NCBI GenBank assembly: GCA_951812585.1
Contig: OX638318.1
Location: 3,104,810-3,168,809, forward strand
Direction of reading: 5' to 3'
Length of the DNA: 64,000 nucleotides
Source: Rhodothermales bacterium
GTDB taxonomy: Bacteria > Bacteroidota > Rhodothermia > Rhodothermales > Bin80
Shown: piece after piece, positions 1 to 64,000 of the stretch
How positions within the stretch are numbered: the stretch's first letter is position 1
Layout of the letters: each line of letters opens with the position of its first letter
Notes under the pieces: model-generated
The model's database searches: none
What the model saw: only the letters and a program-made list of their open reading frames with translations
Told to the model about the DNA's origin: nothing
Program-made: the position numbers and the translations under genes

Positions 1-1
1 C

Positions 2-355
2 ATCTTTGCGGGTGCGGCGATGACCGGCACGTTTTGGCTGATCATGATCGGCATCGCGGTGCATGGCATCTGTTACGACTTCTTCTTCGTAACCGGTCAG
101 ATTTACTTGGACAAGAAGACGGCACCCAACATCAGGGGCCAGGTTCAGGGCCTTTTGGTGCTTCTGACGCAAGGCGTTGGCTTTTTTCTGGGCACGATGA
201 TATCCGGCTTCATGGTCAACTCTATTGGCACCAATGCTGAGCTGGAGCTCGGCCAGTGGCGAACATTCTGGCTGGTATTCGCAGGCCTTACCGTGGCTTT
301 CACGCTATTCTTCGCCTTGCTGTTCAAGGATGATGCTGAAGAGGCGCCTGCATGA
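2..355 (+). CDS. MFS permease, nucleoside:H+ symporter-like (5' truncated)
   Basis: The reading frame is open from the first bases of the window, so only the last 117 residues are seen and the true start lies upstream. The visible part has three hydrophobic segments. It contains the HGICYDFFFVTGQIYLDKK stretch typical of the NupG/XapB nucleoside:proton symporter family (Nuc_H_symport), followed by a glycine-rich helix (QGVGFFLGTMISG). The protein ends in a short acidic tail after the last membrane helix, a normal end for this family. Bacteroidota and Planctomycetes often carry such permeases inside carbohydrate loci, and the substrate may be a sugar rather than a nucleoside. The family call is firm; the substrate is inferred only from the neighbourhood. 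Confidence 0.8.
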   Translation: MFAGAAMTGTFWLIMIGIAVHGICYDFFFVTGQIYLDKKTAPNIRGQVQGLLVLLTQGVGFFLGTMISGFMVNSIGTNAELELGQWRTFWLVFAGLTVAFTLFFALLFKDDAEEAPA

Positions 356-621
356 TGCAGGTCTGGCGGGACGCGCCCGAACCCTTGACACCGTTATTGC
401 TTGGCCAGGGAGCCAGTGATTCGATTCCAGCCTGTTGCCACCAGTCTGCGGGATCATTGCGCCTGTTCGTTCGACCCGCCTGAGCGACGATGGCGACTTT
501 TAAAGCGACCTGTTTCGCCGGTGCAGCGAGGAACGCAAGGGACCACATGCACACGCTGAATCGGCCACGCAAGGACGACGGTTCCGATTCCGCTATCAGG
601 AGCTTGGCCACACTGCCAAGA

Positions 622-1065
622 CTATCGGACGAAATCGTACACGAGATGCTCTTCGGGCACGCCCTCGATTTTTAGAATAACTCTGCCCGGACCGGGTCCG
701 TAGAACTGCTGGTAGCGCGTTCTGATCAAGTCGAGCTCGAAGACGCGGGAATCGGTCAGCCAGGCCTCGCAGATATCGTCGTTGGCATTGTGGGCGAGTT
801 CCGCCGAGAGTTGCACCGGATCCGACTCTCTGAACGACGACGAAATCACGAGCGTGAAGGCGTGGTCCCGGCAACCGCCGGAATACGAAACTTCGAGTAC
901 CAACTGATTTCCTTCGATGGCGGCCGAATTAACGACAAAGGGATCGTTTCCCCAGTTGCGGTCATCGACTACCACGACGTTGGCTTCCCGGACATTCGGC
1001 TCCAGCGCAGACTCGTTGCAGCCCAAACCGGCTAGGAATCCGAGAACGAGTACAACCGAGGGCAT
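622..1065 (-). CDS. Small lipoprotein of unknown function
   Basis: A 147-residue secreted lipoprotein. The signal peptide MPSVVLVLGFLAGLGC ends in a lipobox with Cys16. The start at 1065 is preferred over a longer frame from 1110 because the longer version puts 15 polar residues before the signal peptide, and because a purine-rich GAGGGG lies just before this ATG. The mature part is acidic, with a conserved-looking GGCRDHAFTL segment, a later NDDICEAW segment and a final FELDLI...RVILKIEG strand. The two mature cysteines may form a disulphide. I do not recognise a named domain. It converges on the permease gene with 266 bases between, and is divergent from the DUF1080 lipoprotein at 1580. Confidence 0.7.
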   Translation of the reverse strand: MPSVVLVLGFLAGLGCNESALEPNVREANVVVVDDRNWGNDPFVVNSAAIEGNQLVLEVSYSGGCRDHAFTLVISSSFRESDPVQLSAELAHNANDDICEAWLTDSRVFELDLIRTRYQQFYGPGPGRVILKIEGVPEEHLVYDFVR

Positions 1066-1579
1066 GCCCCTCGTGGCCGATAGCCAAGCAATCGTTGATA
1101 AGGGCGCCATTGATTGCTCTAACGTCTAATCGACCCATTGCGGATTTTGGGTATGCCCACGAGAATAATATACCACCTATTGCCGCGTTACCGAACCTTG
1201 CCCGGCGAGTGGCACGTTTCGATGCCTTGTTCGGTGTCCAGCAAGGCACCTACCGTAGCCCGCACTTCCGCGTAGTGACTTGCTGTCCGGTGGCGCTGGT
1301 TACTTGCTTACCACAATGGGCTTTGGCAATTGCTGCCGCGAGCACGCAGTACAGCCAAATCTTGCCGCGTTCTACCCCTCCAGGGACCTTCCGGTGCGTA
1401 GTCGGCACCACCGGAGGCACCGGTCTGGAGCCACCAGAGGTTGAGCTTGGACAGACAGGTTACGCAGGGCATGCTGAATCAGTCCCACGAAGCGCTGGGC
1501 TGAGCCCCGCAGCACAATGCAAATGCTGCCTATGATCAGGGCATTACGTATACTCCGCACCGAACCAATTCCTAGTCCT
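1066..1579. other. Divergent intergenic region
   Basis: About 510 bases between two divergently transcribed lipoprotein genes. It must hold both promoters, but I cannot assign -33/-7 or -35/-10 boxes with confidence. No coding frame here resembles a protein family; the frames that are open are arginine- and proline-rich and look like shadows. Confidence 0.4.
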
Positions 1580-2305
1580 ATGCAAACGGTAACGGTATTC
1601 ACTATGGTCCTTGTAGTAGCTTTGGCTGCTTGCCAGCGCACGGAAAACATGGATGCCCCAGCGGCTGAGGACGCACAGCCAGATCAGGAAGCGACCGACA
1701 GATGGATTAACCTGACCGCCGACCATTGGCGCGGATATCGGAGCGAAGTTCGACCCTCTGCATGGATGGCCATGGAGGATGGCACGCTGCACTTCTCCCC
1801 TGAGGGTGAGCGCGGGGATATCGTCACGCGCGACGAGTATGACAACTTCGAGCTGGAGCTGGAGTGGAAGATTTCAGAAGGCGGCAATAGCGGGATCATG
1901 TTTCGCGTCAGTGAAGATCACGATTACCCGTGGCGCACGGGCCCTGAGTTTCAGGTGCTGGACGATGACAGCCACCCGGATGCTCTGGAAGGGGAGGACC
2001 GCCTGGCCGGAGCCAACTACGATATGCATGCACCGGAAGCACGTGTACTCAATCCGGTCGGCGAGTGGAACAGCGTACGGATCGTCGTCAACGGTGCCCA
2101 TGTGGAGCACTGGATGAACGGGGTACAGATTGTGTCGTACGTCCTATGGAGCGACGACTGGAAGGAGCGGATTGCCGGCAGCAAATGGATTGATATGCCG
2201 AATTATGGCATGGAGCAATCCGGGCATATCTGCCTTCAGGACCATGGAGACCCGGTCTGGTATCGCAACATCCGCATTCGTCGGCTTATGCCAGCGGACG
2301 CGTAG
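1580..2305 (+). CDS. DUF1080 (3-keto-disaccharide hydrolase-like) lipoprotein
   Basis: A 241-residue lipoprotein with signal peptide and lipobox ALAAC (Cys18). The ATG at 1580 is chosen because the upstream extension to 1517 adds residues ahead of the signal peptide. The mature protein is one DUF1080/LamG-like jelly-roll domain. Its family pattern is visible: FELELEWKISEGGNSGIMFRV, then the GPEFQVLDD strand, WNSVRIVVNG, VEHWMNG and the final SGHICLQDHGDPVWYRNIRIR. Characterised members cleave 3-keto-glycosides; others are only predicted to bind or hydrolyse sugars. It is likely anchored facing the periplasm or on the cell surface. It converges on the PQQ dehydrogenase gene with a single base between the stop codons. 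A second DUF1080 domain occurs in the large protein at 6459-9971. Confidence 0.88.
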   Translation: MQTVTVFTMVLVVALAACQRTENMDAPAAEDAQPDQEATDRWINLTADHWRGYRSEVRPSAWMAMEDGTLHFSPEGERGDIVTRDEYDNFELELEWKISEGGNSGIMFRVSEDHDYPWRTGPEFQVLDDDSHPDALEGEDRLAGANYDMHAPEARVLNPVGEWNSVRIVVNGAHVEHWMNGVQIVSYVLWSDDWKERIAGSKWIDMPNYGMEQSGHICLQDHGDPVWYRNIRIRRLMPADA

Positions 2306-2306
2306 G

Positions 2307-4445
2307 CTATTGCGGCAAGGCGAACGCCATGTAAGTGTCGCCTGACTTCGTACCCATCTTGCCGCCGCCCGCGGCGATGACGACATACTGACGCCCATAT
2401 ACGGCATACGTTGCCGGCGTAGCGTAGCCGCCCGCAGGCAGCTGCGTTTCCCAGAGCACCGCACCCGTGTGCTTGTCAAACGCACGGAAACGCTCGTCCT
2501 TGGAGGCCGCGATGAAAAGCAATCCCCCTGCGGTAACGACCGGCCCGCCGTAGTTCTCGGTGCCCGTGATTGGAATGCCGCGCGCGGTGAGCGTATCAAA
2601 TTCCCCAAGTGGCACCGACCACACAATCTCGCCTGCACTGAGGTCTATGGCATTCAACGTGCCCCATGGCGGCTTGACAGCCGGGTACCCTTCCTCGTCA
2701 AAGAAGCGGTTGTATCCCGTATGACCATAGGGGCTGCCTGCAAAAGCAGTACTCAGTCGACTGGGCAGGTCGCCTGACGCTGGAGCACCCACAGCTTCGC
2801 CGAACAGGAAGTTCGTAATGCTTTCAACCTCCTGACTGGTCAGAAACCCGAAGGATGGCATAAAGCCCTTGCCACGTGCAATCTGGTCTGCTACTTCGTC
2901 AAAGGAAAAGCGATCTTCGAGTCCCAAAAGGGCCGGGGAGGATTGATCGGTGTTGCCCTCCCGGTTGCGGCCGTGGCAACCCGCGCAATAGCGTGCGTAC
3001 AGCCCGCTGCCGGTAGCAGCGCTATCAGGGTTCAGCGGCACCATGGTCAGTATCCACGGCATCTCGTTGCTGTTGACGTAAAGCATCCCCGTGGTGGGGT
3101 CGTAGCCGGAGCCGCCCCATTCTGCACCACCATCAAAGCCCGGGTAGATCATGGTGCCTTGTGTGCTCGGAGGCACAAACTGCCCGTCAGACCGCGCGGT
3201 GCGAAAGATCTCCGTGACGTACCGCGTCGCGGCTGGCGAGATGTCAGTAATGTCCTGTTCGCCGAAGTACTGCCGCGCAAAGGGCGGCGGGGCAGTGGGA
3301 ATAGGCTGCGTCGGCCATGACTCTTCTCCCAGAAGATCGCTAGGCGGAAAGGGACGCTCTTCAATTGGGAAGAGCGGTTCTCCTGTTTCCCGATCAAACA
3401 CAAACACGTATCCGCTCTTGGTGGCAATGGCTACCGCATCAATCTGCTGCCCCGCTCGCTCGACCGTGACAAGGTTGGGCGGGGAGGGAAGGTCACGATC
3501 CCAGATGTCATGGTGTACGGTCTGATAATGCCAGAGGCGTTCCCCTGTAGCTGCGTCCAGGGCCAACAGACTATTGGCGAAGAGATTCTCCCCTTTTCTG
3601 TTGCCGCCCCAGAAGTCGAATGCAGCCGATCCGGTCGGCAGGTATACTATGCCACGCGATTTATCCAGGGCAAGACCCGTCCATGCATTGGCTCCCCCGA
3701 TATGCTCATAGGCATCTTCCGGCCAGGTGTCATAGCCAAACTCTCCAGGATGCGGAATAGTGTGAAAGATCCATTCCATGGCCCCCGTGCGTACATCGTA
3801 TGCCCGGATGTGGCCGGGTGCGCTTTGCGGCCCCTCCGACACCTGGGATCCCTGGATCAGTAGGTTTTCATAGATGATGCCGGGCGTGCGCGCCCCGACC
3901 GCAAGACCGCTTACATCGCGCCCAAGCCCTTCGCGCAGGCCAACCGATCCCTGATCTCCAAAAGACGTAATGGGTGTCCCGGTTTCCGCGTCAACAGCAA
4001 AGAGTCGCGCGCCTGCGGTGAAAAGGATTCTGGGCCTGTGGCTACGGTCACCCTTCCAGTAGGAGACTCCGCGCAGAATGGACGGACCTTCGGCAACGGC
4101 TCCAGCGGCGAAGGGGTCAAACGTCCAGAGTGGCTCCCCCGTAGCGGCGTTCAGCGCAAAGATTTTGATTCGCGGTGAAACGCCGTAGAGGACATCGTCC
4201 ACGATGATGGGGTTACACTGAATCTGTGTGCGCCCGGTGGTATCGGCATCACCGGCAGCATAGGTCCACGCAACTTCCAGGCTGCCCACATTGTCGCGAT
4301 TGATTTGATCCAGGGAGGAGTAATGGCTGCTGCTGTGGTCCCCCAAGTAAACGGACCACGACTCGTAGGAGTCCGCATCCTGACGGGGCGCGCACGCAGA
4401 CAGCAGCAACAGCGCCAAAGCGCCGCACAACGGTTTGTAGGTCAT
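2307..4445 (-). CDS. PQQ-dependent quinohaemoprotein dehydrogenase (lipoprotein)
   Basis: A 712-residue membrane-anchored quinoprotein that should oxidise an alcohol or aldose in the periplasm. ATG 4445 is chosen; the longer frame begins with TTG and adds nine residues. The lipobox is LLSAC (Cys18). The first ~465 residues are PQQ propeller blades with repeated tryptophan-docking motifs (ALNAATGEPLW, ALDAATGERLW). A cytochrome c domain with one CAGCH haem site (residues 487-491) follows, with a likely axial Met in GFMPSFG near residue 529. The last blades lie after the haem domain and end with GGGKMGTKSGDTYMAFALP. A haem domain set between blades is known in the Planctomycetes/Bacteroidota branch of this family. 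Electrons would pass to the haem and then to a periplasmic carrier, perhaps the cytochrome at 5947. The natural substrate is not evident. Confidence 0.9.
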   Translation of the reverse strand: MTYKPLCGALALLLLSACAPRQDADSYESWSVYLGDHSSSHYSSLDQINRDNVGSLEVAWTYAAGDADTTGRTQIQCNPIIVDDVLYGVSPRIKIFALNAATGEPLWTFDPFAAGAVAEGPSILRGVSYWKGDRSHRPRILFTAGARLFAVDAETGTPITSFGDQGSVGLREGLGRDVSGLAVGARTPGIIYENLLIQGSQVSEGPQSAPGHIRAYDVRTGAMEWIFHTIPHPGEFGYDTWPEDAYEHIGGANAWTGLALDKSRGIVYLPTGSAAFDFWGGNRKGENLFANSLLALDAATGERLWHYQTVHHDIWDRDLPSPPNLVTVERAGQQIDAVAIATKSGYVFVFDRETGEPLFPIEERPFPPSDLLGEESWPTQPIPTAPPPFARQYFGEQDITDISPAATRYVTEIFRTARSDGQFVPPSTQGTMIYPGFDGGAEWGGSGYDPTTGMLYVNSNEMPWILTMVPLNPDSAATGSGLYARYCAGCHGRNREGNTDQSSPALLGLEDRFSFDEVADQIARGKGFMPSFGFLTSQEVESITNFLFGEAVGAPASGDLPSRLSTAFAGSPYGHTGYNRFFDEEGYPAVKPPWGTLNAIDLSAGEIVWSVPLGEFDTLTARGIPITGTENYGGPVVTAGGLLFIAASKDERFRAFDKHTGAVLWETQLPAGGYATPATYAVYGRQYVVIAAGGGKMGTKSGDTYMAFALPQ

Positions 4446-4921
4446 ACGAATAAGCCATTTCACTGAAGGCAAGATACCAACGCCATGCTAATGCGCACGG
4501 CCGGGGCCCGGTAAATGGACACGGCTGCTGCGAGCCCATACCATGCCGTATCATGCCGCGAATCACGAAGTTGCGCCAGTGCGTTCACCCCTGCTCTCGT
4601 TGGCTAGGGTAACGGTTTAGCAAATGGAAACAACTAAGGCGCACGTTAGACCATTCCGCGCTTAATGCAGACATAGTACTGAAACGGAGTTCTTACCTAC
4701 CGATTGATGCCGTCGGCGAGGCGCCTTCAAGCTGCTGCGAGGCACTGCATCTCGATGGATTTCCGTGCCGAAGCTAGGCATTTGCGTTTCCAAACCACCG
4801 CTTGCTGCCGCCGACTAAATACTCCAGAAGGCGAAAATCAGCATTTGCGTTCACAAACCGCGAACCAATGCCTTCAAACCCTCGAGTTTATGGCGATTCA
4901 AAGCCCTGGTGATTTATCCGG
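4446..4921. other. Intergenic region upstream of the PQQ dehydrogenase
   Basis: This 476-base stretch separates the end of the SMP-30 gene from the start of the PQQ dehydrogenase gene. It is the only place for a dedicated promoter of the latter. It contains a spaced direct repeat (annotated separately) and no credible coding frame. Confidence 0.5.
4778..4859. repeat. Two-copy 19-bp direct repeat, possible regulator sites
   Basis: GCATTTGCGTTTCCAAACC at 4778-4796 recurs as GCATTTGCGTTCACAAACC at 4841-4859 (17 of 19 identical, start-to-start spacing 63 bases, about six helical turns). The first copy contains the short palindrome GTTTCCAAAC. The repeats lie about 330-415 bases upstream of the PQQ dehydrogenase start, so binding sites for a regulator are possible, but the function is inferred only from position. 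Confidence 0.4.
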
Positions 4922-5950
4922 TTAAACCCGGTCACCCAACGTGCTCAGCCGGATGCTGAGGAGGTACATGTCGGCCGTAATGAAGAGCGTTTCGCCATCG
5001 CCGCCGAAGGCGCAATTACTCGTGGCCTGACCGGTATTCAGTGTGCCAAGGTGCGTACCGTCTGATGCAAAGACGAGCACGCCGCCTGGGCCAGTGGCGA
5101 ACAGGTTGCCGTGCATATCAACCTTCAACCCGTCGGGGAGGCCGGGGCGGCCTTCGGCTACCAGATGCGAAGCGTCAAAGAAGACACGCCGATTGTGCAG
5201 CAGCCCGTGGTCATCCACATCGTAAACCACCCATATGGGATTTTGTGGATCGGAATTTGCCACATACAACAGGCTCTCGTCGGGCGAAAAAGCTATCCCG
5301 TTCGGGCGCGTAAGCGCGCTGTCCAATAGCGTTACCGTACCGTCCAAGTCCAATCGGTACACACCCTGGAAGTCCAGCTCCTTGGCTGGGTCCTCCATCC
5401 GATGTTCCAGCCCGTACGGAGGATCGGTAAAGTACAAGCGGCCACTGGAGTGGTAAACGAGATCGTTCGGACTATTGAACCGCTTACCATCGTAGCGATC
5501 AGCCAACGTGCGGTACGCTGGCACGGCTGAATCAAGCGCCGCATCTAACCGCGCAATGCGCCGATCACCATGCTGTGCAAGTACAAGCTGTCCTTCGTCA
5601 TCCAGCGCAAGCCCGTTGGATCCTACTTCACCGCCACGAGATGCGGCACCGGTGTAACCGGAGGGCTGCAGATACAACATAAGCCCTTCCGTAGCATGCC
5701 ACCGGTAGATAGCGTTCTCAGGAATATCCGAAAAAAGCAAGGCATCACCGATCCAGACCGGGCCCTCAGACCAGTCGAATCCATCAGCGAGCACCTCAAG
5801 CGCAGCACCATCCGGCACCAGTGCGTCAATCCTGGGGTCCAGGCGCTCAACCTTACCAACCGTGTCATACGGGCCGGATGCTGGGCCGCACATCAGCATC
5901 AGCATGGGCGCCACCAGAATCACTAGGAGTGCAATAAGGAGTCGTCTCAT
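4922..5950 (-). CDS. SMP-30/gluconolactonase-family lactonase
   Basis: A 342-residue exported six-bladed propeller enzyme that should open sugar lactones to aldonic acids using a divalent metal. The N-terminus is a hydrophobic signal that ends in LMLMC, compatible with a lipoprotein. Family marks in order are FDWSEGPVW (metal-binding Glu), NSPNDLVYHSSGRLYFTDPPYG (shown in part), TRPNGIAFSPDE, and GLPDGLKVDMHGNLFATG with the catalytic-loop Asp. The gene starts inside the end of the cytochrome gene (ATGA overlap), so the two are translationally coupled and probably made together. A lactonase beside PQQ-type dehydrogenases fits removal of the lactone product of aldose oxidation. The family is firm; the exact lactone is unknown. 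Confidence 0.88.
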   Translation of the reverse strand: MRRLLIALLVILVAPMLMLMCGPASGPYDTVGKVERLDPRIDALVPDGAALEVLADGFDWSEGPVWIGDALLFSDIPENAIYRWHATEGLMLYLQPSGYTGAASRGGEVGSNGLALDDEGQLVLAQHGDRRIARLDAALDSAVPAYRTLADRYDGKRFNSPNDLVYHSSGRLYFTDPPYGLEHRMEDPAKELDFQGVYRLDLDGTVTLLDSALTRPNGIAFSPDESLLYVANSDPQNPIWVVYDVDDHGLLHNRRVFFDASHLVAEGRPGLPDGLKVDMHGNLFATGPGGVLVFASDGTHLGTLNTGQATSNCAFGGDGETLFITADMYLLSIRLSTLGDRV

Positions 5951-6453
5951 TGGCGCAGAGTAGAGTCGGGCGTGCTGAAAAGGGTGCTAAGCGAGCCAGG
6001 AATGCCTTGATTGGCTCGCTCCATCAACTCCTCAGCAGTCCAAGGCGTGGCGCGGTCAGCCGTTGCCTTGCGCACCAGGGCCACTTGCTGCGCCGTCACA
6101 GCGGACGCATCATTGCCCCAAGCTTCACGTATGTACGTCAACAGCTCGGCTACCTCGTCGTCGCTCAGGAAAGCCTTCCATGGCGGCATGGCGCCAGAAT
6201 ACACCACGCCGTTGACCTTTACCTCACCCATCATGCCGTCCAAAACCAGGCGGATGAGTCGTCCCCGGTCACCGCGCACCCAGTCGGTTTCCACAAGGGG
6301 AGGGAAGACCCCGGCAATGCCCATGCCATCAACCTGGTGGCACGACATGCAACGGGACAGGTAGATCGCTTCGCCGTCGCTCCCGGGGGCCGCCATGAAA
6401 GCGCCCGAAGCAAGTGCTGCCGCGAGTAATCCCGCAACCAGTTTTCCGCGCAT
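5947..6453 (-). CDS. Periplasmic mono-haem cytochrome c
   Basis: A 168-residue exported cytochrome. The signal peptide spans residues 1-22, then a class I cytochrome fold with one haem site CMSCH (SRCMSCHQVDG) and a probable axial Met in YSGAMPPWKAFLSDDEV. This is the standard arrangement of small cytochromes that serve sugar or alcohol dehydrogenases. After the fold there is an extra ~55-residue charged helical tail (TAQQVALVRKATADR...) with no known match. The gene sits five bases downstream of the large DUF1080-ThuA-dehydrogenase gene and overlaps the lactonase gene by four bases. It is the obvious electron acceptor for the encoded dehydrogenases. Confidence 0.88.
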   Translation of the reverse strand: MRGKLVAGLLAAALASGAFMAAPGSDGEAIYLSRCMSCHQVDGMGIAGVFPPLVETDWVRGDRGRLIRLVLDGMMGEVKVNGVVYSGAMPPWKAFLSDDEVAELLTYIREAWGNDASAVTAQQVALVRKATADRATPWTAEELMERANQGIPGSLSTLFSTPDSTLRQ

Positions 6454-6458
6454 GAGGC

Positions 6459-9400
6459 CTAGTGGTCGGGTGAGTCGATAGCAGGAATCTCCACCATTCT
6501 GGTGATGATTCGAACCTCGCCGCGCGCATCGGTTACAGTCAACTGGGCGTGGTAGGTTCCAGATCCATCGTAGGTATGCTCGGCTACGCGACTGCTGCTG
6601 CTCGCGCCATCGCCGAAGTCCCAGTGAAATGATAACAGATCGAGATCAGGATCATAGATGTCCATGCCATCAAATCGATAACGCCATCCCTCTTCATGTA
6701 TCACCTTAGCATCACCCAAGGGTGGACGATTATGCTCGATCCATCGATAGCGCGTGACCTGTGCATCGGGCCCCGCATCCCAGAACCCATCGAATTCAGC
6801 CAGATAGATGCTGCCGTCAGGGCCTTGCTCCATGGAAATGGGCGAAGTCGCCCGGAGCCGATCAAACGTCTTAATGTTGACCAGGCGCGTAGCGGGCATG
6901 GAGATCTGGGGCACGTCAAACCGCATATCACTTTCGCGATCATTCTCAAAGGTGCCTTCTACCAACTCACCGTACTTGATCCAGCGGCGTGCCCAGTCAA
7001 ACACAAACAACTTGTTCTGCATCAGCGCAGGAAAGCCGCCTTCGCCCTCGTGGCGATAGATCGGTCCCACCGTGGCCGAGCGACCGCCACCTTCATACGT
7101 GTATTCCCACATCGGCGGTACATAGCCGGATATCATGTCCGGGGTCCATTCGTTGTAAAAGAGCTTGCCGAGCGTTCGCGGCCACCCAAAATTTTCGCCT
7201 CCCTGGTGCGACACGTTGTATTCGTCGTAATCGTAGGAGGCATCAGGCCCCACGACGCCAATGTACAGAGCGCCGGATTCCGGGTCTACCTTGAACCGAT
7301 ACGGATTGCGAAGGCCGTAAGCATAGATCTCCCAGCGCACACCTGGTTGCCCAAAGAACGGGTTGTCGTGCGGAATTGAGCCATCCCGGTTGATGCGCAG
7401 GATCTTGCCCCGCAGGTCCTGTAGGTTTTGCGCAGAGCGCTCCGAGTCAGCCTGCCGCGCCCAGTGATAGCCCTTGAGGCCGTGGCGCTCCTGGAAGGCC
7501 TCAAGTTCGTCGTCACGGACCTCCCACTCAGGACGCACTTCCGACATGCCTGTATCCCCGGTTGAGATGAACAACGTTGAATCCGTCCCCCACTCCAGAT
7601 CGCCCCCCTGGTGACAGCATGTAGGCTCGGTAGGAACGCGAAGCAGCACCTCTTCCGTATCCTCAAGTATCGCCACACCATTGAAGACGTAACGCGACAG
7701 CTTGTTGATAAAGGTGTGCGGCTCAGCGTAGTACAGGTAGACATACGGGCTCCCGTCGTAGAACTCCGGATCAACTTCTATGCCGTACAAGCCGTGTTCA
7801 ATATTGGTGGGGTCTGTCGTACGCAGGTGGGCAATGAAGAGCATGTCGCCCGTTGCTGCATCGTAGCGATGCACCCTCCCGCGCAGCTCCGCAATCCATA
7901 CGTTTCCGCGCTCATCGACAGCAATATCATCAGGCCACACTTCCTTTGCGATCACTTCCTTGACACGACGCCCGCCGAATGAGGCGTCCGTACGCCCTGC
8001 GGCCAGTCGCAGCCCCTCGACAATATGCGCCTGAAATCCTGGCGTCTTCCAGACATCCGCGAAGTGGCCTAGCTTGGTAACGAAGACGCGGCCACCCTGG
8101 TGTCCACGAATCCACGCGATGGGATAGTCGTTGCGCTCATCGCCGGCCACATCACCGGTGAGCTCCACACTCTCCATGCCGAGCGACATCAATACGCGGC
8201 TTGTCCAGCGTGGGTTTTCATCCAGCACGTAGATCTCGTCCCTGATCCAGAAGTCTTCTCCCCAATGGCGGGTGGCCGGATTGTCGGCGTCCTCTATGGC
8301 GATGCGCACGCTCTGCGTCCACGGATGCGAGTCGAACAGCCCGCCACCGACCATCTCGCGGTACTCGGGCCAGTTATAGAAGGCGTCGAGACCCGCATGT
8401 GCCACGGCAATCCCTTTGCCATCTCGCAAAAAGCTCATAATGGCCTCTTGCTGCTCGGGTGCAATTGTGGGCGTGCCCTCTTCCACATCCGCTGCTGCCA
8501 TCACGCCCGTAAAGTCAAGGGTGCCGCCCAAAGCCGATAGCGTGCCCGTCATTTCCGTTCCTCCCCTTTGGGCTTCGGCCCGGATGATGCCGAAGTTGGC
8601 ACCATCAAACGAAAACCGAATGGAATCCTCCGTCTGCACCAGGTCGACAAGCGGCAGCGCGTTGCCTCCAAGCACAATCGTGCTCGCGGTATCGGCAAGG
8701 GATAATGCGGCATCCATCGGGCCTTGCGGCGAGTTGATGGTAAGTGTCCATTCTTCCGGCGGCGGGGCGGTGCGCGTGCCCGTCAGCGCCATCGGCATAT
8801 TCATCACCGTGATGGTACCCGAGATATCATCCCCGCGCATGTGGAGAGCTGCATCCAACCTGCCGGCTCCTTCAATCTCCCAGTGAAACGTCAGCGAATC
8901 GCCCCGCAGGAATACCTCCTCCAGCGCCGCTAAATCTGGAAACAGCCGAAATGCGATGACACCAGTCAGACTGTCCGGATGCCCCGAAAGGGCCAGCGTG
9001 CCATCGAACTCATTGTCCGGAAGCGATAGCATGACATCGTAAGTCGCGTACGATCCTTCAAGGGTCAACACCTCCGGCACAGGCGCACCCTCCGGGCGCT
9101 CGGCGCGCAGCGTACTGTTGGCAAAGAAGAGCACATCGTACTGCTGCAGATTTGTGTGATTGAGCTGCGTAAGGTCTTCGGTCGTGTCGACTCGCAGCTC
9201 CGTAGTCTCAGACAACGCAGTCATTACTTCCTTTTGCGCCGCGATCGCAGCGCCATGGCGAAACGCATGGGTGGTCGTCACCATAAGGACTCGGATCTCG
9301 TCCGCATCGCGAGCCTGTGGGGCCAGCTGTGCCAGACTCATGGAGGCGGCATCCTCCAACGCGCGAATTCGCACATTGCGAAAGGCTACCCGTGAACTGT

Positions 9401-9971
9401 CGTCGTGGTTCTGCAGTCCGATGTGACCTTCCAGGGAGCGATTGCCTACAAAGTCATTGATGAGCGCCCCATTGAGCCATATCTGGTATCGCTGACCGGT
9501 AACCTTGATGCGGTACGTGTTCCACTCGTCCGTGGCATTGGCCGTGACCCTGAAGGACGCGGAGATGGCATAGATGCTGCCAGTAACATGGTCAGGGTCG
9601 CGACTGTTGTCAATCTGGATTTCATAGCCCTCCCGTACGGCAACCCATGGATCATCCGTTGCCGGAAAGCGCACGAACACACCGGCATTCGCACTGTGTT
9701 TGTTGACCTTCCAGTCCAGTTCCAGCTCGAAGTTGCGATAGGACTCCGCAGCATAGTAGAGGAGGCCCATGCCACCGTGGCTTACCATCGAGCCGTCGTC
9801 CTGCAAGGTGAAGCCGCCCGGCCCGGCCTGCGTCCATCCCTCCAGGCTGGAGCCATCAAAGAGCGGCTGCCACCCGTCCTGCCCCCAAGCGGAGGTCGTG
9901 CACACCAGAGTGGCCAGCGCCACCCACAAAACATATCGTAGTTCGCTCATTGCAGGTCGTATTCCGGTCAT
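6459..9971 (-). CDS. Multidomain DUF1080-ThuA-sorbosone dehydrogenase-PKD protein
   Basis: A 1,170-residue secreted protein. ATG 9971 overlaps the stop of the upstream gene (ATGA); ATG 9950 would begin closer to the signal peptide (MSELRYVLW...TTSAWG) and is the alternative. Numbered from 9971, residues ~33-205 are a DUF1080 jelly roll (FELELDWKVN...NAGVFVRF, WNTYRIKVTGQRYQIWLNG). Residues ~226-290 are the first half of a ThuA domain (RVLMVTTTHAFRH). Residues ~298-495 are a two-fold repeated beta domain, and ~500-660 the second ThuA half (VAHAGLDAFYNWPEY...GGGLFDSHPW). Residues ~668-1080 are a GSDH/L-sorbosone dehydrogenase-like PQQ propeller (PDDIAVDERGNVWIAE, NPYRFKVDPESGALY), and ~1090-1165 a PKD domain (FHWDFGDG). 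No haem site is present, so electrons must go to a separate cytochrome. Such fusions are common in Bacteroidota and Planctomycetes, but the insertion that splits ThuA is unusual. Confidence 0.85.
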   Translation of the reverse strand: MTGIRPAMSELRYVLWVALATLVCTTSAWGQDGWQPLFDGSSLEGWTQAGPGGFTLQDDGSMVSHGGMGLLYYAAESYRNFELELDWKVNKHSANAGVFVRFPATDDPWVAVREGYEIQIDNSRDPDHVTGSIYAISASFRVTANATDEWNTYRIKVTGQRYQIWLNGALINDFVGNRSLEGHIGLQNHDDSSRVAFRNVRIRALEDAASMSLAQLAPQARDADEIRVLMVTTTHAFRHGAAIAAQKEVMTALSETTELRVDTTEDLTQLNHTNLQQYDVLFFANSTLRAERPEGAPVPEVLTLEGSYATYDVMLSLPDNEFDGTLALSGHPDSLTGVIAFRLFPDLAALEEVFLRGDSLTFHWEIEGAGRLDAALHMRGDDISGTITVMNMPMALTGTRTAPPPEEWTLTINSPQGPMDAALSLADTASTIVLGGNALPLVDLVQTEDSIRFSFDGANFGIIRAEAQRGGTEMTGTLSALGGTLDFTGVMAAADVEEGTPTIAPEQQEAIMSFLRDGKGIAVAHAGLDAFYNWPEYREMVGGGLFDSHPWTQSVRIAIEDADNPATRHWGEDFWIRDEIYVLDENPRWTSRVLMSLGMESVELTGDVAGDERNDYPIAWIRGHQGGRVFVTKLGHFADVWKTPGFQAHIVEGLRLAAGRTDASFGGRRVKEVIAKEVWPDDIAVDERGNVWIAELRGRVHRYDAATGDMLFIAHLRTTDPTNIEHGLYGIEVDPEFYDGSPYVYLYYAEPHTFINKLSRYVFNGVAILEDTEEVLLRVPTEPTCCHQGGDLEWGTDSTLFISTGDTGMSEVRPEWEVRDDELEAFQERHGLKGYHWARQADSERSAQNLQDLRGKILRINRDGSIPHDNPFFGQPGVRWEIYAYGLRNPYRFKVDPESGALYIGVVGPDASYDYDEYNVSHQGGENFGWPRTLGKLFYNEWTPDMISGYVPPMWEYTYEGGGRSATVGPIYRHEGEGGFPALMQNKLFVFDWARRWIKYGELVEGTFENDRESDMRFDVPQISMPATRLVNIKTFDRLRATSPISMEQGPDGSIYLAEFDGFWDAGPDAQVTRYRWIEHNRPPLGDAKVIHEEGWRYRFDGMDIYDPDLDLLSFHWDFGDGASSSSRVAEHTYDGSGTYHAQLTVTDARGEVRIITRMVEIPAIDSPDH

Positions 9972-10765
9972 TGCAAGAGGCCAGCGTATCCGGCGTGTGC
10001 CAAGACAGCATCCAGTCCGCCTTCCATCATGAGCGGACCAATTGCGCCATCGCCATTGGCATCCACACCGGTCCGGCATCGGTTGAGCAGGGCGGTCATG
10101 GCGGCGGCATGCTGCCGAGCCAGCGCTGCATCGCCGTCGTAATTCGTCTTGAGTATGTTGAGCGCTTGCGCGAACGCCTCATGGATCCAGCCGGTATCAG
10201 CGCTGGAATTCCAGAATTCGCCGGGCGCGGTCCACATATACGTAAGATCTACGCGCGGCTGGTTTTCGGCTTTGGTTACGCCATCATCGAGCCGCATCCA
10301 GCCTATTACGTTATTCAGCGAATGGATTACATGCACCAGATGCACACGTGTCGAATCGACATCGTATTGCGCCTGCAGCTGATCGCGCAGGTGTCGGGCC
10401 CGGCCTATGATGCCCAGCTGCGCGACATCCTGAATGCGAGGGAGCCAGCCGCCGTGACGCTTAACGTGGTCCTCGTCAAACTCCTGGCCTGAAGTCTGCC
10501 AGCGCGTTTTCCAGCCGTGCATGGCGGCAGCGCCGGTGGAGCCATCGGCCAGCCCTGAAGGCTGTCCCCAGATGACAGTGAACACGCCATCCGCATGGCG
10601 CTTGGCCTGTTCCACATCAGTGGCCGATTCCGCAGCTACGCTGTGCGTATGCGCTTCCTGAAGCAACCGGTCCAGCTCCATGAGCAGCGCGTGCATTTCG
10701 CCTTGAGCAAAGGCCGGCCCACCTATCAAAAACGGGAATAGCAGCAGTACCCGAAAGGGATTCAT
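9968..10765 (-). CDS. Secreted protein of unknown function
   Basis: A 265-residue protein with a clear signal peptide (MNPFRVLLLFPFLIGGPAFAQ). ATG 10765 is preferred because the frame from 10792 only adds nine polar residues before it. The mature part is mostly predicted helix and rich in histidines and tryptophans, with GWKTRWQTSGQEFDEDHVK, a segment HLRDQLQAQYDVDSTRV, and WTAPGEFWNSSADTGWIHEA. Near the end DANGDGAIG resembles an EF-hand-like calcium loop. I do not recognise the family. It is embedded in the sugar-oxidation run, 74 bases after the creatininase gene and overlapping the large oxidoreductase gene by four bases, so a role in the same periplasmic process is inferred. Confidence 0.7.
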   Translation of the reverse strand: MNPFRVLLLFPFLIGGPAFAQGEMHALLMELDRLLQEAHTHSVAAESATDVEQAKRHADGVFTVIWGQPSGLADGSTGAAAMHGWKTRWQTSGQEFDEDHVKRHGGWLPRIQDVAQLGIIGRARHLRDQLQAQYDVDSTRVHLVHVIHSLNNVIGWMRLDDGVTKAENQPRVDLTYMWTAPGEFWNSSADTGWIHEAFAQALNILKTNYDGDAALARQHAAAMTALLNRCRTGVDANGDGAIGPLMMEGGLDAVLAHAGYAGLLQ

Positions 10766-10839
10766 GAATTCGATTGGATTGCTTCCCTGCACCGGTAATA
10801 GATGGGCCAGGAATGAGTGGGGATTGATACTTCCAGAAC

Positions 10840-11610
10840 TTAGGCCATGTAAAGCTCGTCGAGGTCTTGTGCAGCCAGCGCCGCCAAAAACTCAGCAATT
10901 CTTCGCGTAAGCACGCCAAGGAACCGCTTCCCTTTTCCCGAGGTGGATCGTGAAGGATCGCCGACGCCCGTATCGTCGGTGGCTTCCAGCCAGCGGCGTT
11001 CGGCCCAGACCCATCCTTCGCGTATACCTGTCAACGTAGAAGCACGCGCGTTGCCACTTCCAGCTTCGGCCAAGGGGAGGACCCAATCCGATGCCAAGAA
11101 CTGCATGTTGCTGGTTTCCATCTCGCCACCATGGTCCCCGGGCTCATCGAAATAGTCGGTGCCGCGCAGTACCTTGTACCAGTTGATTTCGCAGATGAAC
11201 ATGTCGCGGTGCCGGGCACCGATTTCGCGAATCATCTGCTTGAAGCTGTTGCCGCCGTGCCCGTTCAGCACGACCAGCTTTTGGATGTGCTGGAGTGACA
11301 GTACCTGCACGATATCGCCCAGTACGGCGGCCTGCGTGCTGGGCATCATGTTGATGTCCAACTTCACATCCATCTGCCCCGTATTCACGCCGTAAGGAAT
11401 TGTTGGAAGCACGACGACCAGCGCGCCTTGACCCCAGGCTATGCGGGCACTTTCGGCGGCGATGTATTCTACTTGGATGTTGTCAGTGGCGTAGGGAAGA
11501 TGATAATTGTGGGCCTCTGTTGCACCCCAAGGTAGAATCGCGACTTCATAGGGCGTGGCTCGGACAGCTTTCCAGTTTGTTTCCGCCAGGATATACGGGC
11601 GCGCAGGCAT
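10840..11610 (-). CDS. Creatininase-family amidohydrolase
   Basis: A 256-residue cytoplasmic protein of the creatininase/creatinine amidohydrolase fold, a binuclear metal hydrolase. Expected ligands are visible: WGATEAHNYHLPYATD near residues 28-43, the NGHGGN loop near residue 117, and DHGGEMETSNM near residue 160. There is no signal peptide. Members act on creatinine, cyclic amides, formamides or lactam-like rings; which applies here cannot be told. The gene lies 12 bases after the upstream lipoprotein gene and in the same direction as the sugar-oxidation genes. Creatininase-like proteins recur in sugar catabolic clusters with ThuA and DUF1080 proteins, where their job is unsettled. Confidence 0.85.
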   Translation of the reverse strand: MPARPYILAETNWKAVRATPYEVAILPWGATEAHNYHLPYATDNIQVEYIAAESARIAWGQGALVVVLPTIPYGVNTGQMDVKLDINMMPSTQAAVLGDIVQVLSLQHIQKLVVLNGHGGNSFKQMIREIGARHRDMFICEINWYKVLRGTDYFDEPGDHGGEMETSNMQFLASDWVLPLAEAGSGNARASTLTGIREGWVWAERRWLEATDDTGVGDPSRSTSGKGKRFLGVLTRRIAEFLAALAAQDLDELYMA

Positions 11611-11622
11611 TTCCGGCCGATC

Positions 11623-12093
11623 CTACTGCTGAACGAGAAGCACGAGATCGTACTCGTGGTCTATGATCTGGATGGGTCCGTCAAAGAAGGGGATGATGAA
11701 GCGGCCCTTGCGATCCAGCGAGAGCTCTCGCGTGGAGTATGTCAGGTAGCCGCCCTGGAAGGATCCGCTAAAGGAATAGTCCAGCATCCGGCGGCTGCCG
11801 GAAATGTTGCGCTCGATTTCGTAGTGCCGCACCTTCTCGAAATCGGCACCCACGTGCAGAGATACATTGGTGATTTCAAAAGATCGCCGCACTGTCACGG
11901 TCGCCGGCGTCGTGCTCTGCTGTACCCCCTCAACAAAAATCCAAGCCCGTTTTACCATAGGCGGCAGCCTTGCGTCAGAAGTATCCTTCGGAGCACGCGA
12001 TTCGATGGTGACGCCCGCCGGCGTGCTAACGCATCCCATCTGCACCACCTGCAGCATACTCCCCAGCACTACAGCGGCCGCAATGGTTCTCAT
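11623..12093 (-). CDS. Lipoprotein of unknown function, first gene of the run
   Basis: A 156-residue lipoprotein. ATG 12093 gives a proper signal peptide with lipobox VVQMGC (Cys21); the frame extends to 12228, but that part is polar and cysteine-rich and looks non-coding. The mature protein is a single beta-rich domain with alternating strands (RAWIFVEGVQQSTTPATVTV, RHYEIERNISG, YSFSGSFQGG, GRFIIPFFDGP) and ends in VLLVQQ. I know no named family. It is the promoter-proximal gene of a minus-strand run that continues through the creatininase to the lactonase with gaps of 12, 74, -4, 5 and -4 bases. Confidence 0.72.
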   Translation of the reverse strand: MRTIAAAVVLGSMLQVVQMGCVSTPAGVTIESRAPKDTSDARLPPMVKRAWIFVEGVQQSTTPATVTVRRSFEITNVSLHVGADFEKVRHYEIERNISGSRRMLDYSFSGSFQGGYLTYSTRELSLDRKGRFIIPFFDGPIQIIDHEYDLVLLVQQ

Positions 12094-12569
12094 GATCATG
12101 TATCGGTTGGGCCGCTCAGCGTTGCTGCGCGATTGATTCCTGATTAAGGGCTGGAAGCATGCTGCTGCCATGCTGCTTTCATGCGGTTCCTGCTTGCAAA
12201 ATACTGCACGCGCCGCACAACTGCACATGCGGATAAGGCTCAGGCCTGACTACCTGGCTTTTGTGCAGCGCCTTGCAGCAAGCGCGGAACCGGAGAACAA
12301 CGAACGGTCACCTTGCCATTCTCCCACGCCCACAGCCCGGTGATACTGCCACGAATGCCGCGGCAGCGCCGCGACTCGCCGCCCTTCGGGCTGTTCCAGA
12401 CTTCGTTACGCGTCCGCGCATGGCCCGTTGTGCCTTATGCAAGATCATCCGATTTACAAGCACTTAGAGTGGGCGCTTTTGTTATATTGCATTTAGGCGT
12501 CTTAGGCGTTCTACGTGCACGGTCCATTGTGCACGTCATGGCATGTAGAACAAAACGCTCCGGTTCGCT
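12094..12569. other. Divergent control region between lacI and the sugar-oxidation run
   Basis: A 476-base region between the lacI-type gene and the first lipoprotein gene. It should carry both promoters. The lacI-proximal end has nested inverted repeats, annotated separately. Near 12156-12175 CATGCTGCTGCCATGCTGCT is a short tandem echo. No coding frame here resembles a protein. Confidence 0.5.
12507..12551. promoter_or_regulatory. Nested inverted repeats before lacI, candidate operator
   Basis: ACGTGCAC at 12512-12519 and GTGCACGT at 12528-12535 form a perfect 8-bp inverted repeat around eight bases. An outer pair, GTTCTAC at 12507-12513 and GTAGAAC at 12545-12551, encloses it. The right end is 18 bases from the lacI start. 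LacI-type proteins usually bind near-perfect palindromes of about 14-20 bp, so an autoregulatory operator is plausible; a leader-RNA hairpin is the alternative. Confidence 0.5.
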
Positions 12570-13595
12570 ATGCCTGACAGGCCCAAGATCGACGACATTG
12601 CGAAGGCCGCGTTTGTTTCCCGTTCCGTGGTTTCTCGCGTGCTCAACAACAGGCCCAACGTCAGTCCGCTGGCGCGAGCGAGAGTCAAGGAGGTCATCGA
12701 GCGCCTGGGATATGCGCCGAGTTCCGCAGCTCGGAGCCTTGCTACCAACAAGACGTACGAGATCTCGATCCTTGCCCCAAGGCAAAAGGATCATGTTTTC
12801 GCGAACGCATTCTGGTCCCTGATCTTCCTGGGGCTTTCTGAGGGATGCATTCGCCGCGGCTATTTCGCCACGTTAAACGTCATTGCCAATGAGCTGGATG
12901 AAAAGCTCAAGCACCGGATCCTTCGAGGGCACAGCATGGATGGCTATGTCTTAATCGGACGGGAAGTTGCCGACGAAGCGTTTGATGTCTTGCAAAACAC
13001 GGGCAAGCCGATGATTGTCCTCGGGCATGATGTCCACCATAAGCAGCTGCCTTCTGTAGATGTAGATAACGTGGGCGGGGCATACAAGGCGGTGCAGTAC
13101 CTCTTCAAGTTGGGACACCAGCGCATTGGCCTGGTCGCAGGGCGCGTCCAGACACAGGAGGCACAAGACCGCGTCGAGGGGTACGCCAAGGCGCATTATG
13201 AGCTGGGTGTAGCGCTGGATGAAGCGCTGAGCTTCCCAGGGGAATTTTCGCACCGGAGTGGATACAGGTCCATGCAGCGGCTGCTTCTGCATAGGCCCAC
13301 CGCGGTGTTTTGCACCTCCGATGCCCAGGCTATGGGAGCACTATTGGCCATTCATGAAGCGGGATTGCGTGTGCCCAGGGACATCTCGGTAATCGGTTAT
13401 GATGGCCTGCCCTCCGCGCGCTTTACGTATCCGCCGCTAACCACTATGCAGCAGCCGATCTATAGCATGGGTCGGCAGACTTCGGACACGCTCATTGACC
13501 TGATCGAAGACAAGCATAGCGGGCCGCAACGCATCATGCTGCGGTCCACGCTCATTGAACGGGAATCGTGCGGGCCCCCACCACTGGCGGCCTGA
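12570..13595 (+). CDS. LacI/GalR-family transcriptional regulator
   Basis: A 341-residue regulator of usual LacI length. Residues 5-25 are the N-terminal helix-turn-helix (KIDDIAKAAFVSRSVVSRVL), followed by the hinge helix (SSAARSLATNKT) and a periplasmic-binding-protein-like sensor domain. That domain shows the expected LAPRQKDHVFAN, VILGHDVHHK-type and GHQRIGLVAGR segments, a VFCTSDAQAMGAL strand and ISVIGYDGLP near residue 275. It most likely responds to a sugar or sugar derivative. It is divergent from the sugar-oxidation run and is followed by an MFS sugar porter, so these are the likely targets, although a target is not shown by the sequence alone. Confidence 0.93.
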   Translation: MPDRPKIDDIAKAAFVSRSVVSRVLNNRPNVSPLARARVKEVIERLGYAPSSAARSLATNKTYEISILAPRQKDHVFANAFWSLIFLGLSEGCIRRGYFATLNVIANELDEKLKHRILRGHSMDGYVLIGREVADEAFDVLQNTGKPMIVLGHDVHHKQLPSVDVDNVGGAYKAVQYLFKLGHQRIGLVAGRVQTQEAQDRVEGYAKAHYELGVALDEALSFPGEFSHRSGYRSMQRLLLHRPTAVFCTSDAQAMGALLAIHEAGLRVPRDISVIGYDGLPSARFTYPPLTTMQQPIYSMGRQTSDTLIDLIEDKHSGPQRIMLRSTLIERESCGPPPLAA

Positions 13596-13878
13596 TTCCA
13601 CGCCGGGCATCCCCACTGACCTGATGGCAGCAGGCGGAGTCTGCTGTGACTCTGGGCCGAGCCAAAGTAGTGCTCCGTTTACCATGCGGTTGGGCAAGCA
13701 GGCCCGCACACTTCGCAGCTGGTGAGCAACAGACCCTCAGGCAATCGCGCAGCGCAGGCGTAACCCGTGCCGCTTCTCCGCTGGGCATGCCAGGTGACAC
13801 TCAGCCATACGCCAAGGCACGGCCTGTGGCTTGCCTTTAGTCTGCGCGTTGTTCTCCTTCCACAGGGGCTCGATCTTA

Positions 13879-14274
13879 CTACCAGGCCCGCACCATGTGC
13901 CTTGTGGCACTGCCGTGAGGCATGGTGAGCCGGTACAGGTATGCCGACTGGCTCACGCATGGGCATCAACGCTGGCCTGGTGCGGACCGGCAGCGCGGAT
14001 GTCCTCTTTCCAGCACGGCTACGCGGCGCCACAGCAGGTCGTATACCGAAAGCTCAACTGGGCCTGTGTGAGCCAGGCTGCACCGCACCGTCGTCGCCGG
14101 ATTGAACGGGTTGGGGTAGTCCTGATCCACGACAAATGCAACAGGCACCGCCGCATCCACCGCAGTCACGGGGGTGCCAATGGTGTAGTCGAACGATACC
14201 GGCGCTCCACTGGCGCCGCCTGCCAGGATCAATCCGGCTGCATGCTTCGCGGCAATGCGATCGGACACGGCCAC
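13879..14274 (-). pseudogene. Decayed short T9SS cargo gene
   Basis: Reading leftward, one frame shows IAAKHAAGLILAGGASGA, VSFDYTIGTPV and the T9SS sorting start DQDYPNPFNPATTV. It breaks at a TGA at 13966-13968. Further along in the same frame AYLYRLTMPHGSATRHM completes the expected sorting-domain end. Between these, a different frame carries VDAHA, a stop where Trp is expected, then AS, so two compensating indels and a nonsense change are present. No signal peptide or ATG survives upstream. The intact paralogue is at 27358-27816. This is a clear relic, not a working gene. Confidence 0.75.
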
Positions 14275-14538
14275 GCTACGAGGCTGTATACACCCAAAAT
14301 GGCGTGTTATCGCATCGGGGCTGCAAGTACTTTTGCGATCATTGCAGTTGCACGATCACCGATATCTTTGCCTTGGGCGCGGCAGCTGTAATGAGCGGTG
14401 CTGGAGACCATTTTTCAAAAGCAGTTCTTGTCCTGGAACGAGGAATAGCAGCAACCTTGGCACGCCCTGCAAACGCTTGAAGGCAGTCGACAGGCTCCGC
14501 GCAAAGCCTATCTTTGAGGACAGCTATCCACTTTCTAT

Positions 14539-15900
14539 ATGACGCGCACGCTGTTTGCAGCCTCGTTTGTTGCTGCCCTTGGAGGACTCCTCTTCGGATT
14601 CGACACCGCAGTGATATCGGGTGCCGAAGGGACGCTGCAGGTACTGTTTGACGCCGATTACGCGCAGATGGCCGATATCGTTGCCAACCGCACATTCTGG
14701 CACGGCTTTCTGGTCGCCAGTGCGCTGATCGGGACGATTATCGGGGCACTGGCATTTGCCAAGCCGGCTGACCGGTACGGCCGACGCCAAGTGCTAGTCT
14801 GGCTTGGCCTCCTGTACCTGATCAGTGCCCTTGGGAGCGCGCTGGCGTGGGGCGCATGGCCCTTCATCGGTTTTCGATTCATCGGCGGGCTTGCCGTCGG
14901 TGGTGCTTCGGTGGTGGCGCCGATGTACGTTGCCGAAATCTCCCCGGCCCACTACCGTGGGCGGCTTGTTGCAATGGTGCAGCTCAACATTGTCCTCGGC
15001 ATCCTGTTGGCGTACCTGTCCAACTACATAATTAGTGGCATGAGCCTGGGCCCGCAGGAGTGGCGATGGATGTTCGGCGTGGAAGCCGTGCCCGCGCTCG
15101 CGTTCACCGCGCTGCTGTTCACCAACCCGCGCAGTCCGCGCTGGCTTGTCGCGAATGATCGCGCAGAGGAGGCTGCCCGCGTTCTGATAGCCGTAGGCCT
15201 GAATGCCAGGAATATCAAGTCCGAGATCACCGCGATATCGCGGTCCCTGATCGCCGCGAAGAAGAGCCTGGGCGCACGCTTTTTTCAGCGCAAATACAGC
15301 AAGCCGATCATGCTCGCGATAGCCATCGCCGCTTTCAATCAGCTCTCCGGCATCAATGCACTGATCTATTACACCCGGCGCATCTTCGAAATGGCGGGCG
15401 CTGAAGGCACCTCGGCGCTATGGCAGTCGGTCATCATCGGCGGCACCAACCTGGCGATGACCATCCTGGCAATGGCGGTGATTGACCATTTTGGGCGACG
15501 AAAGCTCATGCTGACGGGATCCATCGGGTACATTATTTCGCTGAGTGCTACGGCCGTTGCCTTCTATGCGGGCGTTTCCGGCCCGCTGATCTTGGTCAGC
15601 CTGGTCATCTTCATCGCGTCGCATGCCTTTGGACAAGGGGCCGTGATCTGGGTCTTCATTGGGGAAATATTCCCTAACGCCCTGCGCGCCAGAGGGCAGG
15701 CCCTAGGCAGCTTCGTGCATTGGCTTATGGCGGCCGTCATCTCACTTACCTTCCCCATGATCGCCGAAGTTTCCGGTGCGCATATCTTCGCGTTCTATGC
15801 GCTCTGCATGGTAGGGCAGCTGATCTGGGTCCTTAAGGTCATGCCTGAAACCAAGGGCGTGCCACTGGAAGAAATAGAACAAAAACTGGGCATCATCTAA
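14539..15900 (+). CDS. MFS sugar porter (XylE/SP family)
   Basis: A 453-residue twelve-helix sugar:proton symporter. The family signature is complete: GGLLFGFDTAVISGAE in helix 1, PADRYGRR in the loop between helices 2 and 3, the PRSPRWL segment after helix 6, QLSGINALIYYTR in helix 7, DHFGRRKL in the matching C-terminal loop and PETKGVPLEE after helix 12. Length is normal. It lies downstream of the LacI regulator in the same direction, with only a decayed T9SS gene between. This suggests uptake of the sugar sensed by the regulator, though the exact hexose or pentose cannot be read from sequence. Confidence 0.93.
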   Translation: MTRTLFAASFVAALGGLLFGFDTAVISGAEGTLQVLFDADYAQMADIVANRTFWHGFLVASALIGTIIGALAFAKPADRYGRRQVLVWLGLLYLISALGSALAWGAWPFIGFRFIGGLAVGGASVVAPMYVAEISPAHYRGRLVAMVQLNIVLGILLAYLSNYIISGMSLGPQEWRWMFGVEAVPALAFTALLFTNPRSPRWLVANDRAEEAARVLIAVGLNARNIKSEITAISRSLIAAKKSLGARFFQRKYSKPIMLAIAIAAFNQLSGINALIYYTRRIFEMAGAEGTSALWQSVIIGGTNLAMTILAMAVIDHFGRRKLMLTGSIGYIISLSATAVAFYAGVSGPLILVSLVIFIASHAFGQGAVIWVFIGEIFPNALRARGQALGSFVHWLMAAVISLTFPMIAEVSGAHIFAFYALCMVGQLIWVLKVMPETKGVPLEEIEQKLGII

Positions 15901-15958
15901 TCCAGTCTATCCATAGGCTGGCATGCATCCAGAGGCGATCCAGCGCAATTGTTAAGAC

Positions 15959-17491
15959 ATGCTTACCGGTATTGACTACATCATACTCGCCGCCTATCTG
16001 GTGGGCGTAGCCGCCTTCGGCGTGCTCATCGGAGGACGTCAGAGAAGTACTACAGACTACTTCCTGGGCGGGCGCAATTTGCCGTGGTGGGCAGTCTGCT
16101 TCTCGGTGGTGGCAACAGAAACCAGTACGCTCACGGTTATCGGCGTGCCTGCCGTAGCCTACGGCGGGTCCATGACCTTCCTGCAGATTACGGCGGGCTA
16201 CCTGGTCGGTCGAATACTTGTTGCGATCTATTTCTTGCCTCGATACTATCAGGGCAAGCTCACCACGGCGTACGCCTTCTTGGGTGCCCGCTATGGTGAC
16301 GGAATGCGGCTGACAGCCTCGGCTACATTTCTGGTGACACGCCTCTTGGCGGATGGTGTACGACTGTTCGCTACCGCAATTCCGCTCAAGGTGATCGCGG
16401 ATGGCGCAGGGCTCTCCGTGTCCTACCTGCAGATTATAGCCGTTCTGGGTCTGGTCACCGTCATCTATACGCTCATCGGTGGGATCAAAGCAGTTGTATG
16501 GATGGATGTGGTGCAGATGATCTTGTACATTGGCGGTGGCCTTGTAGCCATGGTTTTTCTGCTGGAAGCGGTGCCGGGCGACTGGTGGCGGACTGCAGCA
16601 GCAGGGGGCAAGACCCAAATCCTGTACACTGGAGCAAGGGAGTCGCTTGCGTCTTGGTTTACACAGCCGTATGTGTTGGCCACGGCCGTAGTCGGGGGCG
16701 CAATATTCTCTATGGCGTCGCACGGCACGGATCAGCTTATTGTGCAGCGGCTGCTCACGTGCCGCGCCGCGGCCGATGGTCAGAAGGCCCTCGTCGTCAG
16801 CGCCCTCATCGTAGCGGTACAGTTTGCGCTCTTTCTGGTCATTGGGGTCCTGCTGTGGACCTATTTCCAGGGAGCATCACCTGAGGCTCTGGGAATGTCG
16901 CGCGCCGATGAAGTGTTTCCCAGATACATCATCGACGGGCTGCCGCCTGGACTTTCGGGCCTATTGCTCGCCGGTATCATCGCCGCGGCCATGAGCACGC
17001 TCTCGTCTTCGCTCAATTCTCTCGCGTCCTCCTCCATGCTGGACATCTACCAGCGGCTCAGGAAGAAATCTGGCAGCGCGCCGCAGTCTTTGCGCACCGC
17101 GCGGCTTTTGACGCTGTTCTGGGGGCTCCTCTTCGTCGCCTTTGCCAGCCTGTTTGAGAATACTCAGAACCCTGTCGTAGAGCTCGGGCTTGCGATTGCC
17201 TCCTTTACCTATGGAGGACTGCTCGGGGCTTTCCTGCTCGGTCTGTTCGCCAAGCGAACGGTGCAAGCAGATGCCGTGATTGCCTTCACGCTTTCCATAG
17301 TGTGCATGGTGGTGATTATCTTTGGTGTGTGGTACAGCCCGTCAGACGGGTGGCTGTTCTATTTTGCCCCGGGGAATGAGATCACCAGCGCACGCGGCTT
17401 GCGGGCGGTGGGATGGCCGTGGTACACGGTGATAGGCAGTACCATAACAGTGGGTGCAGGGTCGCTGTTAGGCCTGCGCCACAAGGCCTAG
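15959..17491 (+). CDS. Sodium/solute symporter (SSS/SLC5 family)
   Basis: A 510-residue membrane protein of the sodium:solute symporter family with about 13 helices. Family marks include YFLGGRNLPWWAVCFSVVATETS near residues 35-55, GGIKAVVWMDVVQ, a helix with SMASHGTDQLIVQRLL near residue 250, and the sodium-site region AGIIAAAMSTLSSSLNSLAS. The SLC5 branch transports sugars, myo-inositol, sialic acid, proline or pantothenate. Proximity to the sugar porter (58 bases downstream) favours a sugar-type substrate, but that is inference. ATG 15959 gives a normal N-terminus. Confidence 0.9.
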   Translation: MLTGIDYIILAAYLVGVAAFGVLIGGRQRSTTDYFLGGRNLPWWAVCFSVVATETSTLTVIGVPAVAYGGSMTFLQITAGYLVGRILVAIYFLPRYYQGKLTTAYAFLGARYGDGMRLTASATFLVTRLLADGVRLFATAIPLKVIADGAGLSVSYLQIIAVLGLVTVIYTLIGGIKAVVWMDVVQMILYIGGGLVAMVFLLEAVPGDWWRTAAAGGKTQILYTGARESLASWFTQPYVLATAVVGGAIFSMASHGTDQLIVQRLLTCRAAADGQKALVVSALIVAVQFALFLVIGVLLWTYFQGASPEALGMSRADEVFPRYIIDGLPPGLSGLLLAGIIAAAMSTLSSSLNSLASSSMLDIYQRLRKKSGSAPQSLRTARLLTLFWGLLFVAFASLFENTQNPVVELGLAIASFTYGGLLGAFLLGLFAKRTVQADAVIAFTLSIVCMVVIIFGVWYSPSDGWLFYFAPGNEITSARGLRAVGWPWYTVIGSTITVGAGSLLGLRHKA

Positions 17492-17510
17492 TCGCCTGAC
17501 AGTCAGCTTT

Positions 17511-19853
17511 ATGGCATTGTTCAGCAAACGCACCCGTGTAAAGCTCCAGCGGCGTTTTGGATGGCCTCGGCGCACACTTGGAAGCGCGGTGCTCACGCGT
17601 GGCTTTGCGGCCAAGGCCGCGATCCTCATCACCCTCACCATAGCCACGGCGCTCGCATTTCACACGAATTCGCTGCCCTTGGCACTGATGCAAGTCGGCG
17701 ATACATGGGTCGGCGAGACGCTGGTCGCGTCGGAAGGGTTTGCTATTGACAAGTCTGCGGACTCGCTCGCCGCCGAACAGCTGCAGGCGCGACGCATGAC
17801 GGAGCCCATCTTTGTCAAGCAAATCGGGGCGTCTGAGCGTGTCGGGACAAATCTGGATACGCTGCAGGTCCAGATGGATCGGATCATGCAGGCATATCGG
17901 GACTACCGCTTGAATATTCAGCGTGCCCATCTTGCGAGCGACACGCTGTCCAATGTAAACTACTGGGCGCTGTCCGACGCCGACAGCATACGGTATGTGC
18001 AATGGCGCCAAGATGCGTTGGTGTTTCTGTCTGACGAGCAGTGGCGGATGCTGGGCAACGACTTTGTGTCGCGCGACCCTGATATGCTGGACAGCTCCCG
18101 GCTAATCGTGCCGGGTCCGCCCCTGTATCAGATTGCGCTGGATCATCTCTGGATGCATGTCACCGCCTATAGTGCCACGGATGTTGTAGACATACCCGTT
18201 GACAGCATCTATACGGACTACATAAAGGTCCGCAACACCGAGGCCAGTACGTTTGAGAGGATTCCCAAAAGCCGCGTATTCGCCCAAGATCATATCTATC
18301 AGAGCGTAACGCAGGCCCTTGAGCCACATTTTGCCGCCAACCCGCGTGCGAACGTCGCCGTGCCACTGGTGAACGCGGTGTTTGTGTCTTCATTGCAACA
18401 CGACGTAGGCGCAACCGAACGTGCCCGCAACCAAGCCGCTCAAGCCGTGTCTCCGACCCGCGGCATGATTACTGCTGACGAAATTATCGTTCGCAAGGGC
18501 GAGATCATTACAGCCGAAGTCATGCAACGCCTGAGATCGCTTGAGCGCACACAGGCCGAAGCCTCTGATCCCAGGATCTTTGAGGCGCGGTCGATGGGAA
18601 AGCTGCTGCTGGCGTTCTGTATTTTCAGCCTGTTCTTTGTGTACCTGTTCGTAGCGCGCAGGCATCTCTTTGACAGCAACAAGGACATGTTCCTGATTGC
18701 GTTGCTGTATGCAGCAATCATTGGCCTTTATGCCGTCGCAGTGCGCAACGATTCGGCCTACTTGTTTGCGGTGCCCACGCTGATCGTCACTGTGATGCTT
18801 ACGGTGGTGTTTGACGCGCGTGTGGGATTGTTCGGCACGGTGGTATTGGCGCTCGTGGGCGGCCTCGTTGCAGACTTCAATCACGCATTCGAGTTTGCCT
18901 TTGCAACCATTGCTGGGGGTGCCTTAGCGGTCTTTACGGTTTTAGGGGCGCGCAATCGGGCCCAATTCTTCGCCAGCGGTGGTGCCGCATTTGGGGGATA
19001 CGTCCTGGTATTTCTGTCCTTTGAGCTGTTCGACGCGGCTAAAGAGACGTTCCTCAACCATGTCATGATGGCGGGTGCTAATTGCTTCCTGCTTGTCGCT
19101 GCCAATCCGCTGCTGTGGGTTGTCGAGCGCACGTTCAACGTTTCGTCTGAGCTGCGCCTTGTGGAGCTCAGCGACTTCAATCAACCGCTGCTGAAGAAGC
19201 TGCAGCAGGCAGCACCCGGCTCCTTTAATCATTCCATTCAGGTAGCCAACCTTGCGGAAAGCGCGGCAGAATCCATTGGGGCGAATTCGCTCCTCACACG
19301 GGTCGGCGCGCTCTATCACGACATCGGCAAAGTGGGACAGCCGGAATTCTTTTCTGAAAACCAGCGTTCGGGCGTAAATCCGCACGCCGCCATCAGTGCG
19401 CGCGAAAGCGCAGAGATCATAAAACAACACGTAGTCCACGGCCAAGAGCTTGCTGCGGACCATGGCTTGCCCAAGAACCTTGTGGAGTTCATCCCGATGC
19501 ACCACGGCACCACGCGCATTGAGTACTTCTATCACAAGGCACGGCAAGAAGCCGATGAGGACCAGGCGATCAATGAAGCGGACTACCGGTACCCTGGGCC
19601 GCGTCCCACCACCAAAGAGGCCGCTATTCTGATGCTGACCGATGGTGTAGAGGCAGCTTGCAAGAGTATCACCGAGCCGACAATTGACAAGATTGAAGAG
19701 CGCGTCAACGCGATCTTCAAAGCGCGCATAGACGATAATCAGCTGGACGAGTCAGGGCTCACTCTCAAAGATCTCAAGCTGATCAAGGCCTCCTTTGTCA
19801 AGCAGCTGTCTGCCATCTACCATGTGCGCGTAAAATATCCCGGGCAGCAGTAG
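17511..19853 (+). CDS. 7TM-HD cyclic-di-AMP phosphodiesterase, PgpH type
   Basis: A 780-residue membrane enzyme that should hydrolyse the second messenger c-di-AMP. Order of parts: basic N-terminus, one helix (residues ~33-50), an external 7TMR-HDED domain (~55-360), seven helices (~362-540) and a cytoplasmic HD domain (~555-770). Catalytic metal ligands are visible: His574 in SFNHSIQVANLAE, HD603-604 in LYHDIGK, His643, HH664-665 in PMHHGTT and Asp711 in LTDGVEAA. Length matches PgpH proteins. It starts 19 bases after the symporter gene. The role in osmolyte and cell-wall homeostasis is from the family. Confidence 0.92.
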   Translation: MALFSKRTRVKLQRRFGWPRRTLGSAVLTRGFAAKAAILITLTIATALAFHTNSLPLALMQVGDTWVGETLVASEGFAIDKSADSLAAEQLQARRMTEPIFVKQIGASERVGTNLDTLQVQMDRIMQAYRDYRLNIQRAHLASDTLSNVNYWALSDADSIRYVQWRQDALVFLSDEQWRMLGNDFVSRDPDMLDSSRLIVPGPPLYQIALDHLWMHVTAYSATDVVDIPVDSIYTDYIKVRNTEASTFERIPKSRVFAQDHIYQSVTQALEPHFAANPRANVAVPLVNAVFVSSLQHDVGATERARNQAAQAVSPTRGMITADEIIVRKGEIITAEVMQRLRSLERTQAEASDPRIFEARSMGKLLLAFCIFSLFFVYLFVARRHLFDSNKDMFLIALLYAAIIGLYAVAVRNDSAYLFAVPTLIVTVMLTVVFDARVGLFGTVVLALVGGLVADFNHAFEFAFATIAGGALAVFTVLGARNRAQFFASGGAAFGGYVLVFLSFELFDAAKETFLNHVMMAGANCFLLVAANPLLWVVERTFNVSSELRLVELSDFNQPLLKKLQQAAPGSFNHSIQVANLAESAAESIGANSLLTRVGALYHDIGKVGQPEFFSENQRSGVNPHAAISARESAEIIKQHVVHGQELAADHGLPKNLVEFIPMHHGTTRIEYFYHKARQEADEDQAINEADYRYPGPRPTTKEAAILMLTDGVEAACKSITEPTIDKIEERVNAIFKARIDDNQLDESGLTLKDLKLIKASFVKQLSAIYHVRVKYPGQQ

Positions 19854-19861
19854 GCGCGCGG

Positions 19862-20890
19862 CTAGACGCCAAAGGCGCGCGGTACCGGCAGCGTGATCAT
19901 TGTGTGGAGCCCGGGAGGTGCTTCCATGACGCGCGGAATCGCGTTCACCAGAGAGCCGACAGTAGCCGTATCCCCGAAGATGCCGCCCTTGACCACCATG
20001 TCTATGGGGGGCGTGCCGAAGATGCGCACGCGATCAACGGGATCCTCAGCCCCCAAGTACATCTTGAGTGTAAGGCGGATGCGCTCCGTGCCGCCGCAGC
20101 GCCCTATGGCCGTCTGGTGAATGCCCGCAGTGTGACCCGGCTCCACGGTGAAATATTCCGTAGCGAGCGTCCGACTGGCCAGGATCGGCTCCAGCGCTTC
20201 CTCGATCTCGTCGAGCACCCATCCCAAGCCCGCTGCGACAATCCTGAGCGATTCGCGTAGCCCGATGTGCCCAAATTCACCCCGGTCGCGCCGCGCGTAG
20301 AACTCCCCAGGCGAAAGTCCTGCACCCACCTTGCGCTGCAGCGGTTTTCGTCGCAGACTGGCGTCGACGATCCGATCTACTTCAATGCGCTGTGCGCTGG
20401 TACTGACGCCGGTGGCTGCTAGCGCCAGCGTGTCCATGGCGTAGCCGGGGTTGACACCCGTGCCCATTACGACGACGCCGTAGTCCTTGGCAACCGCATC
20501 AATCTTCTCGCTGATCTCCGGGTACTTGTAGTAGGGGAAGGTGAGTTCCTCTGTTGATGAGATCACATGCGCACCCGCGCGCACGCACCGCAGGATTTGA
20601 TCCTTGACCCGCCCCAGAAACGACCCCGTAGTATGCAGCACGACATTCGGCTTGCACAATGCCAGCGTTTCTTCGGCGTCGCTGGTGATGATCACGTCGC
20701 TCGTGTCGCCCAGCAGCGAACCCACGCGCTGCCCTACGAGGGCGGGACTGATGTCTAGGGCTCCCACCAGCAGGGCATGGCCTGTGCGCGCCTTACCTAG
20801 CAGCACACGCGCACACGCCTGTCCGATCGGGCCCATACCGTACTGCACGACGCGTATGGGAACGCGCCCTGCACTAGGCTTGCTTTTCAT
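19862..20890 (-). CDS. 2,4-diaminopentanoate dehydrogenase-like NAD(P) oxidoreductase
   Basis: A 342-residue soluble oxidoreductase with an N-terminal DapB-type Rossmann fold (VVQYGMGPIGQACARVLL, then VGALD and HTTGSFLGR) and a C-terminal domain containing GTGVNPGYAMD and VEPGHTAGIHQTA. It matches the group around 2,4-diaminopentanoate dehydrogenase of ornithine breakdown rather than true dihydrodipicolinate reductase. ATG 20890 overlaps the TGA of the upstream pruA-like gene (ATGA), so the two are coupled. Aminomutase partners for the ornithine pathway are not in the window, so the substrate here may be another amino acid. It converges on the PgpH gene with eight bases between. Confidence 0.72.
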   Translation of the reverse strand: MKSKPSAGRVPIRVVQYGMGPIGQACARVLLGKARTGHALLVGALDISPALVGQRVGSLLGDTSDVIITSDAEETLALCKPNVVLHTTGSFLGRVKDQILRCVRAGAHVISSTEELTFPYYKYPEISEKIDAVAKDYGVVVMGTGVNPGYAMDTLALAATGVSTSAQRIEVDRIVDASLRRKPLQRKVGAGLSPGEFYARRDRGEFGHIGLRESLRIVAAGLGWVLDEIEEALEPILASRTLATEYFTVEPGHTAGIHQTAIGRCGGTERIRLTLKMYLGAEDPVDRVRIFGTPPIDMVVKGGIFGDTATVGSLVNAIPRVMEAPPGLHTMITLPVPRAFGV

Positions 20891-22533
20891 CCGCTTGGAG
20901 ATTCCTCCGGGACCAGGAACGGATAGCTGTAATGGGTCGGCGGCGAAAAAGTCTCCTTGATGGTGCGGGCCGAAACCCACCGGATCAGGTTAAGCGGCGA
21001 CCCTGCCTTGTCGTTCGTCCCTGAGGCGCGCGCACCACCAAAGGGCTGTTGCCCCACGACCGCGCCCGTGGGCTTGTCATTGATGTAAAAGTTGCCTGCA
21101 GCATCACGAAGCGCATGGGTGGCCTGTGCAATCACCGTCCGGTCCTGGGCAAAGATCGCGCCCGTCAAGGCATACGGGGAGGTGGTGTTGACGAGGTCGA
21201 GCGTCTCAGCAAATTCGTTGTCCTTGTACACAAAAATCGTCACCACCGGGCCGAAGATCTCCTCGCACATGGACTTGTACACCGGATCGGTCGTCACGAT
21301 GACTGTAGGTTCAATAAAGTACCCCCGGGCGTCCGAGTAGTCGCCGCCATGAATAATGGTGGCGCTCGATGAGGCCTTGGCATGATCAATGTAGGACGAG
21401 ATGCTGTGGAAGGCCTTGCGGTCGATCACCGCGTTGATGAAGTTGCCGAAGTCTTCCACGCTGCCCATCTTCAGCTCTTCAAGCTGCCCAAGCATACATT
21501 CTTTTATGGCTGGCCATGACGACTCCGGCAGATAAACACGCGATACGGCAGAACACTTCTGGCCCTGGTATTCGAACGCGCCGCGCACAATCGCGGTGCC
21601 TACCACGTCGGCTGGCGCAGAGGCATGCGCCACGATGAAGTCCTTGCCGCCTGTTTCGCCTACGATGCGGGGATAGCTGTAGTAATTCGATATGTTTGCA
21701 CCAATAGTCCGCCACATGTGCTGAAACGTGCCGGTAGAACCTGTAAAGTGCAGTCCCGCAAAGTGTGGCGACGCAAAGACAGGATCGCCTATGGTGGCGC
21801 CTGGTCCCGGGACCATGTTGATCACGCCGGGTGGCAGGCCAGCCTCTTCCAGCAGTTTGTACAGGTAGTAAGCCGAATAGATTGAAGAAGAGGCCGGCTT
21901 CCACACGACCGTATTGCCCATCAGTGCCGGAGCGGTCGGCAGATTCGCTGTGATGGAGGTAAAGTTGAACGGCGTCACTGCGAACACAAAGCCCTCCAGC
22001 GGGCGGTATTCCAACCTGTTCCAGGTTCCTGGTGCAGAGTAGGGCTGGTCGCTGTATATCTGCTGTGCATAGTGCACGTTGAAACGCAGAAAGTCAATGG
22101 TTTCGCAGGCCGCATCGATTTCCGCCTGAAAGGCGTTCTTGCTCTGCCCCAGCATAGTCGATGCGTTCACCGCGTTGCGCCACTTTCCTGAAAGCAGGTC
22201 GGCCGCTTTGAGAAAGATGGCCGCACGGTCGGTGAATTCCATGCGGGACCACGCCGCGCGCGCCTGCACGGCGGCATCGATGGCGCGGCTGATCTCTACA
22301 GCACCACATTGGTGTGCAACGCCGAGCTTGTGCGCGGTTTCATGTGGCGGACGGATATCAGAGGTGTTCCCTGTGTACACCTCCTTACCCCCAATGAAGG
22401 CGGGGACCTCGAGGTGGTTGGACTTGAGACACCCCAGAAATTGTTGCAGGGAGGCGCGTTCCGCGCTGCCGGGAGCGTAGCTCAGTACAGGCTCATTGAT
22501 CGGCGCTGGTATTCGGGCGTAGGCATTATTCAT
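20887..22533 (-). CDS. pruA: L-glutamate gamma-semialdehyde (P5C) dehydrogenase
   Basis: A 548-residue aldehyde dehydrogenase of the long P5C-dehydrogenase type that oxidises glutamate semialdehyde to glutamate with NAD. ATG 22533 (MNNAYARIPAPINEPVLSY) matches the conserved N-terminus of this subfamily; the frame from 22590 is longer but hydrophobic and unlike the family. Visible marks: the NAD-binding GSTGTF, IVGETGGKDF with the general-base Glu, the catalytic Cys in YQGQKCSAVSRVY, EEIFGPVVTIFVY and QPFGGARASGTNDKAG. The role is in proline, arginine and ornithine breakdown. No proline dehydrogenase is seen in the window. Confidence 0.92.
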   Translation of the reverse strand: MNNAYARIPAPINEPVLSYAPGSAERASLQQFLGCLKSNHLEVPAFIGGKEVYTGNTSDIRPPHETAHKLGVAHQCGAVEISRAIDAAVQARAAWSRMEFTDRAAIFLKAADLLSGKWRNAVNASTMLGQSKNAFQAEIDAACETIDFLRFNVHYAQQIYSDQPYSAPGTWNRLEYRPLEGFVFAVTPFNFTSITANLPTAPALMGNTVVWKPASSSIYSAYYLYKLLEEAGLPPGVINMVPGPGATIGDPVFASPHFAGLHFTGSTGTFQHMWRTIGANISNYYSYPRIVGETGGKDFIVAHASAPADVVGTAIVRGAFEYQGQKCSAVSRVYLPESSWPAIKECMLGQLEELKMGSVEDFGNFINAVIDRKAFHSISSYIDHAKASSSATIIHGGDYSDARGYFIEPTVIVTTDPVYKSMCEEIFGPVVTIFVYKDNEFAETLDLVNTTSPYALTGAIFAQDRTVIAQATHALRDAAGNFYINDKPTGAVVGQQPFGGARASGTNDKAGSPLNLIRWVSARTIKETFSPPTHYSYPFLVPEESPSG

Positions 22534-22922
22534 TGTAAATCCAGGCTGGTGAGTAAGAAGCAAAAGAGCCAGGCAGCTGGAACGAAGCAAGCGTCATGGT
22601 GTTTGGCACAGCCGGTTTTCAATCTTGCAGATTCCTGGAATTTGCGCCGCGCGGGCCGCCCGTGGCACCCATCCAATGGGGGCACGCGAGCACGAATACC
22701 TGTTGCCTGGGCTTCAATAGGCGTGCGCAAAGGCTTCCCCGCGCGGTGCCCTACGCGAGACATCAAAGCACTTCCCGTTGCAGAGAGACAGATGCATTGC
22801 CAGTATGCTGCCAACGCTTTCTTGGACTTGATAGCGCACGGTGGTAATTTGCAATTTGGCCCTGCAGCGAACCGTTAGCGAACCGTTGTCGCCATTCCCA
22901 ATCGTCGCCGATTTGCGCGCAG
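22534..22922. other. Divergent intergenic region, pruA / methyltransferase
   Basis: 389 bases between divergent starts. The pruA side has a CTTTTGC stretch about 35 bases upstream that could be part of a -33 box, but no matching -7 box is clear. I see no coding frame that resembles a protein. Confidence 0.4.
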
Positions 22923-23438
22923 ATGAACAAGACACTGGAACGCAGATTCCTCCACACACTGGCGTTTATGGACAAGGCGCAGCCACAGCCCAGGAGCATA
23001 CTGGATTTAGGTGCGCCAAATGCGCTGGGGGCGCGCATGCAGGCGAAGGGCTACGCGATTCAGAATACCGCGGGCGACCTCGACGAGCACCCAGCGGTGG
23101 TACAGGAATATGATGTCGATGCGGTTACGGCGTTTGAGATTTTGGAGCACTTGGTGGCCCCTTTCAACGTCCTGCGCGCCATTGATGCGCCGCGGCTGTT
23201 CGCCACGGTACCGCTGCGCCTCTGGTTCGCATCCGCGTACTGCAACCCGGTGGATTCGTGGGATCGACATTTTCATGAGTTTGAGGACTGGCAGTTTGAC
23301 TGGCTCCTGGAGCGGGCAGGCTGGCACATCGTACGGACAGAAAAATGGGTCAGCTACGGCTCCTTGCTGGGTGTAAGACCTCTGCTCAGGCGGTTTACGC
23401 CGCGGTACTACGCCGTTGAGGCCGTACGAACACTTTAG
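22923..23438 (+). CDS. Small SAM-dependent methyltransferase-like protein
   Basis: A 171-residue protein with the layout of a reduced class I methyltransferase. ILDLGAPNALGARM replaces the usual glycine-rich SAM loop, DLDE follows strand 2, and AFEILEHLVAPFNVLR matches the motif-II/III region of Methyltransf_11/23 proteins. A later DRHFHEFEDWQFDWLLERAGW segment is typical of the C-terminal part. The SAM loop lacks the usual GxGxG, so activity is uncertain. The gene stands alone, 67 bases upstream of the LolC/E gene. Confidence 0.7.
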   Translation: MNKTLERRFLHTLAFMDKAQPQPRSILDLGAPNALGARMQAKGYAIQNTAGDLDEHPAVVQEYDVDAVTAFEILEHLVAPFNVLRAIDAPRLFATVPLRLWFASAYCNPVDSWDRHFHEFEDWQFDWLLERAGWHIVRTEKWVSYGSLLGVRPLLRRFTPRYYAVEAVRTL

Positions 23439-23505
23439 CACCGGCACCATGCGGCATTGGGCAGCCGCGGCGGGCGGATACAGTATGGCATAATCAGCCA
23501 ACGGA

Positions 23506-24786
23506 TTGGCCGCGGCTGCGTATACGCTGAAAACCCTACGGGTCGTGCAGTTTCATCATTTCGTTGCATTCAGGTATCTCACTGGAGCACTCGGGCAGGA
23601 GAGTGGGCGGCGCTTTTTGCGCTTTATCACCCTTATCGCGGTGGGCGGCGTCGCCGTCGGCGTGTCTATGCTTCTTCTGGCGCTGTCCATCGTCGGCGGG
23701 TTCAGCAAGGAGATTGAAGCCAAAGTGATCGGCTTTGGGGCGCATGTGCAGGTTGAAAACATCCGCCACGCGCCGCTGCAAGGTGCGCAAGCCAAAGTCG
23801 ATGTGATCGAAGAAATCGCAGGTGTGGCACAGATCCAGCCGGTGGTATCGGAGTTTGCGCTGCTTAGGCGCTCACAATTGGAGATTGATGGTATAGGCCT
23901 GTGGGGGACCGATGTGTTGCCTACCTACCTCAGCGGCGCCACCATAGCTGGCTCTTCCGCGCTTGTTTCCGATGACGGCAAACCGCTATTGGTGGTAGGC
24001 TCCGCGCTGGCCCAGCAGCTCGGACTTGGCATAGGCGACAGCGTGGTGGTCTTTTCCACGCGGGCCGCAACATCGAGTGCGGGTGCGCTTTTGTCTGTAC
24101 GGCCTCGGATCCGGCAGTTTCAGGTTGGGGGCTTATATGAGACCTCGCTTGCAGACTTTGACGAAACCTACGTGTTCACACACATCAGCGCGGCGCGCCG
24201 GTTGCTGAGTTACGGTCCAGATGAGGTGACACGACTTGACGTTATGCTGCATGACCCTGCTGCAGCTGCCGAATCAGCACTCGCCATTGAAAACTCGCTG
24301 GGCGTGCCCGTCCTTGCGCGCACCATCTACGAGGTGTATCGTGGGCTTTTTGCCTGGATACAGCTTCAGGAAGCCATCATTCCGCTTGTGATTGGCATCC
24401 TGATCCTGGTTGCAGCCTTCAATATCGTCGGCACGCTTCTGATGCTGATCATGGAGAAGACGCGGGCCATCGGCATTCTGGCCAGCATGGGTGCGTCGCG
24501 CCGGAGCCTCACGCGGCTGTTCTTGTCGCTAGGCTTCATGGTGGGTTTGGCGGGTACAACGTCCGGCTTGTCGCTAGCATGGGTGCTGGCGAAGATTCAG
24601 CAGCGATACGAGGTGATACCGCTGCCAGCAGAGGCTTACTTTATGACCACAGCCCCGATTGCGCTGCATCTGTGGGATTTTGTATTGGTAGGCACCTTGG
24701 CACTGCTGTTGACTTTGGCGGCAGCTTATATCCCGGCGCGTGTAGCAGCGCGCATCGACCCACTTAAGGTGATCCGGTTCAACTGA
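23506..24786 (+). CDS. LolC/LolE-family ABC permease (lipoprotein release type)
   Basis: A 426-residue four-helix permease of the FtsX-MacB/LolCE type. The first helix is GGVAVGVSMLLLALSIVGGF, followed by a large periplasmic MacB-like core domain, and three C-terminal helices with AAFNIVGTLLMLIMEKTRAIGILASMGAS and AAYIPARVAARIDPLKVIRF. In Gram-negative bacteria this family extracts lipoproteins for transfer to the outer membrane, which suits a genome with many lipoproteins. The start is uncertain: TTG 23506 opens the frame, GTG 23545 would trim 13 residues, and no ATG fits. No LolD ATPase is adjacent. Confidence 0.88.
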   Translation: MAAAAYTLKTLRVVQFHHFVAFRYLTGALGQESGRRFLRFITLIAVGGVAVGVSMLLLALSIVGGFSKEIEAKVIGFGAHVQVENIRHAPLQGAQAKVDVIEEIAGVAQIQPVVSEFALLRRSQLEIDGIGLWGTDVLPTYLSGATIAGSSALVSDDGKPLLVVGSALAQQLGLGIGDSVVVFSTRAATSSAGALLSVRPRIRQFQVGGLYETSLADFDETYVFTHISAARRLLSYGPDEVTRLDVMLHDPAAAAESALAIENSLGVPVLARTIYEVYRGLFAWIQLQEAIIPLVIGILILVAAFNIVGTLLMLIMEKTRAIGILASMGASRRSLTRLFLSLGFMVGLAGTTSGLSLAWVLAKIQQRYEVIPLPAEAYFMTTAPIALHLWDFVLVGTLALLLTLAAAYIPARVAARIDPLKVIRFN

Positions 24787-24830
24787 TTATCGAGGAGCAT
24801 ACCCTCCGCTGAATTCTTTCGACCTGCTTC

Positions 24831-25100
24831 ATGTATGACATGAACTCAGACAAGGCACGCGTGTCCGTGCAGCTGTTCAGTGTGCTGAAGCAGCGCGTCG
24901 GTGCGCGGCACGTAGTTCTGTCGGTCCCGATGCCGACCACGGCCAAAGCTGTTTTGGATACGCTCGCGCACACGTATGTAGCCACGGCGGTGCTCCGGCC
25001 CGTAATGCGCCTTGCAGTGAACCAGGTCTATGTCGACGAAGGTGACGCCGTCGCACTGGGCGATGAGTTGGCGATCATCACCCCCGTAAGCGGAGGGTAG
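24831..25100 (+). CDS. moaD: Molybdopterin synthase sulphur carrier subunit (MoaD)
   Basis: An 89-residue ubiquitin-fold protein with the essential C-terminal Gly-Gly (ITPVSGG). The body has the MoaD pattern (VQLFSVLKQRVGARHVVLSVP ... MRLAVNQVYVD ... GDELAIITP). It carries the thiocarboxylate used to make molybdopterin. It sits five bases before moaE, its enzymatic partner. ATG 24831 or 24840 may be the start; both retain the fold. Other Mo-cofactor genes are not in the window. Confidence 0.88.
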   Translation: MYDMNSDKARVSVQLFSVLKQRVGARHVVLSVPMPTTAKAVLDTLAHTYVATAVLRPVMRLAVNQVYVDEGDAVALGDELAIITPVSGG

Positions 25101-25105
25101 GGGCC

Positions 25106-25597
25106 GTGCATGCAGCGTCCATTTGGGTTGCGCTTCAAGATGCCCCGCTGGATGTCGGGGCCGCCTTTGCGTTCCTGCAGGCCCCAGGTGCGGGGGGAAT
25201 TACCATCTTTGTCGGGACCACGCGCCAGTGGACCGATGGCAAAGAGACGCGAATACTGGAATACGAAGCTTACCGGCCTATGGCGTCCAAGGAGATGGAG
25301 CAGTTGTCAATGGATGCCCTCAAGCGATGGCGCCTGGAGCGCGTATGCGTCTTGCATCGGCTGGGCAGTGTGCCTATCGGCGAAGCCAGCGTCGTTGTCG
25401 GGGTTGCCGCAGCCCATCGTGCCGAAGCGTTTACCGCGGCCCGATACCTCATTGATACCCTCAAGCAGCACGTGCCTATCTGGAAGGCTGAACACTTTGC
25501 AGATGGAACCGCCGAGTGGGTTGGCACAACCAGTGACACCGGTACACTCCTTCGTCCAGGAGCGTCGTCCATATCTGGCGCGCAGGAATGTCCATGA
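25106..25597 (+). CDS. moaE: Molybdopterin synthase catalytic subunit (MoaE)
   Basis: A 163-residue protein starting with GTG, five bases after moaD. MoaE marks are complete: GGITIFVGTTRQWTDGK, LEYEAYRPMA, the RVCVLHRLGSVPIGEASVVV stretch (in part), AHRAEAF and LKQHVPIWKAEHFADGTAEWV with the active-site Lys. The protein should end near EWVG; the last ~22 residues (TTSDTGTLLRPGASS...) are unlike MoaE. They are encoded by DNA that reads, on the other strand, as a transposase relic. The tail is therefore probably a late addition from an insertion next to the gene. Confidence 0.9.
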   Translation: MHAASIWVALQDAPLDVGAAFAFLQAPGAGGITIFVGTTRQWTDGKETRILEYEAYRPMASKEMEQLSMDALKRWRLERVCVLHRLGSVPIGEASVVVGVAAAHRAEAFTAARYLIDTLKQHVPIWKAEHFADGTAEWVGTTSDTGTLLRPGASSISGAQECP

Positions 25598-25670
25598 ACC
25601 GTTTCGAGTGCAGCGCGCGAATCTTTGTCCGCCTAGCCTGTTCGGGATTACCCGGATGCGGTGTGAGCTT
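25536..25670 (-). pseudogene. Relic of an integrase-core transposase
   Basis: A ~45-residue minus-strand stretch reads KLTPHPGNPEQARRTKIRAL then HSKRFMDIPARQIWTTLLDEG. This matches the region just before the DDE core of IS3-like transposases, where the pattern is roughly HPR.LS.EER..VL..LHSERF.D..P.EVYATLLDEG.YLCS. The catalytic core is missing and no start or terminal repeats are visible. It overlaps the 3' end of moaE in antisense. The match rests on remembered family patterns. Confidence 0.55.
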
Positions 25671-25945
25671 GCTGAATTGCTTGCCCGCAAAGTAGATCTG
25701 GTGCACTGCCATGCAGTCGGAGAAAGCCGAAACGACATCCGCCGTAAGGCCATCTTGAAATCCGCGCAGGGGATCTATGCCGCATAATGGTCTCGCGCGC
25801 ATCTGATGTGCTTGGTGCTCGCCGCCCGCAATGCTTAGTCCTGTGCGGTGGGAATCGGCAGACGGCGGCGCGCTGAAGCGTCTCTGCGCCGGCGGCGCAG
25901 TCTGGCAGGTCCTTATGCTACACTCTCCGCCTCGCTGTACCGTTC

Positions 25946-26917
25946 TTATTGCAGGCCCGCCAATGAGGCCTGTACGCGCACTGTGGGATCGGGGTGCGTA
26001 TCAGGCTTGAATACTCTCCCGGTCACGTTCTCGTACAACTCAATGTATCGCGCAGAGACCTCTGCCCGAAATGAATCGGGCAGATCGGGCATAACCTGCC
26101 CCTCCTTGCCTTGAAAGCCGTGTGCCATCAGCCACTCGCGTACGAACTCTTTTGACAACTGCTGCTGGGGCTGCCCTTTGCTGAGCAGGTCTTCGTATGG
26201 CTCCTGATAAAAGTAACGCGACGAGTCCGGGGTGTGAACCTCATCAATCAGCACATAGGTGCCGTCCGGGGCACGTCCAAATTCGTACTTCGTGTCAACC
26301 AGGATCAGCCCCTGCTTGGCGGCCAGCTCCGTTCCGCGTGCAAACAGCGCCAGCGAGATTGTCTCCAACTGGTCAAAAAGCTGTGCACTAATGAGGCCTT
26401 GCGCGATAGCCTCTTCGCGGCTGATGTCCTCATCATGCCCTTGGTGCGCCTTCGTTGTAGGCGTAAGGATCGGCTTTGCAAGCCGATCATTTTGCCGCAG
26501 CCCGTCCGGCAGCACTTTGCCGCACAGTATCCGCTTTCCGGACCGATACGTGCGCCACGCGTGTCCGACCAGGTAGCCGCGCACCACAAACTCCAGGCTG
26601 GTAGGCTCGCACCGCAGTGCCACCGTCACGTTAGGGTCGGGGATAGACTGTATGTGGTTCGGTATTATATCACTCGTCGCTTCAAAGAAGTAGGCCGCTA
26701 TCTGGTTGAGCACCTGCCCCTTGAAGGGGATGGTCTGGCGCAAGACATGGTCAAAGGCAGAGATTCGATCCGTGGTGATCAAGACGAGTTGATCCCCTTG
26801 CTCATACGTATCGCGGACTTTGCCCTGGTACCTCTTTCCCAGATGGTTGTAGTGGGTGCTGCGCAGGGTGCGGCTTAGCTGCTTATGTATCGCCGAATGG
26901 TGTGCGGTGTTGCTCAT
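25946..26917 (-). CDS. purC: SAICAR synthetase (purine biosynthesis)
   Basis: A 323-residue phosphoribosylaminoimidazole-succinocarboxamide synthase, the longer (yeast-like) form common in Bacteroidota. ATG 26917 starts MSNTAHHSAIHKQL; ATG 26959 would add 14 residues. Family marks: GKRYQGKVRDTYEQGDQLVLIT (in part), DRISAFDHVL, LEFVVRGYLVGHAWRTY, LILVDTKYEFG and IDEVHTPDSSRYF. It ligates aspartate to CAIR in an ATP-dependent step. It stands alone, converging on the moaE region, with a GC-rich palindrome (25884-25900) but no T-run downstream. Confidence 0.95.
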   Translation of the reverse strand: MSNTAHHSAIHKQLSRTLRSTHYNHLGKRYQGKVRDTYEQGDQLVLITTDRISAFDHVLRQTIPFKGQVLNQIAAYFFEATSDIIPNHIQSIPDPNVTVALRCEPTSLEFVVRGYLVGHAWRTYRSGKRILCGKVLPDGLRQNDRLAKPILTPTTKAHQGHDEDISREEAIAQGLISAQLFDQLETISLALFARGTELAAKQGLILVDTKYEFGRAPDGTYVLIDEVHTPDSSRYFYQEPYEDLLSKGQPQQQLSKEFVREWLMAHGFQGKEGQVMPDLPDSFRAEVSARYIELYENVTGRVFKPDTHPDPTVRVQASLAGLQ

Positions 26918-27357
26918 GATTACGGATGGAATGAGGATTGGCTTGAACGATGTTGCCATAGCTGTGGACCGGCGCAGTGGTTCAGCGGGTCCTGCGTTCC
27001 ACAATGGTCCAGCGTGGTCTGAGGCCTGGTCGTCGCTGTTTCACCTGTCTTCGCCATGTCCTGTGCTATGCTGGATAGCCGACATAGGCGCTTACCTTGC
27101 GGTCATCGTAACCGGTCAGAGCCATATCTTCGGATACGCGCATATGGGCATCTCGGCGCGGTATGTGGTGCGACACAATGACTTCGCCCCGCCACCAGGC
27201 GTCATCGCGCCGGCCAACGCGCGCCGCATCAGCGGAGCACTACTGACAGCGGAGACATGTCACGCCAACTAGGCGTACCGGCCAGGGCCTAGTGCGCAGT
27301 TTTACTGTTGTTGAACATCGACTGTCTCAGCTGATTGCGGATGACGGGCCTCCTGTG
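26918..27357. other. Intergenic region upstream of purC
   Basis: 440 bases between the purC start and the end of the short T9SS gene. A plus-strand frame runs through most of it, but it lacks any family pattern and overlaps the purC start in antisense, so I treat it as a shadow. The purC promoter should lie at the left end. Confidence 0.4.
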
Positions 27358-27816
27358 CTACCGCGCCACCACCATGCGCCGTGTGGCCGCACCGTGGGGC
27401 GTGGAGAGTCTGAGTAAGTATACTGCGCTGGCCCATGCCTGCGCCTGCACGCGAATCTTGTGCAGGCCCGGTGCTCGTTCACCCTCAGTCAACACGGCAA
27501 CGCGGCGACCCAGAAGGTAGTAGACCTCTATCTTGACCGGGGCGGCTTGGGTCAGGCTGTACTGCACGGTCGTTGCCTGGTTGAATGGATTTGGGTAATT
27601 CTGATCCAGTGTGAAGGCCGGTGGGAGCGGTGCAGGGGCGGTGGCTACAGGCACACCGATGGTGTAATCCAGTGATACGTCCGCGCCTACGGTGCCGGCG
27701 GCCAGTACCAGTCCGGCCACCTGTTTTGCGGCAATCGTGTCGGGGAGGGCCGTCGCGGGGCGCGTAGCCAGGAGGTCCAGCGCAGTGGCTAGTAGTAGAG
27801 CGTAGGATATTCCCAT
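27358..27816 (-). CDS. Short secreted protein with T9SS sorting domain
   Basis: A 152-residue protein. ATG 27816 gives the signal peptide MGISYALLLATALDLLA; the longer frame to 27909 is unlikely. After the signal there are only ~45 residues (DTIAAKQVAGLVLAAGTVGA, VSLDYTIGVPV) before the T9SS type A sorting domain, which opens with DQNYPNPFNQATTVQYSLTQ and ends RLSTPHGAATRRMVVAR. The cargo part is therefore almost absent. A decayed relative with the same layout lies at 13879-14274. It may be a minimal exported peptide or a truncated end of a larger ancestral gene. The function is unknown. Confidence 0.7.
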   Translation of the reverse strand: MGISYALLLATALDLLATRPATALPDTIAAKQVAGLVLAAGTVGADVSLDYTIGVPVATAPAPLPPAFTLDQNYPNPFNQATTVQYSLTQAAPVKIEVYYLLGRRVAVLTEGERAPGLHKIRVQAQAWASAVYLLRLSTPHGAATRRMVVAR

Positions 27817-28125
27817 CGGATCGCAGGTTATCAGCGACTGTTTTAGACTAGCCGCGCCCAGGGCGCACTTCGTCGCCATTTTGGCGCCGTTTTGACACCT
27901 ATTCGTCATATCGGTTCCGATTCACAAAACGTGCGTTAATTGCTGTTATACCACACGTTTCCGTTCATCAGAGTGGTTCGTGCACCGCTTCAGGTATTCA
28001 AATGTGTGCGGCTGCCAGTCGGGAGGGTCCGATGTGCTGCCGGTCGTCACGGCCTTGATTTCGCCTCGGCGTCGTCCTTGCGGTGCCAAGCGGAGCGCAG
28101 TCGGATCAATTCGCGGCAGAGAACG

Positions 28126-28480
28126 ATGCAGATGCGGCGCAACCGTTCGGTAAAGGACATCTTGACAGGGCGACGAAGACTCGGCGAGGATTCGGAATGT
28201 TGTTTCTGTTTCCGAGAACTCAACCCTGGATAGCATGGGTAAGCCCATTGGGGGACGAGAGGTATCCGCTGCGCACGGCATTTTGTATTCGCAACTGGCC
28301 TATTGGCGGCCTTGTCAGGAGACTGCGTCAAATGGCGAGGGGGCCTTCTTAGAGGTGGAGGCGCCTGTGGCAGTCGAGCGGGCGCTGGTGGAGGTGCGTT
28401 ACCCTGACGGGATGCAGGTGCGCTTTTTCGCGCCGGTATCTGCATCGCACAGGGCGCAGCAAGTCTGTTATCAGGGGTGA
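28126..28480 (+). pseudogene. Frameshifted IS66 TnpA-like (transposon accessory) relic
   Basis: The first frame starts MQMRRNRSVKDI, as the N-terminus of IS66-type helix-turn-helix accessory proteins does. About 80 bases later a second frame carries the helix-turn-helix end AAHGILYSQLAYWR, followed by EGAFLEVEAP and VEVRYPDGMQVRFFAPVS, the beta-hairpin tail of the same family. At least one frameshift separates them, and no IS66 TnpB or TnpC partner follows. I see no terminal inverted repeats. Confidence 0.5.
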
Positions 28481-28642
28481 AACCGTCTTGTCGCGCTCCG
28501 GTCAGATCTGCGTAGCCTTGGGTGAATGTGCTGTGGGATCTGCGTGGACGCCTGTGCACACGCAGCCCAGCGATGCGCCGGATTTCTGCTGTACGGGGTG
28601 TTGCACTATCTTCCCGATTACAACGGATTGTGCAGAGATCCT

Positions 28643-29743
28643 ATGGCGAGAGTTGTTCTGAAAGGCGTCAGCAAGGTCTTTGACAACGGATATGAAGCTG
28701 TGGCCAATGCTTCGTTCACGGTGGAGGATGGCGAGCTCGCCGTCTTGGTGGGGCCCTCCGGTTGTGGCAAAAGCACCATGCTGCGAATGCTTGCGGGACT
28801 GGAGAGGGTCACCGCAGGCGAGATCAGCATTGGGGAGCGCCTAGTGAACGAGGTGACCCCAAAGAATCGGGACATTGCGATGGTGTTTCAGAACTATGCG
28901 CTGTACCCGCACATGACGGTGTTTGACAACATGGCGTTCGGGCTGAAGCTGCGCAAGTACCCGAAGAAAGAAATCGAGTCCAGGGTGGAGCAGGCCGCCG
29001 AAGTACTCGGCATCAAAGGGATTCTAAGCCGCAAGCCGAAGCAGCTTTCTGGTGGACAGCAGCAACGGGTAGCAGTGGGACGCGCCATCGTGCGCAAGCC
29101 GCAGGTGTTTCTTTTCGACGAGCCGCTGTCCAACCTTGATGCCAAGCTCCGTATGCAAATGCGTACTGAGATCACCAAGTTGCACCGGAGGCTGCAAGCC
29201 ACCATGATCTATGTCACGCACGACCAGGTTGAAGCGATGACGATGGGCGACAAGATCGTAGTGATGAACGATGGCCAGGTGCAACAGATCGACACGCCGC
29301 TCAATCTCTACAACAGTCCAGCTAACGTCTTTGTCGCGGGCTTTATTGGAAGCCCATCCATGAATCTCATCGCGGGGACATGCTCCGGCCAAGACGATGC
29401 GCGATTTGAGTCGTCGGCGCTTTCCGTTGCGCTGCCGCGGAATAAACTCCCTGATCACGCAATGGAGCTCGATATATTTCTGGGCTTTCGACCAGAGCAT
29501 CTGTACATCCGCGAAAGTGCCGATGCTCCGCCGCACGCTATCACACTTGCGACGCTTAAAATAACCCTTGTTGAGCCTTTGGGCCATGAAACCGTGATCT
29601 ACGGAAACGTGGAAGGCACGACGATCATAGCCCGCAGCAAGATCCCTGTACCGCCGGCACCAGGCGACATTCTTCACCTGCTGGTCGATCCCAGCAGGCT
29701 ACACTACTTTGACGCGAACAGCGGAGCAGCCATAGGGCGTTGA
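28643..29743 (+). CDS. Sugar ABC transporter ATPase (MalK/UgpC/MsmK type)
   Basis: A 366-residue ABC ATPase. ATG 28643 (MARVVLKGVSKVFDNG) matches the family start; the frame open to 28526 is cysteine-rich filler. Residues ~36-43 are Walker A (GPSGCGKST), then the Q-loop (MVFQNYALYPHMTV), LSGGQQQRVAVGRAIV, Walker B (VFLFDEPLSNLDAK) and the switch His (YVTHDQVEAMTM). A C-terminal OB/TOBE domain of ~125 residues places it with MalK-type ATPases for oligosaccharides or glycerol phosphate. No permease or binding-protein gene is adjacent. It may energise several sugar importers encoded elsewhere, as MsmK does. Confidence 0.92.
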   Translation: MARVVLKGVSKVFDNGYEAVANASFTVEDGELAVLVGPSGCGKSTMLRMLAGLERVTAGEISIGERLVNEVTPKNRDIAMVFQNYALYPHMTVFDNMAFGLKLRKYPKKEIESRVEQAAEVLGIKGILSRKPKQLSGGQQQRVAVGRAIVRKPQVFLFDEPLSNLDAKLRMQMRTEITKLHRRLQATMIYVTHDQVEAMTMGDKIVVMNDGQVQQIDTPLNLYNSPANVFVAGFIGSPSMNLIAGTCSGQDDARFESSALSVALPRNKLPDHAMELDIFLGFRPEHLYIRESADAPPHAITLATLKITLVEPLGHETVIYGNVEGTTIIARSKIPVPPAPGDILHLLVDPSRLHYFDANSGAAIGR

Positions 29744-29789
29744 GACCTCGGCATGCCGCCTAGTACCCGAGCCGACCTTAATGCCGTGC

Positions 29790-30698
29790 TCAAACCTTCA
29801 GATACCGGGCAGACGAATCGCTCGGCTTCGCGTGCGCGTACTTACTCGTGGTGGACAGAGACTTGTGCCCCAGCGTTTCTTTAACCAGGTGCACAGGGGC
29901 GCCGCCATCGAGCGCATGCGACGCATGTGCATGGCGAAGCCAGTGCGGTGAAACCGCTTGATCCAAACCTGCCCGGCGTGCCGCCTTCCGCACGATCCGC
30001 CACAGCTGCTGGCGCGAAAGCGGACCGCCTTTACGGGAACGAAACACGGCATCATTACGCGCTCCGTAGCCCTTTTCTGTTTCTTCCTCATGCAACGCTA
30101 GAAGTGCAAGCCATGTTGGAGATGACAGCAAGACCGCGCGCGTCTTCTGGCCCTTGCCCAACAGCGTGACCTGTCCCACGGGTTGTCCATTCTCCGTACC
30201 GCGCTCCATGAGTGCGCCCCAGTACAGACGTGCAAGCTCGGATACACGTGCACCAGAGGCATAGAACAGGCGCAGCAACACCGCATTGCGCGAATTCTTT
30301 TCCAACTCCAGAATTCGTTGCACCGCAAGTTCGGGCAGAATACGTTCGTTGAGCCGGTCGGGCACCGACGGAAGCGTCACTGCTGCGCCCACATTGAAGG
30401 CCAGGTACCCGATCCGGTGGCCAAAACTGAACAAGCTCTTAACGGCTGCAAGTTTGCGTGCCTGGGAATTGGGCGCAAGGCCCCGTGCGCGAAGATGATC
30501 TGCCCACTGCCACAAGTGTTGCAGCCGAACATGGCTTAAGGGCAGATCTACGTGATCAATGAACTGGTCTACGTCCTGCCGGTACGCTGTCTGCGAGTGC
30601 AGACTCTTGCCGTGCAGCCAGAGCGAGATGAGGTGCAGATCATCGTCGGCCTGCGAAGCCCGGGGAGTGGCCGCCGTATGAATCGAAAGACTTTGCAT
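29790..30698 (-). CDS. Tyrosine recombinase, XerC/XerD type
   Basis: A 302-residue site-specific recombinase of standard Xer length. Residues ~20-105 are the SAM-like core-binding domain. The catalytic domain holds Arg151 (ASGARVSELA), a Lys near 182-185 (GKGQKTR), His252 and Arg255 (HWLRHAHASHAL), His278 (LGHKSLSTTSKY) and the nucleophile Tyr287. All catalytic residues are present. It may be one of the chromosome dimer resolution recombinases. The first catalytic His is in HWLRH rather than the more usual HxLRH form with a preceding Pro/Thr, and it lies among transposon debris, so an element-borne recombinase is possible. Confidence 0.85.
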   Translation of the reverse strand: MQSLSIHTAATPRASQADDDLHLISLWLHGKSLHSQTAYRQDVDQFIDHVDLPLSHVRLQHLWQWADHLRARGLAPNSQARKLAAVKSLFSFGHRIGYLAFNVGAAVTLPSVPDRLNERILPELAVQRILELEKNSRNAVLLRLFYASGARVSELARLYWGALMERGTENGQPVGQVTLLGKGQKTRAVLLSSPTWLALLALHEEETEKGYGARNDAVFRSRKGGPLSRQQLWRIVRKAARRAGLDQAVSPHWLRHAHASHALDGGAPVHLVKETLGHKSLSTTSKYAHAKPSDSSARYLKV

Positions 30699-31423
30699 GG
30701 TTGCGACTGATTTCCTTCAGCGCACGCGCATTCGTAGTACACATGGATTAGTGTTCCTATGCACGAAGCTTCATCATCCGGCGCGCCAACCGCGGAAGGG
30801 CGGCCATAGTATAATGCGTCGCTTGTTCCCAGGTTGCTGTGCGCGGCAAGCGTCAACCTCCGGCGGGACGCTTCGTAGATCCTTGAACAGGCGCACAGCC
30901 ACGGCCTGGGCGATGGGGGAGGGGCAGGGTAGGGGACAGGGCAGGGAGCCTCTGCCGATACTCGATGGGCACAACAACCACACGGCAGTGGCCCAAGTTG
31001 GAATCGTACCTCTCAAGACGTGGCAAAAGTCAGCCATGAGATGGCCACTGGAAGCCGCCATTGGCCAGTAGAGGCAGCCGCTGAGAATAGCCCAAAAACG
31101 CAAATCATCAACAAGGTCACGGTCACCAGCCGCTTCGCGGCGCACCTGCGCAGGCGTGCCGGTGGAAGGCGCTTGCGCAGGTACGTGTAGCTGCGTGCGC
31201 CTTGGACAAACTGAAAAGTGCAGCAAGGTGCCCGGCGAGACGTCCAAAGGTGAACGCTACGGCCAGAGTGGACGACTGAAGCGCAGCCATAAGGCTGCAT
31301 GCGCTTTGCCTTCGGCAGCCGCGGCGACCGGTCAAGGTACACCGCTGCCAGACGCTGACAAGCCGCCGTGATTCCAGGCGCATCGAGGCGCATCCGCATC
31401 GAGCGGGTCGTTACGTTTGCGGC

Positions 31424-31438
31424 CACACACACACACAC
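31424..31438. repeat. (CA) dinucleotide run
   Basis: Fifteen bases of uninterrupted alternating C and A, flanked by GGC and GTGG. Such short tandem runs are prone to slippage. It lies in apparently non-coding DNA. Confidence 0.8.
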
Positions 31439-31641
31439 GTGGCTTATGCCTGGGAAATGCGGGTGATCCTACTGCCGCAAAGGCGCAGGCTGGATGTGCG
31501 GACACAGTATGTGCAAAGCATGACAAGGCGCAAATTCGGGTGTAAACAGCGCAAGCGCCAATGCAACATAATTACTCTTATGTTTCATTAGCACTCATTA
31601 ATACACGTAGACACGGCCTGTATCTGCACACTGATCTGCCA

Positions 31642-31682
31642 AGAGATATGTTGAGAGAGTTGAGAGATATGTTGATATGTTG
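31642..31682. repeat. Short direct repeats of GATATGTTG
   Basis: AGAGATATGTTGA occurs at 31642-31654 and 31663-31675, and GATATGTTG a third time at 31674-31682. The tract is more AT-rich than its surroundings. It could be a protein-binding cluster or a slippage product; nothing nearby decides. Confidence 0.55.
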
Positions 31683-32002
31683 TCGCCTGGCCGCTGCTCG
31701 GCACACTGGGGCACGCAGCACTTCGCGCGGATCAACGGCAGTGACTATGCAATATGCAAAGCGTGGCACGGCCCCTACGGGCATCGCCGCTTTCGTGCAT
31801 GCGTCAGCACGACCTCCAGGTTCTCTGATGCGATGCATCGAGGCACGCCCGGCGTTATGGCCTGTACCGCCCTGCTGAAGCAACCGTTAAACGTTTGCTG
31901 ACAGGCGGCGTAGAAACAGCACCAGGCAATCCGCCGCCTGGCGGCATCCAGAAATCGGTATGCTTGTCATTATCTGTAGCCCAATACACCCCGTGCCTAG
32001 CA

Positions 32003-32332
32003 ATGAAGCCTATCCCAGAGATCACGGTCCAAGAGCTCAAAGCGCTTGTGGATACTGACCAACCTCCTTTCATCCTGGATGTGCGGGAAGAGAAGGAATA
32101 CGAAGTCGCCAACATCGGCGGCTACTTGGTGCCTCTGCGAGAAATTCCAACACGCATGGACGAGCTTTTGCCATACAAGGATAAGTTCACCGTAGTGCTT
32201 TGCAGAAGCGGGGGGCGCAGCGCACAAGCCCTTCGATTCCTGCAGTTTGCAGGCTTTACGAACATCAATAACCTGAGGGGCGGCATGCTGGCGTGGAGCA
32301 AGGAGATTGACCCGACCGTGCCCACCTACTGA
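32003..32332 (+). CDS. Rhodanese-domain sulphurtransferase
   Basis: A 109-residue single-domain rhodanese. ATG 32003 (MKPIPEITVQELKALVD) is chosen, since the frame to 31895 has no family match. It shows LDVREEKEYEVANIGG, the loop RTRMDELLPYKD-like region and the active-site loop VVLCRSGGRS with Cys67, which would carry a persulphide. The C-terminus NLRGGMLAWSKEIDP is standard. It may supply sulphur for cofactors or tRNA; miaA follows 17 bases later in the same direction. Confidence 0.9.
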   Translation: MKPIPEITVQELKALVDTDQPPFILDVREEKEYEVANIGGYLVPLREIPTRMDELLPYKDKFTVVLCRSGGRSAQALRFLQFAGFTNINNLRGGMLAWSKEIDPTVPTY

Positions 32333-32349
32333 GCAAATACCTCGCAGCG

Positions 32350-33285
32350 ATGCCGTGCCTGAAGCCGGGGTCAAAGGAATCGCCGATTTTGGCGCTGATC
32401 GGTCCTACGGCTGTCGGCAAGACGGCCCTGAGTCTGGCACTAGCGGAGCGAATAGGCGCAGAAATCATCTCCGCCGACAGTCGGCAGGTCTACAAAGAGC
32501 TCTCGATTGGAACGGACAAGCCCTCCCCGGCTGCACTGGCGCGGGTTCCCCACCACTTCATTGGTGAGATTGGTCTCCAAGAGCCCTTCTCCGCCGGCGC
32601 ATTTGCCGCACAGGCGAACATTCGCATCCGCAGTATCATGCGCAGGGGCTGCGTGCCTCTCGTCGTCGGCGGGTCCACATTGTACCTGCAGGCGCTTATG
32701 CACGGGTTGTCCAACATTCCGCCCGCGAAAACGTCTGCGCGCCAAGCACTTAAAGTACGACTTGAACAAGAAGGTAACCGCGTGCTCTATGCAGAATTGC
32801 AGAGGATCGACCCCGCCAGTGCCAACAAGCTGGACCCCTCCAAGACACAGCGCTTGGTTCGCGCGCTAGAAGTTTACCACCAGACCGGCAGAACGCTGTC
32901 GTCATACCATCAGCAGCATTCTCCGCCTCCGTTTCAGTACGAGATCAAGGTGCTGACCATGGAGCGCACACGTCTGTACGAACGGATAAACCGGCGAGTC
33001 GATCACATGCTGAAGGCCGGACTCCTTGACGAGGTCCGCGGCCTGAAGGCGCAAGGGTACGACAGCAGATTGCCCGCGCTGCGAACCATAGGCTACCAGG
33101 AAGCTTTTGCGCACTTGCGCGGGGAGATCAGCGAGTCCGAAATGACACGCCTCATCAGGCGCAATACGCGTCGGTATGCCAAGCGGCAACTAACGTGGTT
33201 TCGGCGCTACGATCCGCAGCACTGGGTAGACGCAGATGCGCAGGATCTGCCCCTCCTGTCGCGTAAGCATGGTGCTGGGGCCTGA
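32350..33285 (+). CDS. miaA: tRNA dimethylallyltransferase
   Basis: A 311-residue MiaA, which adds the isopentenyl group to A37 of tRNAs that read UNN codons. The P-loop GPTAVGKT is at residues ~19-26, followed by ISADSRQVYKELSIGTDKP (in part), VVGGSTLYLQALMHG, SKTQRLVRALEVYHQTGR and the C-terminal TIGYQEAFAHLRGE and RRYAKRQLTWFRR. Length is normal. It probably forms a small unit with the rhodanese gene, 17 bases upstream. Confidence 0.95.
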   Translation: MPCLKPGSKESPILALIGPTAVGKTALSLALAERIGAEIISADSRQVYKELSIGTDKPSPAALARVPHHFIGEIGLQEPFSAGAFAAQANIRIRSIMRRGCVPLVVGGSTLYLQALMHGLSNIPPAKTSARQALKVRLEQEGNRVLYAELQRIDPASANKLDPSKTQRLVRALEVYHQTGRTLSSYHQQHSPPPFQYEIKVLTMERTRLYERINRRVDHMLKAGLLDEVRGLKAQGYDSRLPALRTIGYQEAFAHLRGEISESEMTRLIRRNTRRYAKRQLTWFRRYDPQHWVDADAQDLPLLSRKHGAGA

Positions 33286-33311
33286 CAACGGACCCTATGC
33301 GCTTAACGCGC

Positions 33312-34034
33312 TCAGAGCCTTCCAAAGAGGTCGCGCAGCCGAAACTCCCAGACCTTGAATGCCGCCTCGCGAATGATCGCCTTGCTCATCTTGGACTGCC
33401 CTTCCGTGCGCTCAGTAAACACGATGGGAATCTCCTTCAGCACAAAACCCTTGCGCCAGGTTCTGAACTTCACCTCAATCAGGAACGAGTACCCATTGGA
33501 TTGGATGCGACTGAAGTCCAGACTTTCCAGCACCCGGCGGTGGTAGCACAAGAATCCTGCAGTAACATCGCGCACAGGCAGCCGCGTAATGACGCGCGTA
33601 TAGATACCCGCAAAGTAGGACAGCATGAGACGGGATAGCGGCCAGTTGATGATGCGTACGCCGCCCACATAGCGCGATCCAATCGCCATGTCGGCATCCC
33701 CGTCGCTAACCGTACCAATGAGTCGCGGCAAGTCGTCCGGATTATGGGAAAGATCCGCGTCCATGCCGCAGATGAACTCGTAGCCCTGCTCCAGCGCGCG
33801 CGTATACCCTTCCAGGTATGCCGTGCCGAGCCCTAATTTGCCCGCGCGCTCGACCAGCTGAATGCGTCGCGGATATGATTCTGCAACCGCTCGAACGATG
33901 TCAGGCGTTCCGTCTGGAGAATCATCATCCACAACCAGCACGTCCAGCATACCTGGCTGCTCCATGATGCGCCGGAGCGCAGTCCCTACGTTTTCCCGTT
34001 CATTGTAGGTTGGTATGATGACGATGGTTGCCAA
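33312..34034 (-). CDS. Polyprenol-phosphate mannosyltransferase-like GT2 (Dpm1 type)
   Basis: A 240-residue family 2 glycosyltransferase without membrane helices. It starts with TTG at 34034 because the conserved IIPTYNERENV begins seven residues later and no ATG fits. Marks: VVDDDSPDGT, the metal-binding DADLSHNPDD, GSRYVGG and the C-terminal VFTERTEGQSKMS. Dpm1-type enzymes move mannose or glucose from the nucleotide sugar to a polyprenyl phosphate, which then serves GT-C transferases such as the one at 36394. It is divergent from the GDP-fucose genes. Confidence 0.9.
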   Translation of the reverse strand: MATIVIIPTYNERENVGTALRRIMEQPGMLDVLVVDDDSPDGTPDIVRAVAESYPRRIQLVERAGKLGLGTAYLEGYTRALEQGYEFICGMDADLSHNPDDLPRLIGTVSDGDADMAIGSRYVGGVRIINWPLSRLMLSYFAGIYTRVITRLPVRDVTAGFLCYHRRVLESLDFSRIQSNGYSFLIEVKFRTWRKGFVLKEIPIVFTERTEGQSKMSKAIIREAAFKVWEFRLRDLFGRL

Positions 34035-34299
34035 GTTGGCTCTGGAATAGCGTTTACTCCCACTCTGCCTTGTACGAGGTCGGCCAAGTTATGCTCAACG
34101 CCCAGTGCGGCGTGCACGAGCGGGCAGCATACCATTTGCACCAAAGCACATAGGCGTGATTGTCCAGCGGGTAAACTACACCGCGCGGCATTAGTCTGCG
34201 CATCCTTCGCAATGCGGGCGACAGGGACAACCGGCTCCTTTCAGCGTACAAAATCTTATCGGCGTACACGTACATCAAGGCCCGAAATAATCTAGGCTA

Positions 34300-35262
34300 A
34301 TGCACCTTGATTCCAAGCATGCTCGGATTTTTGTTGCTGGACACCGTGGTCTCCTTGGGTCAGCCATCACACGCCGCTTGCAGCGCGAAGGGTTCGACCG
34401 TCTCCTGCTTCGGTCTCGTCACGCGCTCGACCTGCGGGATCAGCGCGCCCTCAACCACTTCTTTGAGGACGCGAAGCCCGAATTCGTAGTTCTTGCAGCC
34501 GCACGTGTGGGAGGCATACTCGCCAACGATACGTTTCCGGCGGATTTCATCGGCGACAACCTGAGGATACAGACCAATGTCCTGCACGCCGCCTACAAAG
34601 CCGGCGTCAAACGCCTGCTTTTCATGGGCAGCACATGCATCTACCCCAAGGAAGCGCCACAGCCACTGAAAGAGGAGTATCTCCTGACCGGACCGCTAGA
34701 ACCCACCAACGAGTGGTACGCTGTCGCCAAAATTGCAGGTGTCAAATACTGTCAGGCGCTGCGGCGACAACATGGATGTGACTTTGTGTCCCTTATGGCG
34801 ACAAACCTGTACGGTCCCGGCGACAATTTTGACCTGCAGACAAGTCATGTGCTTCCGGCGCTCCTGTACAAGGTGCACAGCGCCAAGAGCCGGGGAGCGG
34901 ATAGCTTCACAGTCTGGGGCACCGGTACGCCGCGGCGGGAGTTTCTGTTCTGCGAGGACCTTGCCGATGCTTGCCTTCATATTCTTAAGCAACCGGAGCA
35001 CCTCCTCTACCAGGCTGCACCAGATGGTCTTTTGAACGTCGGGGTAGGCAAGGATATTACCATCAATGAGCTCGTAAGCATTATTCAGCAGGTCGTAGGA
35101 TCGTCCTGCTCCGTGCAGTACGACCTATCTATGCCTGACGGGACACCGCGCAAACTTGTCGACGTCTCACGCATCAGCAGCCTGGGCTGGCATGCGCCCA
35201 CCGCACTTCGAGACGGCATTCAGCAGACCTATACCTGGATGCTGCAGAATCAAATCGTATGA
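34300..35262 (+). CDS. fcl: GDP-L-fucose synthase
   Basis: A 320-residue short-chain epimerase/reductase that turns GDP-4-keto-6-deoxymannose into GDP-L-fucose. The NADP loop is [24 protein letters not shown] is the fcl-specific segment; the catalytic triad lies in GSTCIYPK and [10 protein letters not shown] (Tyr-X3-Lys), and [10 protein letters not shown] follows. The gene ends inside the start of gmd (ATGA overlap). The usual order is gmd first, so the order is reversed here. Confidence 0.95.
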
Positions 35263-36329
35263 AACGTCCCGTAGCCCTGATCACCGGCATCACAGGGCAA
35301 GATGGTGCATACCTGGCGGAATTTCTGCGCAAGAAGGGCTACATCGTGCACGGCGTCAAGCGAAGGGCGCGCCTGTTCAGTACGCAGCGCATAGACCACC
35401 TGTACCATGAGCCGAGGTCATTGGACGAAGACCTCGTCCTGCACTTCGGTGACCTGACTGATTCAACCAACCTGATTCGCGTTGTCCAGGAGGCCCGGCC
35501 AGACGAGATCTACAACCTTGGTGCCCAAAGCCATGTGCATGTCAGCTTTGATACGCCAGAATACACGGCCAATGCCGATGCGATTGGCGTGCTGCGCCTT
35601 CTGGAAGCAATCCGTGTACTGGGGCTGAGCGATTCGGTGCGGTTCTACCAGGCGTCTACGAGCGAACTCTACGGCAATGTGTCTGCTTCCCCGCAGAACG
35701 AACAGACGCCCTTCCGCCCGCGCAGCCCGTATGGCGTCGCCAAGCTCTATGCATACTGGATTACAGTGAACTACAGGGAAGCGTACGGGGTCTTTGCCTG
35801 CAACGGGATTCTGTTCAACCACGAGAGTCCCATGCGCCGCGAGACATTCGTTACGCGCAAGATTACGCGGGCCGCTGCGCGTATCAGGATGGGTCTGCAA
35901 GAATGCGTCTACCTGGGCAACCTTGATGCACGCAGGGACTGGGGCCACGCCAAGGACTACGTTGAAGGCATGTGGCGCATGCTTCAGCACGAAACGCCGG
36001 ACGACTTCGTGCTGGCAACCGGCAATGCCACTTCGGTGCGATCCTTTTGCGAACGCGCGTTCGCAGTCTGCGGCATGGAGTTGGAGTGGCTTGGAGAAGG
36101 AATCACTGAGCAGGCCATCTGCAAGAAGACGGGCCGGACCGTGGTTCGCGTGGACGGACGCTTTTACAGGCCCACAGAACCCACCCTTCTGGTGGGAGAT
36201 GCCACAAAGGCTCGCCGCGTGCTGGGTTGGGCCCCGCGGTATACCCTGGACTCCCTGATCGAGGAGATGGTCGAGGCAGACCTTGAGGCTGCCCGCGCTG
36301 CATTACCAAAGGGCCCCAGCATCCCCTAG
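35259..36329 (+). CDS. gmd: GDP-mannose 4,6-dehydratase
   Basis: A 356-residue enzyme that converts GDP-mannose to GDP-4-keto-6-deoxymannose, the substrate of the overlapping fcl product. The NADP loop is [12 protein letters not shown]; the catalytic set is in [16 protein letters not shown] and [12 protein letters not shown]. Further marks are [19 protein letters not shown] and [18 protein letters not shown]. It starts at the ATGA shared with fcl, so both enzymes should be made together. They supply GDP-fucose for a surface glycan. Confidence 0.96.
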
Positions 36330-36393
36330 CACCAACCGCTTTGCTTGCAGCCAGGGACTGCGCAAGCTGCCACACACAGGCCCGGCCCCGATC

Positions 36394-38262
36394 CTAATCC
36401 GCCTCAGGCGCATCGGGTACGCGCGCCCAGCGGCGCGCGTCCAGCACAAAAAGCTGCTGCCTGTGAATGATGCTACCGCGGGTGGCTTCCGCTATGACAG
36501 GGATGCGTGCCACCGCAAAGGCGCGTCGCCAGCGTGCCGCAGTCTTGAAGGCTAGGTGCACCTCTTGCTGCTTCATGTGACGCCAGTGACGCAAACGGTT
36601 GACCGCCTTATCCAGCATCTCGAGAATCATCAGTTCCAGACGCGCTTCGTAAACCGACTCGACGACAAGTACGCGTTGCCTCGCTACGCGACAGGCTTCG
36701 CTAAGAACTGCTGAGGCGTCTTCCGCGTGGTGCAGAACGAAGTACAGGACAACCACATCAAACGTATCGTCCGACCAAGGCAAGGTGCGCGGCCCGCAAA
36801 GTGTGTGCGGCAACGCGGTCCTGTTCAGGTTCACAATATCCGTCAGGACCACCTCGGCCTGGTGGATCTCGCGGATATGTTCGCCTACATAGCCTTCACC
36901 GCATCCCAGATCCAGGATGGTAAGCGGCCGCATGCGCCTGGGCAGGTAGGTGCTGATGAAGCGCGCCTTCGTCCTTGCCCTTTGCCTAAGGATCGCTTGC
37001 AGCAAAGCAGGCCCGTACTGTACACATGCGATGACGAATCCGCCGCTCCACACCAGCATAACAAAAACCCAATACGGCCCGCCGGCATACAGCAGATATG
37101 TTCCAACGGACATAGCACCCACCCAGAACCAGGCCCATACCGGGCGCTCCAGCAGTGCAGCGAGAAACAGCACGCTGAGGAGGTACCACGGATGCACGGT
37201 GGTAGACAGAGTCAGGTACAAACCGATAGCAGCCAGGAATGCCTTGTGCAGCGGCCACCTGTACCTGTAGTCCAGCGCGTACAGGAAGGGCAGCCCCAAA
37301 AGCAGGCACCAGCGGAGTGCCGGCCCGATCTGCTTGCTGTAATCCGCACCCGTGAGCCAGTAAAAGACCTGCTTGATGGCATAGTACAACCCCGCGTTGA
37401 ACTCAAAGTAGCGCGTGTACAGGTCTAGCGAGTCCTGCACATGGCCTATTACGTACGGGGCGGCATACGGCACGGCCAGCAGCAGCAGTGCCAGAATTCC
37501 GGTCCAGACTGCCCGCCACCCAAAACGGCGCCAAAGAAAAGGGAAAAGCAGCACTGGAAACAGCTTCACCCAGGCGGCAGCTGCAAGCGCCACTGAGGCC
37601 CAAGTGCCCTTCCCTGAGCGGCCGGCGCGTATCACAATAATCAAGAGAAGCAAGAGGAGCGATTCCGTGTGGCCTTGGCCTGCGGTTTCGAGCAGCACCA
37701 GCGGATTCCACGCATACAGCATGAGGTTGCGTGCGCTCACCAGCCGCGCTAGTAAGAATAGCGCCATGATTTCGGCGAGCACGAGCACACCCTTAATGGC
37801 ATAATGGCTCGATTTCCAGCCGTGCCCTGTAAAGAGCCCGCCGAAAGCAAAGACGTACTGAGAAACAGGCGGATAGACGCTGTAGAAAGACTTTGAATTA
37901 AGCCGTTCGTACACATCATCTACATCTACTTGCAGTGACGCGAGGGCAGCGTCTTCAGGAGTGTATCGATACGGATTGATTTGTTCGGCCTGAAGGGCGC
38001 CATCCCATACGTAACGGAAGGCGTCATCCGACAGCGATGGCGGCAACCACACCAGGGCCAGCCTGAACACCACCGCGAACAGCAGCACTTCGCGCAACGT
38101 GACACTTCCCCGCGCCCAGAGCGCGACCAAGAAGCCACTCGCAAAGAGTGTAACAGCAACGACTGCCGGCAACTGTGTTCGGTCCTGAGCCAGTACCGCG
38201 AGGGCAAGCACGGAGCCCATCAAGAGCACCTGAATGCACGTAGTAAGCGAGGCGCGGCTCAT
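36394..38262 (-). CDS. GT-C glycosyltransferase fused to a SAM methyltransferase
   Basis: A 622-residue fusion. ATG 38262 (MSRASLTTCIQ) is chosen over the longer frame to 38349. The first ~430 residues are a polytopic GT-C/GT87-type membrane glycosyltransferase. Its acidic catalytic loop reads LSDDAFRYVWDGALQAEQINP, and it has about ten helices. A basic linker (RQRARTKARF) leads to a cytoplasmic class I methyltransferase (~440-600) with ILDLGCGEGYVG, the acidic TDIVN, FDVVVLYFVLHHAED and SEACRVARQRVLVV. GT-C enzymes use lipid-linked sugars such as those made by the Dpm1-like enzyme next door. Both halves look intact. The frame runs through without a stop, so a sequencing join is unlikely but not excluded. 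Confidence 0.85.
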   Translation of the reverse strand: MSRASLTTCIQVLLMGSVLALAVLAQDRTQLPAVVAVTLFASGFLVALWARGSVTLREVLLFAVVFRLALVWLPPSLSDDAFRYVWDGALQAEQINPYRYTPEDAALASLQVDVDDVYERLNSKSFYSVYPPVSQYVFAFGGLFTGHGWKSSHYAIKGVLVLAEIMALFLLARLVSARNLMLYAWNPLVLLETAGQGHTESLLLLLLIIVIRAGRSGKGTWASVALAAAAWVKLFPVLLFPFLWRRFGWRAVWTGILALLLLAVPYAAPYVIGHVQDSLDLYTRYFEFNAGLYYAIKQVFYWLTGADYSKQIGPALRWCLLLGLPFLYALDYRYRWPLHKAFLAAIGLYLTLSTTVHPWYLLSVLFLAALLERPVWAWFWVGAMSVGTYLLYAGGPYWVFVMLVWSGGFVIACVQYGPALLQAILRQRARTKARFISTYLPRRMRPLTILDLGCGEGYVGEHIREIHQAEVVLTDIVNLNRTALPHTLCGPRTLPWSDDTFDVVVLYFVLHHAEDASAVLSEACRVARQRVLVVESVYEARLELMILEMLDKAVNRLRHWRHMKQQEVHLAFKTAARWRRAFAVARIPVIAEATRGSIIHRQQLFVLDARRWARVPDAPEAD

Positions 38263-38436
38263 GTGCAGGCGGCGTCCATATCGGGGTGCGAGTCGTTCCT
38301 TATGTCCAAGCCTGCTGCCGCCACCCCAAGAAACCCTCGTGGCATGCACTGGCGCGGCCCGCGCGACTGAACGGGCCGGACCGCATGCCCCGACGCAGCA
38401 ACTAGTTCAACGGTGCATGTGCTGGCGGACCGTCAC

Positions 38437-39228
38437 CTATGTCTTAAAGTGCTTGGCCGCATAACTGCGGTTGAAGGTCACGGCGCCGGGCGCACCCATG
38501 AGCCAGGGCCAAAGGTCAGCGGGTATATCGGGCTTGATCGCAACCATGGCGAATGAGTTGCACTGACGCTTGAAGAACAAGCTGAAAAGCTTGGCCAGAG
38601 GCGCTACGGCATAGAGTATCAGCAGCTTGGCACGACTCTTCCTGAGCTTTGCCATCTCATAGGGGAGGTTTAAGGCATAGAAGAACTGGAAGTCATGCCT
38701 GCCTGCGGGATTAAAGGATCGGATCACCTTCTTGAACTCCGATTCTGTCCATCGGTAGATGTAGTTGGGAATCGGCGTGTTGTCTACGCCCTCGTAGGCG
38801 AAGTTGTGGTCAATCACCGATTCCAGCTCGTACCTGGGAGAAAGCCCTACCCTATTGGCAAGCCGCATGACTGCACTGTCTCGCGACTCGATAACGATCA
38901 CTGCCTTGCGGGCCACGCGGTACATTTCCGTAAGTGCGCGGTGCGGGGACCGACAGTGATGCAGCCCATCGGCTACAAACGCTACATCAAAGCTCTCGTC
39001 CGCAAACGATAAATGCTGCGCATCTTCCCGGCTCCAAGCCAGTGGCCTGAATTCGTCTGCACGCATGCGTTCGTCTATGTTGGTGATCAGCGTGTTGGAT
39101 AGTCCGAGCTTACAAAACAAGTCACGCTCGCTTGCACCCGCGCAAACGGTCAGAATCGAGTCGGATGCTTGCAACGTCCCAGACGTAAAAAGCACCTTCA
39201 GTACCGACTCGACGAATGATGCACGCAT
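38437..39228 (-). CDS. SAM-dependent methyltransferase
   Basis: A 263-residue class I methyltransferase. ATG 39228 is chosen; the frame remains open to 39447 but that extension is unlike a protein. ILTVCAGASERDLFCKLG replaces the glycine-rich SAM loop, then TNIDERM, REDAQHLSFADESFDVAFVADGLHH (in part) and ALTEMYRVARKAVIVIES, the usual Methyltransf_11 end. A C-terminal extension of ~110 residues includes a hydrophobic stretch (LLILYAVAPLAKLF) that may touch the membrane. Placed beside sugar-nucleotide and glycosyltransferase genes, it probably methylates a glycan or its lipid carrier. Confidence 0.82.
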   Translation of the reverse strand: MRASFVESVLKVLFTSGTLQASDSILTVCAGASERDLFCKLGLSNTLITNIDERMRADEFRPLAWSREDAQHLSFADESFDVAFVADGLHHCRSPHRALTEMYRVARKAVIVIESRDSAVMRLANRVGLSPRYELESVIDHNFAYEGVDNTPIPNYIYRWTESEFKKVIRSFNPAGRHDFQFFYALNLPYEMAKLRKSRAKLLILYAVAPLAKLFSLFFKRQCNSFAMVAIKPDIPADLWPWLMGAPGAVTFNRSYAAKHFKT

Positions 39229-39787
39229 ATTATTGCACAGCTGAAGGATGTGAACGATGCGCTCCACAGCGAGCGGCACCGCGACACGCCCGGACTGCTC
39301 GCGCAACCCAAGGAAGATAGCATACCCGCTCGATCCAGCAAGGCGTGCCTTGGTGCGCACGCATGGCGCACCTGCCAGCCGCTGGCGCACCCCAAACGCA
39401 CCGCAGCCACACCGGTGCTGTGCGAAGCCGTGGTCCAGATCGACCACGTATTAGGGAATTTACGGATTAATGTCATGCTTTAAGTGAGCGGGTTAAGCGA
39501 GCAATCTGAACAAGCCGACATTCAAGACCATGGAAGCAAGACTTGATGTCCGATGCAGGTATGTCGGGGGACGCTAATAGACCTTTGTTCAAAGTACGTT
39601 TCGCAGGCAATCAGTGGGATGGCTATTTTTGTATGCTATTGTGAGGACCAGGTGCGCCCGCCGGCACCGGGCGCGCCGCAGTGCGACCAGTGCTGCAATT
39701 TCGTGACTGACTGGAGCTGTGTGGAACAGACCATTCCCGCATGGGCATGATCACAGCGCGCCGCACAGCACCCTTTGGCTCCACACC
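39229..39787. other. Divergent intergenic region before the propeller array
   Basis: 559 bases between the methyltransferase and the first propeller gene. Right of centre it has a good -33/-7 type promoter (annotated separately). No coding frame here resembles a protein. Confidence 0.5.
39599..39631 (+). promoter_or_regulatory. Candidate Bacteroidota-type promoter, propeller gene 1
   Basis: TATTTTTG at 39624-39631 matches the Bacteroidota -7 box TAnnTTTG exactly. TTTC at 39599-39602, 21 bases upstream, is one base off the -33 TTTG box. Transcription would start near 39638, giving a ~150-base leader. Confidence 0.45.
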
Positions 39788-42700
39788 ATGCTGACCAGTA
39801 TCCGAACCGTCTGGGTGATCATTGCCGGGCTGCTCTTGCTGCTCGCCATCTCGCTCGTCCCTAGGCACGACACTGCACCACGCGACACGCGTCCGCTGGA
39901 TTCAGTGCACAGCGGATCAGTAGCCTCTGCTGGACACCCGGATCTGTTTGCCCGATGGCACGCAAGCGTTCGTGTTCCTGAAGATGGCCACCCCTACCCT
40001 ATTGGTTACCGCGTTGCTGAGTTCGCACATGCTGTACGTGCGCTGAAGCAGGCGGGCAAGCGGCTTGACTGGACAGAGCGCGGGCCGGGCAATGTCGGTG
40101 GGCGCACGCGCGCCATCGCGGTAGATCCATCGGATCCAACCGAAGAAACCTGGTACGCGGGCACCGTCGGGGGCGGCCTTTGGAAGACCGTGGATGGGGG
40201 TGAGCGCTGGACCTCGCTCACGGACCACTTGCCCAACTTGTCTGTTTCCAGTCTGGCAATTGTCCCCAGCGATCCCAGGGTTCTTTACATGGGTACGGGC
40301 GAGGGTTTCGGAAATCTGGACGCCATAGCCGGAGCCGGCATCTTCCGATCTGATGACAGCGGTCAGACATGGACGCATCTTGCGGCGACGGCTGTGAACG
40401 AAGATTTCCGCTTTGTCAACAGGCTGGCCGTTGACCCGGACAATGCAGACGTAATCCTGGCGGCGACCAATACGGGCATATTCCGGTCGGGCGACGGCGG
40501 CGAAAGCTGGGTCCAGGCCTATGCTGCGACTGACCGCGTACAGGACCTTAGAGCCCAGCCCGGCAACTTCAACGTGCTCTTGGCCGCCGAAAATGGCACA
40601 GCAATTCTCCGATCAGACGACCGCGGCAAGACATGGACTCCAGCTTTGGACGCGTTTCCCAATGGATGTTCGCGCATCGAAATAGCGTTTTCTCCTTCAG
40701 ATTCTGCCGTGGTATGGGCCGCCATCCAGATTGACGCATCCAGTTCGGATCTGGTAAAGAGCACCGATGGCGGGCAAACGTGGACCTGGACTTTGCCCAC
40801 AGCTCCCAACTGGTTGGGTGCCCAGGGCTGGTACGACAACACACTGGCGGTCCATCCCTTTGCGGCGGATACTGTATTCCTGGGAGGCATCAGTCTCTGG
40901 CGTGGCACCCTGCACGCCGACTCGGGTAACGTTGCCGGTCCTTCGAAGGCGGACTGGGGGCTGACACCGAGCTTTATGGAGTTCGTCAGCTTCGACAGCG
41001 GTACGCACTTTGGACAACGCCTGGCGCTGGGCATCAATGTGGGAGCGCACGATGTAGTGGAGGCGCACTATGGACCCATAGAGATTCGATTTGGCCAAGG
41101 CTTGCAGAAAGCACATCGATTTATTGTTTCGCCAACAGGCGGCCTGGCAGGCGATGGGGGCGCCGGCATTCCGCTGAGCGAATATGAGTACGCAGGCTAT
41201 GTGGATGTTCCATTGCAGGTCTGGGACACGCAAAAGAATCAACAGCTCATGTTTTCATTCAGGGATCAGGCCGACAACGGCGAATGGGACCTGATACCGC
41301 TTAGCTATGCGGCTGGAACTCCGCGCAATTTGCAAAGCAGGGAATACATCTTCGTACATCGATATCAGTACGACGCCTTGGCACCACAGGCCGCAATTGC
41401 TGCCGATGGCGGCGTGTCGTACGGCTTGCTGTACTGGATGTGGCCCTACCTGGCAGACAGCGCGGCCTGGGACCCGAACAGCCTGCCTAGCACACAGCTG
41501 AGCATCAGCTATGCGCGCGTGCGCGGAGTGAGAAAGACCGTACGCTCACATGGACGCGGTGCCCATGTGGATCATCACGCGCTGATACCCATCCATGTCA
41601 ATGCCGTGGACAGAACCTTCTCGATGCTCAACGCAAACGACGGCGGTGTTGCCATCTCTCGCAACGGAGGCAGGGACTATGCTTCCACGGACCAGGCGGG
41701 GGCAGGCTTCAATACCGCCCAGTTTTACGGCATTGCCAAGCGGCCAGGAGCGAACGTATACATTGGCGGAATGCAGGACAACGGTACATGGAAATCCCGC
41801 GAAGATGCGTCAGCCGAGGACGCATGGGACTACGAGCTGAGTGGCGACGGCTTTGAAGCCCTCTGGCACAGCACCAATGAACAGCTCGTTTTGGCCTCCC
41901 AGCAGTTCAACTACCTGCGCCGCAGCACCAACGGCGGAAGCAGTTGGCTATCGGCGACTAACGGGTTGCAGGATGTCGGTGTGAATAATGGCGGACAGTT
42001 CATGACGCAGCTCGCCCATTCGCCGCATGCACCGGATCGGGTGTTCACCATCGGGCGCAGCGGCGTTTGGAGATCAGAGAATTTCGGCGTTTCCTGGACG
42101 CTTGCGCCCGTAACTTCTCACTGGGGATTCGGTGACTCAGGCAAAGTGCGCGCGTCACTTGCAAGCGAAGATGTGGTTTGGGCCGGTTATGCAATGGATG
42201 ACAACCCGTCCACCACACTTCACGTCTCGCGCAATCGCGGCGTGTCGTTCCTGAAAACCACCATTGCAGATGAATCTCCTAATGCGCGGCTGTCCGGCCT
42301 GGCGACGCATCCCCATGAGGCTGGAACTGCCTTTGCACTCTTTTCCGCGCGCAGCCGCCCAAAAGTGCTGCGGACCACCAACTATGGACAGCACTGGACT
42401 GATCTGTCAGGATTTGGTACCGTGGGAAGCGACGCGAGCACCAGCGGATTTCCCAATGTGGCAATCTACGATCTGCTCGTGATGCCACATGCACCCAATG
42501 TGCTGTGGGTGGGCACAGAGATCGGTCTCTTTCACTCGCTTGATGCAGGTACGACTTGGTCCTACGCAGACAACGGACTGCCGGCCGTCGCTGTATGGCG
42601 CATGAAGGTGCGCGACAATCAGATCGTTGTTGCAACCCATGGACGCGGCGTATGGACTGCGCCGCTGGCATCGGTGGAGACAGCGGTAGACGATACCCCA

Positions 42701-42979
42701 TCGGTAGTGCCTGCGGCGGTCGTTCTTGAGCAGAATTATCCGAATCCATTCAATGCGCACACAACGATTGGTTTTGCGGTGCCCGAAACAATGCACATCA
42801 AGATTGCCGTGTACGATGCCACAGGTAGACGCATCGCAACGCTTGCCGATCAGCTGTATACACCAGGCCGGCATGCGCTGCACTGGCTCCCAGAAGGCAT
42901 GGCTAGCGGTGTTTACTACTACAGACTGGGCTCCGGGGGGCGCCTGATCCAAACGCAGGTGATGACACTCGTGAAGTAG
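39788..42979 (+). CDS. T9SS-exported sortilin/BNR-type propeller protein, copy 1
   Basis: A 1,063-residue secreted protein. ATG 39788 starts the signal segment (LTSIRTVWVIIAGLLLLLA); the frame back to GTG 39719 adds only polar residues. It is a VPS10/BNR beta-propeller with repeated Asp-box motifs (SDDSGQTWTHL, SGDGGESWVQA, STDGGQTWTW). It holds the array-specific markers WTERGPGNVGGRTRAI and QFYGIAKRPG, then a T9SS type A domain (EQNYPNPFNAHTTIGFAVPE to the end). About 200 residues inserted between propeller blades (~375-590) are shared with copies 2 and 3. Such proteins are often called glycosyl hydrolases, but no catalytic residues can be pointed to. It probably acts at the cell surface. 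Confidence 0.88.
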   Translation: MLTSIRTVWVIIAGLLLLLAISLVPRHDTAPRDTRPLDSVHSGSVASAGHPDLFARWHASVRVPEDGHPYPIGYRVAEFAHAVRALKQAGKRLDWTERGPGNVGGRTRAIAVDPSDPTEETWYAGTVGGGLWKTVDGGERWTSLTDHLPNLSVSSLAIVPSDPRVLYMGTGEGFGNLDAIAGAGIFRSDDSGQTWTHLAATAVNEDFRFVNRLAVDPDNADVILAATNTGIFRSGDGGESWVQAYAATDRVQDLRAQPGNFNVLLAAENGTAILRSDDRGKTWTPALDAFPNGCSRIEIAFSPSDSAVVWAAIQIDASSSDLVKSTDGGQTWTWTLPTAPNWLGAQGWYDNTLAVHPFAADTVFLGGISLWRGTLHADSGNVAGPSKADWGLTPSFMEFVSFDSGTHFGQRLALGINVGAHDVVEAHYGPIEIRFGQGLQKAHRFIVSPTGGLAGDGGAGIPLSEYEYAGYVDVPLQVWDTQKNQQLMFSFRDQADNGEWDLIPLSYAAGTPRNLQSREYIFVHRYQYDALAPQAAIAADGGVSYGLLYWMWPYLADSAAWDPNSLPSTQLSISYARVRGVRKTVRSHGRGAHVDHHALIPIHVNAVDRTFSMLNANDGGVAISRNGGRDYASTDQAGAGFNTAQFYGIAKRPGANVYIGGMQDNGTWKSREDASAEDAWDYELSGDGFEALWHSTNEQLVLASQQFNYLRRSTNGGSSWLSATNGLQDVGVNNGGQFMTQLAHSPHAPDRVFTIGRSGVWRSENFGVSWTLAPVTSHWGFGDSGKVRASLASEDVVWAGYAMDDNPSTTLHVSRNRGVSFLKTTIADESPNARLSGLATHPHEAGTAFALFSARSRPKVLRTTNYGQHWTDLSGFGTVGSDASTSGFPNVAIYDLLVMPHAPNVLWVGTEIGLFHSLDAGTTWSYADNGLPAVAVWRMKVRDNQIVVATHGRGVWTAPLASVETAVDDTPSVVPAAVVLEQNYPNPFNAHTTIGFAVPETMHIKIAVYDATGRRIATLADQLYTPGRHALHWLPEGMASGVYYYRLGSGGRLIQTQVMTLVK

Positions 42980-43482
42980 GAGTAACCGTGCCCGTTCCCA
43001 GGCGGTTGCCCCATGCACTGGGACGATAGGGATTCGTAGCGATGACAGGCACGCCTGGCTGGACACGCAGGCGACAGGCCCGTGCGTCGACCCAATCCTT
43101 CGACGTCGGCAACGGTCCGACGGGCACGACATGCATCCGCTCGTCGCGTCGGGACCCACCGGGCAAAACTCGTAGTGTGCCTGGCCGCCCTGACCCGAGG
43201 CCCAGATTGTCTGGTACGGTTTCTGCAAACTTGCCACGCTGCCTGGTAGCCGGGCTGCCGCGGGTGCCCCGTTGCAGACGATCCCGCAGTCGTATTGCAG
43301 GACATTCATCGAGATGCCTTCCCAATGCCCTTCGCCGCGCGCAGCGACTACCAGAGCACCGGCAGCGTGCTTGTCACTGTGCGGTAGTTTATGTATTTTG
43401 CGTCCTAACAAATGGTTGCAAACAGTTTAGCATGCTACTTCAACCCGATGCTTCTCAGCGAGGCATCACATCCTAGGGCAAC
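42980..43482. other. Intergenic region between propeller copies 1 and 2
   Basis: 503 bases. A minus-strand frame across 42407-43411 stays open, and its 43000-43400 part (GEGHWEGISMNVLQYDCGIV, GQGGQAHYEFCPVGPDAT) reads a little like protein, but it runs antisense into copy 1 and has no family match, so I do not call a gene. The copy 2 promoter should lie near the right end; TATTTTG occurs there but in a poor context. Confidence 0.4.
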
Positions 43483-46400
43483 ATGAAACCACTTAGAATA
43501 GCTGCTGTCACCGCAACAGCGGTGGCGTTACTGCTGCTGACATTTGACCTCCTGCCGGATGGATCTGGTCCGTCCTACGACCTGGACCCGCTGTCCGTTC
43601 AATCTGAGAAGTCAAAGCGGATGGACAGTCGTCAGGGCCATCCCGACTTGTTCTTCCAGTACCAGCACGACATCCGCGCTTCGGAGAACGGGCGCAACGA
43701 GTACCCGGTGGGTTACCGACTCAAGGAATACCAGAAGGCCGTTGCGGCCGCCAAAACAAGTGCGCGGCTTCCATGGGTTGAGCGCGGGCCAGGTAATGTT
43801 GGCGGGCGCACGCGCCCCATCGTGGTTGATCCGGACGATGCCGACATGAAGACGTGGTGGGCAGGCTCGGTGGGCGGCGGCCTGTGGAAGACGGTTAACG
43901 GCGGACTCGCATGGCAATACCAGACCGATCACCTTCCCGTGATGTCGATCAGTAGTCTGGCGATGGCTGAGAGCGACCACGACGTCATGTACATGGGCAC
44001 GGGAGAAGGCTTCTTCAATCTCGATGGCGTAGATGGTGACGGGATCTTCAAGTCGACCGATAGAGGGGCAACCTGGGTTCACTTGGAATCCACCACCAAT
44101 ACCGCCGATTTTCGCCACGTGAATCGCTTGGCGGTTGACCCGACTGATCCAAATGTAGTAGTGGCCGCGACCAGCAGCGGTATTTTCAGAACGACAGATG
44201 GCGGCATGACATGGGCGCACGTCTGGTCCGGGCAACCAACGGTGCAGGACCTGAGAGCACAGCCAGGCAATTTCGACATGCAGATAGCCGGTGCGAACGG
44301 ATTAGCTATCCTGTTCTCTACCGACGCAGGTGAAACATGGGACAATGCTTCAATATTCTGGCTTGATGCTGCCGGTCGTATTGAGCTGGCCTATTCGCCT
44401 TCAGAACCATCAAGAGCGTACGCCGCCGTAGACGGGTCAACCGGGTCTCAACTCTATATGAGCAATGATGGCGGGATGAGCTGGCAGCCCACGGTGGATC
44501 AGGCTCCTATTCCATGGCTGGGAGGCCAAGGCTGGTACGACAATACGCTGGCAGTGCATCCCTTCAATCCGGACACTGTTTTTGTTGGCGGAATATTTCT
44601 GTGGCGCATCATTGTGACAGATGAGGTAACCACCATATCCGGACCGAGCGAGTTTCTGCGCGGCGGCAGCCAGGCATGGCTGGACTGGGTCAATTTCGGC
44701 GCTAGTCGCTTTGGTGGCTGGGTCTCTTATCTCGACCCTAATGCCGTGGACGTATCGGAAGCGGACTACACGACTATCGAGATCCGATTCGGACAGGGCA
44801 CGCAGAAGGCGCACCGGTTCAGCGTGTCAGAAACAGCAGGCAGTTTTGGCAACGGCGGCTCGGGCATTCCGTTTAGCGAGTACCGTTACGAGGACTATGT
44901 GGAAATTCCCTTCCAGATATGGGATACCGACAACAACCGGCAGATCATGTTCTCCTTCCGTGATCAGGCAGACAATGGCGAATTCGATCTGATTGAGTTC
45001 TTTACGTCAGAGGATGCTGGAACGCGGGATCAACAGAGTCGCGAATACATGATCATCAACAAGTACGACTACGACGATAGCGATCCGCATGATGATATCG
45101 CGCAGGACGGTGGCCTCGTCAACGGCTTGCTTTATTTCATGTGGCCTATCTTGGCGCCCAATGCTACTTGGGATCCAGCCAATCTGCCCAATCAGACGCT
45201 CACCATCACTTACCAGATTGCTGATGGTTATCTGCGTTCCATAGATGGCGAGTTTGATCCTAGTGCCATAACGCATGTGGACCACCACAACATTATGCCT
45301 TTGCCTTTTGATGGCTCTAACGACCAGTTTCGGGTCTTTAACGCCAACGATGGCGGCGTGGCCTGGTCCTCTGATGGTGGTGCGACCTTCACTGAAGCGG
45401 ATCGCGCCTTCGCGGGATACAACACCGCGCAGTTTTATGGCGTAGCCAAAAAGCCGGGTCTCCCGGTCTATATTGCGGGCTCCCAGGACAACGGCACATG
45501 GCGGTCATTTGGCAATCCCAACAACCGGCGGGGCTGGATTCCCCAGTTAGGCGGCGATGGGTTCGAGACCGTGTGGAGCGCCGGCGATCCAGACAAGGTC
45601 ATGGGATCGATTCAGTTCAACAATATCTGGCGATCCTTGAACGGGGGGACAAGCTGGTCAAACTCATTCTCAACCGCAGCGGGAGGACTGTTCCTCACCC
45701 CACTGAGCAGCTCAGACATGGAACCCGACCACGTCTACACGGTCACTGCCGATGGCGTGTACTACTCCCGGGACTTCGGTGGATCCTGGATTTTGACCCT
45801 CATAGCAGACGACTGGGGCCCGTGGTCGGGCGGCAAGGTTCGTGTGTCTCAAGCAGACCCGGATATCGTGTGGGCAGGCTTTGGCATGGACGATAGCCCT
45901 TCGCGGCGACTCCATCTCTCCCAGGATGCCGGGGTAACATTTGATACTACGGCCTTGCCGGTGGTGGACCGCGCCCCGGCCACTATCATTTCAGGCCTGG
46001 CCACGCATCCGACCGAAGCAAGTACGGCCTACGCCTTGTTTTCGCGGTATGGATACGCCAAGGTTCTTGAAACGAAGGACATGGGGCAGACCTGGACCGA
46101 TCTGACGCAATTTGGCCAGACCCCAAGCAGCGGTGTCTGGGAGAGCCAGAATGGCTTTGCCGATGTGGCCGTGCATGACCTCATTGTTATGCCGGATAAT
46201 CCCAACGTCATTTGGGTTGGGACTGATATTGGCATCTTCAAGACCAAGAGCTACGGCAAGGAGTGGAATTACGCGCACAACGGTCTGCCTGCGGTATCCA
46301 TTTGGAGAATGAAAGTGCGCGACAACGAGATCATCCTGGGTACGCACGGCCGCGGCGTTTGGACCCTCCCAATCGATCAGATCGATGTGGCTGTAGAAGA

Positions 46401-46680
46401 GGATGAGCTGCCCGCTGGATTCAGTCTGGCACAGAACTACCCCAATCCCTTCAACGCGGCCACGACCATCCAATTTGCGGTGCCGGACGAAGCACATGTT
46501 CGCCTTACCATCTACGACGCAATGGGCCGAAAGGTATCGGTGCTTACCGATCAGGCCTATCCTGCGGGCGACCATGAGCTGCGATGGAACGCCAATGCAC
46601 TGGCCAGCGGCGTCTACTACTACCGAATGGAGTCTGATGGCAAGCTGATTCAATCACAAAGCATGACGCTGCTCAAGTAG
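43483..46680 (+). CDS. T9SS-exported sortilin/BNR-type propeller protein, copy 2
   Basis: A 1,065-residue paralogue of the previous gene, with ATG 43483 preceded by AGGG. An N-terminal membrane-spanning signal (RIAAVTATAVALLLLTFDLL) leads to propeller blades with STDRGATWVHL, TTDGGMTWAHV, STDAGETWDN and SNDGGMSWQP. The array markers are WVERGPGNVGGRTRPI, QFYGVAKKPG and NNRRGWIPQLGGDGFE, and the inserted domain (~390-600) has IEIRFGQGTQKAHRF and NNRQIMFSFRDQADNGEFD. The end is a T9SS type A domain from QNYPNPFNAATTIQFAVPDE. A strong hairpin terminator follows 32 bases after the stop. It is probably surface-exposed; its ligand is unknown. Confidence 0.9.
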   Translation: MKPLRIAAVTATAVALLLLTFDLLPDGSGPSYDLDPLSVQSEKSKRMDSRQGHPDLFFQYQHDIRASENGRNEYPVGYRLKEYQKAVAAAKTSARLPWVERGPGNVGGRTRPIVVDPDDADMKTWWAGSVGGGLWKTVNGGLAWQYQTDHLPVMSISSLAMAESDHDVMYMGTGEGFFNLDGVDGDGIFKSTDRGATWVHLESTTNTADFRHVNRLAVDPTDPNVVVAATSSGIFRTTDGGMTWAHVWSGQPTVQDLRAQPGNFDMQIAGANGLAILFSTDAGETWDNASIFWLDAAGRIELAYSPSEPSRAYAAVDGSTGSQLYMSNDGGMSWQPTVDQAPIPWLGGQGWYDNTLAVHPFNPDTVFVGGIFLWRIIVTDEVTTISGPSEFLRGGSQAWLDWVNFGASRFGGWVSYLDPNAVDVSEADYTTIEIRFGQGTQKAHRFSVSETAGSFGNGGSGIPFSEYRYEDYVEIPFQIWDTDNNRQIMFSFRDQADNGEFDLIEFFTSEDAGTRDQQSREYMIINKYDYDDSDPHDDIAQDGGLVNGLLYFMWPILAPNATWDPANLPNQTLTITYQIADGYLRSIDGEFDPSAITHVDHHNIMPLPFDGSNDQFRVFNANDGGVAWSSDGGATFTEADRAFAGYNTAQFYGVAKKPGLPVYIAGSQDNGTWRSFGNPNNRRGWIPQLGGDGFETVWSAGDPDKVMGSIQFNNIWRSLNGGTSWSNSFSTAAGGLFLTPLSSSDMEPDHVYTVTADGVYYSRDFGGSWILTLIADDWGPWSGGKVRVSQADPDIVWAGFGMDDSPSRRLHLSQDAGVTFDTTALPVVDRAPATIISGLATHPTEASTAYALFSRYGYAKVLETKDMGQTWTDLTQFGQTPSSGVWESQNGFADVAVHDLIVMPDNPNVIWVGTDIGIFKTKSYGKEWNYAHNGLPAVSIWRMKVRDNEIILGTHGRGVWTLPIDQIDVAVEEDELPAGFSLAQNYPNPFNAATTIQFAVPDEAHVRLTIYDAMGRKVSVLTDQAYPAGDHELRWNANALASGVYYYRMESDGKLIQSQSMTLLK

Positions 46681-46711
46681 CCTCGGGCTGCGGCCTGCGG
46701 GCTGCGCACAT

Positions 46712-46755
46712 AGGCCCCTGCCCGGCGCATGTCAGGCAGGGGCCTTTTGGTTTTA
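46712..46755 (+). terminator. Rho-independent terminator after propeller copy 2
   Basis: AGGCCCCTGCC (46712-46722) and GGCAGGGGCCT (46735-46745) form a perfect 11-bp stem with a 12-base loop, followed by TTTTGGTTTT. It ends the copy 2 transcript, so copy 3 needs its own promoter. Confidence 0.85.
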
Positions 46756-47299
46756 GCCACTGCACCGTTCCCGGCGGCGCAAGTGGCCTACCTTGGAGAG
46801 AATCAAAGCAAGGTGCTCAGCGCTGCTGTCGCCGTCACCATCATGCGCTTGCCACAAGTCCGCAGTCCAGCATAGATAGAATGCGTGCAGCCCCGGTGCA
46901 CTGGTACAGAGTCCGCTTTCCGAGATCAAGCGACTGGTGGCCTGATGCAACGCCGCGCTAACGCTCGAACTATCTGCGATCAGGGTGCGCGGAGATGCAG
47001 ACATGGGATTCAAGGGAGCGCCGTTGCACTTTTTGCACTGCAATAACGACGATGCACGGAGAGGCATGACGATGCCGCGGCATTGCTAAACGTTGCAACA
47101 TTCGCTGCCGGACATGGTGTCAGAATTAGTTGGGCTGGGGCGGCCGCCAAGAACCACTTGTGTAATTGTATTGGATCCGCAGGCTAAATCTGAATCCGTT
47201 TGCCGCGACGCAGCTGTCGTGCACCCCAAGGGATGCCTGCGCGAAAGGCTGGCGTTGGAGACCGCGCTTGTATCCGTTAAGCGGTGGGCGGCGCTTTTT

Positions 47300-47328
47300 T
47301 TGCACGTCTACCTCTTCTTTCTTATACT
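47300..47328 (+). promoter_or_regulatory. Candidate promoter, propeller copy 3
   Basis: TTGCAC (47300-47305) and TATACT (47323-47328) are spaced by 17 bases, after a run of seven T. Transcription would start about 42 bases before the ATG at 47377. The -35 match is weak and the -10 match good. Confidence 0.35.
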
Positions 47329-47376
47329 GATCCAGTTACCACTGTCCGTTGCAACCAGTTCACATATCCAATATCC

Positions 47377-50300
47377 ATGAACACAACCCAGCGTACACTC
47401 CTTGTTATTGCCGCTGCTTTTGCCCTTCCGGTGCTTCTGTTCCAGCTTGCGCCGCAAGACACTGGCCGATCAGCGGACATGGCTCCGACGGCGCCGCTTG
47501 CTGTTTACGATGACACTCCTCAGCAGCCCGTCACCGCTAAGGGTCATCCAGAACTGTTTCGGGATATCCACTACGATATTCGGGCAGGAGAAGATGGCAA
47601 GATTCATTACCCTATGGGCTACCAGATCAGCGAATACCGCAAGGCAGTGGCAGCCGCCAAGAACCAGGGGACTACGTTGAACTGGGTGGAACGAGGACCA
47701 GGCAATGTCGGGGGTCGCACGCGTCCTATCCTCATGGATCCCGATGCCATTGACCAGCACACATGGTTTATCGGCACTGCGGGCGGCGGGCTCTGGTGGA
47801 CTCAAAACAAAGGTTACGCCTGGGGGTACCTTACAGACAACCTGCCGAACCTGTCCGTCAGCGCCTTGGGCATGGCCGAAAGCGACCACAACATCATGTA
47901 CATCGGTACAGGCGAGGGCTTTGGCAATCTAGATGGCGTCAGTGGTTCCGGAGTCTTCAAGTCGTACGATCGAGGACAGACATGGGAGCACCTTCTATCC
48001 ACCGCGACCGATACGCTCTTTCAGTACGTAAACCGCCTGGCGATAGACCCCATGGATCCGGATGTCGTCGTTGTCGCGACCAATCACGGTATCCAGCGCA
48101 CAACGGATGGCGGCATGACATGGACGGAAGTGTATTCGGGATCCGGTGCAGGGAGCAACCCGAGGAGCAGGATACAAGACCTGAAAGCACAGCCCGGCAA
48201 TTTCAATACGATGATTGCAGGAGAGAACCCTGGCGGCATCCTTCACTCAATGGATGGCGGCTTAACATGGGCGCACGCGATAACGTCGGACGAAATGATT
48301 GGTGGCAGTCAACGCATTGAGCTTGCATATGCGCCATCGAATCCTGCCATTGCATACGCATCGGTGCAGACCGGGGGCAACTCGGCAGAGCTCCTGCGCA
48401 GCGATGATGGAGGTGCATCATGGAGTCTTACCCGGGAAGCGGATCCTGGCTTCTTTGGACCGCTGAATTGGCTGGGAGGCCAAGGCTGGTACGACAACGC
48501 GATCGCCGTGCACCCGTTTGCACCTGATACGGTCTTTCTCGGCGGCATTTTCATGTGGAGAGCCCTGATGACGGGCGGCACTACCGACGTTGCAGAACCC
48601 ACGAATTTCCAAGGGAGTTTGCCCGGCCAGCAAGACTTTATTATTGGCTATATCAGCGGCCTTGGCTCTCATCTTGGCGGTCTTGTTCTGACAGGATTGT
48701 CCGATAGCCTCACCTTCACTGATATCTCGGAACCAGATTACTCCACTGTGGAGATACGCTACGGCCAGGGCACCCAGATGGCCCACCGGTTCACATCAAA
48801 CGACTCTTTGTCTTCCGATGTGGCCTGCTTCTTCCTGCCGTACGACCGCAACGAGTATCATGATTATGTGGAGGTGCCCTTCACCGCGTGGGATGCCGCA
48901 ACCGGCCAACAGCTTGCTGTATCGTTTCGCGATCAGGGCCTGGACAGCACCTTCAGCCTCATAAATTTCAACATAGCAGGGCCTTGCAATGGGGTCAGCA
49001 ACGAACAAATCTTCGTACACAAGTACGACTATGATGCCAGCGCGCCGCATGATAGCATAGCACAACACGCTGGACTCACGCGGGGATTGATGTACATGGT
49101 GCTTCCCTTCCTGATAGCGGGAGAGACTTGGGCACCGGACAGCCTGGGGGTACCTCCGCAGACAACGCGCATAACCTATTCACGCTATGAGGATGTTCAT
49201 GCGCGAGAAATGGACGACCTGCTTGATCCGACCGTTGATACGCATGTAGACCATCATGCCATTTTGCCTGTACCAATCGATGAGGTCAGCAATGATTTCT
49301 GGGTCTTGAACACCAATGATGGTGGCGTTTCCTTGTCCACAGACGCTGGCATTTCTTTCATTGAAACGGACCTCCGCTTCGCTGGCCAGAACACGGGCCA
49401 GTTCTACGGTGTGGATAAGCGCCCGGGATTTGCCCAGTATGTCGGAGGAACCCAGGACAACGGCTCGTGGATGTCGTACGGCAATCCCAACAATAGAAGG
49501 GGTTGGATCAGCGTGTTTGGTGCCGATGGATTTGAGGCAATCTGGCATTCGCGCGACCAAGATAAGATTATCGTTACCGTCCAGTTCAACATTCACCTGT
49601 GGACGCATAATCGTGGCGCAGACTGGAACCTTAACTTCTTCGGCGAAGATCCAGGCATCTTTTTGACCTCTATAGACAGCTCTCCCCTTGCGCCTGACAC
49701 CGTATACATGATCGGTATCAATGGCTTATGGAGGTCCCCGGACTTTGCACAGACCTGGAACCTTGCGCCAATGGACTCCGCGTGGGCACCAACGAATATC
49801 GGCAAGGTTCGTGCTTCTTCCGTCGCAGACAGCATCGTCTGGGCAGGGTATGGACTGGATGACTCGCCTGTAGAGCGTACGCTGTGGTACTCTACGGACG
49901 CCGGCGTTTCGTTCACGCCGGCTGCACTGCCGACTATTCCGAGGGCACCCAACACCATAACCTCCGGTCTGGCGACACATCCGTCGGAAGCTGGCACTGC
50001 CTATGCGCTGTTTTCGCGGGCCCGTTATCCCAAGATTCTGGAAACAACGGACTACGGGCAGACCTGGCAGGACATTTCAGGATTCTCGGAGTCCACCACA
50101 GGAGCCAGCGTAAGGGGATTCCCCGATGCATCAGTCTATGACCTCTTGGTGCTGCCACATGCAGAGCACGTCATGTGGGCAGGAACCGATATAGGCCTGT
50201 TTCAGACCAAGAGCCGCGGCAACGAGTGGAACTATGCACACAACGGGCTACCGGCGGTATCTGTGTATCGGCTGAAGTACCGCGACGATGAGATTGTAGT

Positions 50301-50652
50301 CGCCACCCATGGTCGGGGCGTGTGGACGGTGCCGTGGGCGGAGATCGACGTTTCCGTTGATGAGGACAATATCTCGGAGCTGCCGAAGTCATTCAGCCTG
50401 GAGCCGAACTATCCGAACCCCTTCAACCCTTCGACCACCATCACCTTCAACATGCCTGAGGAGGCCAAGGTCAGGATTACGGTATTCGATGTGATCGGAC
50501 GCAAAGTCGCGACATTAACCGACCAGGTTTATGCCGCAGGCACGCATGAGATGGTTTGGGATGCCAGCTCCTACGCCAGCGGTGTCTACTTCTATCGGAT
50601 GGAGGCAGCGGGCAAGCTGATCCAAACGCATAAGATGACGCTTGTGAAGTAG
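47377..50652 (+). CDS. T9SS-exported sortilin/BNR-type propeller protein, copy 3
   Basis: A 1,091-residue paralogue of copies 1 and 2. ATG 47377 starts a signal peptide (TTQRTLLVIAAAFALPVLLF); the frame to 47284 is an artefact. It shares WVERGPGNVGGRTRPI, Asp-boxes (TTDGGMTWTEV, SMDGGLTWAHA, SDDGGASWSL), QFYGVDKRPG and NNRRGWISVFGADGFE, as well as the inserted domain. In this copy the insert is the most divergent: its RDQ motif reads SFRDQGLDSTFSL, with two extra cysteines. The T9SS type A domain begins EPNYPNPFNPSTTITFNMPE. Its own promoter is likely. It may have specialised for a different ligand. Confidence 0.9.
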   Translation: MNTTQRTLLVIAAAFALPVLLFQLAPQDTGRSADMAPTAPLAVYDDTPQQPVTAKGHPELFRDIHYDIRAGEDGKIHYPMGYQISEYRKAVAAAKNQGTTLNWVERGPGNVGGRTRPILMDPDAIDQHTWFIGTAGGGLWWTQNKGYAWGYLTDNLPNLSVSALGMAESDHNIMYIGTGEGFGNLDGVSGSGVFKSYDRGQTWEHLLSTATDTLFQYVNRLAIDPMDPDVVVVATNHGIQRTTDGGMTWTEVYSGSGAGSNPRSRIQDLKAQPGNFNTMIAGENPGGILHSMDGGLTWAHAITSDEMIGGSQRIELAYAPSNPAIAYASVQTGGNSAELLRSDDGGASWSLTREADPGFFGPLNWLGGQGWYDNAIAVHPFAPDTVFLGGIFMWRALMTGGTTDVAEPTNFQGSLPGQQDFIIGYISGLGSHLGGLVLTGLSDSLTFTDISEPDYSTVEIRYGQGTQMAHRFTSNDSLSSDVACFFLPYDRNEYHDYVEVPFTAWDAATGQQLAVSFRDQGLDSTFSLINFNIAGPCNGVSNEQIFVHKYDYDASAPHDSIAQHAGLTRGLMYMVLPFLIAGETWAPDSLGVPPQTTRITYSRYEDVHAREMDDLLDPTVDTHVDHHAILPVPIDEVSNDFWVLNTNDGGVSLSTDAGISFIETDLRFAGQNTGQFYGVDKRPGFAQYVGGTQDNGSWMSYGNPNNRRGWISVFGADGFEAIWHSRDQDKIIVTVQFNIHLWTHNRGADWNLNFFGEDPGIFLTSIDSSPLAPDTVYMIGINGLWRSPDFAQTWNLAPMDSAWAPTNIGKVRASSVADSIVWAGYGLDDSPVERTLWYSTDAGVSFTPAALPTIPRAPNTITSGLATHPSEAGTAYALFSRARYPKILETTDYGQTWQDISGFSESTTGASVRGFPDASVYDLLVLPHAEHVMWAGTDIGLFQTKSRGNEWNYAHNGLPAVSVYRLKYRDDEIVVATHGRGVWTVPWAEIDVSVDEDNISELPKSFSLEPNYPNPFNPSTTITFNMPEEAKVRITVFDVIGRKVATLTDQVYAAGTHEMVWDASSYASGVYFYRMEAAGKLIQTHKMTLVK

Positions 50653-50659
50653 CCAGCCT

Positions 50660-50695
50660 GCGGAGGGGATGGCTGCACCGGGCTGTCCCCTCCGC
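50660..50695 (+). terminator. Hairpin after propeller copy 3, possible terminator
   Basis: GCGGAGGGGA (50660-50669) pairs perfectly with TCCCCTCCGC (50686-50695) around a 16-base loop, eight bases after the stop codon. No T-run follows, so it may be an RNA-stabilising or Rho-assisted end. Confidence 0.5.
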
Positions 50696-50883
50696 TTGCG
50701 CTACAGCCGATACGGCCATTCTATCGCGGCTGGGCGTGAGCTCCAAGCCATTTCATACAAAGCACATCCGTTGGGGTTACGCCACGAGGTCTGGTTGCAG
50801 GGCCTCCCACAAGAAGCCGACCAGCGCGTGCGCAATGGCTACGGCAGCCGCCGTGGCCGCCCTTGTTTCAAGGCCTGGTAGCG

Positions 50884-51380
50884 TTACAGCCGGCGCTCTG
50901 CCTTCAGATTGATCACCACTCCGCGTAAGCGTTCCTGTCGCTTGCGCAACGCGACGCTGATATAGGGGGCATACGTGTACTTCCAGGCTGCACTGACCAG
51001 CGCTTTGCAGGCGTGCACATTGCTGGTCTCGTAATGGATCCGCACCGGGCCGCGGCTCCGGACGACTGTTGGGAGGGCACCAGACCCAGGTAAGCCCTTA
51101 GCGCTGTTGGTGTCCAAAGTGGCGAAAGTCCCCCCAATGCGCATAGAAGCTGCATTGCCGCAAGTAACCCGGTCCCCCGGAAGCCCTGCAAGATCTCGAC
51201 CTGTTTCTGGAAATGGGACTGCGCAGCCGGGTGGGCAATCTGCTGATCCACTCCCCGGATCTGCGTCTCCAGGAAATCAATCTGGGCCAAACAGTTGCGC
51301 ATAGTATCAAAGTCATTTGGGCTTTGGCGCGGATGAATCGTGATCGATTGAGGGTTGCCCGAACCGATTATATGGCCCAA
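50884..51380 (-). pseudogene. IS110-family transposase relic (C-terminal part, frameshifted)
   Basis: One minus frame carries FLETQIRGVDQQIAHP, ILQGFRGTGLLAAMQLLCALGG and ALRAYLGLVPSQQSSGA. This is the RuvC-distal and transposase_20 region of IS110 proteins (PGIG-like helix-hairpin, then LGL.PS..SSG). A second frame then continues with GPVRIHYETSNVHACKALVSAAWKY and ALRKRQERLRGVV, the expected end. The N-terminal DEDD catalytic half is missing. At least one frameshift is present, so the element is dead. Confidence 0.75.
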
Positions 51381-51572
51381 CCAAGATCGCCCACGCTATT
51401 GCCTCTGATCTTTCGCAGCTCGATCAGAGGCTGCGGCCCTTGCAGCACTGGGGATGCACATCTGCCATGATGGCGAGGGCGCGTTGAGCGCATCACAGGC
51501 CGCCAGCGAAACATTCTACCCGGATACGCGCCATCCGATCACAGAGCCGTCCGCCGGACACTTGCGGCCGTA

Positions 51573-53069
51573 CTACGCTGGTGCTGCCTGGGCAACGGTG
51601 GGTACAGCCTCGACGTTATCCACCTTGACGATGCTGAATCCCGTAAAGCCGTAGATCGTCGACACTAACGGACTGACGTAATTGAACACCGCGTACGGCA
51701 GATAGACCAGCGTAGGGACACCGAGCGTGGCGGCCATGAACGCACCACAGGTATTCCAAGGGACCAGTGCCGACGTAAGCGTGCCCGAGTCCTCCAACGC
51801 GCGGGACAGATTCTTGGAATGCAGACGGCGACGCTCAAACTCGGCGCGAAACATCCGGCCCGGCACGACGATTGCTATGTACTGGTCCGATGCGATGACG
51901 TTCATGGAGATGCTTGTTGCAATCGTCGTGGCGATCATGCTGCCAGTAGATTTGGCCAGGCTCATGACACGCGTCGCAATAACGCGCAAGAAGCCTGCCT
52001 TCTCCATGGATGCACCAAACATCATGGCCGAAATAATAAGCCAGATAGTGTTAAGCATGCTGGTCATGCCCCCACGCGTCAGCAGATCGTCGAGGGCTGC
52101 ACTACCGGTGTCCGCTGCAAAACCTTCGAACAAGGCCCTCCAGAATCCCTTGAGCAGCGCCGCAAGGCGCGGCAATTCGGTTTCGCCCACATAGGCAAGC
52201 ACGGCATCCTGCTGAAACACGACGGCAAAAACGCCCCCTAACAGCGCCCCGATCAAGAGCGCAGCAAAGGCCGGCACCCTCTTGTAAATCACAAACAGCA
52301 CCACACCTAGCGGAATCAGCAGATACCATTCTATCATAAACGTCTGATTCAGTGCAAGCACCATAGCCTCCAGATCCGCCGAGCCTCCAGCCGGAGGCAC
52401 GCGGACAAGTCCAAGCACGGCAAACACGATCAGGGCGATGACAATGCTCGGCACCGTGGTCCACAACATGTGGCGTATGTGGGTGAACAAATCAGTACCC
52501 ACCATGGCCGGTGCCAGGTTGGTGGTATCCGAAAGAGGCGACAGCTTGTCGCCAAAGTAAGCCCCTGAAATGATGGCTCCCGCGGTGATGCCCAGGCTGA
52601 GCCCCAAAGCCGAGGCAACGCCTACCAGCGCAACGCCCACGGTGCTAGCGGTCGTCCATGAACTTCCCGTGGCTATAGCAATCAGTGCGCAGATCGCACA
52701 GCAAGCAACGTAAAAAACCTTTGGGCTTAAGAGTTGTAGCCCGTATTGAACCATGGTGGGTACGATGCCAGCCATGATCCAAGTGCCGATGAGTGCACCG
52801 ACCGCCAAAAGAATGAAGATCGCCCCCATAGCCAAAGAAACGCCCTTGACCATTGCCTCCTGAAGCTCCTTCCAGCTGAACCCGATCCGCATGCCCATCA
52901 CCGCAGCCACCACCGCAGAGAGCATCAGTGCAATCTGATTCGGGCCGAACGAGGAGTCCGACCCGAAAAGCATGACGGATCCGGATAGCAGCACGATGAG
53001 GAAGGCCAGCGGCACCAGCGCGTGCCAAAGTGCAGGTGCTGCACGCGTCACCCCACCTTTGGAAGTCAT
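51573..53069 (-). CDS. nhaC: NhaC-family Na+/H+ antiporter
   Basis: A 498-residue membrane protein. ATG 53069 (MTSKGGVTRAAPALWHALV) overlaps a 7-codon upstream ORF; the longer frame to 53201 runs back over the end of the upstream gene. The NhaC marks are GSSWTTASTVGVALVGV, GAIISGAYFGDKLSPLSDTTNLAPA and SMNVIASDQYIAIVVPGRMF, with LVPWNTCGAFMAATLGV near the end. It exchanges sodium for protons and would restore the sodium gradient used by the symporters at 53119 and 15959. It lies 50 bases downstream of the AGCS gene. Confidence 0.92.
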   Translation of the reverse strand: MTSKGGVTRAAPALWHALVPLAFLIVLLSGSVMLFGSDSSFGPNQIALMLSAVVAAVMGMRIGFSWKELQEAMVKGVSLAMGAIFILLAVGALIGTWIMAGIVPTMVQYGLQLLSPKVFYVACCAICALIAIATGSSWTTASTVGVALVGVASALGLSLGITAGAIISGAYFGDKLSPLSDTTNLAPAMVGTDLFTHIRHMLWTTVPSIVIALIVFAVLGLVRVPPAGGSADLEAMVLALNQTFMIEWYLLIPLGVVLFVIYKRVPAFAALLIGALLGGVFAVVFQQDAVLAYVGETELPRLAALLKGFWRALFEGFAADTGSAALDDLLTRGGMTSMLNTIWLIISAMMFGASMEKAGFLRVIATRVMSLAKSTGSMIATTIATSISMNVIASDQYIAIVVPGRMFRAEFERRRLHSKNLSRALEDSGTLTSALVPWNTCGAFMAATLGVPTLVYLPYAVFNYVSPLVSTIYGFTGFSIVKVDNVEAVPTVAQAAPA

Positions 53070-53097
53070 ATCCGGTCTTTGGAGGTCATATCCGGCT
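53058..53097. repeat. 20-bp tandem duplication over the nhaC start
   Basis: Two adjoining 20-base units (53058-53077 and 53078-53097) are 17 of 20 identical, sharing TTTGGA and GTCATATCCGG. Each unit holds one ATG in the context GGATATGAC on the minus strand, so the nhaC start site exists in two copies. Confidence 0.8.
53066..53089 (-). CDS. 7-codon upstream ORF coupled to nhaC
   Basis: The sequence reads ATG-ACC-TCC-AAA-GAC-CGG-ATA-TGA (MTSKDRI). Its TGA overlaps the nhaC ATG (ATGA). It arises from the tandem repeat at this spot, and its first four residues equal those of NhaC. Whether it is translated is unknown; a leader-ORF effect on nhaC initiation is possible. Confidence 0.4.
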   Translation of the reverse strand: MTSKDRI

Positions 53098-53118
53098 GTC
53101 TTGGTTGCAGGAGATCGC

Positions 53119-54828
53119 TTAGTCCTGATTGCGCCGCGCGCGTTGTCGCTCTCTCGTGATGCGCAGGTAGTCGTCGCGAGAGACGTTGGAGCCGAATGCA
53201 CTGAAATAGTCGTCGGTGAGCTTCTTTGCTATGCCCGACAACAACACCAGCGCCAACACGTTTGGTATCGTAACAAGTGCCAGCGCCGTGTCGCCCAAGT
53301 TCCAGATCACGTTCAGCGATACCACGGCACCGACGAAGTGCATCACCACAAAAAGCAGCTTATACGGAAGTATTGCGGGCCGCCCAAAGATGTACATCGC
53401 ACTGCGATCCCCATAATAACTCCATGAGATCGCTGTAGAGATCCCAAAGAGGAGCACGCTGATGACAACGATGAAGTTGCCGAAGCGCCCCAAGCCATTG
53501 GAGAAAGCAAACGCGGTGAGCGGTGCACCGTTTTCGACTGCAGGGCCGTAGAGCGTTTCATAGCTTTGGCCATTCAAGGCCACGGCTACGTTGCTGCCTG
53601 GCCGGATCTCCCCGGAGAACAGCACCGTTTGATCCTGATCCAGATACAATTCTGTAACCGGCACCTCATGCCATGCGAACCGCACTCCGCCCATCTGCTG
53701 CCCCTCTCGCACTTCAATGGCTGCCGGCAGTGCGTCGGAATCCACGGGCTGGTAGCCCCGGTCCGTATGCTCCACATACGAATAGTCCCCGCCTTCCGTG
53801 AGCGTAAGGGCCGTCGGGGTCGTGGCATCCCAAACACCGGTGGTGAGGATCACCAGCGCCGTGATCGTACAGATGACAATAGTGTCAATAAACGGCTCCA
53901 GCAAGGCCACGACACCCTCAGAGACCGGCTCCTCCGTCTTGGCGGCAGAGTGCGCAATCGGCGCGGAGCCTTGTCCCGCTTCATTGGAAAACAGGCCACG
54001 ACGAACACCCCACAAGAGCGTCTGCAGCAAGATGCCAACGCCCGTGCCCGCGACGCCCGCAGTAGGATTGAATGCCTCAGTGAAGATCAGACCCAGCGAA
54101 GGCAGGACCGTTTCGAAATTAATGCCCAGAATCACCAGCCCGCCGGCGACATAAATGGCTGCCATGGTGGGTGCCAGAATTCCCGTAACCTTGCCTATCC
54201 GCGAGATGCCGCCTAGAATCACGAGCGCAACCACACCGGCTGTGAGCAGGCCTGTTACCCAGGTCGCAGTCCCGAACTCCGCATTCATCAGATCTGCAAC
54301 GGTATTCGCCTGGATCGCATTGCCCGTTAGCAACGCTGTAAAAACTAGGCCGGTAGCTACAAGGACCGCCAGCGGCTTGAACTTGCTTCCCAGCCCCCGC
54401 TCGATATAGTACATAGGGCCCCCGGAGACGGTGCCCACCATCTTGCCAGCGCCTGTCTCCACATGCCGAAACCGCAGTGCCAGCGTAACCTCAGTGTACT
54501 TGGTAGCCATACCAAGCAGGGCCGTCATCCACATCCAGAAGATTGCCCCAGGCCCGCCCCAGTGGATAGCGATCGCAACGCCGGCGATGTTGCCGATGCC
54601 CACCGTGGCCGAAAGCGCCGTAGTGAGCGCCTGAAAGTGCGTAACATCACCGGTATCGTTGGGATCATCGTACTTGCCCATGGCCACCTTGATGCCATGG
54701 CCCATGCGCCGGAACTGTATAAATCCGAGCCGCAGGGTCAAGTACGCACCTGTGCCCAGAAGCATGACCAGAAGCGGATACTTGATCAGCTCGTCTATTA
54801 ATCCCTGAATATCTAGTATGGCATCCAT
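53119..54828 (-). CDS. Alanine/glycine:cation symporter (AGCS) with soluble insertion
   Basis: A 569-residue sodium- or proton-coupled amino acid symporter. The family core is clear: TTALSATVGIGNIAGVAIAI, GGPGAIFWMWMTALLGMATKY, SGGPMYYIERGLG, LLWGVRRGLFSNEAGQGSAPIAH (in part), then IVVISVLLFGISTAISWSYYG and WNLGDTALAL. Normal length is ~450-480. The excess is a ~100-residue polar, beta-rich block at ~335-435 (TEGGDYSYVEHTDRGYQPV, ELYLDQDQTVLFSGEIRPG) inserted after the helix ending VILTTGVWD, likely exposed to the periplasm. The C-terminus is strongly basic (RERQRARRNQD). NhaC follows 50 bases downstream. Confidence 0.9.
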   Translation of the reverse strand: MDAILDIQGLIDELIKYPLLVMLLGTGAYLTLRLGFIQFRRMGHGIKVAMGKYDDPNDTGDVTHFQALTTALSATVGIGNIAGVAIAIHWGGPGAIFWMWMTALLGMATKYTEVTLALRFRHVETGAGKMVGTVSGGPMYYIERGLGSKFKPLAVLVATGLVFTALLTGNAIQANTVADLMNAEFGTATWVTGLLTAGVVALVILGGISRIGKVTGILAPTMAAIYVAGGLVILGINFETVLPSLGLIFTEAFNPTAGVAGTGVGILLQTLLWGVRRGLFSNEAGQGSAPIAHSAAKTEEPVSEGVVALLEPFIDTIVICTITALVILTTGVWDATTPTALTLTEGGDYSYVEHTDRGYQPVDSDALPAAIEVREGQQMGGVRFAWHEVPVTELYLDQDQTVLFSGEIRPGSNVAVALNGQSYETLYGPAVENGAPLTAFAFSNGLGRFGNFIVVISVLLFGISTAISWSYYGDRSAMYIFGRPAILPYKLLFVVMHFVGAVVSLNVIWNLGDTALALVTIPNVLALVLLSGIAKKLTDDYFSAFGSNVSRDDYLRITRERQRARRNQD

Positions 54829-55022
54829 AACAACGGGTAGCTATAGGTATGGTAAGCAATCGGAGAAGATACGCCCTGCTCGCAGGCTGAGCAAATGTAC
54901 GCAGCAATGCCCGCGCTGTGGATTCCACGACGCACGCGCATAGCGCGGTACTGAGACCCGCTCCGTGGCCCGGCCTCCAGGCCATGGACTGTTTTGCTTC
55001 ACCGCCTGAAAAATTCCTGGCG

Positions 55023-56093
55023 TCACAGGGCGGATTCTGCCCACAATTCGCTCTTCTGGCGTTGCCGAACGATATCAATCGCAAGGAGAATCGCCTTTCG
55101 AAGGCTGAGCGGTGATGCTATCCCTTGCCCCGCAATACCGAAGGCCGTGCCGTGATCAGGCGATGTGCGCACGATCGGCAGGCCCGCAGTAAAGTTTACA
55201 CCTTCTTCGAAGGCCAGGGCCTTGAATGGCGCCAGCCCCTGGTCGTGGTACATGGCAAGGACGGCGTCATACTGCCGGTAGGCCGAAGTGCCAAAGAAGC
55301 CATCGGCAGGAAACGGGCCGAACGCCAGCAAACTGTTGCGGCAGCTCTCCTGAATCGCCGGCAGGATCTCTTCAGTTTCCTCGCTGCCCAGCACCCCACC
55401 CTCGCCCGCATGCGGATTCAGCCCCAGAACAGCGACCTTGGGCCTGGCGATTCCAAAGTCTTGCACAAGGCTCTGGCATAGGCTTTTAATGCGCTGCTTG
55501 ATCACACTGCGCCGCACTGCACCGGCCACGCGCTTGATCGGAATATGAATTGTCACAAGCCCAACGCGCAGAGATGCAGCGACCATCATCATCATTGGAT
55601 GCTTGGCCCCTGTTTGTCGGGCCAGAAACTCCGTATGACCGGCAAAGTCATAGTCAGCCAGCGCGATAGCATGCTTGGAAATGGGCGCGGTCACGATGCC
55701 ATCGACTTCACCGGCTATCGCCAGTTCCGTGGCTGTGCCGACAGCTTCCAGCGCCAGTCGGCCCGCCTCTGGCGTGGTCTGCCCTACAGCAATGCGTGCC
55801 TTGCGGCCGGGCAAGGTGTCTATGATCTTTGTGCTGCCTTCTGGAACGGTTGTCGATACTTCCCTGGCAATTCGCAGTCGAAGCGCACCGAGGTTGTATT
55901 GATGAGCATAGCGCCTGAATACATGCGCTGAACCGACGAGGATAGGCTCAAAAAACTGAAGTAATCGCCGATCTGTCAGAGCCTTAAGCGCGACCTCCGG
56001 GCCAATCCCATTGGGATCACCGTGTGTAATCGCGATGCGCGGCCTGCCCTTCGGCAAAGCGCCTGGCCGAGATCCTGAGGAAGTTTGAAACAC
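55023..56093 (-). CDS. pdxA: 4-hydroxythreonine-4-phosphate dehydrogenase
   Basis: A 356-residue PdxA of pyridoxal phosphate synthesis (DXP-dependent route). It starts with GTG at 56093, sharing one base with the TAG of pepA. Marks: ITHGDPNGIGPEV, APISKHAIALADYDFAGHTEFLA (in part, with a metal-binding His), LGLNPHAGEGGVLGSEE and YHDQGLAPFKALAF with the second metal His. It is the last gene of a nrnA-pepA-pdxA run with overlapping ends. The combination is unusual metabolically; expression coupling rather than pathway seems to hold it together. Confidence 0.93.
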   Translation of the reverse strand: MFQTSSGSRPGALPKGRPRIAITHGDPNGIGPEVALKALTDRRLLQFFEPILVGSAHVFRRYAHQYNLGALRLRIAREVSTTVPEGSTKIIDTLPGRKARIAVGQTTPEAGRLALEAVGTATELAIAGEVDGIVTAPISKHAIALADYDFAGHTEFLARQTGAKHPMMMMVAASLRVGLVTIHIPIKRVAGAVRRSVIKQRIKSLCQSLVQDFGIARPKVAVLGLNPHAGEGGVLGSEETEEILPAIQESCRNSLLAFGPFPADGFFGTSAYRQYDAVLAMYHDQGLAPFKALAFEEGVNFTAGLPIVRTSPDHGTAFGIAGQGIASPLSLRKAILLAIDIVRQRQKSELWAESAL

Positions 56094-57577
56094 TAGCGTT
56101 TTCTGGTGCTCGCCATCCGCGTAAGAAACTCCACGAGTAACCGCACCCCAAAGCCGGTCCCGCCCTCAGGACGGTACGGCATCGCCTTCTGGAGAAAAGC
56201 CGGGCCCGCCAGATCCACATGGAGCCAGTCGTAGTCCACAAAATGCTCTAGGAATTTGGCAGCCGTTATGCTGCCGGCCTCACGGTTACCGATGTTCTTG
56301 ATGTCCGCTACATGGCTTCGCAACGCATCGCCGTAATGCGCATGCATCGGCATCGGATGTACCAGATCGCCGCTTTGATCGCCGGCCTCGCACAAGGCCG
56401 CGATGGGACCCCGATTGGTCATTGCAGCGGCGACCTTGCTGCCCAAGGCAACAACCTGCGCGCCGGTCAGCGTCGCAAGATCGATTACGAGCTCCGGACG
56501 GTAGATCTTCGCGTAAGACAACGCATCTGCAAGGATCAGGCGTCCTTCAGCATCGGTGTTGAGCACTTCGACCGTCTTGCCGGAGTGCATCGTTAGGACA
56601 TCGCCGGGCACGTACGCAAACGCCCCCGGACGGTTGTCTGTCGCGGGCACCAGCCCCACAACGTACAACGGAACGTCCAGGCGGGCTAGCGCCTCCAGCG
56701 TCCCAATGACCGCGGCACCCCCGGCCATGTCCGCCTTCATGTGATCCATCGAGTCCTTGGTGGGCTTCAAAGACAAACCGCCCGTATCGAACACGATGCC
56801 CTTCCCCACGAGTACCACCGGTCGACTATTGGCCGCTTTGCTCGGCTGCCAAGTCATCTCAATAAATGCAGGCGGTTCTGGGCTGCCGCGATTGACGGCG
56901 AGAAGACCGCCCATCTTTTCGTGCTCAATCTCTGCCTTGTCCCACACTGTTACGTCGAAACCGTTCTTCTTGGCGTGCCTTTCGACGGCCTTGCCCAGCA
57001 ACGTAGGAGTTTTTTCATGCGGCGACATGTTGACGAGGTCGCGCGCGGTGCAGGTCGATTCTGCAATCACACGCCCGCGTTCCGCACCGCGCCGCACGGC
57101 TTGTTCATGCGCCCCAGCATGCAGAACGAAGCGCTCAGTGCGATCATGCGTGCGCTCGTCCTCTTCCTTGTAACGCTGAAATTCGTACGATGCAAGCATG
57201 AATCCCTCCACCAGTGCCTGCCCCGTCACATCGCTGTCGAGCGCCACGTCCGGTATACGAAGCGCCACGGTGGTGCCATTGGTCTTTTTTGCCAGCGCAG
57301 CACCCGTAGCAGCGGCCTCGCGGAGTGCTTCGGCATCATCGGCTGAATCCCCCAAACCGACAAAAGCCACGCGATGTGCGCGGGTGGCAGCCGGGTAAAC
57401 CACGACAGATTCGCCTGCCTTGCCGGAAAAGTCCGACAACGTCAACTCTAGTGCTTGGCCTATTTCGCCCCCGATATTTTCCGCCGTGATGCCTGCATCC
57501 CCTTCGGTCACAAGGAGCAGCAGGAGGTCCACATCCAGACTGACAAGCGGCAAGGTCGTTACAGAGACTTTCATCAT
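56093..57577 (-). CDS. pepA: Leucyl aminopeptidase
   Basis: A 494-residue M17 metallopeptidase, which releases N-terminal amino acids from peptides. The catalytic half shows GKGIVFDTGGLSLKP with the Lys and Asp ligands, MKADMAGGAAV and the signature NTDAEGRLILADALSYA. The N-terminal half is the usual macro-like domain. ATG 57577 overlaps the TGA of nrnA (ATGA). Length and all active-site residues are normal. In some bacteria PepA also binds DNA as a Xer accessory factor, but nothing here shows that. Confidence 0.95.
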   Translation of the reverse strand: MMKVSVTTLPLVSLDVDLLLLLVTEGDAGITAENIGGEIGQALELTLSDFSGKAGESVVVYPAATRAHRVAFVGLGDSADDAEALREAAATGAALAKKTNGTTVALRIPDVALDSDVTGQALVEGFMLASYEFQRYKEEDERTHDRTERFVLHAGAHEQAVRRGAERGRVIAESTCTARDLVNMSPHEKTPTLLGKAVERHAKKNGFDVTVWDKAEIEHEKMGGLLAVNRGSPEPPAFIEMTWQPSKAANSRPVVLVGKGIVFDTGGLSLKPTKDSMDHMKADMAGGAAVIGTLEALARLDVPLYVVGLVPATDNRPGAFAYVPGDVLTMHSGKTVEVLNTDAEGRLILADALSYAKIYRPELVIDLATLTGAQVVALGSKVAAAMTNRGPIAALCEAGDQSGDLVHPMPMHAHYGDALRSHVADIKNIGNREAGSITAAKFLEHFVDYDWLHVDLAGPAFLQKAMPYRPEGGTGFGVRLLVEFLTRMASTRKR

Positions 57578-58629
57578 ATTCCAGTTAGGATCGATAGATA
57601 CTGCTTGTCATCCGCCGAGAGCTCATCTTCAACCGGTGCCTCCGCCAGACTGATGTGCTTCGGCGCAGACTTGACTACCGTGTCAATGATCTCCTGCAGC
57701 GGGCCCCGTATAAAGGCACCCGCTGCATTCCGGTGACCGCCGCCGCCGAATGATCGCGCCCACCCATCCACGGCGCACGCACCCTTGGATCGAAAGCTCA
57801 CCTTGACGCCCTTGCGTGTTTCCGAAAACACCAGCGCTGCTTCCACGCCCTCTACGGCCATCGCGAATTCCACGAAGCCCTCCGTATCCTGATAGTCTGC
57901 CGATGTGGTTTCGAGCATGTTGCGCGTGACCACGATGTAGGCCAGCTTGCCATCAAAACGCAGCGTGAGAGTGTTCATAACGTGCCCTAGCAGCCTGGGC
58001 CACTCGGGGGTGTGCGTCTGGTATATTTCGGCGTATACCTCAGCGGGTTTCCTGGCACCCCGGTCCAGTACGTCGGCAACGATGCGATGCACCGCCGGCG
58101 TAACCGTAGCATACCGGAACTGCCCCGTATCGGTCATGATCGCCACATACAGCGCAGTAGCTACCGGTCCTCGGAGCAGCGCCTCATCCCATGCCTTGAT
58201 CAGCGCGTAAACCAATTCGCCCGTAGCCGCTGCATCCTCTCGCACATAGGACAGATCAAACCATGACTCCGGTTGCCGATGATGATCTATCAGAATCTTG
58301 ATCCCTGCCGTGTCCTGCACTAGATCCCCGATGCCAGTCCCCAGGCGGTGGGCAGCATTGAGGTCCAACACTACGATGGCCTCAGCCCGCAACAGTGTAC
58401 TGACTTGCGCCAGCGAATCTGTAAAGACCTGAATGTCTTCAGCACCATCCATCCATGCCAGCGTACTGGGCACGGTGTGGGCATTGATCATCGTCACGGA
58501 CTTGCCTAACTGCCTCAAAAAAAGCCCAAGAGCGAGCTGAGAACCTATCGCGTCCCCGTCAGGACGAATATGCGTCGTGATTACAATGCGCTGAAGGCTC
58601 CGCAAGACCACAATGATGTCTTCAACCAT
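57574..58629 (-). CDS. nrnA: DHH/DHHA1 phosphoesterase (NrnA type)
   Basis: A 351-residue bifunctional oligoribonuclease/pAp-phosphatase-like enzyme that degrades nano-RNA or linear dinucleotides. The metal motifs are HIRPDGDAIGSQLAL, VVLDLNAAHRLG and the DHH-type IDHHRQPES, followed by a MTDTGQFRYA segment. The C-terminal DHHA1 domain has SFGGGGHRNAAGAFI. A product of the c-di-AMP phosphodiesterase at 17511 (pApA) is a known substrate of relatives, so the two may act in one turnover route. It leads the overlapping nrnA-pepA-pdxA run. Confidence 0.92.
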   Translation of the reverse strand: MVEDIIVVLRSLQRIVITTHIRPDGDAIGSQLALGLFLRQLGKSVTMINAHTVPSTLAWMDGAEDIQVFTDSLAQVSTLLRAEAIVVLDLNAAHRLGTGIGDLVQDTAGIKILIDHHRQPESWFDLSYVREDAAATGELVYALIKAWDEALLRGPVATALYVAIMTDTGQFRYATVTPAVHRIVADVLDRGARKPAEVYAEIYQTHTPEWPRLLGHVMNTLTLRFDGKLAYIVVTRNMLETTSADYQDTEGFVEFAMAVEGVEAALVFSETRKGVKVSFRSKGACAVDGWARSFGGGGHRNAAGAFIRGPLQEIIDTVVKSAPKHISLAEAPVEDELSADDKQYLSILTGI

Positions 58630-58881
58630 AGGCGCAGCTCAACCCGTAGATATGGAACAGTTTAACGCCAATAGCGGCAGCATGTTCGTACGTGCAGACG
58701 TGTGCGTTCATAGCACGCGTTGAATGCATGCACACCATTCCGTTAGTAAACAAACGAGCGGCCGTGTACACCTGTGGCGTCATCAGCGGCGAACCCAGCT
58801 TTTCTGCCGCGCGCGTGATAGGAAGCGATTGCAGACTGGTTGAGACATACGCGCCCCGCTACTAGTACAATGCGGGGCGTC

Positions 58882-60183
58882 TCAGATCGCTTGCCAGCTT
58901 TCAGACTGCCGACACAGGACCGTCGTGGAATCCGTGTCTTCGTCCAGCAACGCCCGACTGATGCGCTCCATGCGGACGCCTTGCGAGCCTTTCACCAGGA
59001 AGGCGTCGGCTGGACCTGGTACTGCGGGATGGCCGCTTCGCAAGGCTTCGACCGCTTCGTGCGCGCTGCTGAATACCACAATGGCCCGACGCACTGCTGG
59101 CGGCAACATTCCGTGTGCTTCGGCCATGCACTGGCCGACCAGAACAAGGCGATCCGTGGTGCGTGACGCTGCCCGGATGATTCGGAGGTGCTCCGCAGCG
59201 GACTCGGAGCCGAGCTCCAGCATATCGCCAAGGTAGGCGATGCGGCGCTGGGCTGGCTCGCGCGACAGAACGCGGAGCGCGCTGAGCGTAGTCGCCGGCG
59301 AAGCGTTATAGGTATCATCAATGAGCGTACAACCCGAACGGCCTGGCAGCTTTGAAAGTCGACCCTTTTCCGGTTGAAGCAAGCCAAGGCGCGCGTTGAT
59401 GGCCGCGCGAGACATGCCTAGCACATGCCCAACAGAAAACGCGGCCAACGCCAAGTAGATGGCATGGTCGCCGAGAAGCGGGAGGGTCGCGGTGATGTGG
59501 TTCGGTCCTATGTCGCAGGCAGCGCGCGTACCGTAACGCACGGTGCGTCCCGTGTGCATCTTCTCCATCGCGGATACGTGCGGATCGTCCGCGTTAAGGC
59601 ATGCAACCCCGCTGCCCGTCAGGGCTCCCACAATTTCCGCCTTGGTACGGGCCACACGTGCAATGGTACCAAACGACTCAAGATGCACACCATACACGTT
59701 GGTGACAACAGAAACGTCCGGGGGAAAATAGCCGCAAAGCTCGGCGATGTCACCCGACTGGCTCGCACCCATCTCCAGCACGACCTTCGTGCTCCGGTCA
59801 AAGTCGTTGTTCAATAACGTCAGCGAAATACCCAGGACGGTGTTCAGATTGCCTGTAGTGGACAGCACTGGAAACTGCCCGCGGAGCACCTTCGTGATGG
59901 CATTGCGCGTACTGGTCTTGCCAACCGAGCCTGTGATGGCCACGACGGTCGGGCCGCACGCCAACAGCTTCTTATGTGCCTCCAATGCCAGGAACCGTTC
60001 GGCATTGTCAACCAGCGTCACGGCGACATGGCACGGCGTAGCAACAGGGCGTTCCACCACCACGCCGCGGGCGCCCTTGCGGATGGCTTCCGCAATAAAG
60101 TCATGGCCATCAAACCGCTCACCGCGGATGGCTACATACGTTTCGCCGGGGCGGAGGGTGCGCGTATCGGTCGAGTAACGCAT
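58882..60183 (-). CDS. murF: UDP-MurNAc-tripeptide D-Ala-D-Ala ligase
   Basis: A 433-residue Mur ligase that adds D-Ala-D-Ala to the cell-wall precursor. The N-terminal MurF domain (DTRTLRPGETYVAIRG, FDGHDFIAEAIRKGA) is short: the protein starts at that first strand. The ATP loop is AITGSVGKTST, followed by GNLNTVLGISLTLL, EMGASQSGDIAEL, and DDTYNASPATTLSAL and YLGDMLELGSESAAEH, both characteristic of MurF. The gene shares one base with ddl (TGATG), which makes its D-Ala-D-Ala substrate. Confidence 0.94.
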   Translation of the reverse strand: MRYSTDTRTLRPGETYVAIRGERFDGHDFIAEAIRKGARGVVVERPVATPCHVAVTLVDNAERFLALEAHKKLLACGPTVVAITGSVGKTSTRNAITKVLRGQFPVLSTTGNLNTVLGISLTLLNNDFDRSTKVVLEMGASQSGDIAELCGYFPPDVSVVTNVYGVHLESFGTIARVARTKAEIVGALTGSGVACLNADDPHVSAMEKMHTGRTVRYGTRAACDIGPNHITATLPLLGDHAIYLALAAFSVGHVLGMSRAAINARLGLLQPEKGRLSKLPGRSGCTLIDDTYNASPATTLSALRVLSREPAQRRIAYLGDMLELGSESAAEHLRIIRAASRTTDRLVLVGQCMAEAHGMLPPAVRRAIVVFSSAHEAVEALRSGHPAVPGPADAFLVKGSQGVRMERISRALLDEDTDSTTVLCRQSESWQAI

Positions 60184-61256
60184 CAGCGATTACGCAATAG
60201 CTTTGCGCTGCGTACATGGCGTGCCAAAGCATCGGCGATGAGCTCATCAATCAGCTCCGCAAAGCTCAGGCCTGTGTGCGCCCAAAGAACTGGAAACATG
60301 GAATGCCGCGTGAAGCCCGGAATCGTGTTGACCTCGTTGATCCAGAGATGGTCATTCGTGTCCAGGAAAAAGTCCACACGGGCCATGCCTGCGCAGCAGA
60401 GCGCGCGATAGGCCTTTATGGCCAGCGCCGGCAGTTGAGCAGCGACCGCATCCGGCAGGTCCGCCGGGATGAGAAGGGTGGTAGCCGCCTCGTCCTGATA
60501 CTTTGCTTTGTACGAATAGAACTCGTGCGTGGTGACTATCTCCCCGGGCACGGAAACGCGTGGGTGCACAGACCCGATAACCGCACACTCGATCTCGCGG
60601 CCTTCAATGAATTCCTCCACTACGACCTTGTGGTCGTATCTGAATGCGTGGGCAAGCGCGGAATCAAACGCTTCCTGCGTCGCCGCCTTGCCAATGCCTA
60701 CGGACGAGCCGGTATTGGCCGGCTTGACAAACAAAGGGCTGCCCAGGACTCGTGCGCACTGCGCATACGTATACAGATTAGCTTCACCGCTGTGCAGCAC
60801 CAGACATCGCGCCGTTGGCAGGCCCGCCTGGAGCAGCAGCCGTTTCATCACATCCTTATCCATCCCAATGGCCGACCCAAGGACGCCGGAACCCACACAG
60901 GCAATGCCGTACGCTTGCAAGAGGCCTTGCACTGTGCCGTCCTCTCCGTTAGGACCGTGCAATACTGGAAAGACCACATCCAGCCTGGCCAGCTCAGCAA
61001 AGGGCGGTGTAGCGGATAGCAGCCTTCCCTTGTGGGGCAGCAGGACTACCGGAGATCCGGCATCGCCATGGGGCCAAGCGCCTCCAGCCGCAGGCTTGAT
61101 CAGGCGCCAACCTCCATCCTGCCCTATCTCAATCAGGCTGATTACGTAGCGTTCCCTGTCGGCGGCTGTATATATGGCCTGGGCTGAGGCAATGGAGATT
61201 TCGTGCTCTGCTGACTGGCCCCCAAAGAGGAGCCCGATATGCATCTTGCGCCTCAC
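60183..61256 (-). CDS. ddl: D-alanine-D-alanine ligase
   Basis: A 357-residue ATP-grasp ligase that makes the dipeptide used by MurF. Start is GTG 61256, or ATG 61244 four codons in. Marks: GLLFGGQSAEHEIS, PVLHGPNGEDGTVQG, PLFVKPANTGSSVGIGK, VVEEFIEGREIECAV, GMARVDFFLD and the metal/ADP loop NEVNTIPGFT. Length is normal. The overlap with murF couples production of the dipeptide and its user. Confidence 0.95.
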   Translation of the reverse strand: MRRKMHIGLLFGGQSAEHEISIASAQAIYTAADRERYVISLIEIGQDGGWRLIKPAAGGAWPHGDAGSPVVLLPHKGRLLSATPPFAELARLDVVFPVLHGPNGEDGTVQGLLQAYGIACVGSGVLGSAIGMDKDVMKRLLLQAGLPTARCLVLHSGEANLYTYAQCARVLGSPLFVKPANTGSSVGIGKAATQEAFDSALAHAFRYDHKVVVEEFIEGREIECAVIGSVHPRVSVPGEIVTTHEFYSYKAKYQDEAATTLLIPADLPDAVAAQLPALAIKAYRALCCAGMARVDFFLDTNDHLWINEVNTIPGFTRHSMFPVLWAHTGLSFAELIDELIADALARHVRSAKLLRNR

Positions 61257-61367
61257 CGGCCTTGCGGCCCAATGTGCGCGCGGCCGCCCTTACCGACTGC
61301 ACCTGGAGCATGGTGTGCACCCGGTGCATGGAGCGGTGCGACGCAGTGCACCTGCGCCCAGCGCACG

Positions 61368-62654
61368 CTACGCATTAGTCACCATCTGCCCGTTGTTGTA
61401 GATGGCCCAGGCTCTACCCACCAGCTGCGTGCCGACAAACGGTGTATTACTGCTTTTCGAATGAATATGACCGGCCTCGAAGGTCCACTTCGTTTCGGCA
61501 TCAAAGATGGTCAGGTTTGCTGGTGCCCCAACGCGAATTACCGGCACAGGAATACGGAAAATCTGCCTGGGCGCCACGCAGAGCTTGAAAATGGCTTCGG
61601 CCGTGCTCAGGAATCCTTCGGCGATGATGTAACGGCCCGTAAGGCCCCAGGCAGTTTCCAACCCTATAATCCCGAACGGTGCTTCAGTGAACTCTACGTC
61701 CTTTTCGAACGCGGCATGGGGCGCATGGTCCGTGCAGATCGCGTCGATCGTTCCGTCCTGAAGTCCGCGCTTGATCGCCTCTACATCAGCTTCGGTGCGC
61801 AGCGGCGGATGCATCTTCGTCGCCGTCGAAAATCCACTCTCTTCCACGGCTGCATCTGTGAGTGCAAAATGGTGCGTGCAAACTTCCGTGGTCACGTTCA
61901 TGCCTTTGGACTTGGCGCTCCGCACCAAGGCTACGCTGGCAGCGGTTGAGATGTGCGGAACATGCAGGTACGCACCGGTAAGCTCCGTCAGCAGCAGGTC
62001 ACGCGCGAGCATGGACTCTTCCGATAACGCCGGCACCGGCCTTATCCCCAAGCGTGTTGACACAGCGCCCTCATTCATGTGACCCTTGGTACCCATCGTC
62101 TGGTCCTCCAAGTGGTTCACAATGACCCGGTCCAGTGTCGAGGCGTATTCCAGTGCACGGCGCATCAGGTGGCCATTGTGCACGGGAGAGCCATCATCGC
62201 TGAAGGCGACGGCTCCGCTCTCAGCAAGTTCAAAGAGGGGCGCAAGCTCCAACCCTTCCCGTTTCTTGGACACGCAGGCGATCGGATGGACATCAACAGG
62301 AAGGCCTGCCGCGCGCTTCATAATCGCTTGCACCACTTCGCTCGAATCAGTCGGCGGCATGGTGTTGGGCTGGCAGGCAACGGCAGTGAAGCCCCCAAAA
62401 GCCGCGGCGCGGCATCCGGATGCAATGGTTTCCTTGTGCTCAAAGCCTGGCTCGCGCAGGTGTACGTGCATATCCATCCAGCCCGGCGAAATCAGCCGGT
62501 TGTGTGCGTCGTAGCATTGAATCCCGGGTGTCTTGACGCTGAGGTTTTCGCCGATGGCGGCAATACGCCCGTGTTCAACCACAATGTCAGCGCGGCGCTT
62601 GGCACCCGAATGCGGGTCAAGAAGTGTCCCACCCCGGATAAGCCAATCTTGCAT
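61368..62654 (-). CDS. pyrC: Dihydroorotase
   Basis: A 428-residue class I dihydroorotase, third step of pyrimidine synthesis. ATG 62654 (MQDWLIRGGTLLDP) is chosen; the frame to 62759 has no family match upstream. Zinc ligands are visible in PGWMDMHVHLREPG, HISTAASV and the catalytic Asp in CTDHAPHAAFEKD. The Lys usually carboxylated appears replaced in this long form, where GFTAVACQPNT and an Asp in FSDDGSP fill the site. A -7-type promoter box lies 26 bases upstream. It stands apart from ddl by 111 bases. Confidence 0.93.
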   Translation of the reverse strand: MQDWLIRGGTLLDPHSGAKRRADIVVEHGRIAAIGENLSVKTPGIQCYDAHNRLISPGWMDMHVHLREPGFEHKETIASGCRAAAFGGFTAVACQPNTMPPTDSSEVVQAIMKRAAGLPVDVHPIACVSKKREGLELAPLFELAESGAVAFSDDGSPVHNGHLMRRALEYASTLDRVIVNHLEDQTMGTKGHMNEGAVSTRLGIRPVPALSEESMLARDLLLTELTGAYLHVPHISTAASVALVRSAKSKGMNVTTEVCTHHFALTDAAVEESGFSTATKMHPPLRTEADVEAIKRGLQDGTIDAICTDHAPHAAFEKDVEFTEAPFGIIGLETAWGLTGRYIIAEGFLSTAEAIFKLCVAPRQIFRIPVPVIRVGAPANLTIFDAETKWTFEAGHIHSKSSNTPFVGTQLVGRAWAIYNNGQMVTNA

Positions 62655-63118
62655 CGTGCACCGCCTGCATAGACCTGTGCAAATATAGCATACGAGGGCC
62701 AAACGGATCGCCAAACACCACGCGCCTCGCGCAACATTCCATGCGGTGCGGGGTATCACCGTCTGCGACCCGTTCTGTTACGACCTGTGCGGACTGCGGC
62801 GCCGTTCACACCCGGCCTTGCGCATGGCGCTGTGTTCATGCCGCGCTGCTGCCCCTTACGAAGGCAGTGCCCGGGCCAGGAGTGCTGCAGACTGGAGCGC
62901 TTTAGGGACTGTATAATCGCGGCTGCCACGTAGAATTAATTCCTACCCACGAACAAGTGATCTTGCTGCCGGGAACCCTCCTGCAGCCAACCGTGCCACT
63001 GACAGCCCATCGACTGGCGCGCCTGCTGCTGGCAATCTCACTACTGACCGGGCCGGCGTCTACGCGACACTGATCTCCCGCACCGCGGAATCTCCTGCAC
63101 AAAACAAACACGTCCATT
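62655..63118. other. Divergent intergenic region, pyrC / response regulator
   Basis: 464 bases. The left end carries the pyrC promoter candidate. TATAAT at 62912-62917 could be a -10 box for the regulator gene, some 200 bases from its ATG, but no -35 box is convincing. No gene is seen. Confidence 0.4.
62680..62687 (-). promoter_or_regulatory. Candidate -7 box upstream of pyrC
   Basis: On the minus strand TATATTTG exactly matches TAnnTTTG, the Bacteroidota -7 box, 26 bases before the pyrC ATG. TTTG sequences occur 12 and 24 bases farther upstream, neither at the ideal 19-21 base spacing. Confidence 0.35.
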
Positions 63119-63868
63119 ATGACAGTTCAAACCCTTGACCCCGGAGAGATTAACATCCTGATCGTAGAGGACGAAGAGGATGTCGCGGAAGTCGTACGTC
63201 ACTTCTTTGAAGAAGAAGGCTACAATGTATCGGTAGCTTATGATGGCGAGGAGGCACTGGCGAAGGCGAACCGCAAGGTCAACCTGATCCTGCTGGACAT
63301 CATGCTGCCTAAGATTGATGGCTTTGAAGTCTGCAGGCGCTTGCGGTCACGCATAGAGACCGAAAAGATCCCCATCATATTCTTCAGCGCCAAGGTCGAA
63401 GATGAGGATCAGATTCGCGGCCTCATGCTCGGCGGTGATGATTACCTGACCAAGCCCGCGGCGCCAGCCAGGATCCTAGCGCACGCTCATGCCGTGTTGC
63501 GCCGCTGCGGGGTTGAGCAGAGCAGCACATTGCAGGTGGATGGCCTCACGATCTATGAGGACGAGTTTCGCGCATCCATTGATGGCGAAGACGTTGGTGT
63601 CACGCTCACCGAGTTTCAGCTCCTCCTCTACCTGGTACGGCACCCCCGAAGAGCATTTCGGCGGAGACATCTGCTGGAAACGATCTGGAGGGATGCCATG
63701 ATGGTCACTGAGCGTACGGTGGATGCCCACATTAAGAACCTGCGCGAAAAGCTGGGCCCGTTCGCCGAAAACATTCAAACGGTCCGCGGTATAGGCTATC
63801 GCTTTGTGTACGATCGGGATGACGCCTACGATTTCGGGCGCGAAGATGCCCCGACGGAAACTGCATAG
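63119..63868 (+). CDS. OmpR/PhoB-type response regulator
   Basis: A 249-residue two-component regulator. The receiver domain spans ~12-128: acidic pocket in ILIVEDEEDV, phospho-acceptor Asp60 in LILLDIMLPKIDGFEV, Ser90 in IIFFSAK and Lys112 in DDYLTKP. The winged-helix output domain spans ~140-235 (VTLTEFQLLLYLVRHP, TERTVDAHIKNLREKLG, IQTVRGIGYRF). An acidic tail follows. Its last 23 bases overlap the start of the next gene, probably its cognate sensor kinase. Confidence 0.94.
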   Translation: MTVQTLDPGEINILIVEDEEDVAEVVRHFFEEEGYNVSVAYDGEEALAKANRKVNLILLDIMLPKIDGFEVCRRLRSRIETEKIPIIFFSAKVEDEDQIRGLMLGGDDYLTKPAAPARILAHAHAVLRRCGVEQSSTLQVDGLTIYEDEFRASIDGEDVGVTLTEFQLLLYLVRHPRRAFRRRHLLETIWRDAMMVTERTVDAHIKNLREKLGPFAENIQTVRGIGYRFVYDRDDAYDFGREDAPTETA

Positions 63869-64000
63869 GCCCGACCCTGGGCTGATTCCGAAGAGCCGCG
63901 GGCACCGCAGAAGCCTGCAATGGCTTCAAAAGCTCTGGGAAATAATCTTCCCGAGACGCGCATCCACGCAAACGTGGATGTTTCTGACGACCGTGCTTCT
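63846..64000 (+). CDS. Probable sensor histidine kinase, N-terminus (cut by window edge)
   Basis: From ATG 63846, in the +1 frame relative to the regulator, the frame stays open for 51 codons to the window end. It encodes a basic stretch (MPRRKLHRPDPG), an amphipathic part (LQWLQKLWEIIFPRRAS) and the beginning of a hydrophobic helix (TWMFLTTVL), the way small-linker kinases enter their first membrane segment. The overlap with the response regulator gene supports a cognate pair made together. The kinase core lies outside the window, so the call rests on position and start pattern. Confidence 0.55.
   Translation, partial: MPRRKLHRPDPGLIPKSRGHRRSLQWLQKLWEIIFPRRASTQTWMFLTTVL

Follow-up and report, generated by a model that had tools for sequence, protein, structure and literature searches.

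A conserved Rhodothermales locus with a possible role in periplasmic oxidative use of a glycoside with scavenged PQQ

Introduction

Which compound, and which of its carbons, might a bacterium oxidise with a locus that combines two PQQ-type propeller enzymes, DUF1080 and ThuA domains, a cytochrome c and a lactonase? The DUF1080 and ThuA families have links to 3-keto sugar systems. For both propeller types, the relatives that have been characterised act mostly on C1 or on simple alcohols. Work on routes that oxidise a glycoside before cleaving it is recent and expanding; the entry steps considered here depend on NAD or flavin. A PQQ-dependent glycoside 3-dehydrogenase, if true, would be a third entry into the 3-keto pathway besides the NAD (Gfo/Idh) and flavin (GMC) types. 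With a PQQ/cytochrome entry of this kind, glycan use would feed straight into respiration and would rely on PQQ from other microbes. Here, we established the gene content of the locus, its conservation, an obligate pairing of two proteins, key active-site residues, and genes that fit PQQ import and not synthesis.

Materials and methods

The DNA is from a Rhodothermales bacterium (GCA_951812585.1, OX638318.1:3,104,810-3,168,809, forward strand). This whole stretch of 64,000 nt is called the window, and the locus was examined at window positions 2307-13595. Families were called with Pfam profiles against the curated cut-offs, with NCBIfam/TIGR models and by PDB alignments. Relatives were taken from the same GTDB order and family.

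Results

Gene content and conservation

The features are listed in Table 1. An earlier note, made from the letters alone, had named the gene families largely correctly: PQQ propellers, ThuA, cytochrome c, SMP-30, creatininase family and LacI were confirmed by Pfam, and the two proteins it had left without a family (9968-10765 and 11623-12228) match no Pfam family. The two DUF1080 domains it had counted both exist, but only one lies within 2307-13595. Both stop/start overlaps are real ATGA overlaps, one linking the gene of the 265-aa protein to the fusion gene (9971-9968), the other linking the cytochrome c gene to the SMP-30 gene (5950-5947). The gene set is mostly exported, in line with the periplasmic locus that had been proposed, but no signal peptide is visible in the creatininase homologue, which is therefore probably cytoplasmic.

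Table 1 Features of the locus and its surroundings (window positions)
Feature	Position	Strand	Remarks
MFS transporter, C-terminal end (Nuc_H_symport, PF03825)	1..355	+	gene start upstream of window; L074:11942-13162, 315.5 bits
Stand-alone DUF1080 lipoprotein	1517..2305	+	convergent with PQQ dehydrogenase gene; 177 bits vs cut-off 26.8
mGDH-like 8-bladed PQQ dehydrogenase lipoprotein, cytochrome c inserted in propeller	2307..4445/4472	-	Pfam, 664 bits
Non-coding gap, ~450 bp	4446..4921	.	HAD_2 gene at same place in 11 relatives
SMP-30/gluconolactonase-like protein (SGL), N-terminal signal	4922..5950	-	Pfam PF08450
Small cytochrome c (CMSCH)	5947..6453	-	Pfam
Exported fusion DUF1080-ThuA-GSDH-PKD	6459..9971	-	Pfam
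Fusion, PKD domain	6462..6716	-	
Fusion, GSDH domain	6717..7991	-	
Fusion, ThuA domain (two stretches)	9087..9296 + 7992..8468	-	
Fusion, beta-rich insert in ThuA	8472..9086	-	~200 aa
Fusion, DUF1080 domain	9357..9881	-	
Exported 265-aa protein	9968..10765	-	no Pfam family
Creatininase-superfamily metal hydrolase, NGHGGN type	10840..11610	-	PF02633, 170.7 bits
201-aa lipoprotein	11623..12099/12228	-	no Pfam family; lipobox Cys codon starts at 12033
LacI-family regulator, divergent	12570..13595	+	Pfam
Sugar porter (PF00083, MFS)	14539..15900	+	Pfam
Sodium/solute symporter (SSS)	15959..17491	+	profile match

Of the 16 genomes in the same GTDB family, 14 keep the gene order, with proteins about 50-80% identical, which is more than chance. 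Conserved order in relatives was the check that the earlier note had asked for, and its sugar-oxidation gene set holds up: the set is conserved, PQQ-type propellers adjoin cytochrome c, and most copies have DUF1080 either fused to ThuA-GSDH or next to it.

The core pair

The ThuA-GSDH subfamily and the 265-aa protein occur in the same 24 of 114 genomes of the order. Their genes are adjacent in all 25 copies, one genome (G028) having two copies of each. The irreducible core is thus this pair of obligate partners, usually accompanied by a DUF1080 and a cytochrome c. G008 lacks the creatininase, 265-aa and fusion genes as a group but retains the series cytochrome c, SMP-30, HAD and PQQ dehydrogenase. 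Conversely, families f7, f12 and f15 have the core but not this lactonase.

The small cytochrome c lies beside nearly all core copies and is conserved beyond the family (G029 has a cupredoxin instead). It is the probable electron acceptor.

DUF1080 was not found in the fetched neighbourhood of 4 of the 25 core copies, and is hence not always part of the route. These are the four genomes of the f15 group, which retain ThuA-GSDH, the 265-aa protein and the cytochrome c. This counts against the specific route of oxidation, cleavage and lactone opening that had been proposed.

The 265-aa protein gave no Pfam or PDB sequence match. Its family has conserved W/R/D/H residues and a DxNxDG loop. AlphaFold with four sequences modelled a helical bundle (mean pLDDT 70), with two conserved loops below 50; a Foldseek search with the model returned nothing under E 0.001. 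VIA-align Z values of up to 13.6 would fit any helical bundle, and a fold assignment was rejected.

The fusion protein

A start at 9971 is more likely than the mechanical start at 10079 because the ATGA overlap lies there and the additional N-terminal residues find no support in relatives. The DUF1080 domain scores 151 bits (cut-off 26.8, PF06439, the 3-keto-disaccharide hydrolase family) and the six-bladed GSDH domain 116.3 bits (cut-off 25, PF07995). The catalytic His (CCHQGG) and the PQQ-site Arg (GLRNP) of soluble glucose dehydrogenase (sGDH) align and are invariant in all 21 aligned GSDH domains. An unvarying Cys-Cys pair stands directly before the catalytic His of the ThuA-linked GSDH; the aligned sGDH/Asd relatives lack it. 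The PDB alignments stop before the last blades and short of the C-terminal PQQ ligands; a conserved FDWARRW lies in that region. The insert that splits ThuA gave a beta-rich model of low confidence, with only weak lectin/FABP-like matches (TM <0.2 for the best-ranked rows), and these were set aside. A search of mainly open-access literature yielded no paper joining DUF1080 with ThuA; for ThuA with sorbosone dehydrogenase, nothing relevant turned up.

The mGDH-like dehydrogenase and the lactonase

The PQQ dehydrogenase has the lipobox LSAC and carries a cytochrome c insertion spanning aa 484-556. The mGDH-type motif HHDxWDxDLP is present and largely invariant in relatives. Against TIGR03074, the protein scores 506 bits, below the cut-off of 832.65, with the best stretch from profile position 149; against the acido-empty-quinoprotein model TIGR04528, it scores 232 bits, below the cut-off of 650.

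The SMP-30 protein reaches 156.6 bits (cut-off 26.3) and aligns to 3e5z and 3dr2. The metal-site motifs SEGPVW, NSPND, PNGIAFS and PDGLKVD are present and conserved in 18 sequences. For this half of the locus, the presence of a lactonase next to an mGDH-like enzyme suggests C1 chemistry. The gap between the two genes means that a shared transcript is not required.

PQQ supply

The PqqC profile found no match in the family and none over the cut-off in 296 genomes of the phylum. PqqE was rejected as a sign of PQQ synthesis, as there were only weak radical-SAM matches (154 bits, cut-off 381). A TonB transporter (L100) matches E. coli PqqU at all five residues that bind PQQ (Y/F99, K274, R304, R365 and R536). 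Thus, PQQ is probably scavenged and not made. The combination that marks a PQQ scavenger, namely the PqqU residues Y/F99, R304 and R365 together with no PQQ biosynthesis, was found here. This matches a report of Bacteroidota that carry PqqU but no PQQ biosynthesis, Rhodothermia included (PMC12124388).

Discussion

The core pair, the PqqU-type transporter and the GSDH features make it plausible that glycosides are oxidised and cleaved by a PQQ/cytochrome route. PQQ would enter through the PqqU-type transporter. The fusion, with its 265-aa partner, would oxidise a glycoside, its DUF1080 domain would cut the oxidised sugar, and the electrons would exit by way of the small cytochrome c. Next, the mGDH-like enzyme, which carries a cytochrome c of its own, would turn a released aldose into a lactone, which SMP-30 would open. 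After import, the acid or keto sugar would be processed further in the cytoplasm, where the creatininase-type hydrolase may take part. We infer each catalytic step, the order of the steps, the oxidised carbon and the substrate, and we put the probability of periplasmic oxidative use of a glycoside or oligosaccharide with scavenged PQQ, most likely in this order, at about one half.

A narrower version is speculative. The ThuA-linked GSDH may be a PQQ-dependent glycoside 3-dehydrogenase, marked by Cys-Cys, that feeds the DUF1080 of the same chain and needs the previously undescribed exported helical partner and a one-electron acceptor. C1 oxidation, or supply of a 3-keto sugar by Gfo/Idh or GMC enzymes elsewhere, fits as well as C3 oxidation.

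Purely C1 chemistry, with both PQQ enzymes making lactones from aldoses or reducing oligosaccharides, SMP-30 opening them, and DUF1080 as an ordinary glycan hydrolase or binding domain, is a minority prospect that deserves attention. C1 oxidation is a known activity of mGDH-like and GSDH enzymes, and the locus includes a lactonase. In addition, the DUF1080 protein THTE_1561 is an endo-xanthanase/lichenase according to a report cited in a passage of PMC9007349. However, the 3-keto ties of DUF1080 and ThuA speak against it, as do the core copies that lack this lactonase and another ThuA-GSDH in the window's genome, which lies in a cluster with Gfo/Idh, DUF1080 and a TIM-barrel isomerase (G000:C1:2142000-2151400). 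Gfo/Idh is the usual type of 3-dehydrogenase. A 3-keto glycoside could instead come from that cluster or from a GMC enzyme of 565 aa encoded near 262 kb, and the fusion would then only cleave it and oxidise the products. We consider such a supply (Gfo/Idh or LacA-like GMC) unlikely, since these genes are far from the locus, neither the locus nor its syntenic copies showed a recognisable flavin or NAD dehydrogenase, and the fusion of DUF1080 with GSDH argues for coupled steps in one protein. As further candidate 3-dehydrogenases in the genome, the Gfo/Idh and GMC enzymes count against both the specific route proposed earlier and the order favoured here.

The gap and the arrangement in G008 hint at two modules that can be separated, not a single pathway. 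The core (265-aa protein, cytochrome c, and ThuA-GSDH whether or not DUF1080 is present) would then act on one compound, and SMP-30, HAD and PQQ dehydrogenase, with the convergent DUF1080 and the MFS transporter, on another. The core standing alone in three families agrees with this, but the joint order of both parts is retained across six genera of the family and the cytochrome c/SMP-30 overlap in the window bridges them; we regard independent modules as a minority prospect too. A polyol or cyclitol as the substrate is very improbable. PQQ enzymes also oxidise polyols, and the creatininase homologue has a weak NCBIfam match to the 3-dehydro-scyllo-inosose hydrolase IolN, but its score is 23 against a cut-off of 245, no inositol-pathway genes were recognised in the locus, and its best PDB match is 3lub, an uncharacterised putative creatinine amidohydrolase.

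The favoured glycoside route has a precedent in Caulobacter, where the lactose 3-dehydrogenase LacABC is accompanied by the periplasmic DUF1080 protein CCNA_01705 (PMC9007349). In both cases, an exported DUF1080 goes with a membrane or periplasmic sugar dehydrogenase, and the oxidised disaccharide is proposed to be cleaved in the periplasm. In contrast to LacABC, the locus has PQQ-type propellers, one of them fused to DUF1080 and ThuA, adds SMP-30 and the 265-aa family, and has no GMC flavoprotein (GMC genes of this genome lie at 261, 2803 and 2818 kb, none at the locus at 3105-3125 kb). Bacteroides BT2157, given as a 3-ketotrehalose hydrolase in a passage of PMC9007349, is likewise a DUF1080-domain protein that cleaves a 3-keto disaccharide. 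Unlike that system, the locus has no Gfo/Idh enzyme, and electrons would go to cytochrome c. The direct oxidative glucose pathway, with membrane glucose dehydrogenase (TIGR03074) and gluconolactonase, shares the HHDxWDxDLP propeller near a lactonase, whereas the enzyme here lacks the N-terminal membrane domain and has a lipoprotein signal and a cytochrome c inside the propeller. The sGDH/Asd enzymes (PF07995; 1c9u, 2g8s, 2ism) share the six-bladed family and the aligned His and Arg, and differ from the GSDH by its Cys-Cys, its fusion to ThuA, DUF1080 and PKD, and its obligate partner. This pairing gives a precise target for co-expression and assay, consisting of a single fusion protein and its one partner.

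Regulator and accessory genes

The divergent LacI control that had been proposed can hold for the window's genus only, as the family comparison found the LacI gene beside the locus there and not outside the genus. A palindrome scan of the intergenic regions for a LacI operator gave nothing convincing.

The creatininase homologue is a superfamily member only, with 41.5 bits against TIGR04448 (cut-off 235), and has NGHGGN where 1q3k has NGHYEN in the alignment. The 201-aa lipoprotein was downgraded as a pathway component: two relatives (G008 and G009) keep it without the core, so it is probably chromosomal context.

The stand-alone DUF1080 gene is conserved in relatives. Its likely start is at 1580, with the lipobox LAAC (by eye), and the Nuc_H_symport MFS gene lies beside it in L043, L045, L047 and L051 as well. 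The sugar porter and SSS neighbours are conserved even where the core is lost. A KDPG aldolase was uninformative as a clue to the locus, being found in nearly the whole family. A scan of genome contigs named three relatives only, all of them Rhodothermales MAGs.

Gene content and setting

The window (G000:C1:3104810-3168809) lies in a genome consisting of a single contig of 3.2 Mb, the nearest named relatives of which are Rhodothermales metagenome genomes (NCBI placement Rhodothermota). Comparisons were made inside the taxonomic groups of the genome tool, with families labelled f1 to f15. Signal peptides and lipoboxes were called by eye on the translations.

Read leftwards from 12228, against the plus strand, the genes follow as lipoprotein, creatininase-superfamily hydrolase, 265-aa exported protein, exported DUF1080-ThuA-GSDH-PKD fusion, cytochrome c, SMP-30 protein and, after a 450-bp gap, a PQQ dehydrogenase whose propeller contains an internal cytochrome c domain. 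A LacI regulator and two transporters are divergent from this row. The earlier observation is mostly confirmed, its interpretation partly supported, and the locus varies on known sugar-oxidation loci. Every gene class named in the earlier note was found, and the stop/start overlaps it reported are ATGA junctions at 9971-9968 and 5950-5947. Both DUF1080 domains exist, the second just beyond the interval given for them. By the by-eye call, the creatininase homologue, the regulator and the transporters are the only proteins of the locus that are not exported.

Coordinates of features in the window and at compared loci
Feature	Position (strand)	Remark
Second DUF1080 gene	1517-2305	converges on PQQ dehydrogenase gene
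PQQ dehydrogenase	2307-4445 (-)	8-bladed, mGDH-like
SMP-30 protein	4922-5950 (-)	
Cytochrome c	5947-6453 (-)	
DUF1080-ThuA-GSDH-PKD fusion	6459-9971 (-)	
Cys-Cys-His of GSDH	7611-7619	fusion aa 785-787
ThuA insert	8472-9086	~200 aa, beta-rich
265-aa protein	9968-10765 (-)	
Creatininase homologue	10840-11610 (-)	
201-aa lipoprotein	11623-12228 (-)	
LacI regulator	12570-13595 (+)	
MFS sugar porter	14539-15900 (+)	
SSS symporter	15959-17491 (+)	
PgpH-like HD-domain protein	17511-19853	named from translation
PqqU-like TonB-dependent transporter (L100)	G000:C1:79000-83500	all five PQQ-contact residues
Gfo/Idh cluster (L092)	G000:C1:2142000-2154000	
Tandem secreted proteins (L074)	8070-11905	upstream of window
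Genes beside core in G029 (L060)	4153-8082	
Replacement genes in G008 (L087)	9089-14769	G008:C4:18000-36000

Conservation of gene order

A lack of conserved gene order was the ground for refutation named in the earlier note, and the locus withstands that test: within the limits set by contig ends, 14 of the 16 GTDB-family genomes keep the order lipoprotein-creatininase-265-aa-fusion-cytochrome c-SMP-30-PQQ dehydrogenase, facing DUF1080 and the MFS transporter. A HAD_2 gene occupies the site of the 450-bp gap in 11 relatives. LacI control does not hold as a general feature: the regulator is at the locus in G000 (the window's genome) and G014 only, hence the regulatory claim extends over a single genus only.

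The HD-domain protein forms a conserved chromosomal border of the locus. In L074, a tandem pair of secreted proteins of ~640 aa each, of which the first carries LVIVD repeats, lies ahead of the MFS transporter, and L051 has a similar protein at the same position.

Core and separable modules

The strongest new element is an obligate ThuA-GSDH/265-aa pair, not the route proposed earlier. The 265-aa protein occurs in 24/114 genomes of the order, exactly those with the close ThuA-GSDH subfamily (> about 50% identity); no carrier outside the order was found in a sample of 395 phylum genomes. Its gene adjoins ThuA-GSDH, and comes first, in 25/25 copies, and the one genome with two copies has both genes doubled. 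Across 15 diverse members, the family has about 40 invariant positions (many Trp, Arg and Asp, one His), with a DxNxDG loop followed by EGG. No match was found in Pfam or among PDB sequences. The predicted model is a helical bundle with the conserved loops at low confidence. Candidate roles are electron-transfer partner, cofactor or Ca2+ binding, or second catalytic subunit.

DUF1080 is fused in the window's GTDB family and parts of f7 and f12, whereas G028 copy b and G029 encode it in a gene of its own next to the core. It was not found beside the core in f15, and the segment was not recognised in G015. Nearly every complete neighbourhood has cytochrome c next. In G029 its place is taken by a plastocyanin/azurin-type domain, which suggests that a copper protein replaces it; a DUF1080-PA14-DUF6797 protein and the propeller carrying that domain adjoin the core. 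G008 has lost the creatininase, 265-aa and fusion genes together and kept the lipoprotein and cytochrome c-SMP-30-HAD-PQQ dehydrogenase, and G009 shows only lipoprotein and transporters at the locus position. From this pattern, the core is the 265-aa protein, ThuA-GSDH and an electron acceptor, usually with DUF1080; SMP-30/HAD/PQQ dehydrogenase forms another block that can be separated from it; and chromosomal context seems the better description of the lipoprotein and transporters. Genes resembling glycosyltransferase and exopolysaccharide-export genes (by translation) fill the vacated site in G008.

Active sites

GSDH: The domain aligns to soluble PQQ glucose dehydrogenase (sGDH) and relatives, and the catalytic His and PQQ-site Arg are invariant in 21/21 aligned proteins. 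A vicinal Cys-Cys directly precedes this His in all 21, and also in the more distant ThuA-GSDH proteins where the motif was located (L092, L034, L037, L038), but in none of the sGDH or sGDH/Asd structures aligned. Quinoproteins of the 8-bladed type have a vicinal disulfide that it resembles, a likeness that is possibly convergent.

ThuA: The insert interrupting this domain, which matched no Pfam family, is present in f1, f7 and f12; in f15 and G028 copy b it is shortened or missing.

Other enzymes: The 8-bladed enzyme retains the mGDH-type HHDxWDxDLP motif, although it falls below the mGDH family cut-off and lacks the membrane domain. SMP-30 retains its metal-site motifs. The creatininase homologue has NGHGGN, whereas creatininase has NGHYEN.

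Proposed route

LacABC with a periplasmic DUF1080 hydrolase is the precedent (PMC9007349). Within the minimal core, GSDH alone was recognised as a redox domain, and cytochrome c or a cupredoxin adjoins it; hence any keto-glycoside that the core itself produces would have to come from oxidation by GSDH. Against this stand a GMC enzyme elsewhere in the genome and the L092 cluster, where Gfo/Idh lies beside ThuA-GSDH together with FG-GAP-DUF1080 and a TIM-barrel isomerase. As a 3-keto sugar set this cluster is the more conventional of the two, and in it 3-oxidation would more naturally fall to Gfo/Idh, with GSDH doing something else. At the window's locus, the mGDH-like enzyme and SMP-30 are most simply read as C1 oxidation followed by lactone opening. 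A two-part oxidative route is the best account, in which the C3 step is an unproven proposal.

PQQ supply

A model search gave no PqqC match in the window's GTDB family, with the control of that search also silent. We therefore added a scan of 296 phylum genomes, which gave a weak PqqC signal in 23, none above cut-off and none in the window's family. PqqE gave only weak matches below cut-off. E. coli PqqU, in contrast, has homologues in the family, and those read full-length, including that of G000, keep 5/5 PQQ-contacting residues as named in PMC12124388, three of which are the PqqU signature. The same study reports PqqU in Rhodothermia and PqqU-carrying Bacteroidota without PQQ biosynthesis genes. 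Taken together, these sequence data make the use of scavenged PQQ credible.

Follow-up and report, generated by a model that had tools for sequence, protein, structure and literature searches.

The stretch of DNA analysed here, referred to as the window (64,000 nucleotides), carries on its minus strand an intact open reading frame of 152 codons at positions 27358–27816 with a stop codon at 27358–27360, which is supported by its codon usage and which we call copy A. It had initially been annotated as a T9SS protein consisting of little more than its sorting domain, and its length and coordinates proved to be correct. The deduced protein starts with a hydrophobic stretch representing a putative signal peptide (residues 1–23; 27748–27816, minus strand), which was assigned from its sequence and has a possible small-x-small cleavage site in front of LPD. 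It continues with an LPDTIAAK...DYTIGVPV stretch and a linker and ends with a type A T9SS sorting domain, which was delimited by domain profiles and AlphaFold2 to about residues 74–152 (27361–27597, minus strand). The IAAK...DYTIG segment was set to residues 24–57 (27646–27747, minus strand), based on its presence in two further copies, B and C, and on the AlphaFold2 model. The sorting domain claimed in the initial annotation is real because it scores above both curated cut-offs, matching Por_Secre_tail (PF18962) with an E-value of 4.7e-7 (30.5 bits vs. a cut-off of 27) and TIGR04183 with 4.7e-9 (36.1 bits vs. a cut-off of 23), and it contains the motifs NYPNPF and, at the C-terminus, R-R-M-V-V-A-R.

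In an AlphaFold2 model built with 22 aligned rows, residues 1–57 were predicted to be disordered (pLDDT of about 30–45), and residues 65–152 were predicted to form a seven-stranded Ig-like sandwich, mostly with pLDDT values >90. Searching with this model by Foldseek gave no match at E < 0.001 and returned only general Ig folds, among which the sorting domain of mirolase (8qb1) appeared at rank 18 with an E-value of 0.0067. The genome consists of one contig (C1) of 3.2 Mb and also codes for the T9SS translocon SprA, as recognised by an SprA_N match above the cut-off (C1:2272758–2274404, E 1.7e-79).

The same genome contains five copies of the family, of which copies B to E are all broken, leaving A as the only intact one. 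Copy B lies in the window (13885–14277, minus strand) and comprises the segment and the tail, interrupted by an internal stop and a frame change; it is 53% identical to copy A over 135 columns. Copy C (C1:324147–324311, with the segment profile matching at C1:324159–324260) also bears the segment and has a tail with a stop, gaps and frame changes. Two copies without the segment were detected by DNA searches, namely copy D, a tail at C1:238663–239058, and copy E, a piece of the 3' end of the tail at C1:2099429–2099522. Because a profile of the 36-residue segment found exactly three strong places in this genome (E 1e-21 to 1e-23), the likeness of the segments of A and B is beyond chance. It had been claimed that the pattern is kept in the decayed copy and represents a family rather than an accident, and both claims hold, with three segment-bearing and two tail-only copies.

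According to the initial annotation, an occurrence of the pattern only at the ends of long proteins would mark these loci as truncated remnants, and we found no such protein in 58 relatives or 394 other genomes of the phylum. None of the relatives contained the segment, and 46 of the 58 matched only the linker and NYPNPF part. The phylum search gave weak partial matches in seven genomes (E 0.006–0.047), which were all treated as chance; the two inspected were a serine dehydratase (L242) and a long surface protein lacking the pattern at its end, as far as listed (L243). Only weak matches were obtained from the 15 other genomes of the family at E-values up to 1. The own genome likewise yielded no long protein carrying the segment. 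Its T9SS proteins with LRR and He_PIG domains matched with E-values of 1e-4 to 0.003, and we rejected them as the long parent because the alignments extended through the linker and the final part of a He_PIG repeat without including any IAAK part. Six such LRR and He_PIG proteins (L004–L009) are nearly identical and spread over the genome, which additionally contains three T9SS open frames that are almost identical to each other, code for about 1840 residues each and lie 7–8 kb apart (L011–L013; C1:123036, 131229 and 138444).

A search of a genome-contig collection gave at least 80 loci, and the IAAK part was absent from all of the matches listed, which were confined to the linker and NYPNPF. 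Short sorting-tail frames from three genomes (G011, G012, G014) were rejected as further minimal genes and are regarded as cut genes or unresolved repeats because 11 of the 13 frames examined extend to a contig end or almost so. A distant homologue was identified in genome G005 (C3:2655542), which consists of the second half of the segment and the tail (47% over 96 residues); its 5' end is cut off, and it is fused in frame to an AbiJ_NTD4/PDC-S32 gene. Through this fusion (L109:1480–2712), a fragment of a sorting tail is once more located in front of a gene resembling a defence gene.

The N-terminus of copy A combines a hydrophobic stretch with a small-x-small site, which makes a Sec signal peptide plausible from its sequence, but it is a weak candidate because no K or R is found ahead of the hydrophobic stretch and a D lies within it. 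Its codon usage does not resemble that of genes (−0.02 bits per codon vs. 0.37 for the segment), and 206 of the 3028 open starts in the window (6.8%) performed as well in a crude signal-peptide test. In copies B and C, nothing recognisable as a signal peptide is present ahead of the segment, and the corresponding stretch is gone from copy D. A working signal peptide is the weakest step in proposing export of copy A. A search for promoter-like sites around copy A, using the sigma-70 consensus only, yielded none, with 0.5 expected by chance.

The site of copy A was compared with those in the 15 other genomes of the family, all of which have malK adjoining purC. A lacI-type gene is located between them in 14 of these genomes, and the exception shows only a weak trace. 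By comparison with this malK-purC gap of the relatives, we recognised a decayed 3' remnant of a lacI-family gene next to copy A (26941–27155, minus strand); the gene conserved in 14 of the 15 relatives is destroyed here over 26941–28640. Upstream of copy A lies a repeat (27944–28139, minus strand) matching a type I restriction locus (hsdR-like) at C1:872435–874023, with 1.39 kb missing. The larger stretch of 27944–28419 is a mosaic of repeats with matches to C1:872435, 873961, 1829167, 1930409 and 179310. Because the lacI gene is lost and copy A and fragments matching other loci are found in its place, copy A must have arrived in a damaged site in this lineage. The dead copy B is also located beside a lacI-family gene (12570–13595), which is possibly a coincidence.

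Copies A and D share more than the sorting tail. They are 84% identical in the tail and 87% identical in an upstream stretch of 106 bp, located at 27843–27948 (minus strand) in copy A, and exactly 237 bp between these two parts are missing in D (27606–27842 of A, minus strand), comprising the end of the upstream stretch, the signal peptide, the segment and the linker. In D, this upstream stretch begins with a palindrome of 28–30 bp (L138:8656–8685), which is degenerate in A and which could be an operator. Downstream of the tail, copy D is followed by an intact gene for an AAA_16 ATPase of 390 residues (C1:239055–240224, equivalent to L138:9056–10225), and behind copies C and E, what remains of this ATPase gene starts at an equal distance. 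In G005, a genome of another genus, two tandem ATPase homologues (C3:617624 and 619146) are likewise preceded by decayed tails. The tail gene and the ATPase gene are therefore physically linked in C, D, E and G005. Copy A has no ATPase remnant beside it within the window, but its homology continues past the stop codon (27315–27357, minus strand) through the leader between tail and ATPase known from C, D, E and G005 and ends at the GATGT of the ATPase start. Because copy A has retained the open reading frame without an ATPase, whereas D has lost the 237 bp and retained the ATPase, we conclude that copy A derives from a two-gene unit and that A and D are duplicates of one such unit with opposite losses.

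Apart from copies C and E, the analysis covered 47 different stretches upstream of ATPase genes (30 and 20 loci, three in common). Protein comparison detected tails in three of them (D and the two G005 copies), and DNA comparison added one weak case at a third G005 ATPase (C3:2365799; 74% over 38 bp, E 0.003), while the remaining 43 contained no tail. The linked ATPase matches PF13191 (AAA_16) and PF13401 (AAA_22) above the cut-offs and shows only weak matches, below cut-off, to STAND and defence models. Among 114 genomes of the order, its family is present in 16, which make up the whole of the own GTDB family, and in none of the 98 others, representing what appears to be a large lineage-specific expansion. 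Some genomes contain up to 83 first-look candidates, of which the best 16 were scored. We found no published account of the tail family or its linkage to an ATPase in the open-access literature searched. The linkage might reflect a joint function of the two genes as a module, for example of an exported peptide and a cytosolic sensor or immunity ATPase, but we consider this quite improbable. There is equally little probability that such a module would be used in competition or defence, with A and D as a split pair retaining one half each.

The codon usage of copy A amounts to 0.183 bits per codon, compared with a 5th percentile of 0.141 for pieces of real genes and a 95th percentile of 0.084 for out-of-frame sequences. 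Because the dead copy B also falls into the range of real genes, this value speaks of ancestry. The dN/dS ratios (with bootstrap intervals) were 0.32 (0.18–0.63) for A and D, 0.24 (0.12–0.41) for A and B, and 0.33 (0.16–0.60) for A and C. Copies A and D are sisters with ultrafast bootstrap values of 96–98, and we assigned the changes to their branches by polarisation with the other copies, with the test for A covering the tail domain. Since the split from D, the A branch has accumulated 15 synonymous and 10 non-synonymous changes, compared with 7.7 synonymous changes expected under neutrality (P 0.0008), whereas the 4 synonymous and 5 non-synonymous changes on the D branch fit neutrality (P 0.33). 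With other choices of outgroup, the P values for the A branch were 0.010 (B and C agreeing), <0.001 (C alone), 0.003 (B alone) and 0.016 (B, C and K), and the D branch was neutral under all four. The segment alone is also constrained between copies A and B, with 27 synonymous and 29 non-synonymous changes vs. 16.8 synonymous changes expected. In the upstream 106 bp, 14 of 106 sites differ, compared with 20.5 of 67.4 synonymous sites (P 0.01 by Fisher's test with 20 of 67). With lengths of 0.165 vs. 0.042, the A branch exceeds the D branch about fourfold, which would not be expected of a gene under constraint when compared with a dead copy. Taken together, copy A looks as if it has been under purifying selection and does not appear to be plain debris, although the selection on its branch could also be compatible with a recent functional decay.

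Given the demonstrated sorting domain, copies, linkage, 237 bp deletion and selection on copy A, we estimate a probability of about 0.5 that copy A represents the sole unbroken member of a small family of minimal T9SS substrates restricted to this lineage and that it derives from a tail-ATPase unit. The ancestral unit would have consisted of a short sorting-tail gene, a leader of about 45 bp and an AAA_16 ATPase gene and would have undergone several duplications. The 237 bp deletion would then have gutted the tail gene of copy D, with survival of the ATPase, and in copy A, the tail gene would have survived with loss of the ATPase. The product of copy A would comprise a probable Sec signal peptide, a flexible segment of about 34 residues, a short linker and the type A sorting domain. 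According to parts of a review (PMC10202324) and a structure paper (PMC11285876), proteins that combine a signal peptide with a tail of type A are exported and their tail is removed. The product of copy A may accordingly pass through Sec and T9SS and lose its sorting domain to a PorU-type sortase, so that about 45–50 flexible residues would be released or attached to the surface. Our guess is that they constitute a small surface-displayed or secreted peptide. It counts against a live copy A that four of the five family copies in the genome are dead, that its signal peptide is poor and finds no backing in the other copies, that it is located among gene fragments in the place of a lacI gene that is intact in relatives, and that the promoter search around it was negative.

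The initial annotation had also considered a truncated relic of a bigger protein. This describes copies B, C, D and E, which are truncated or broken remnants. If copy A were the 3' relic of a gene for a larger T9SS protein, its frame and hydrophobic start would be accidental and the selection signal would stem from the time when it belonged to the larger gene. Such an origin is consistent with the homology of A, B and C starting at the same codon to within about 25 bp, with a signal peptide that is not common to the copies, with the decayed site of A and the breakage of the four other copies, and with the 5' truncation also seen in the G005 homologue at C3:2655542 (47% over 96 residues). However, neither the own genome nor the 394 others of the phylum provide a long protein with the segment as its source, and the selection signal falls on the branch after the split of A and D. 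Because these two copies share the upstream 106 bp and differ by one clean deletion of 237 bp, it is simplest to assume that their common ancestor already had the short form. The open frame of A, its non-neutral substitutions (P 0.0008) and the lack of a longer segment-bearing homologue in the genomes searched speak against a pseudogene of a longer T9SS protein. We regard an origin as a relic as the main rival, which is less probable than a minimal substrate but still quite possible.

The tail may also have been kept for reasons at the DNA level, if its 3' end and the leader served as the upstream region of the ATPase gene and travelled with its duplications. In copies C, D and E and in the G005 pair, the stop codon, the leader and the start of the ATPase gene are still aligned although the tails are cut or broken, which would agree with this, as would the slow evolution of copy D. 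Still, this would explain neither copies A and B, for which the window contains no ATPase, nor the codon-level constraint on A, and 17 further ATPase upstream stretches carry no tail by protein comparison, which makes this explanation unlikely. Finally, copy A might act as a surface-signal protein regulating the secretion system by analogy to PorA of Porphyromonas gingivalis, a sorting-domain protein for which a regulatory effect is described in parts of PMC7712824. The same source assigns PorA a folded FimH-like domain, whereas copy A offers just a short segment predicted to be disordered; moreover, no regulator or T9SS gene is linked to A, and the gene that is linked to its family codes for an ATPase of another kind. 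We therefore consider a regulatory role very improbable. Of the two functions suggested in the initial annotation, a cell-surface decoration and a regulator of the secretion machinery, neither gained support from the analysis.

If copy A is exported as a minimal T9SS substrate, it would represent a near-minimal natural example and a ready test of the least passenger needed by the system. In that case, the opposite losses in A and D and the selection seen on the half that survived would also suggest that a T9SS peptide is connected, in a way so far overlooked, with a family of ATPases that has expanded strongly in this one bacterial family. Should copy A be only a dying remnant, it would show how the ends of sorting-tail genes pile up as fragments in such genomes.

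Compared to known type A T9SS substrates (PF18962/TIGR04183), copy A is alike in its sorting domain, in the predicted seven-stranded Ig-like sandwich and in the presence of SprA in the genome, but these substrates carry folded cargo, whereas the passenger of copy A comprises only about 34–50 residues. PorA (PGN_0123) of P. gingivalis resembles copy A as a non-enzyme protein with a sorting domain, as far as described in parts of PMC7712824, and differs in its folded N-terminal domain and in acting on PorXY-SigP. The linked gene shares its matches to both PF13191 and PF13401 with the AAA_16 and AAA_22 ATPases, but among the genomes of the order, its own family was found in a single GTDB family only.
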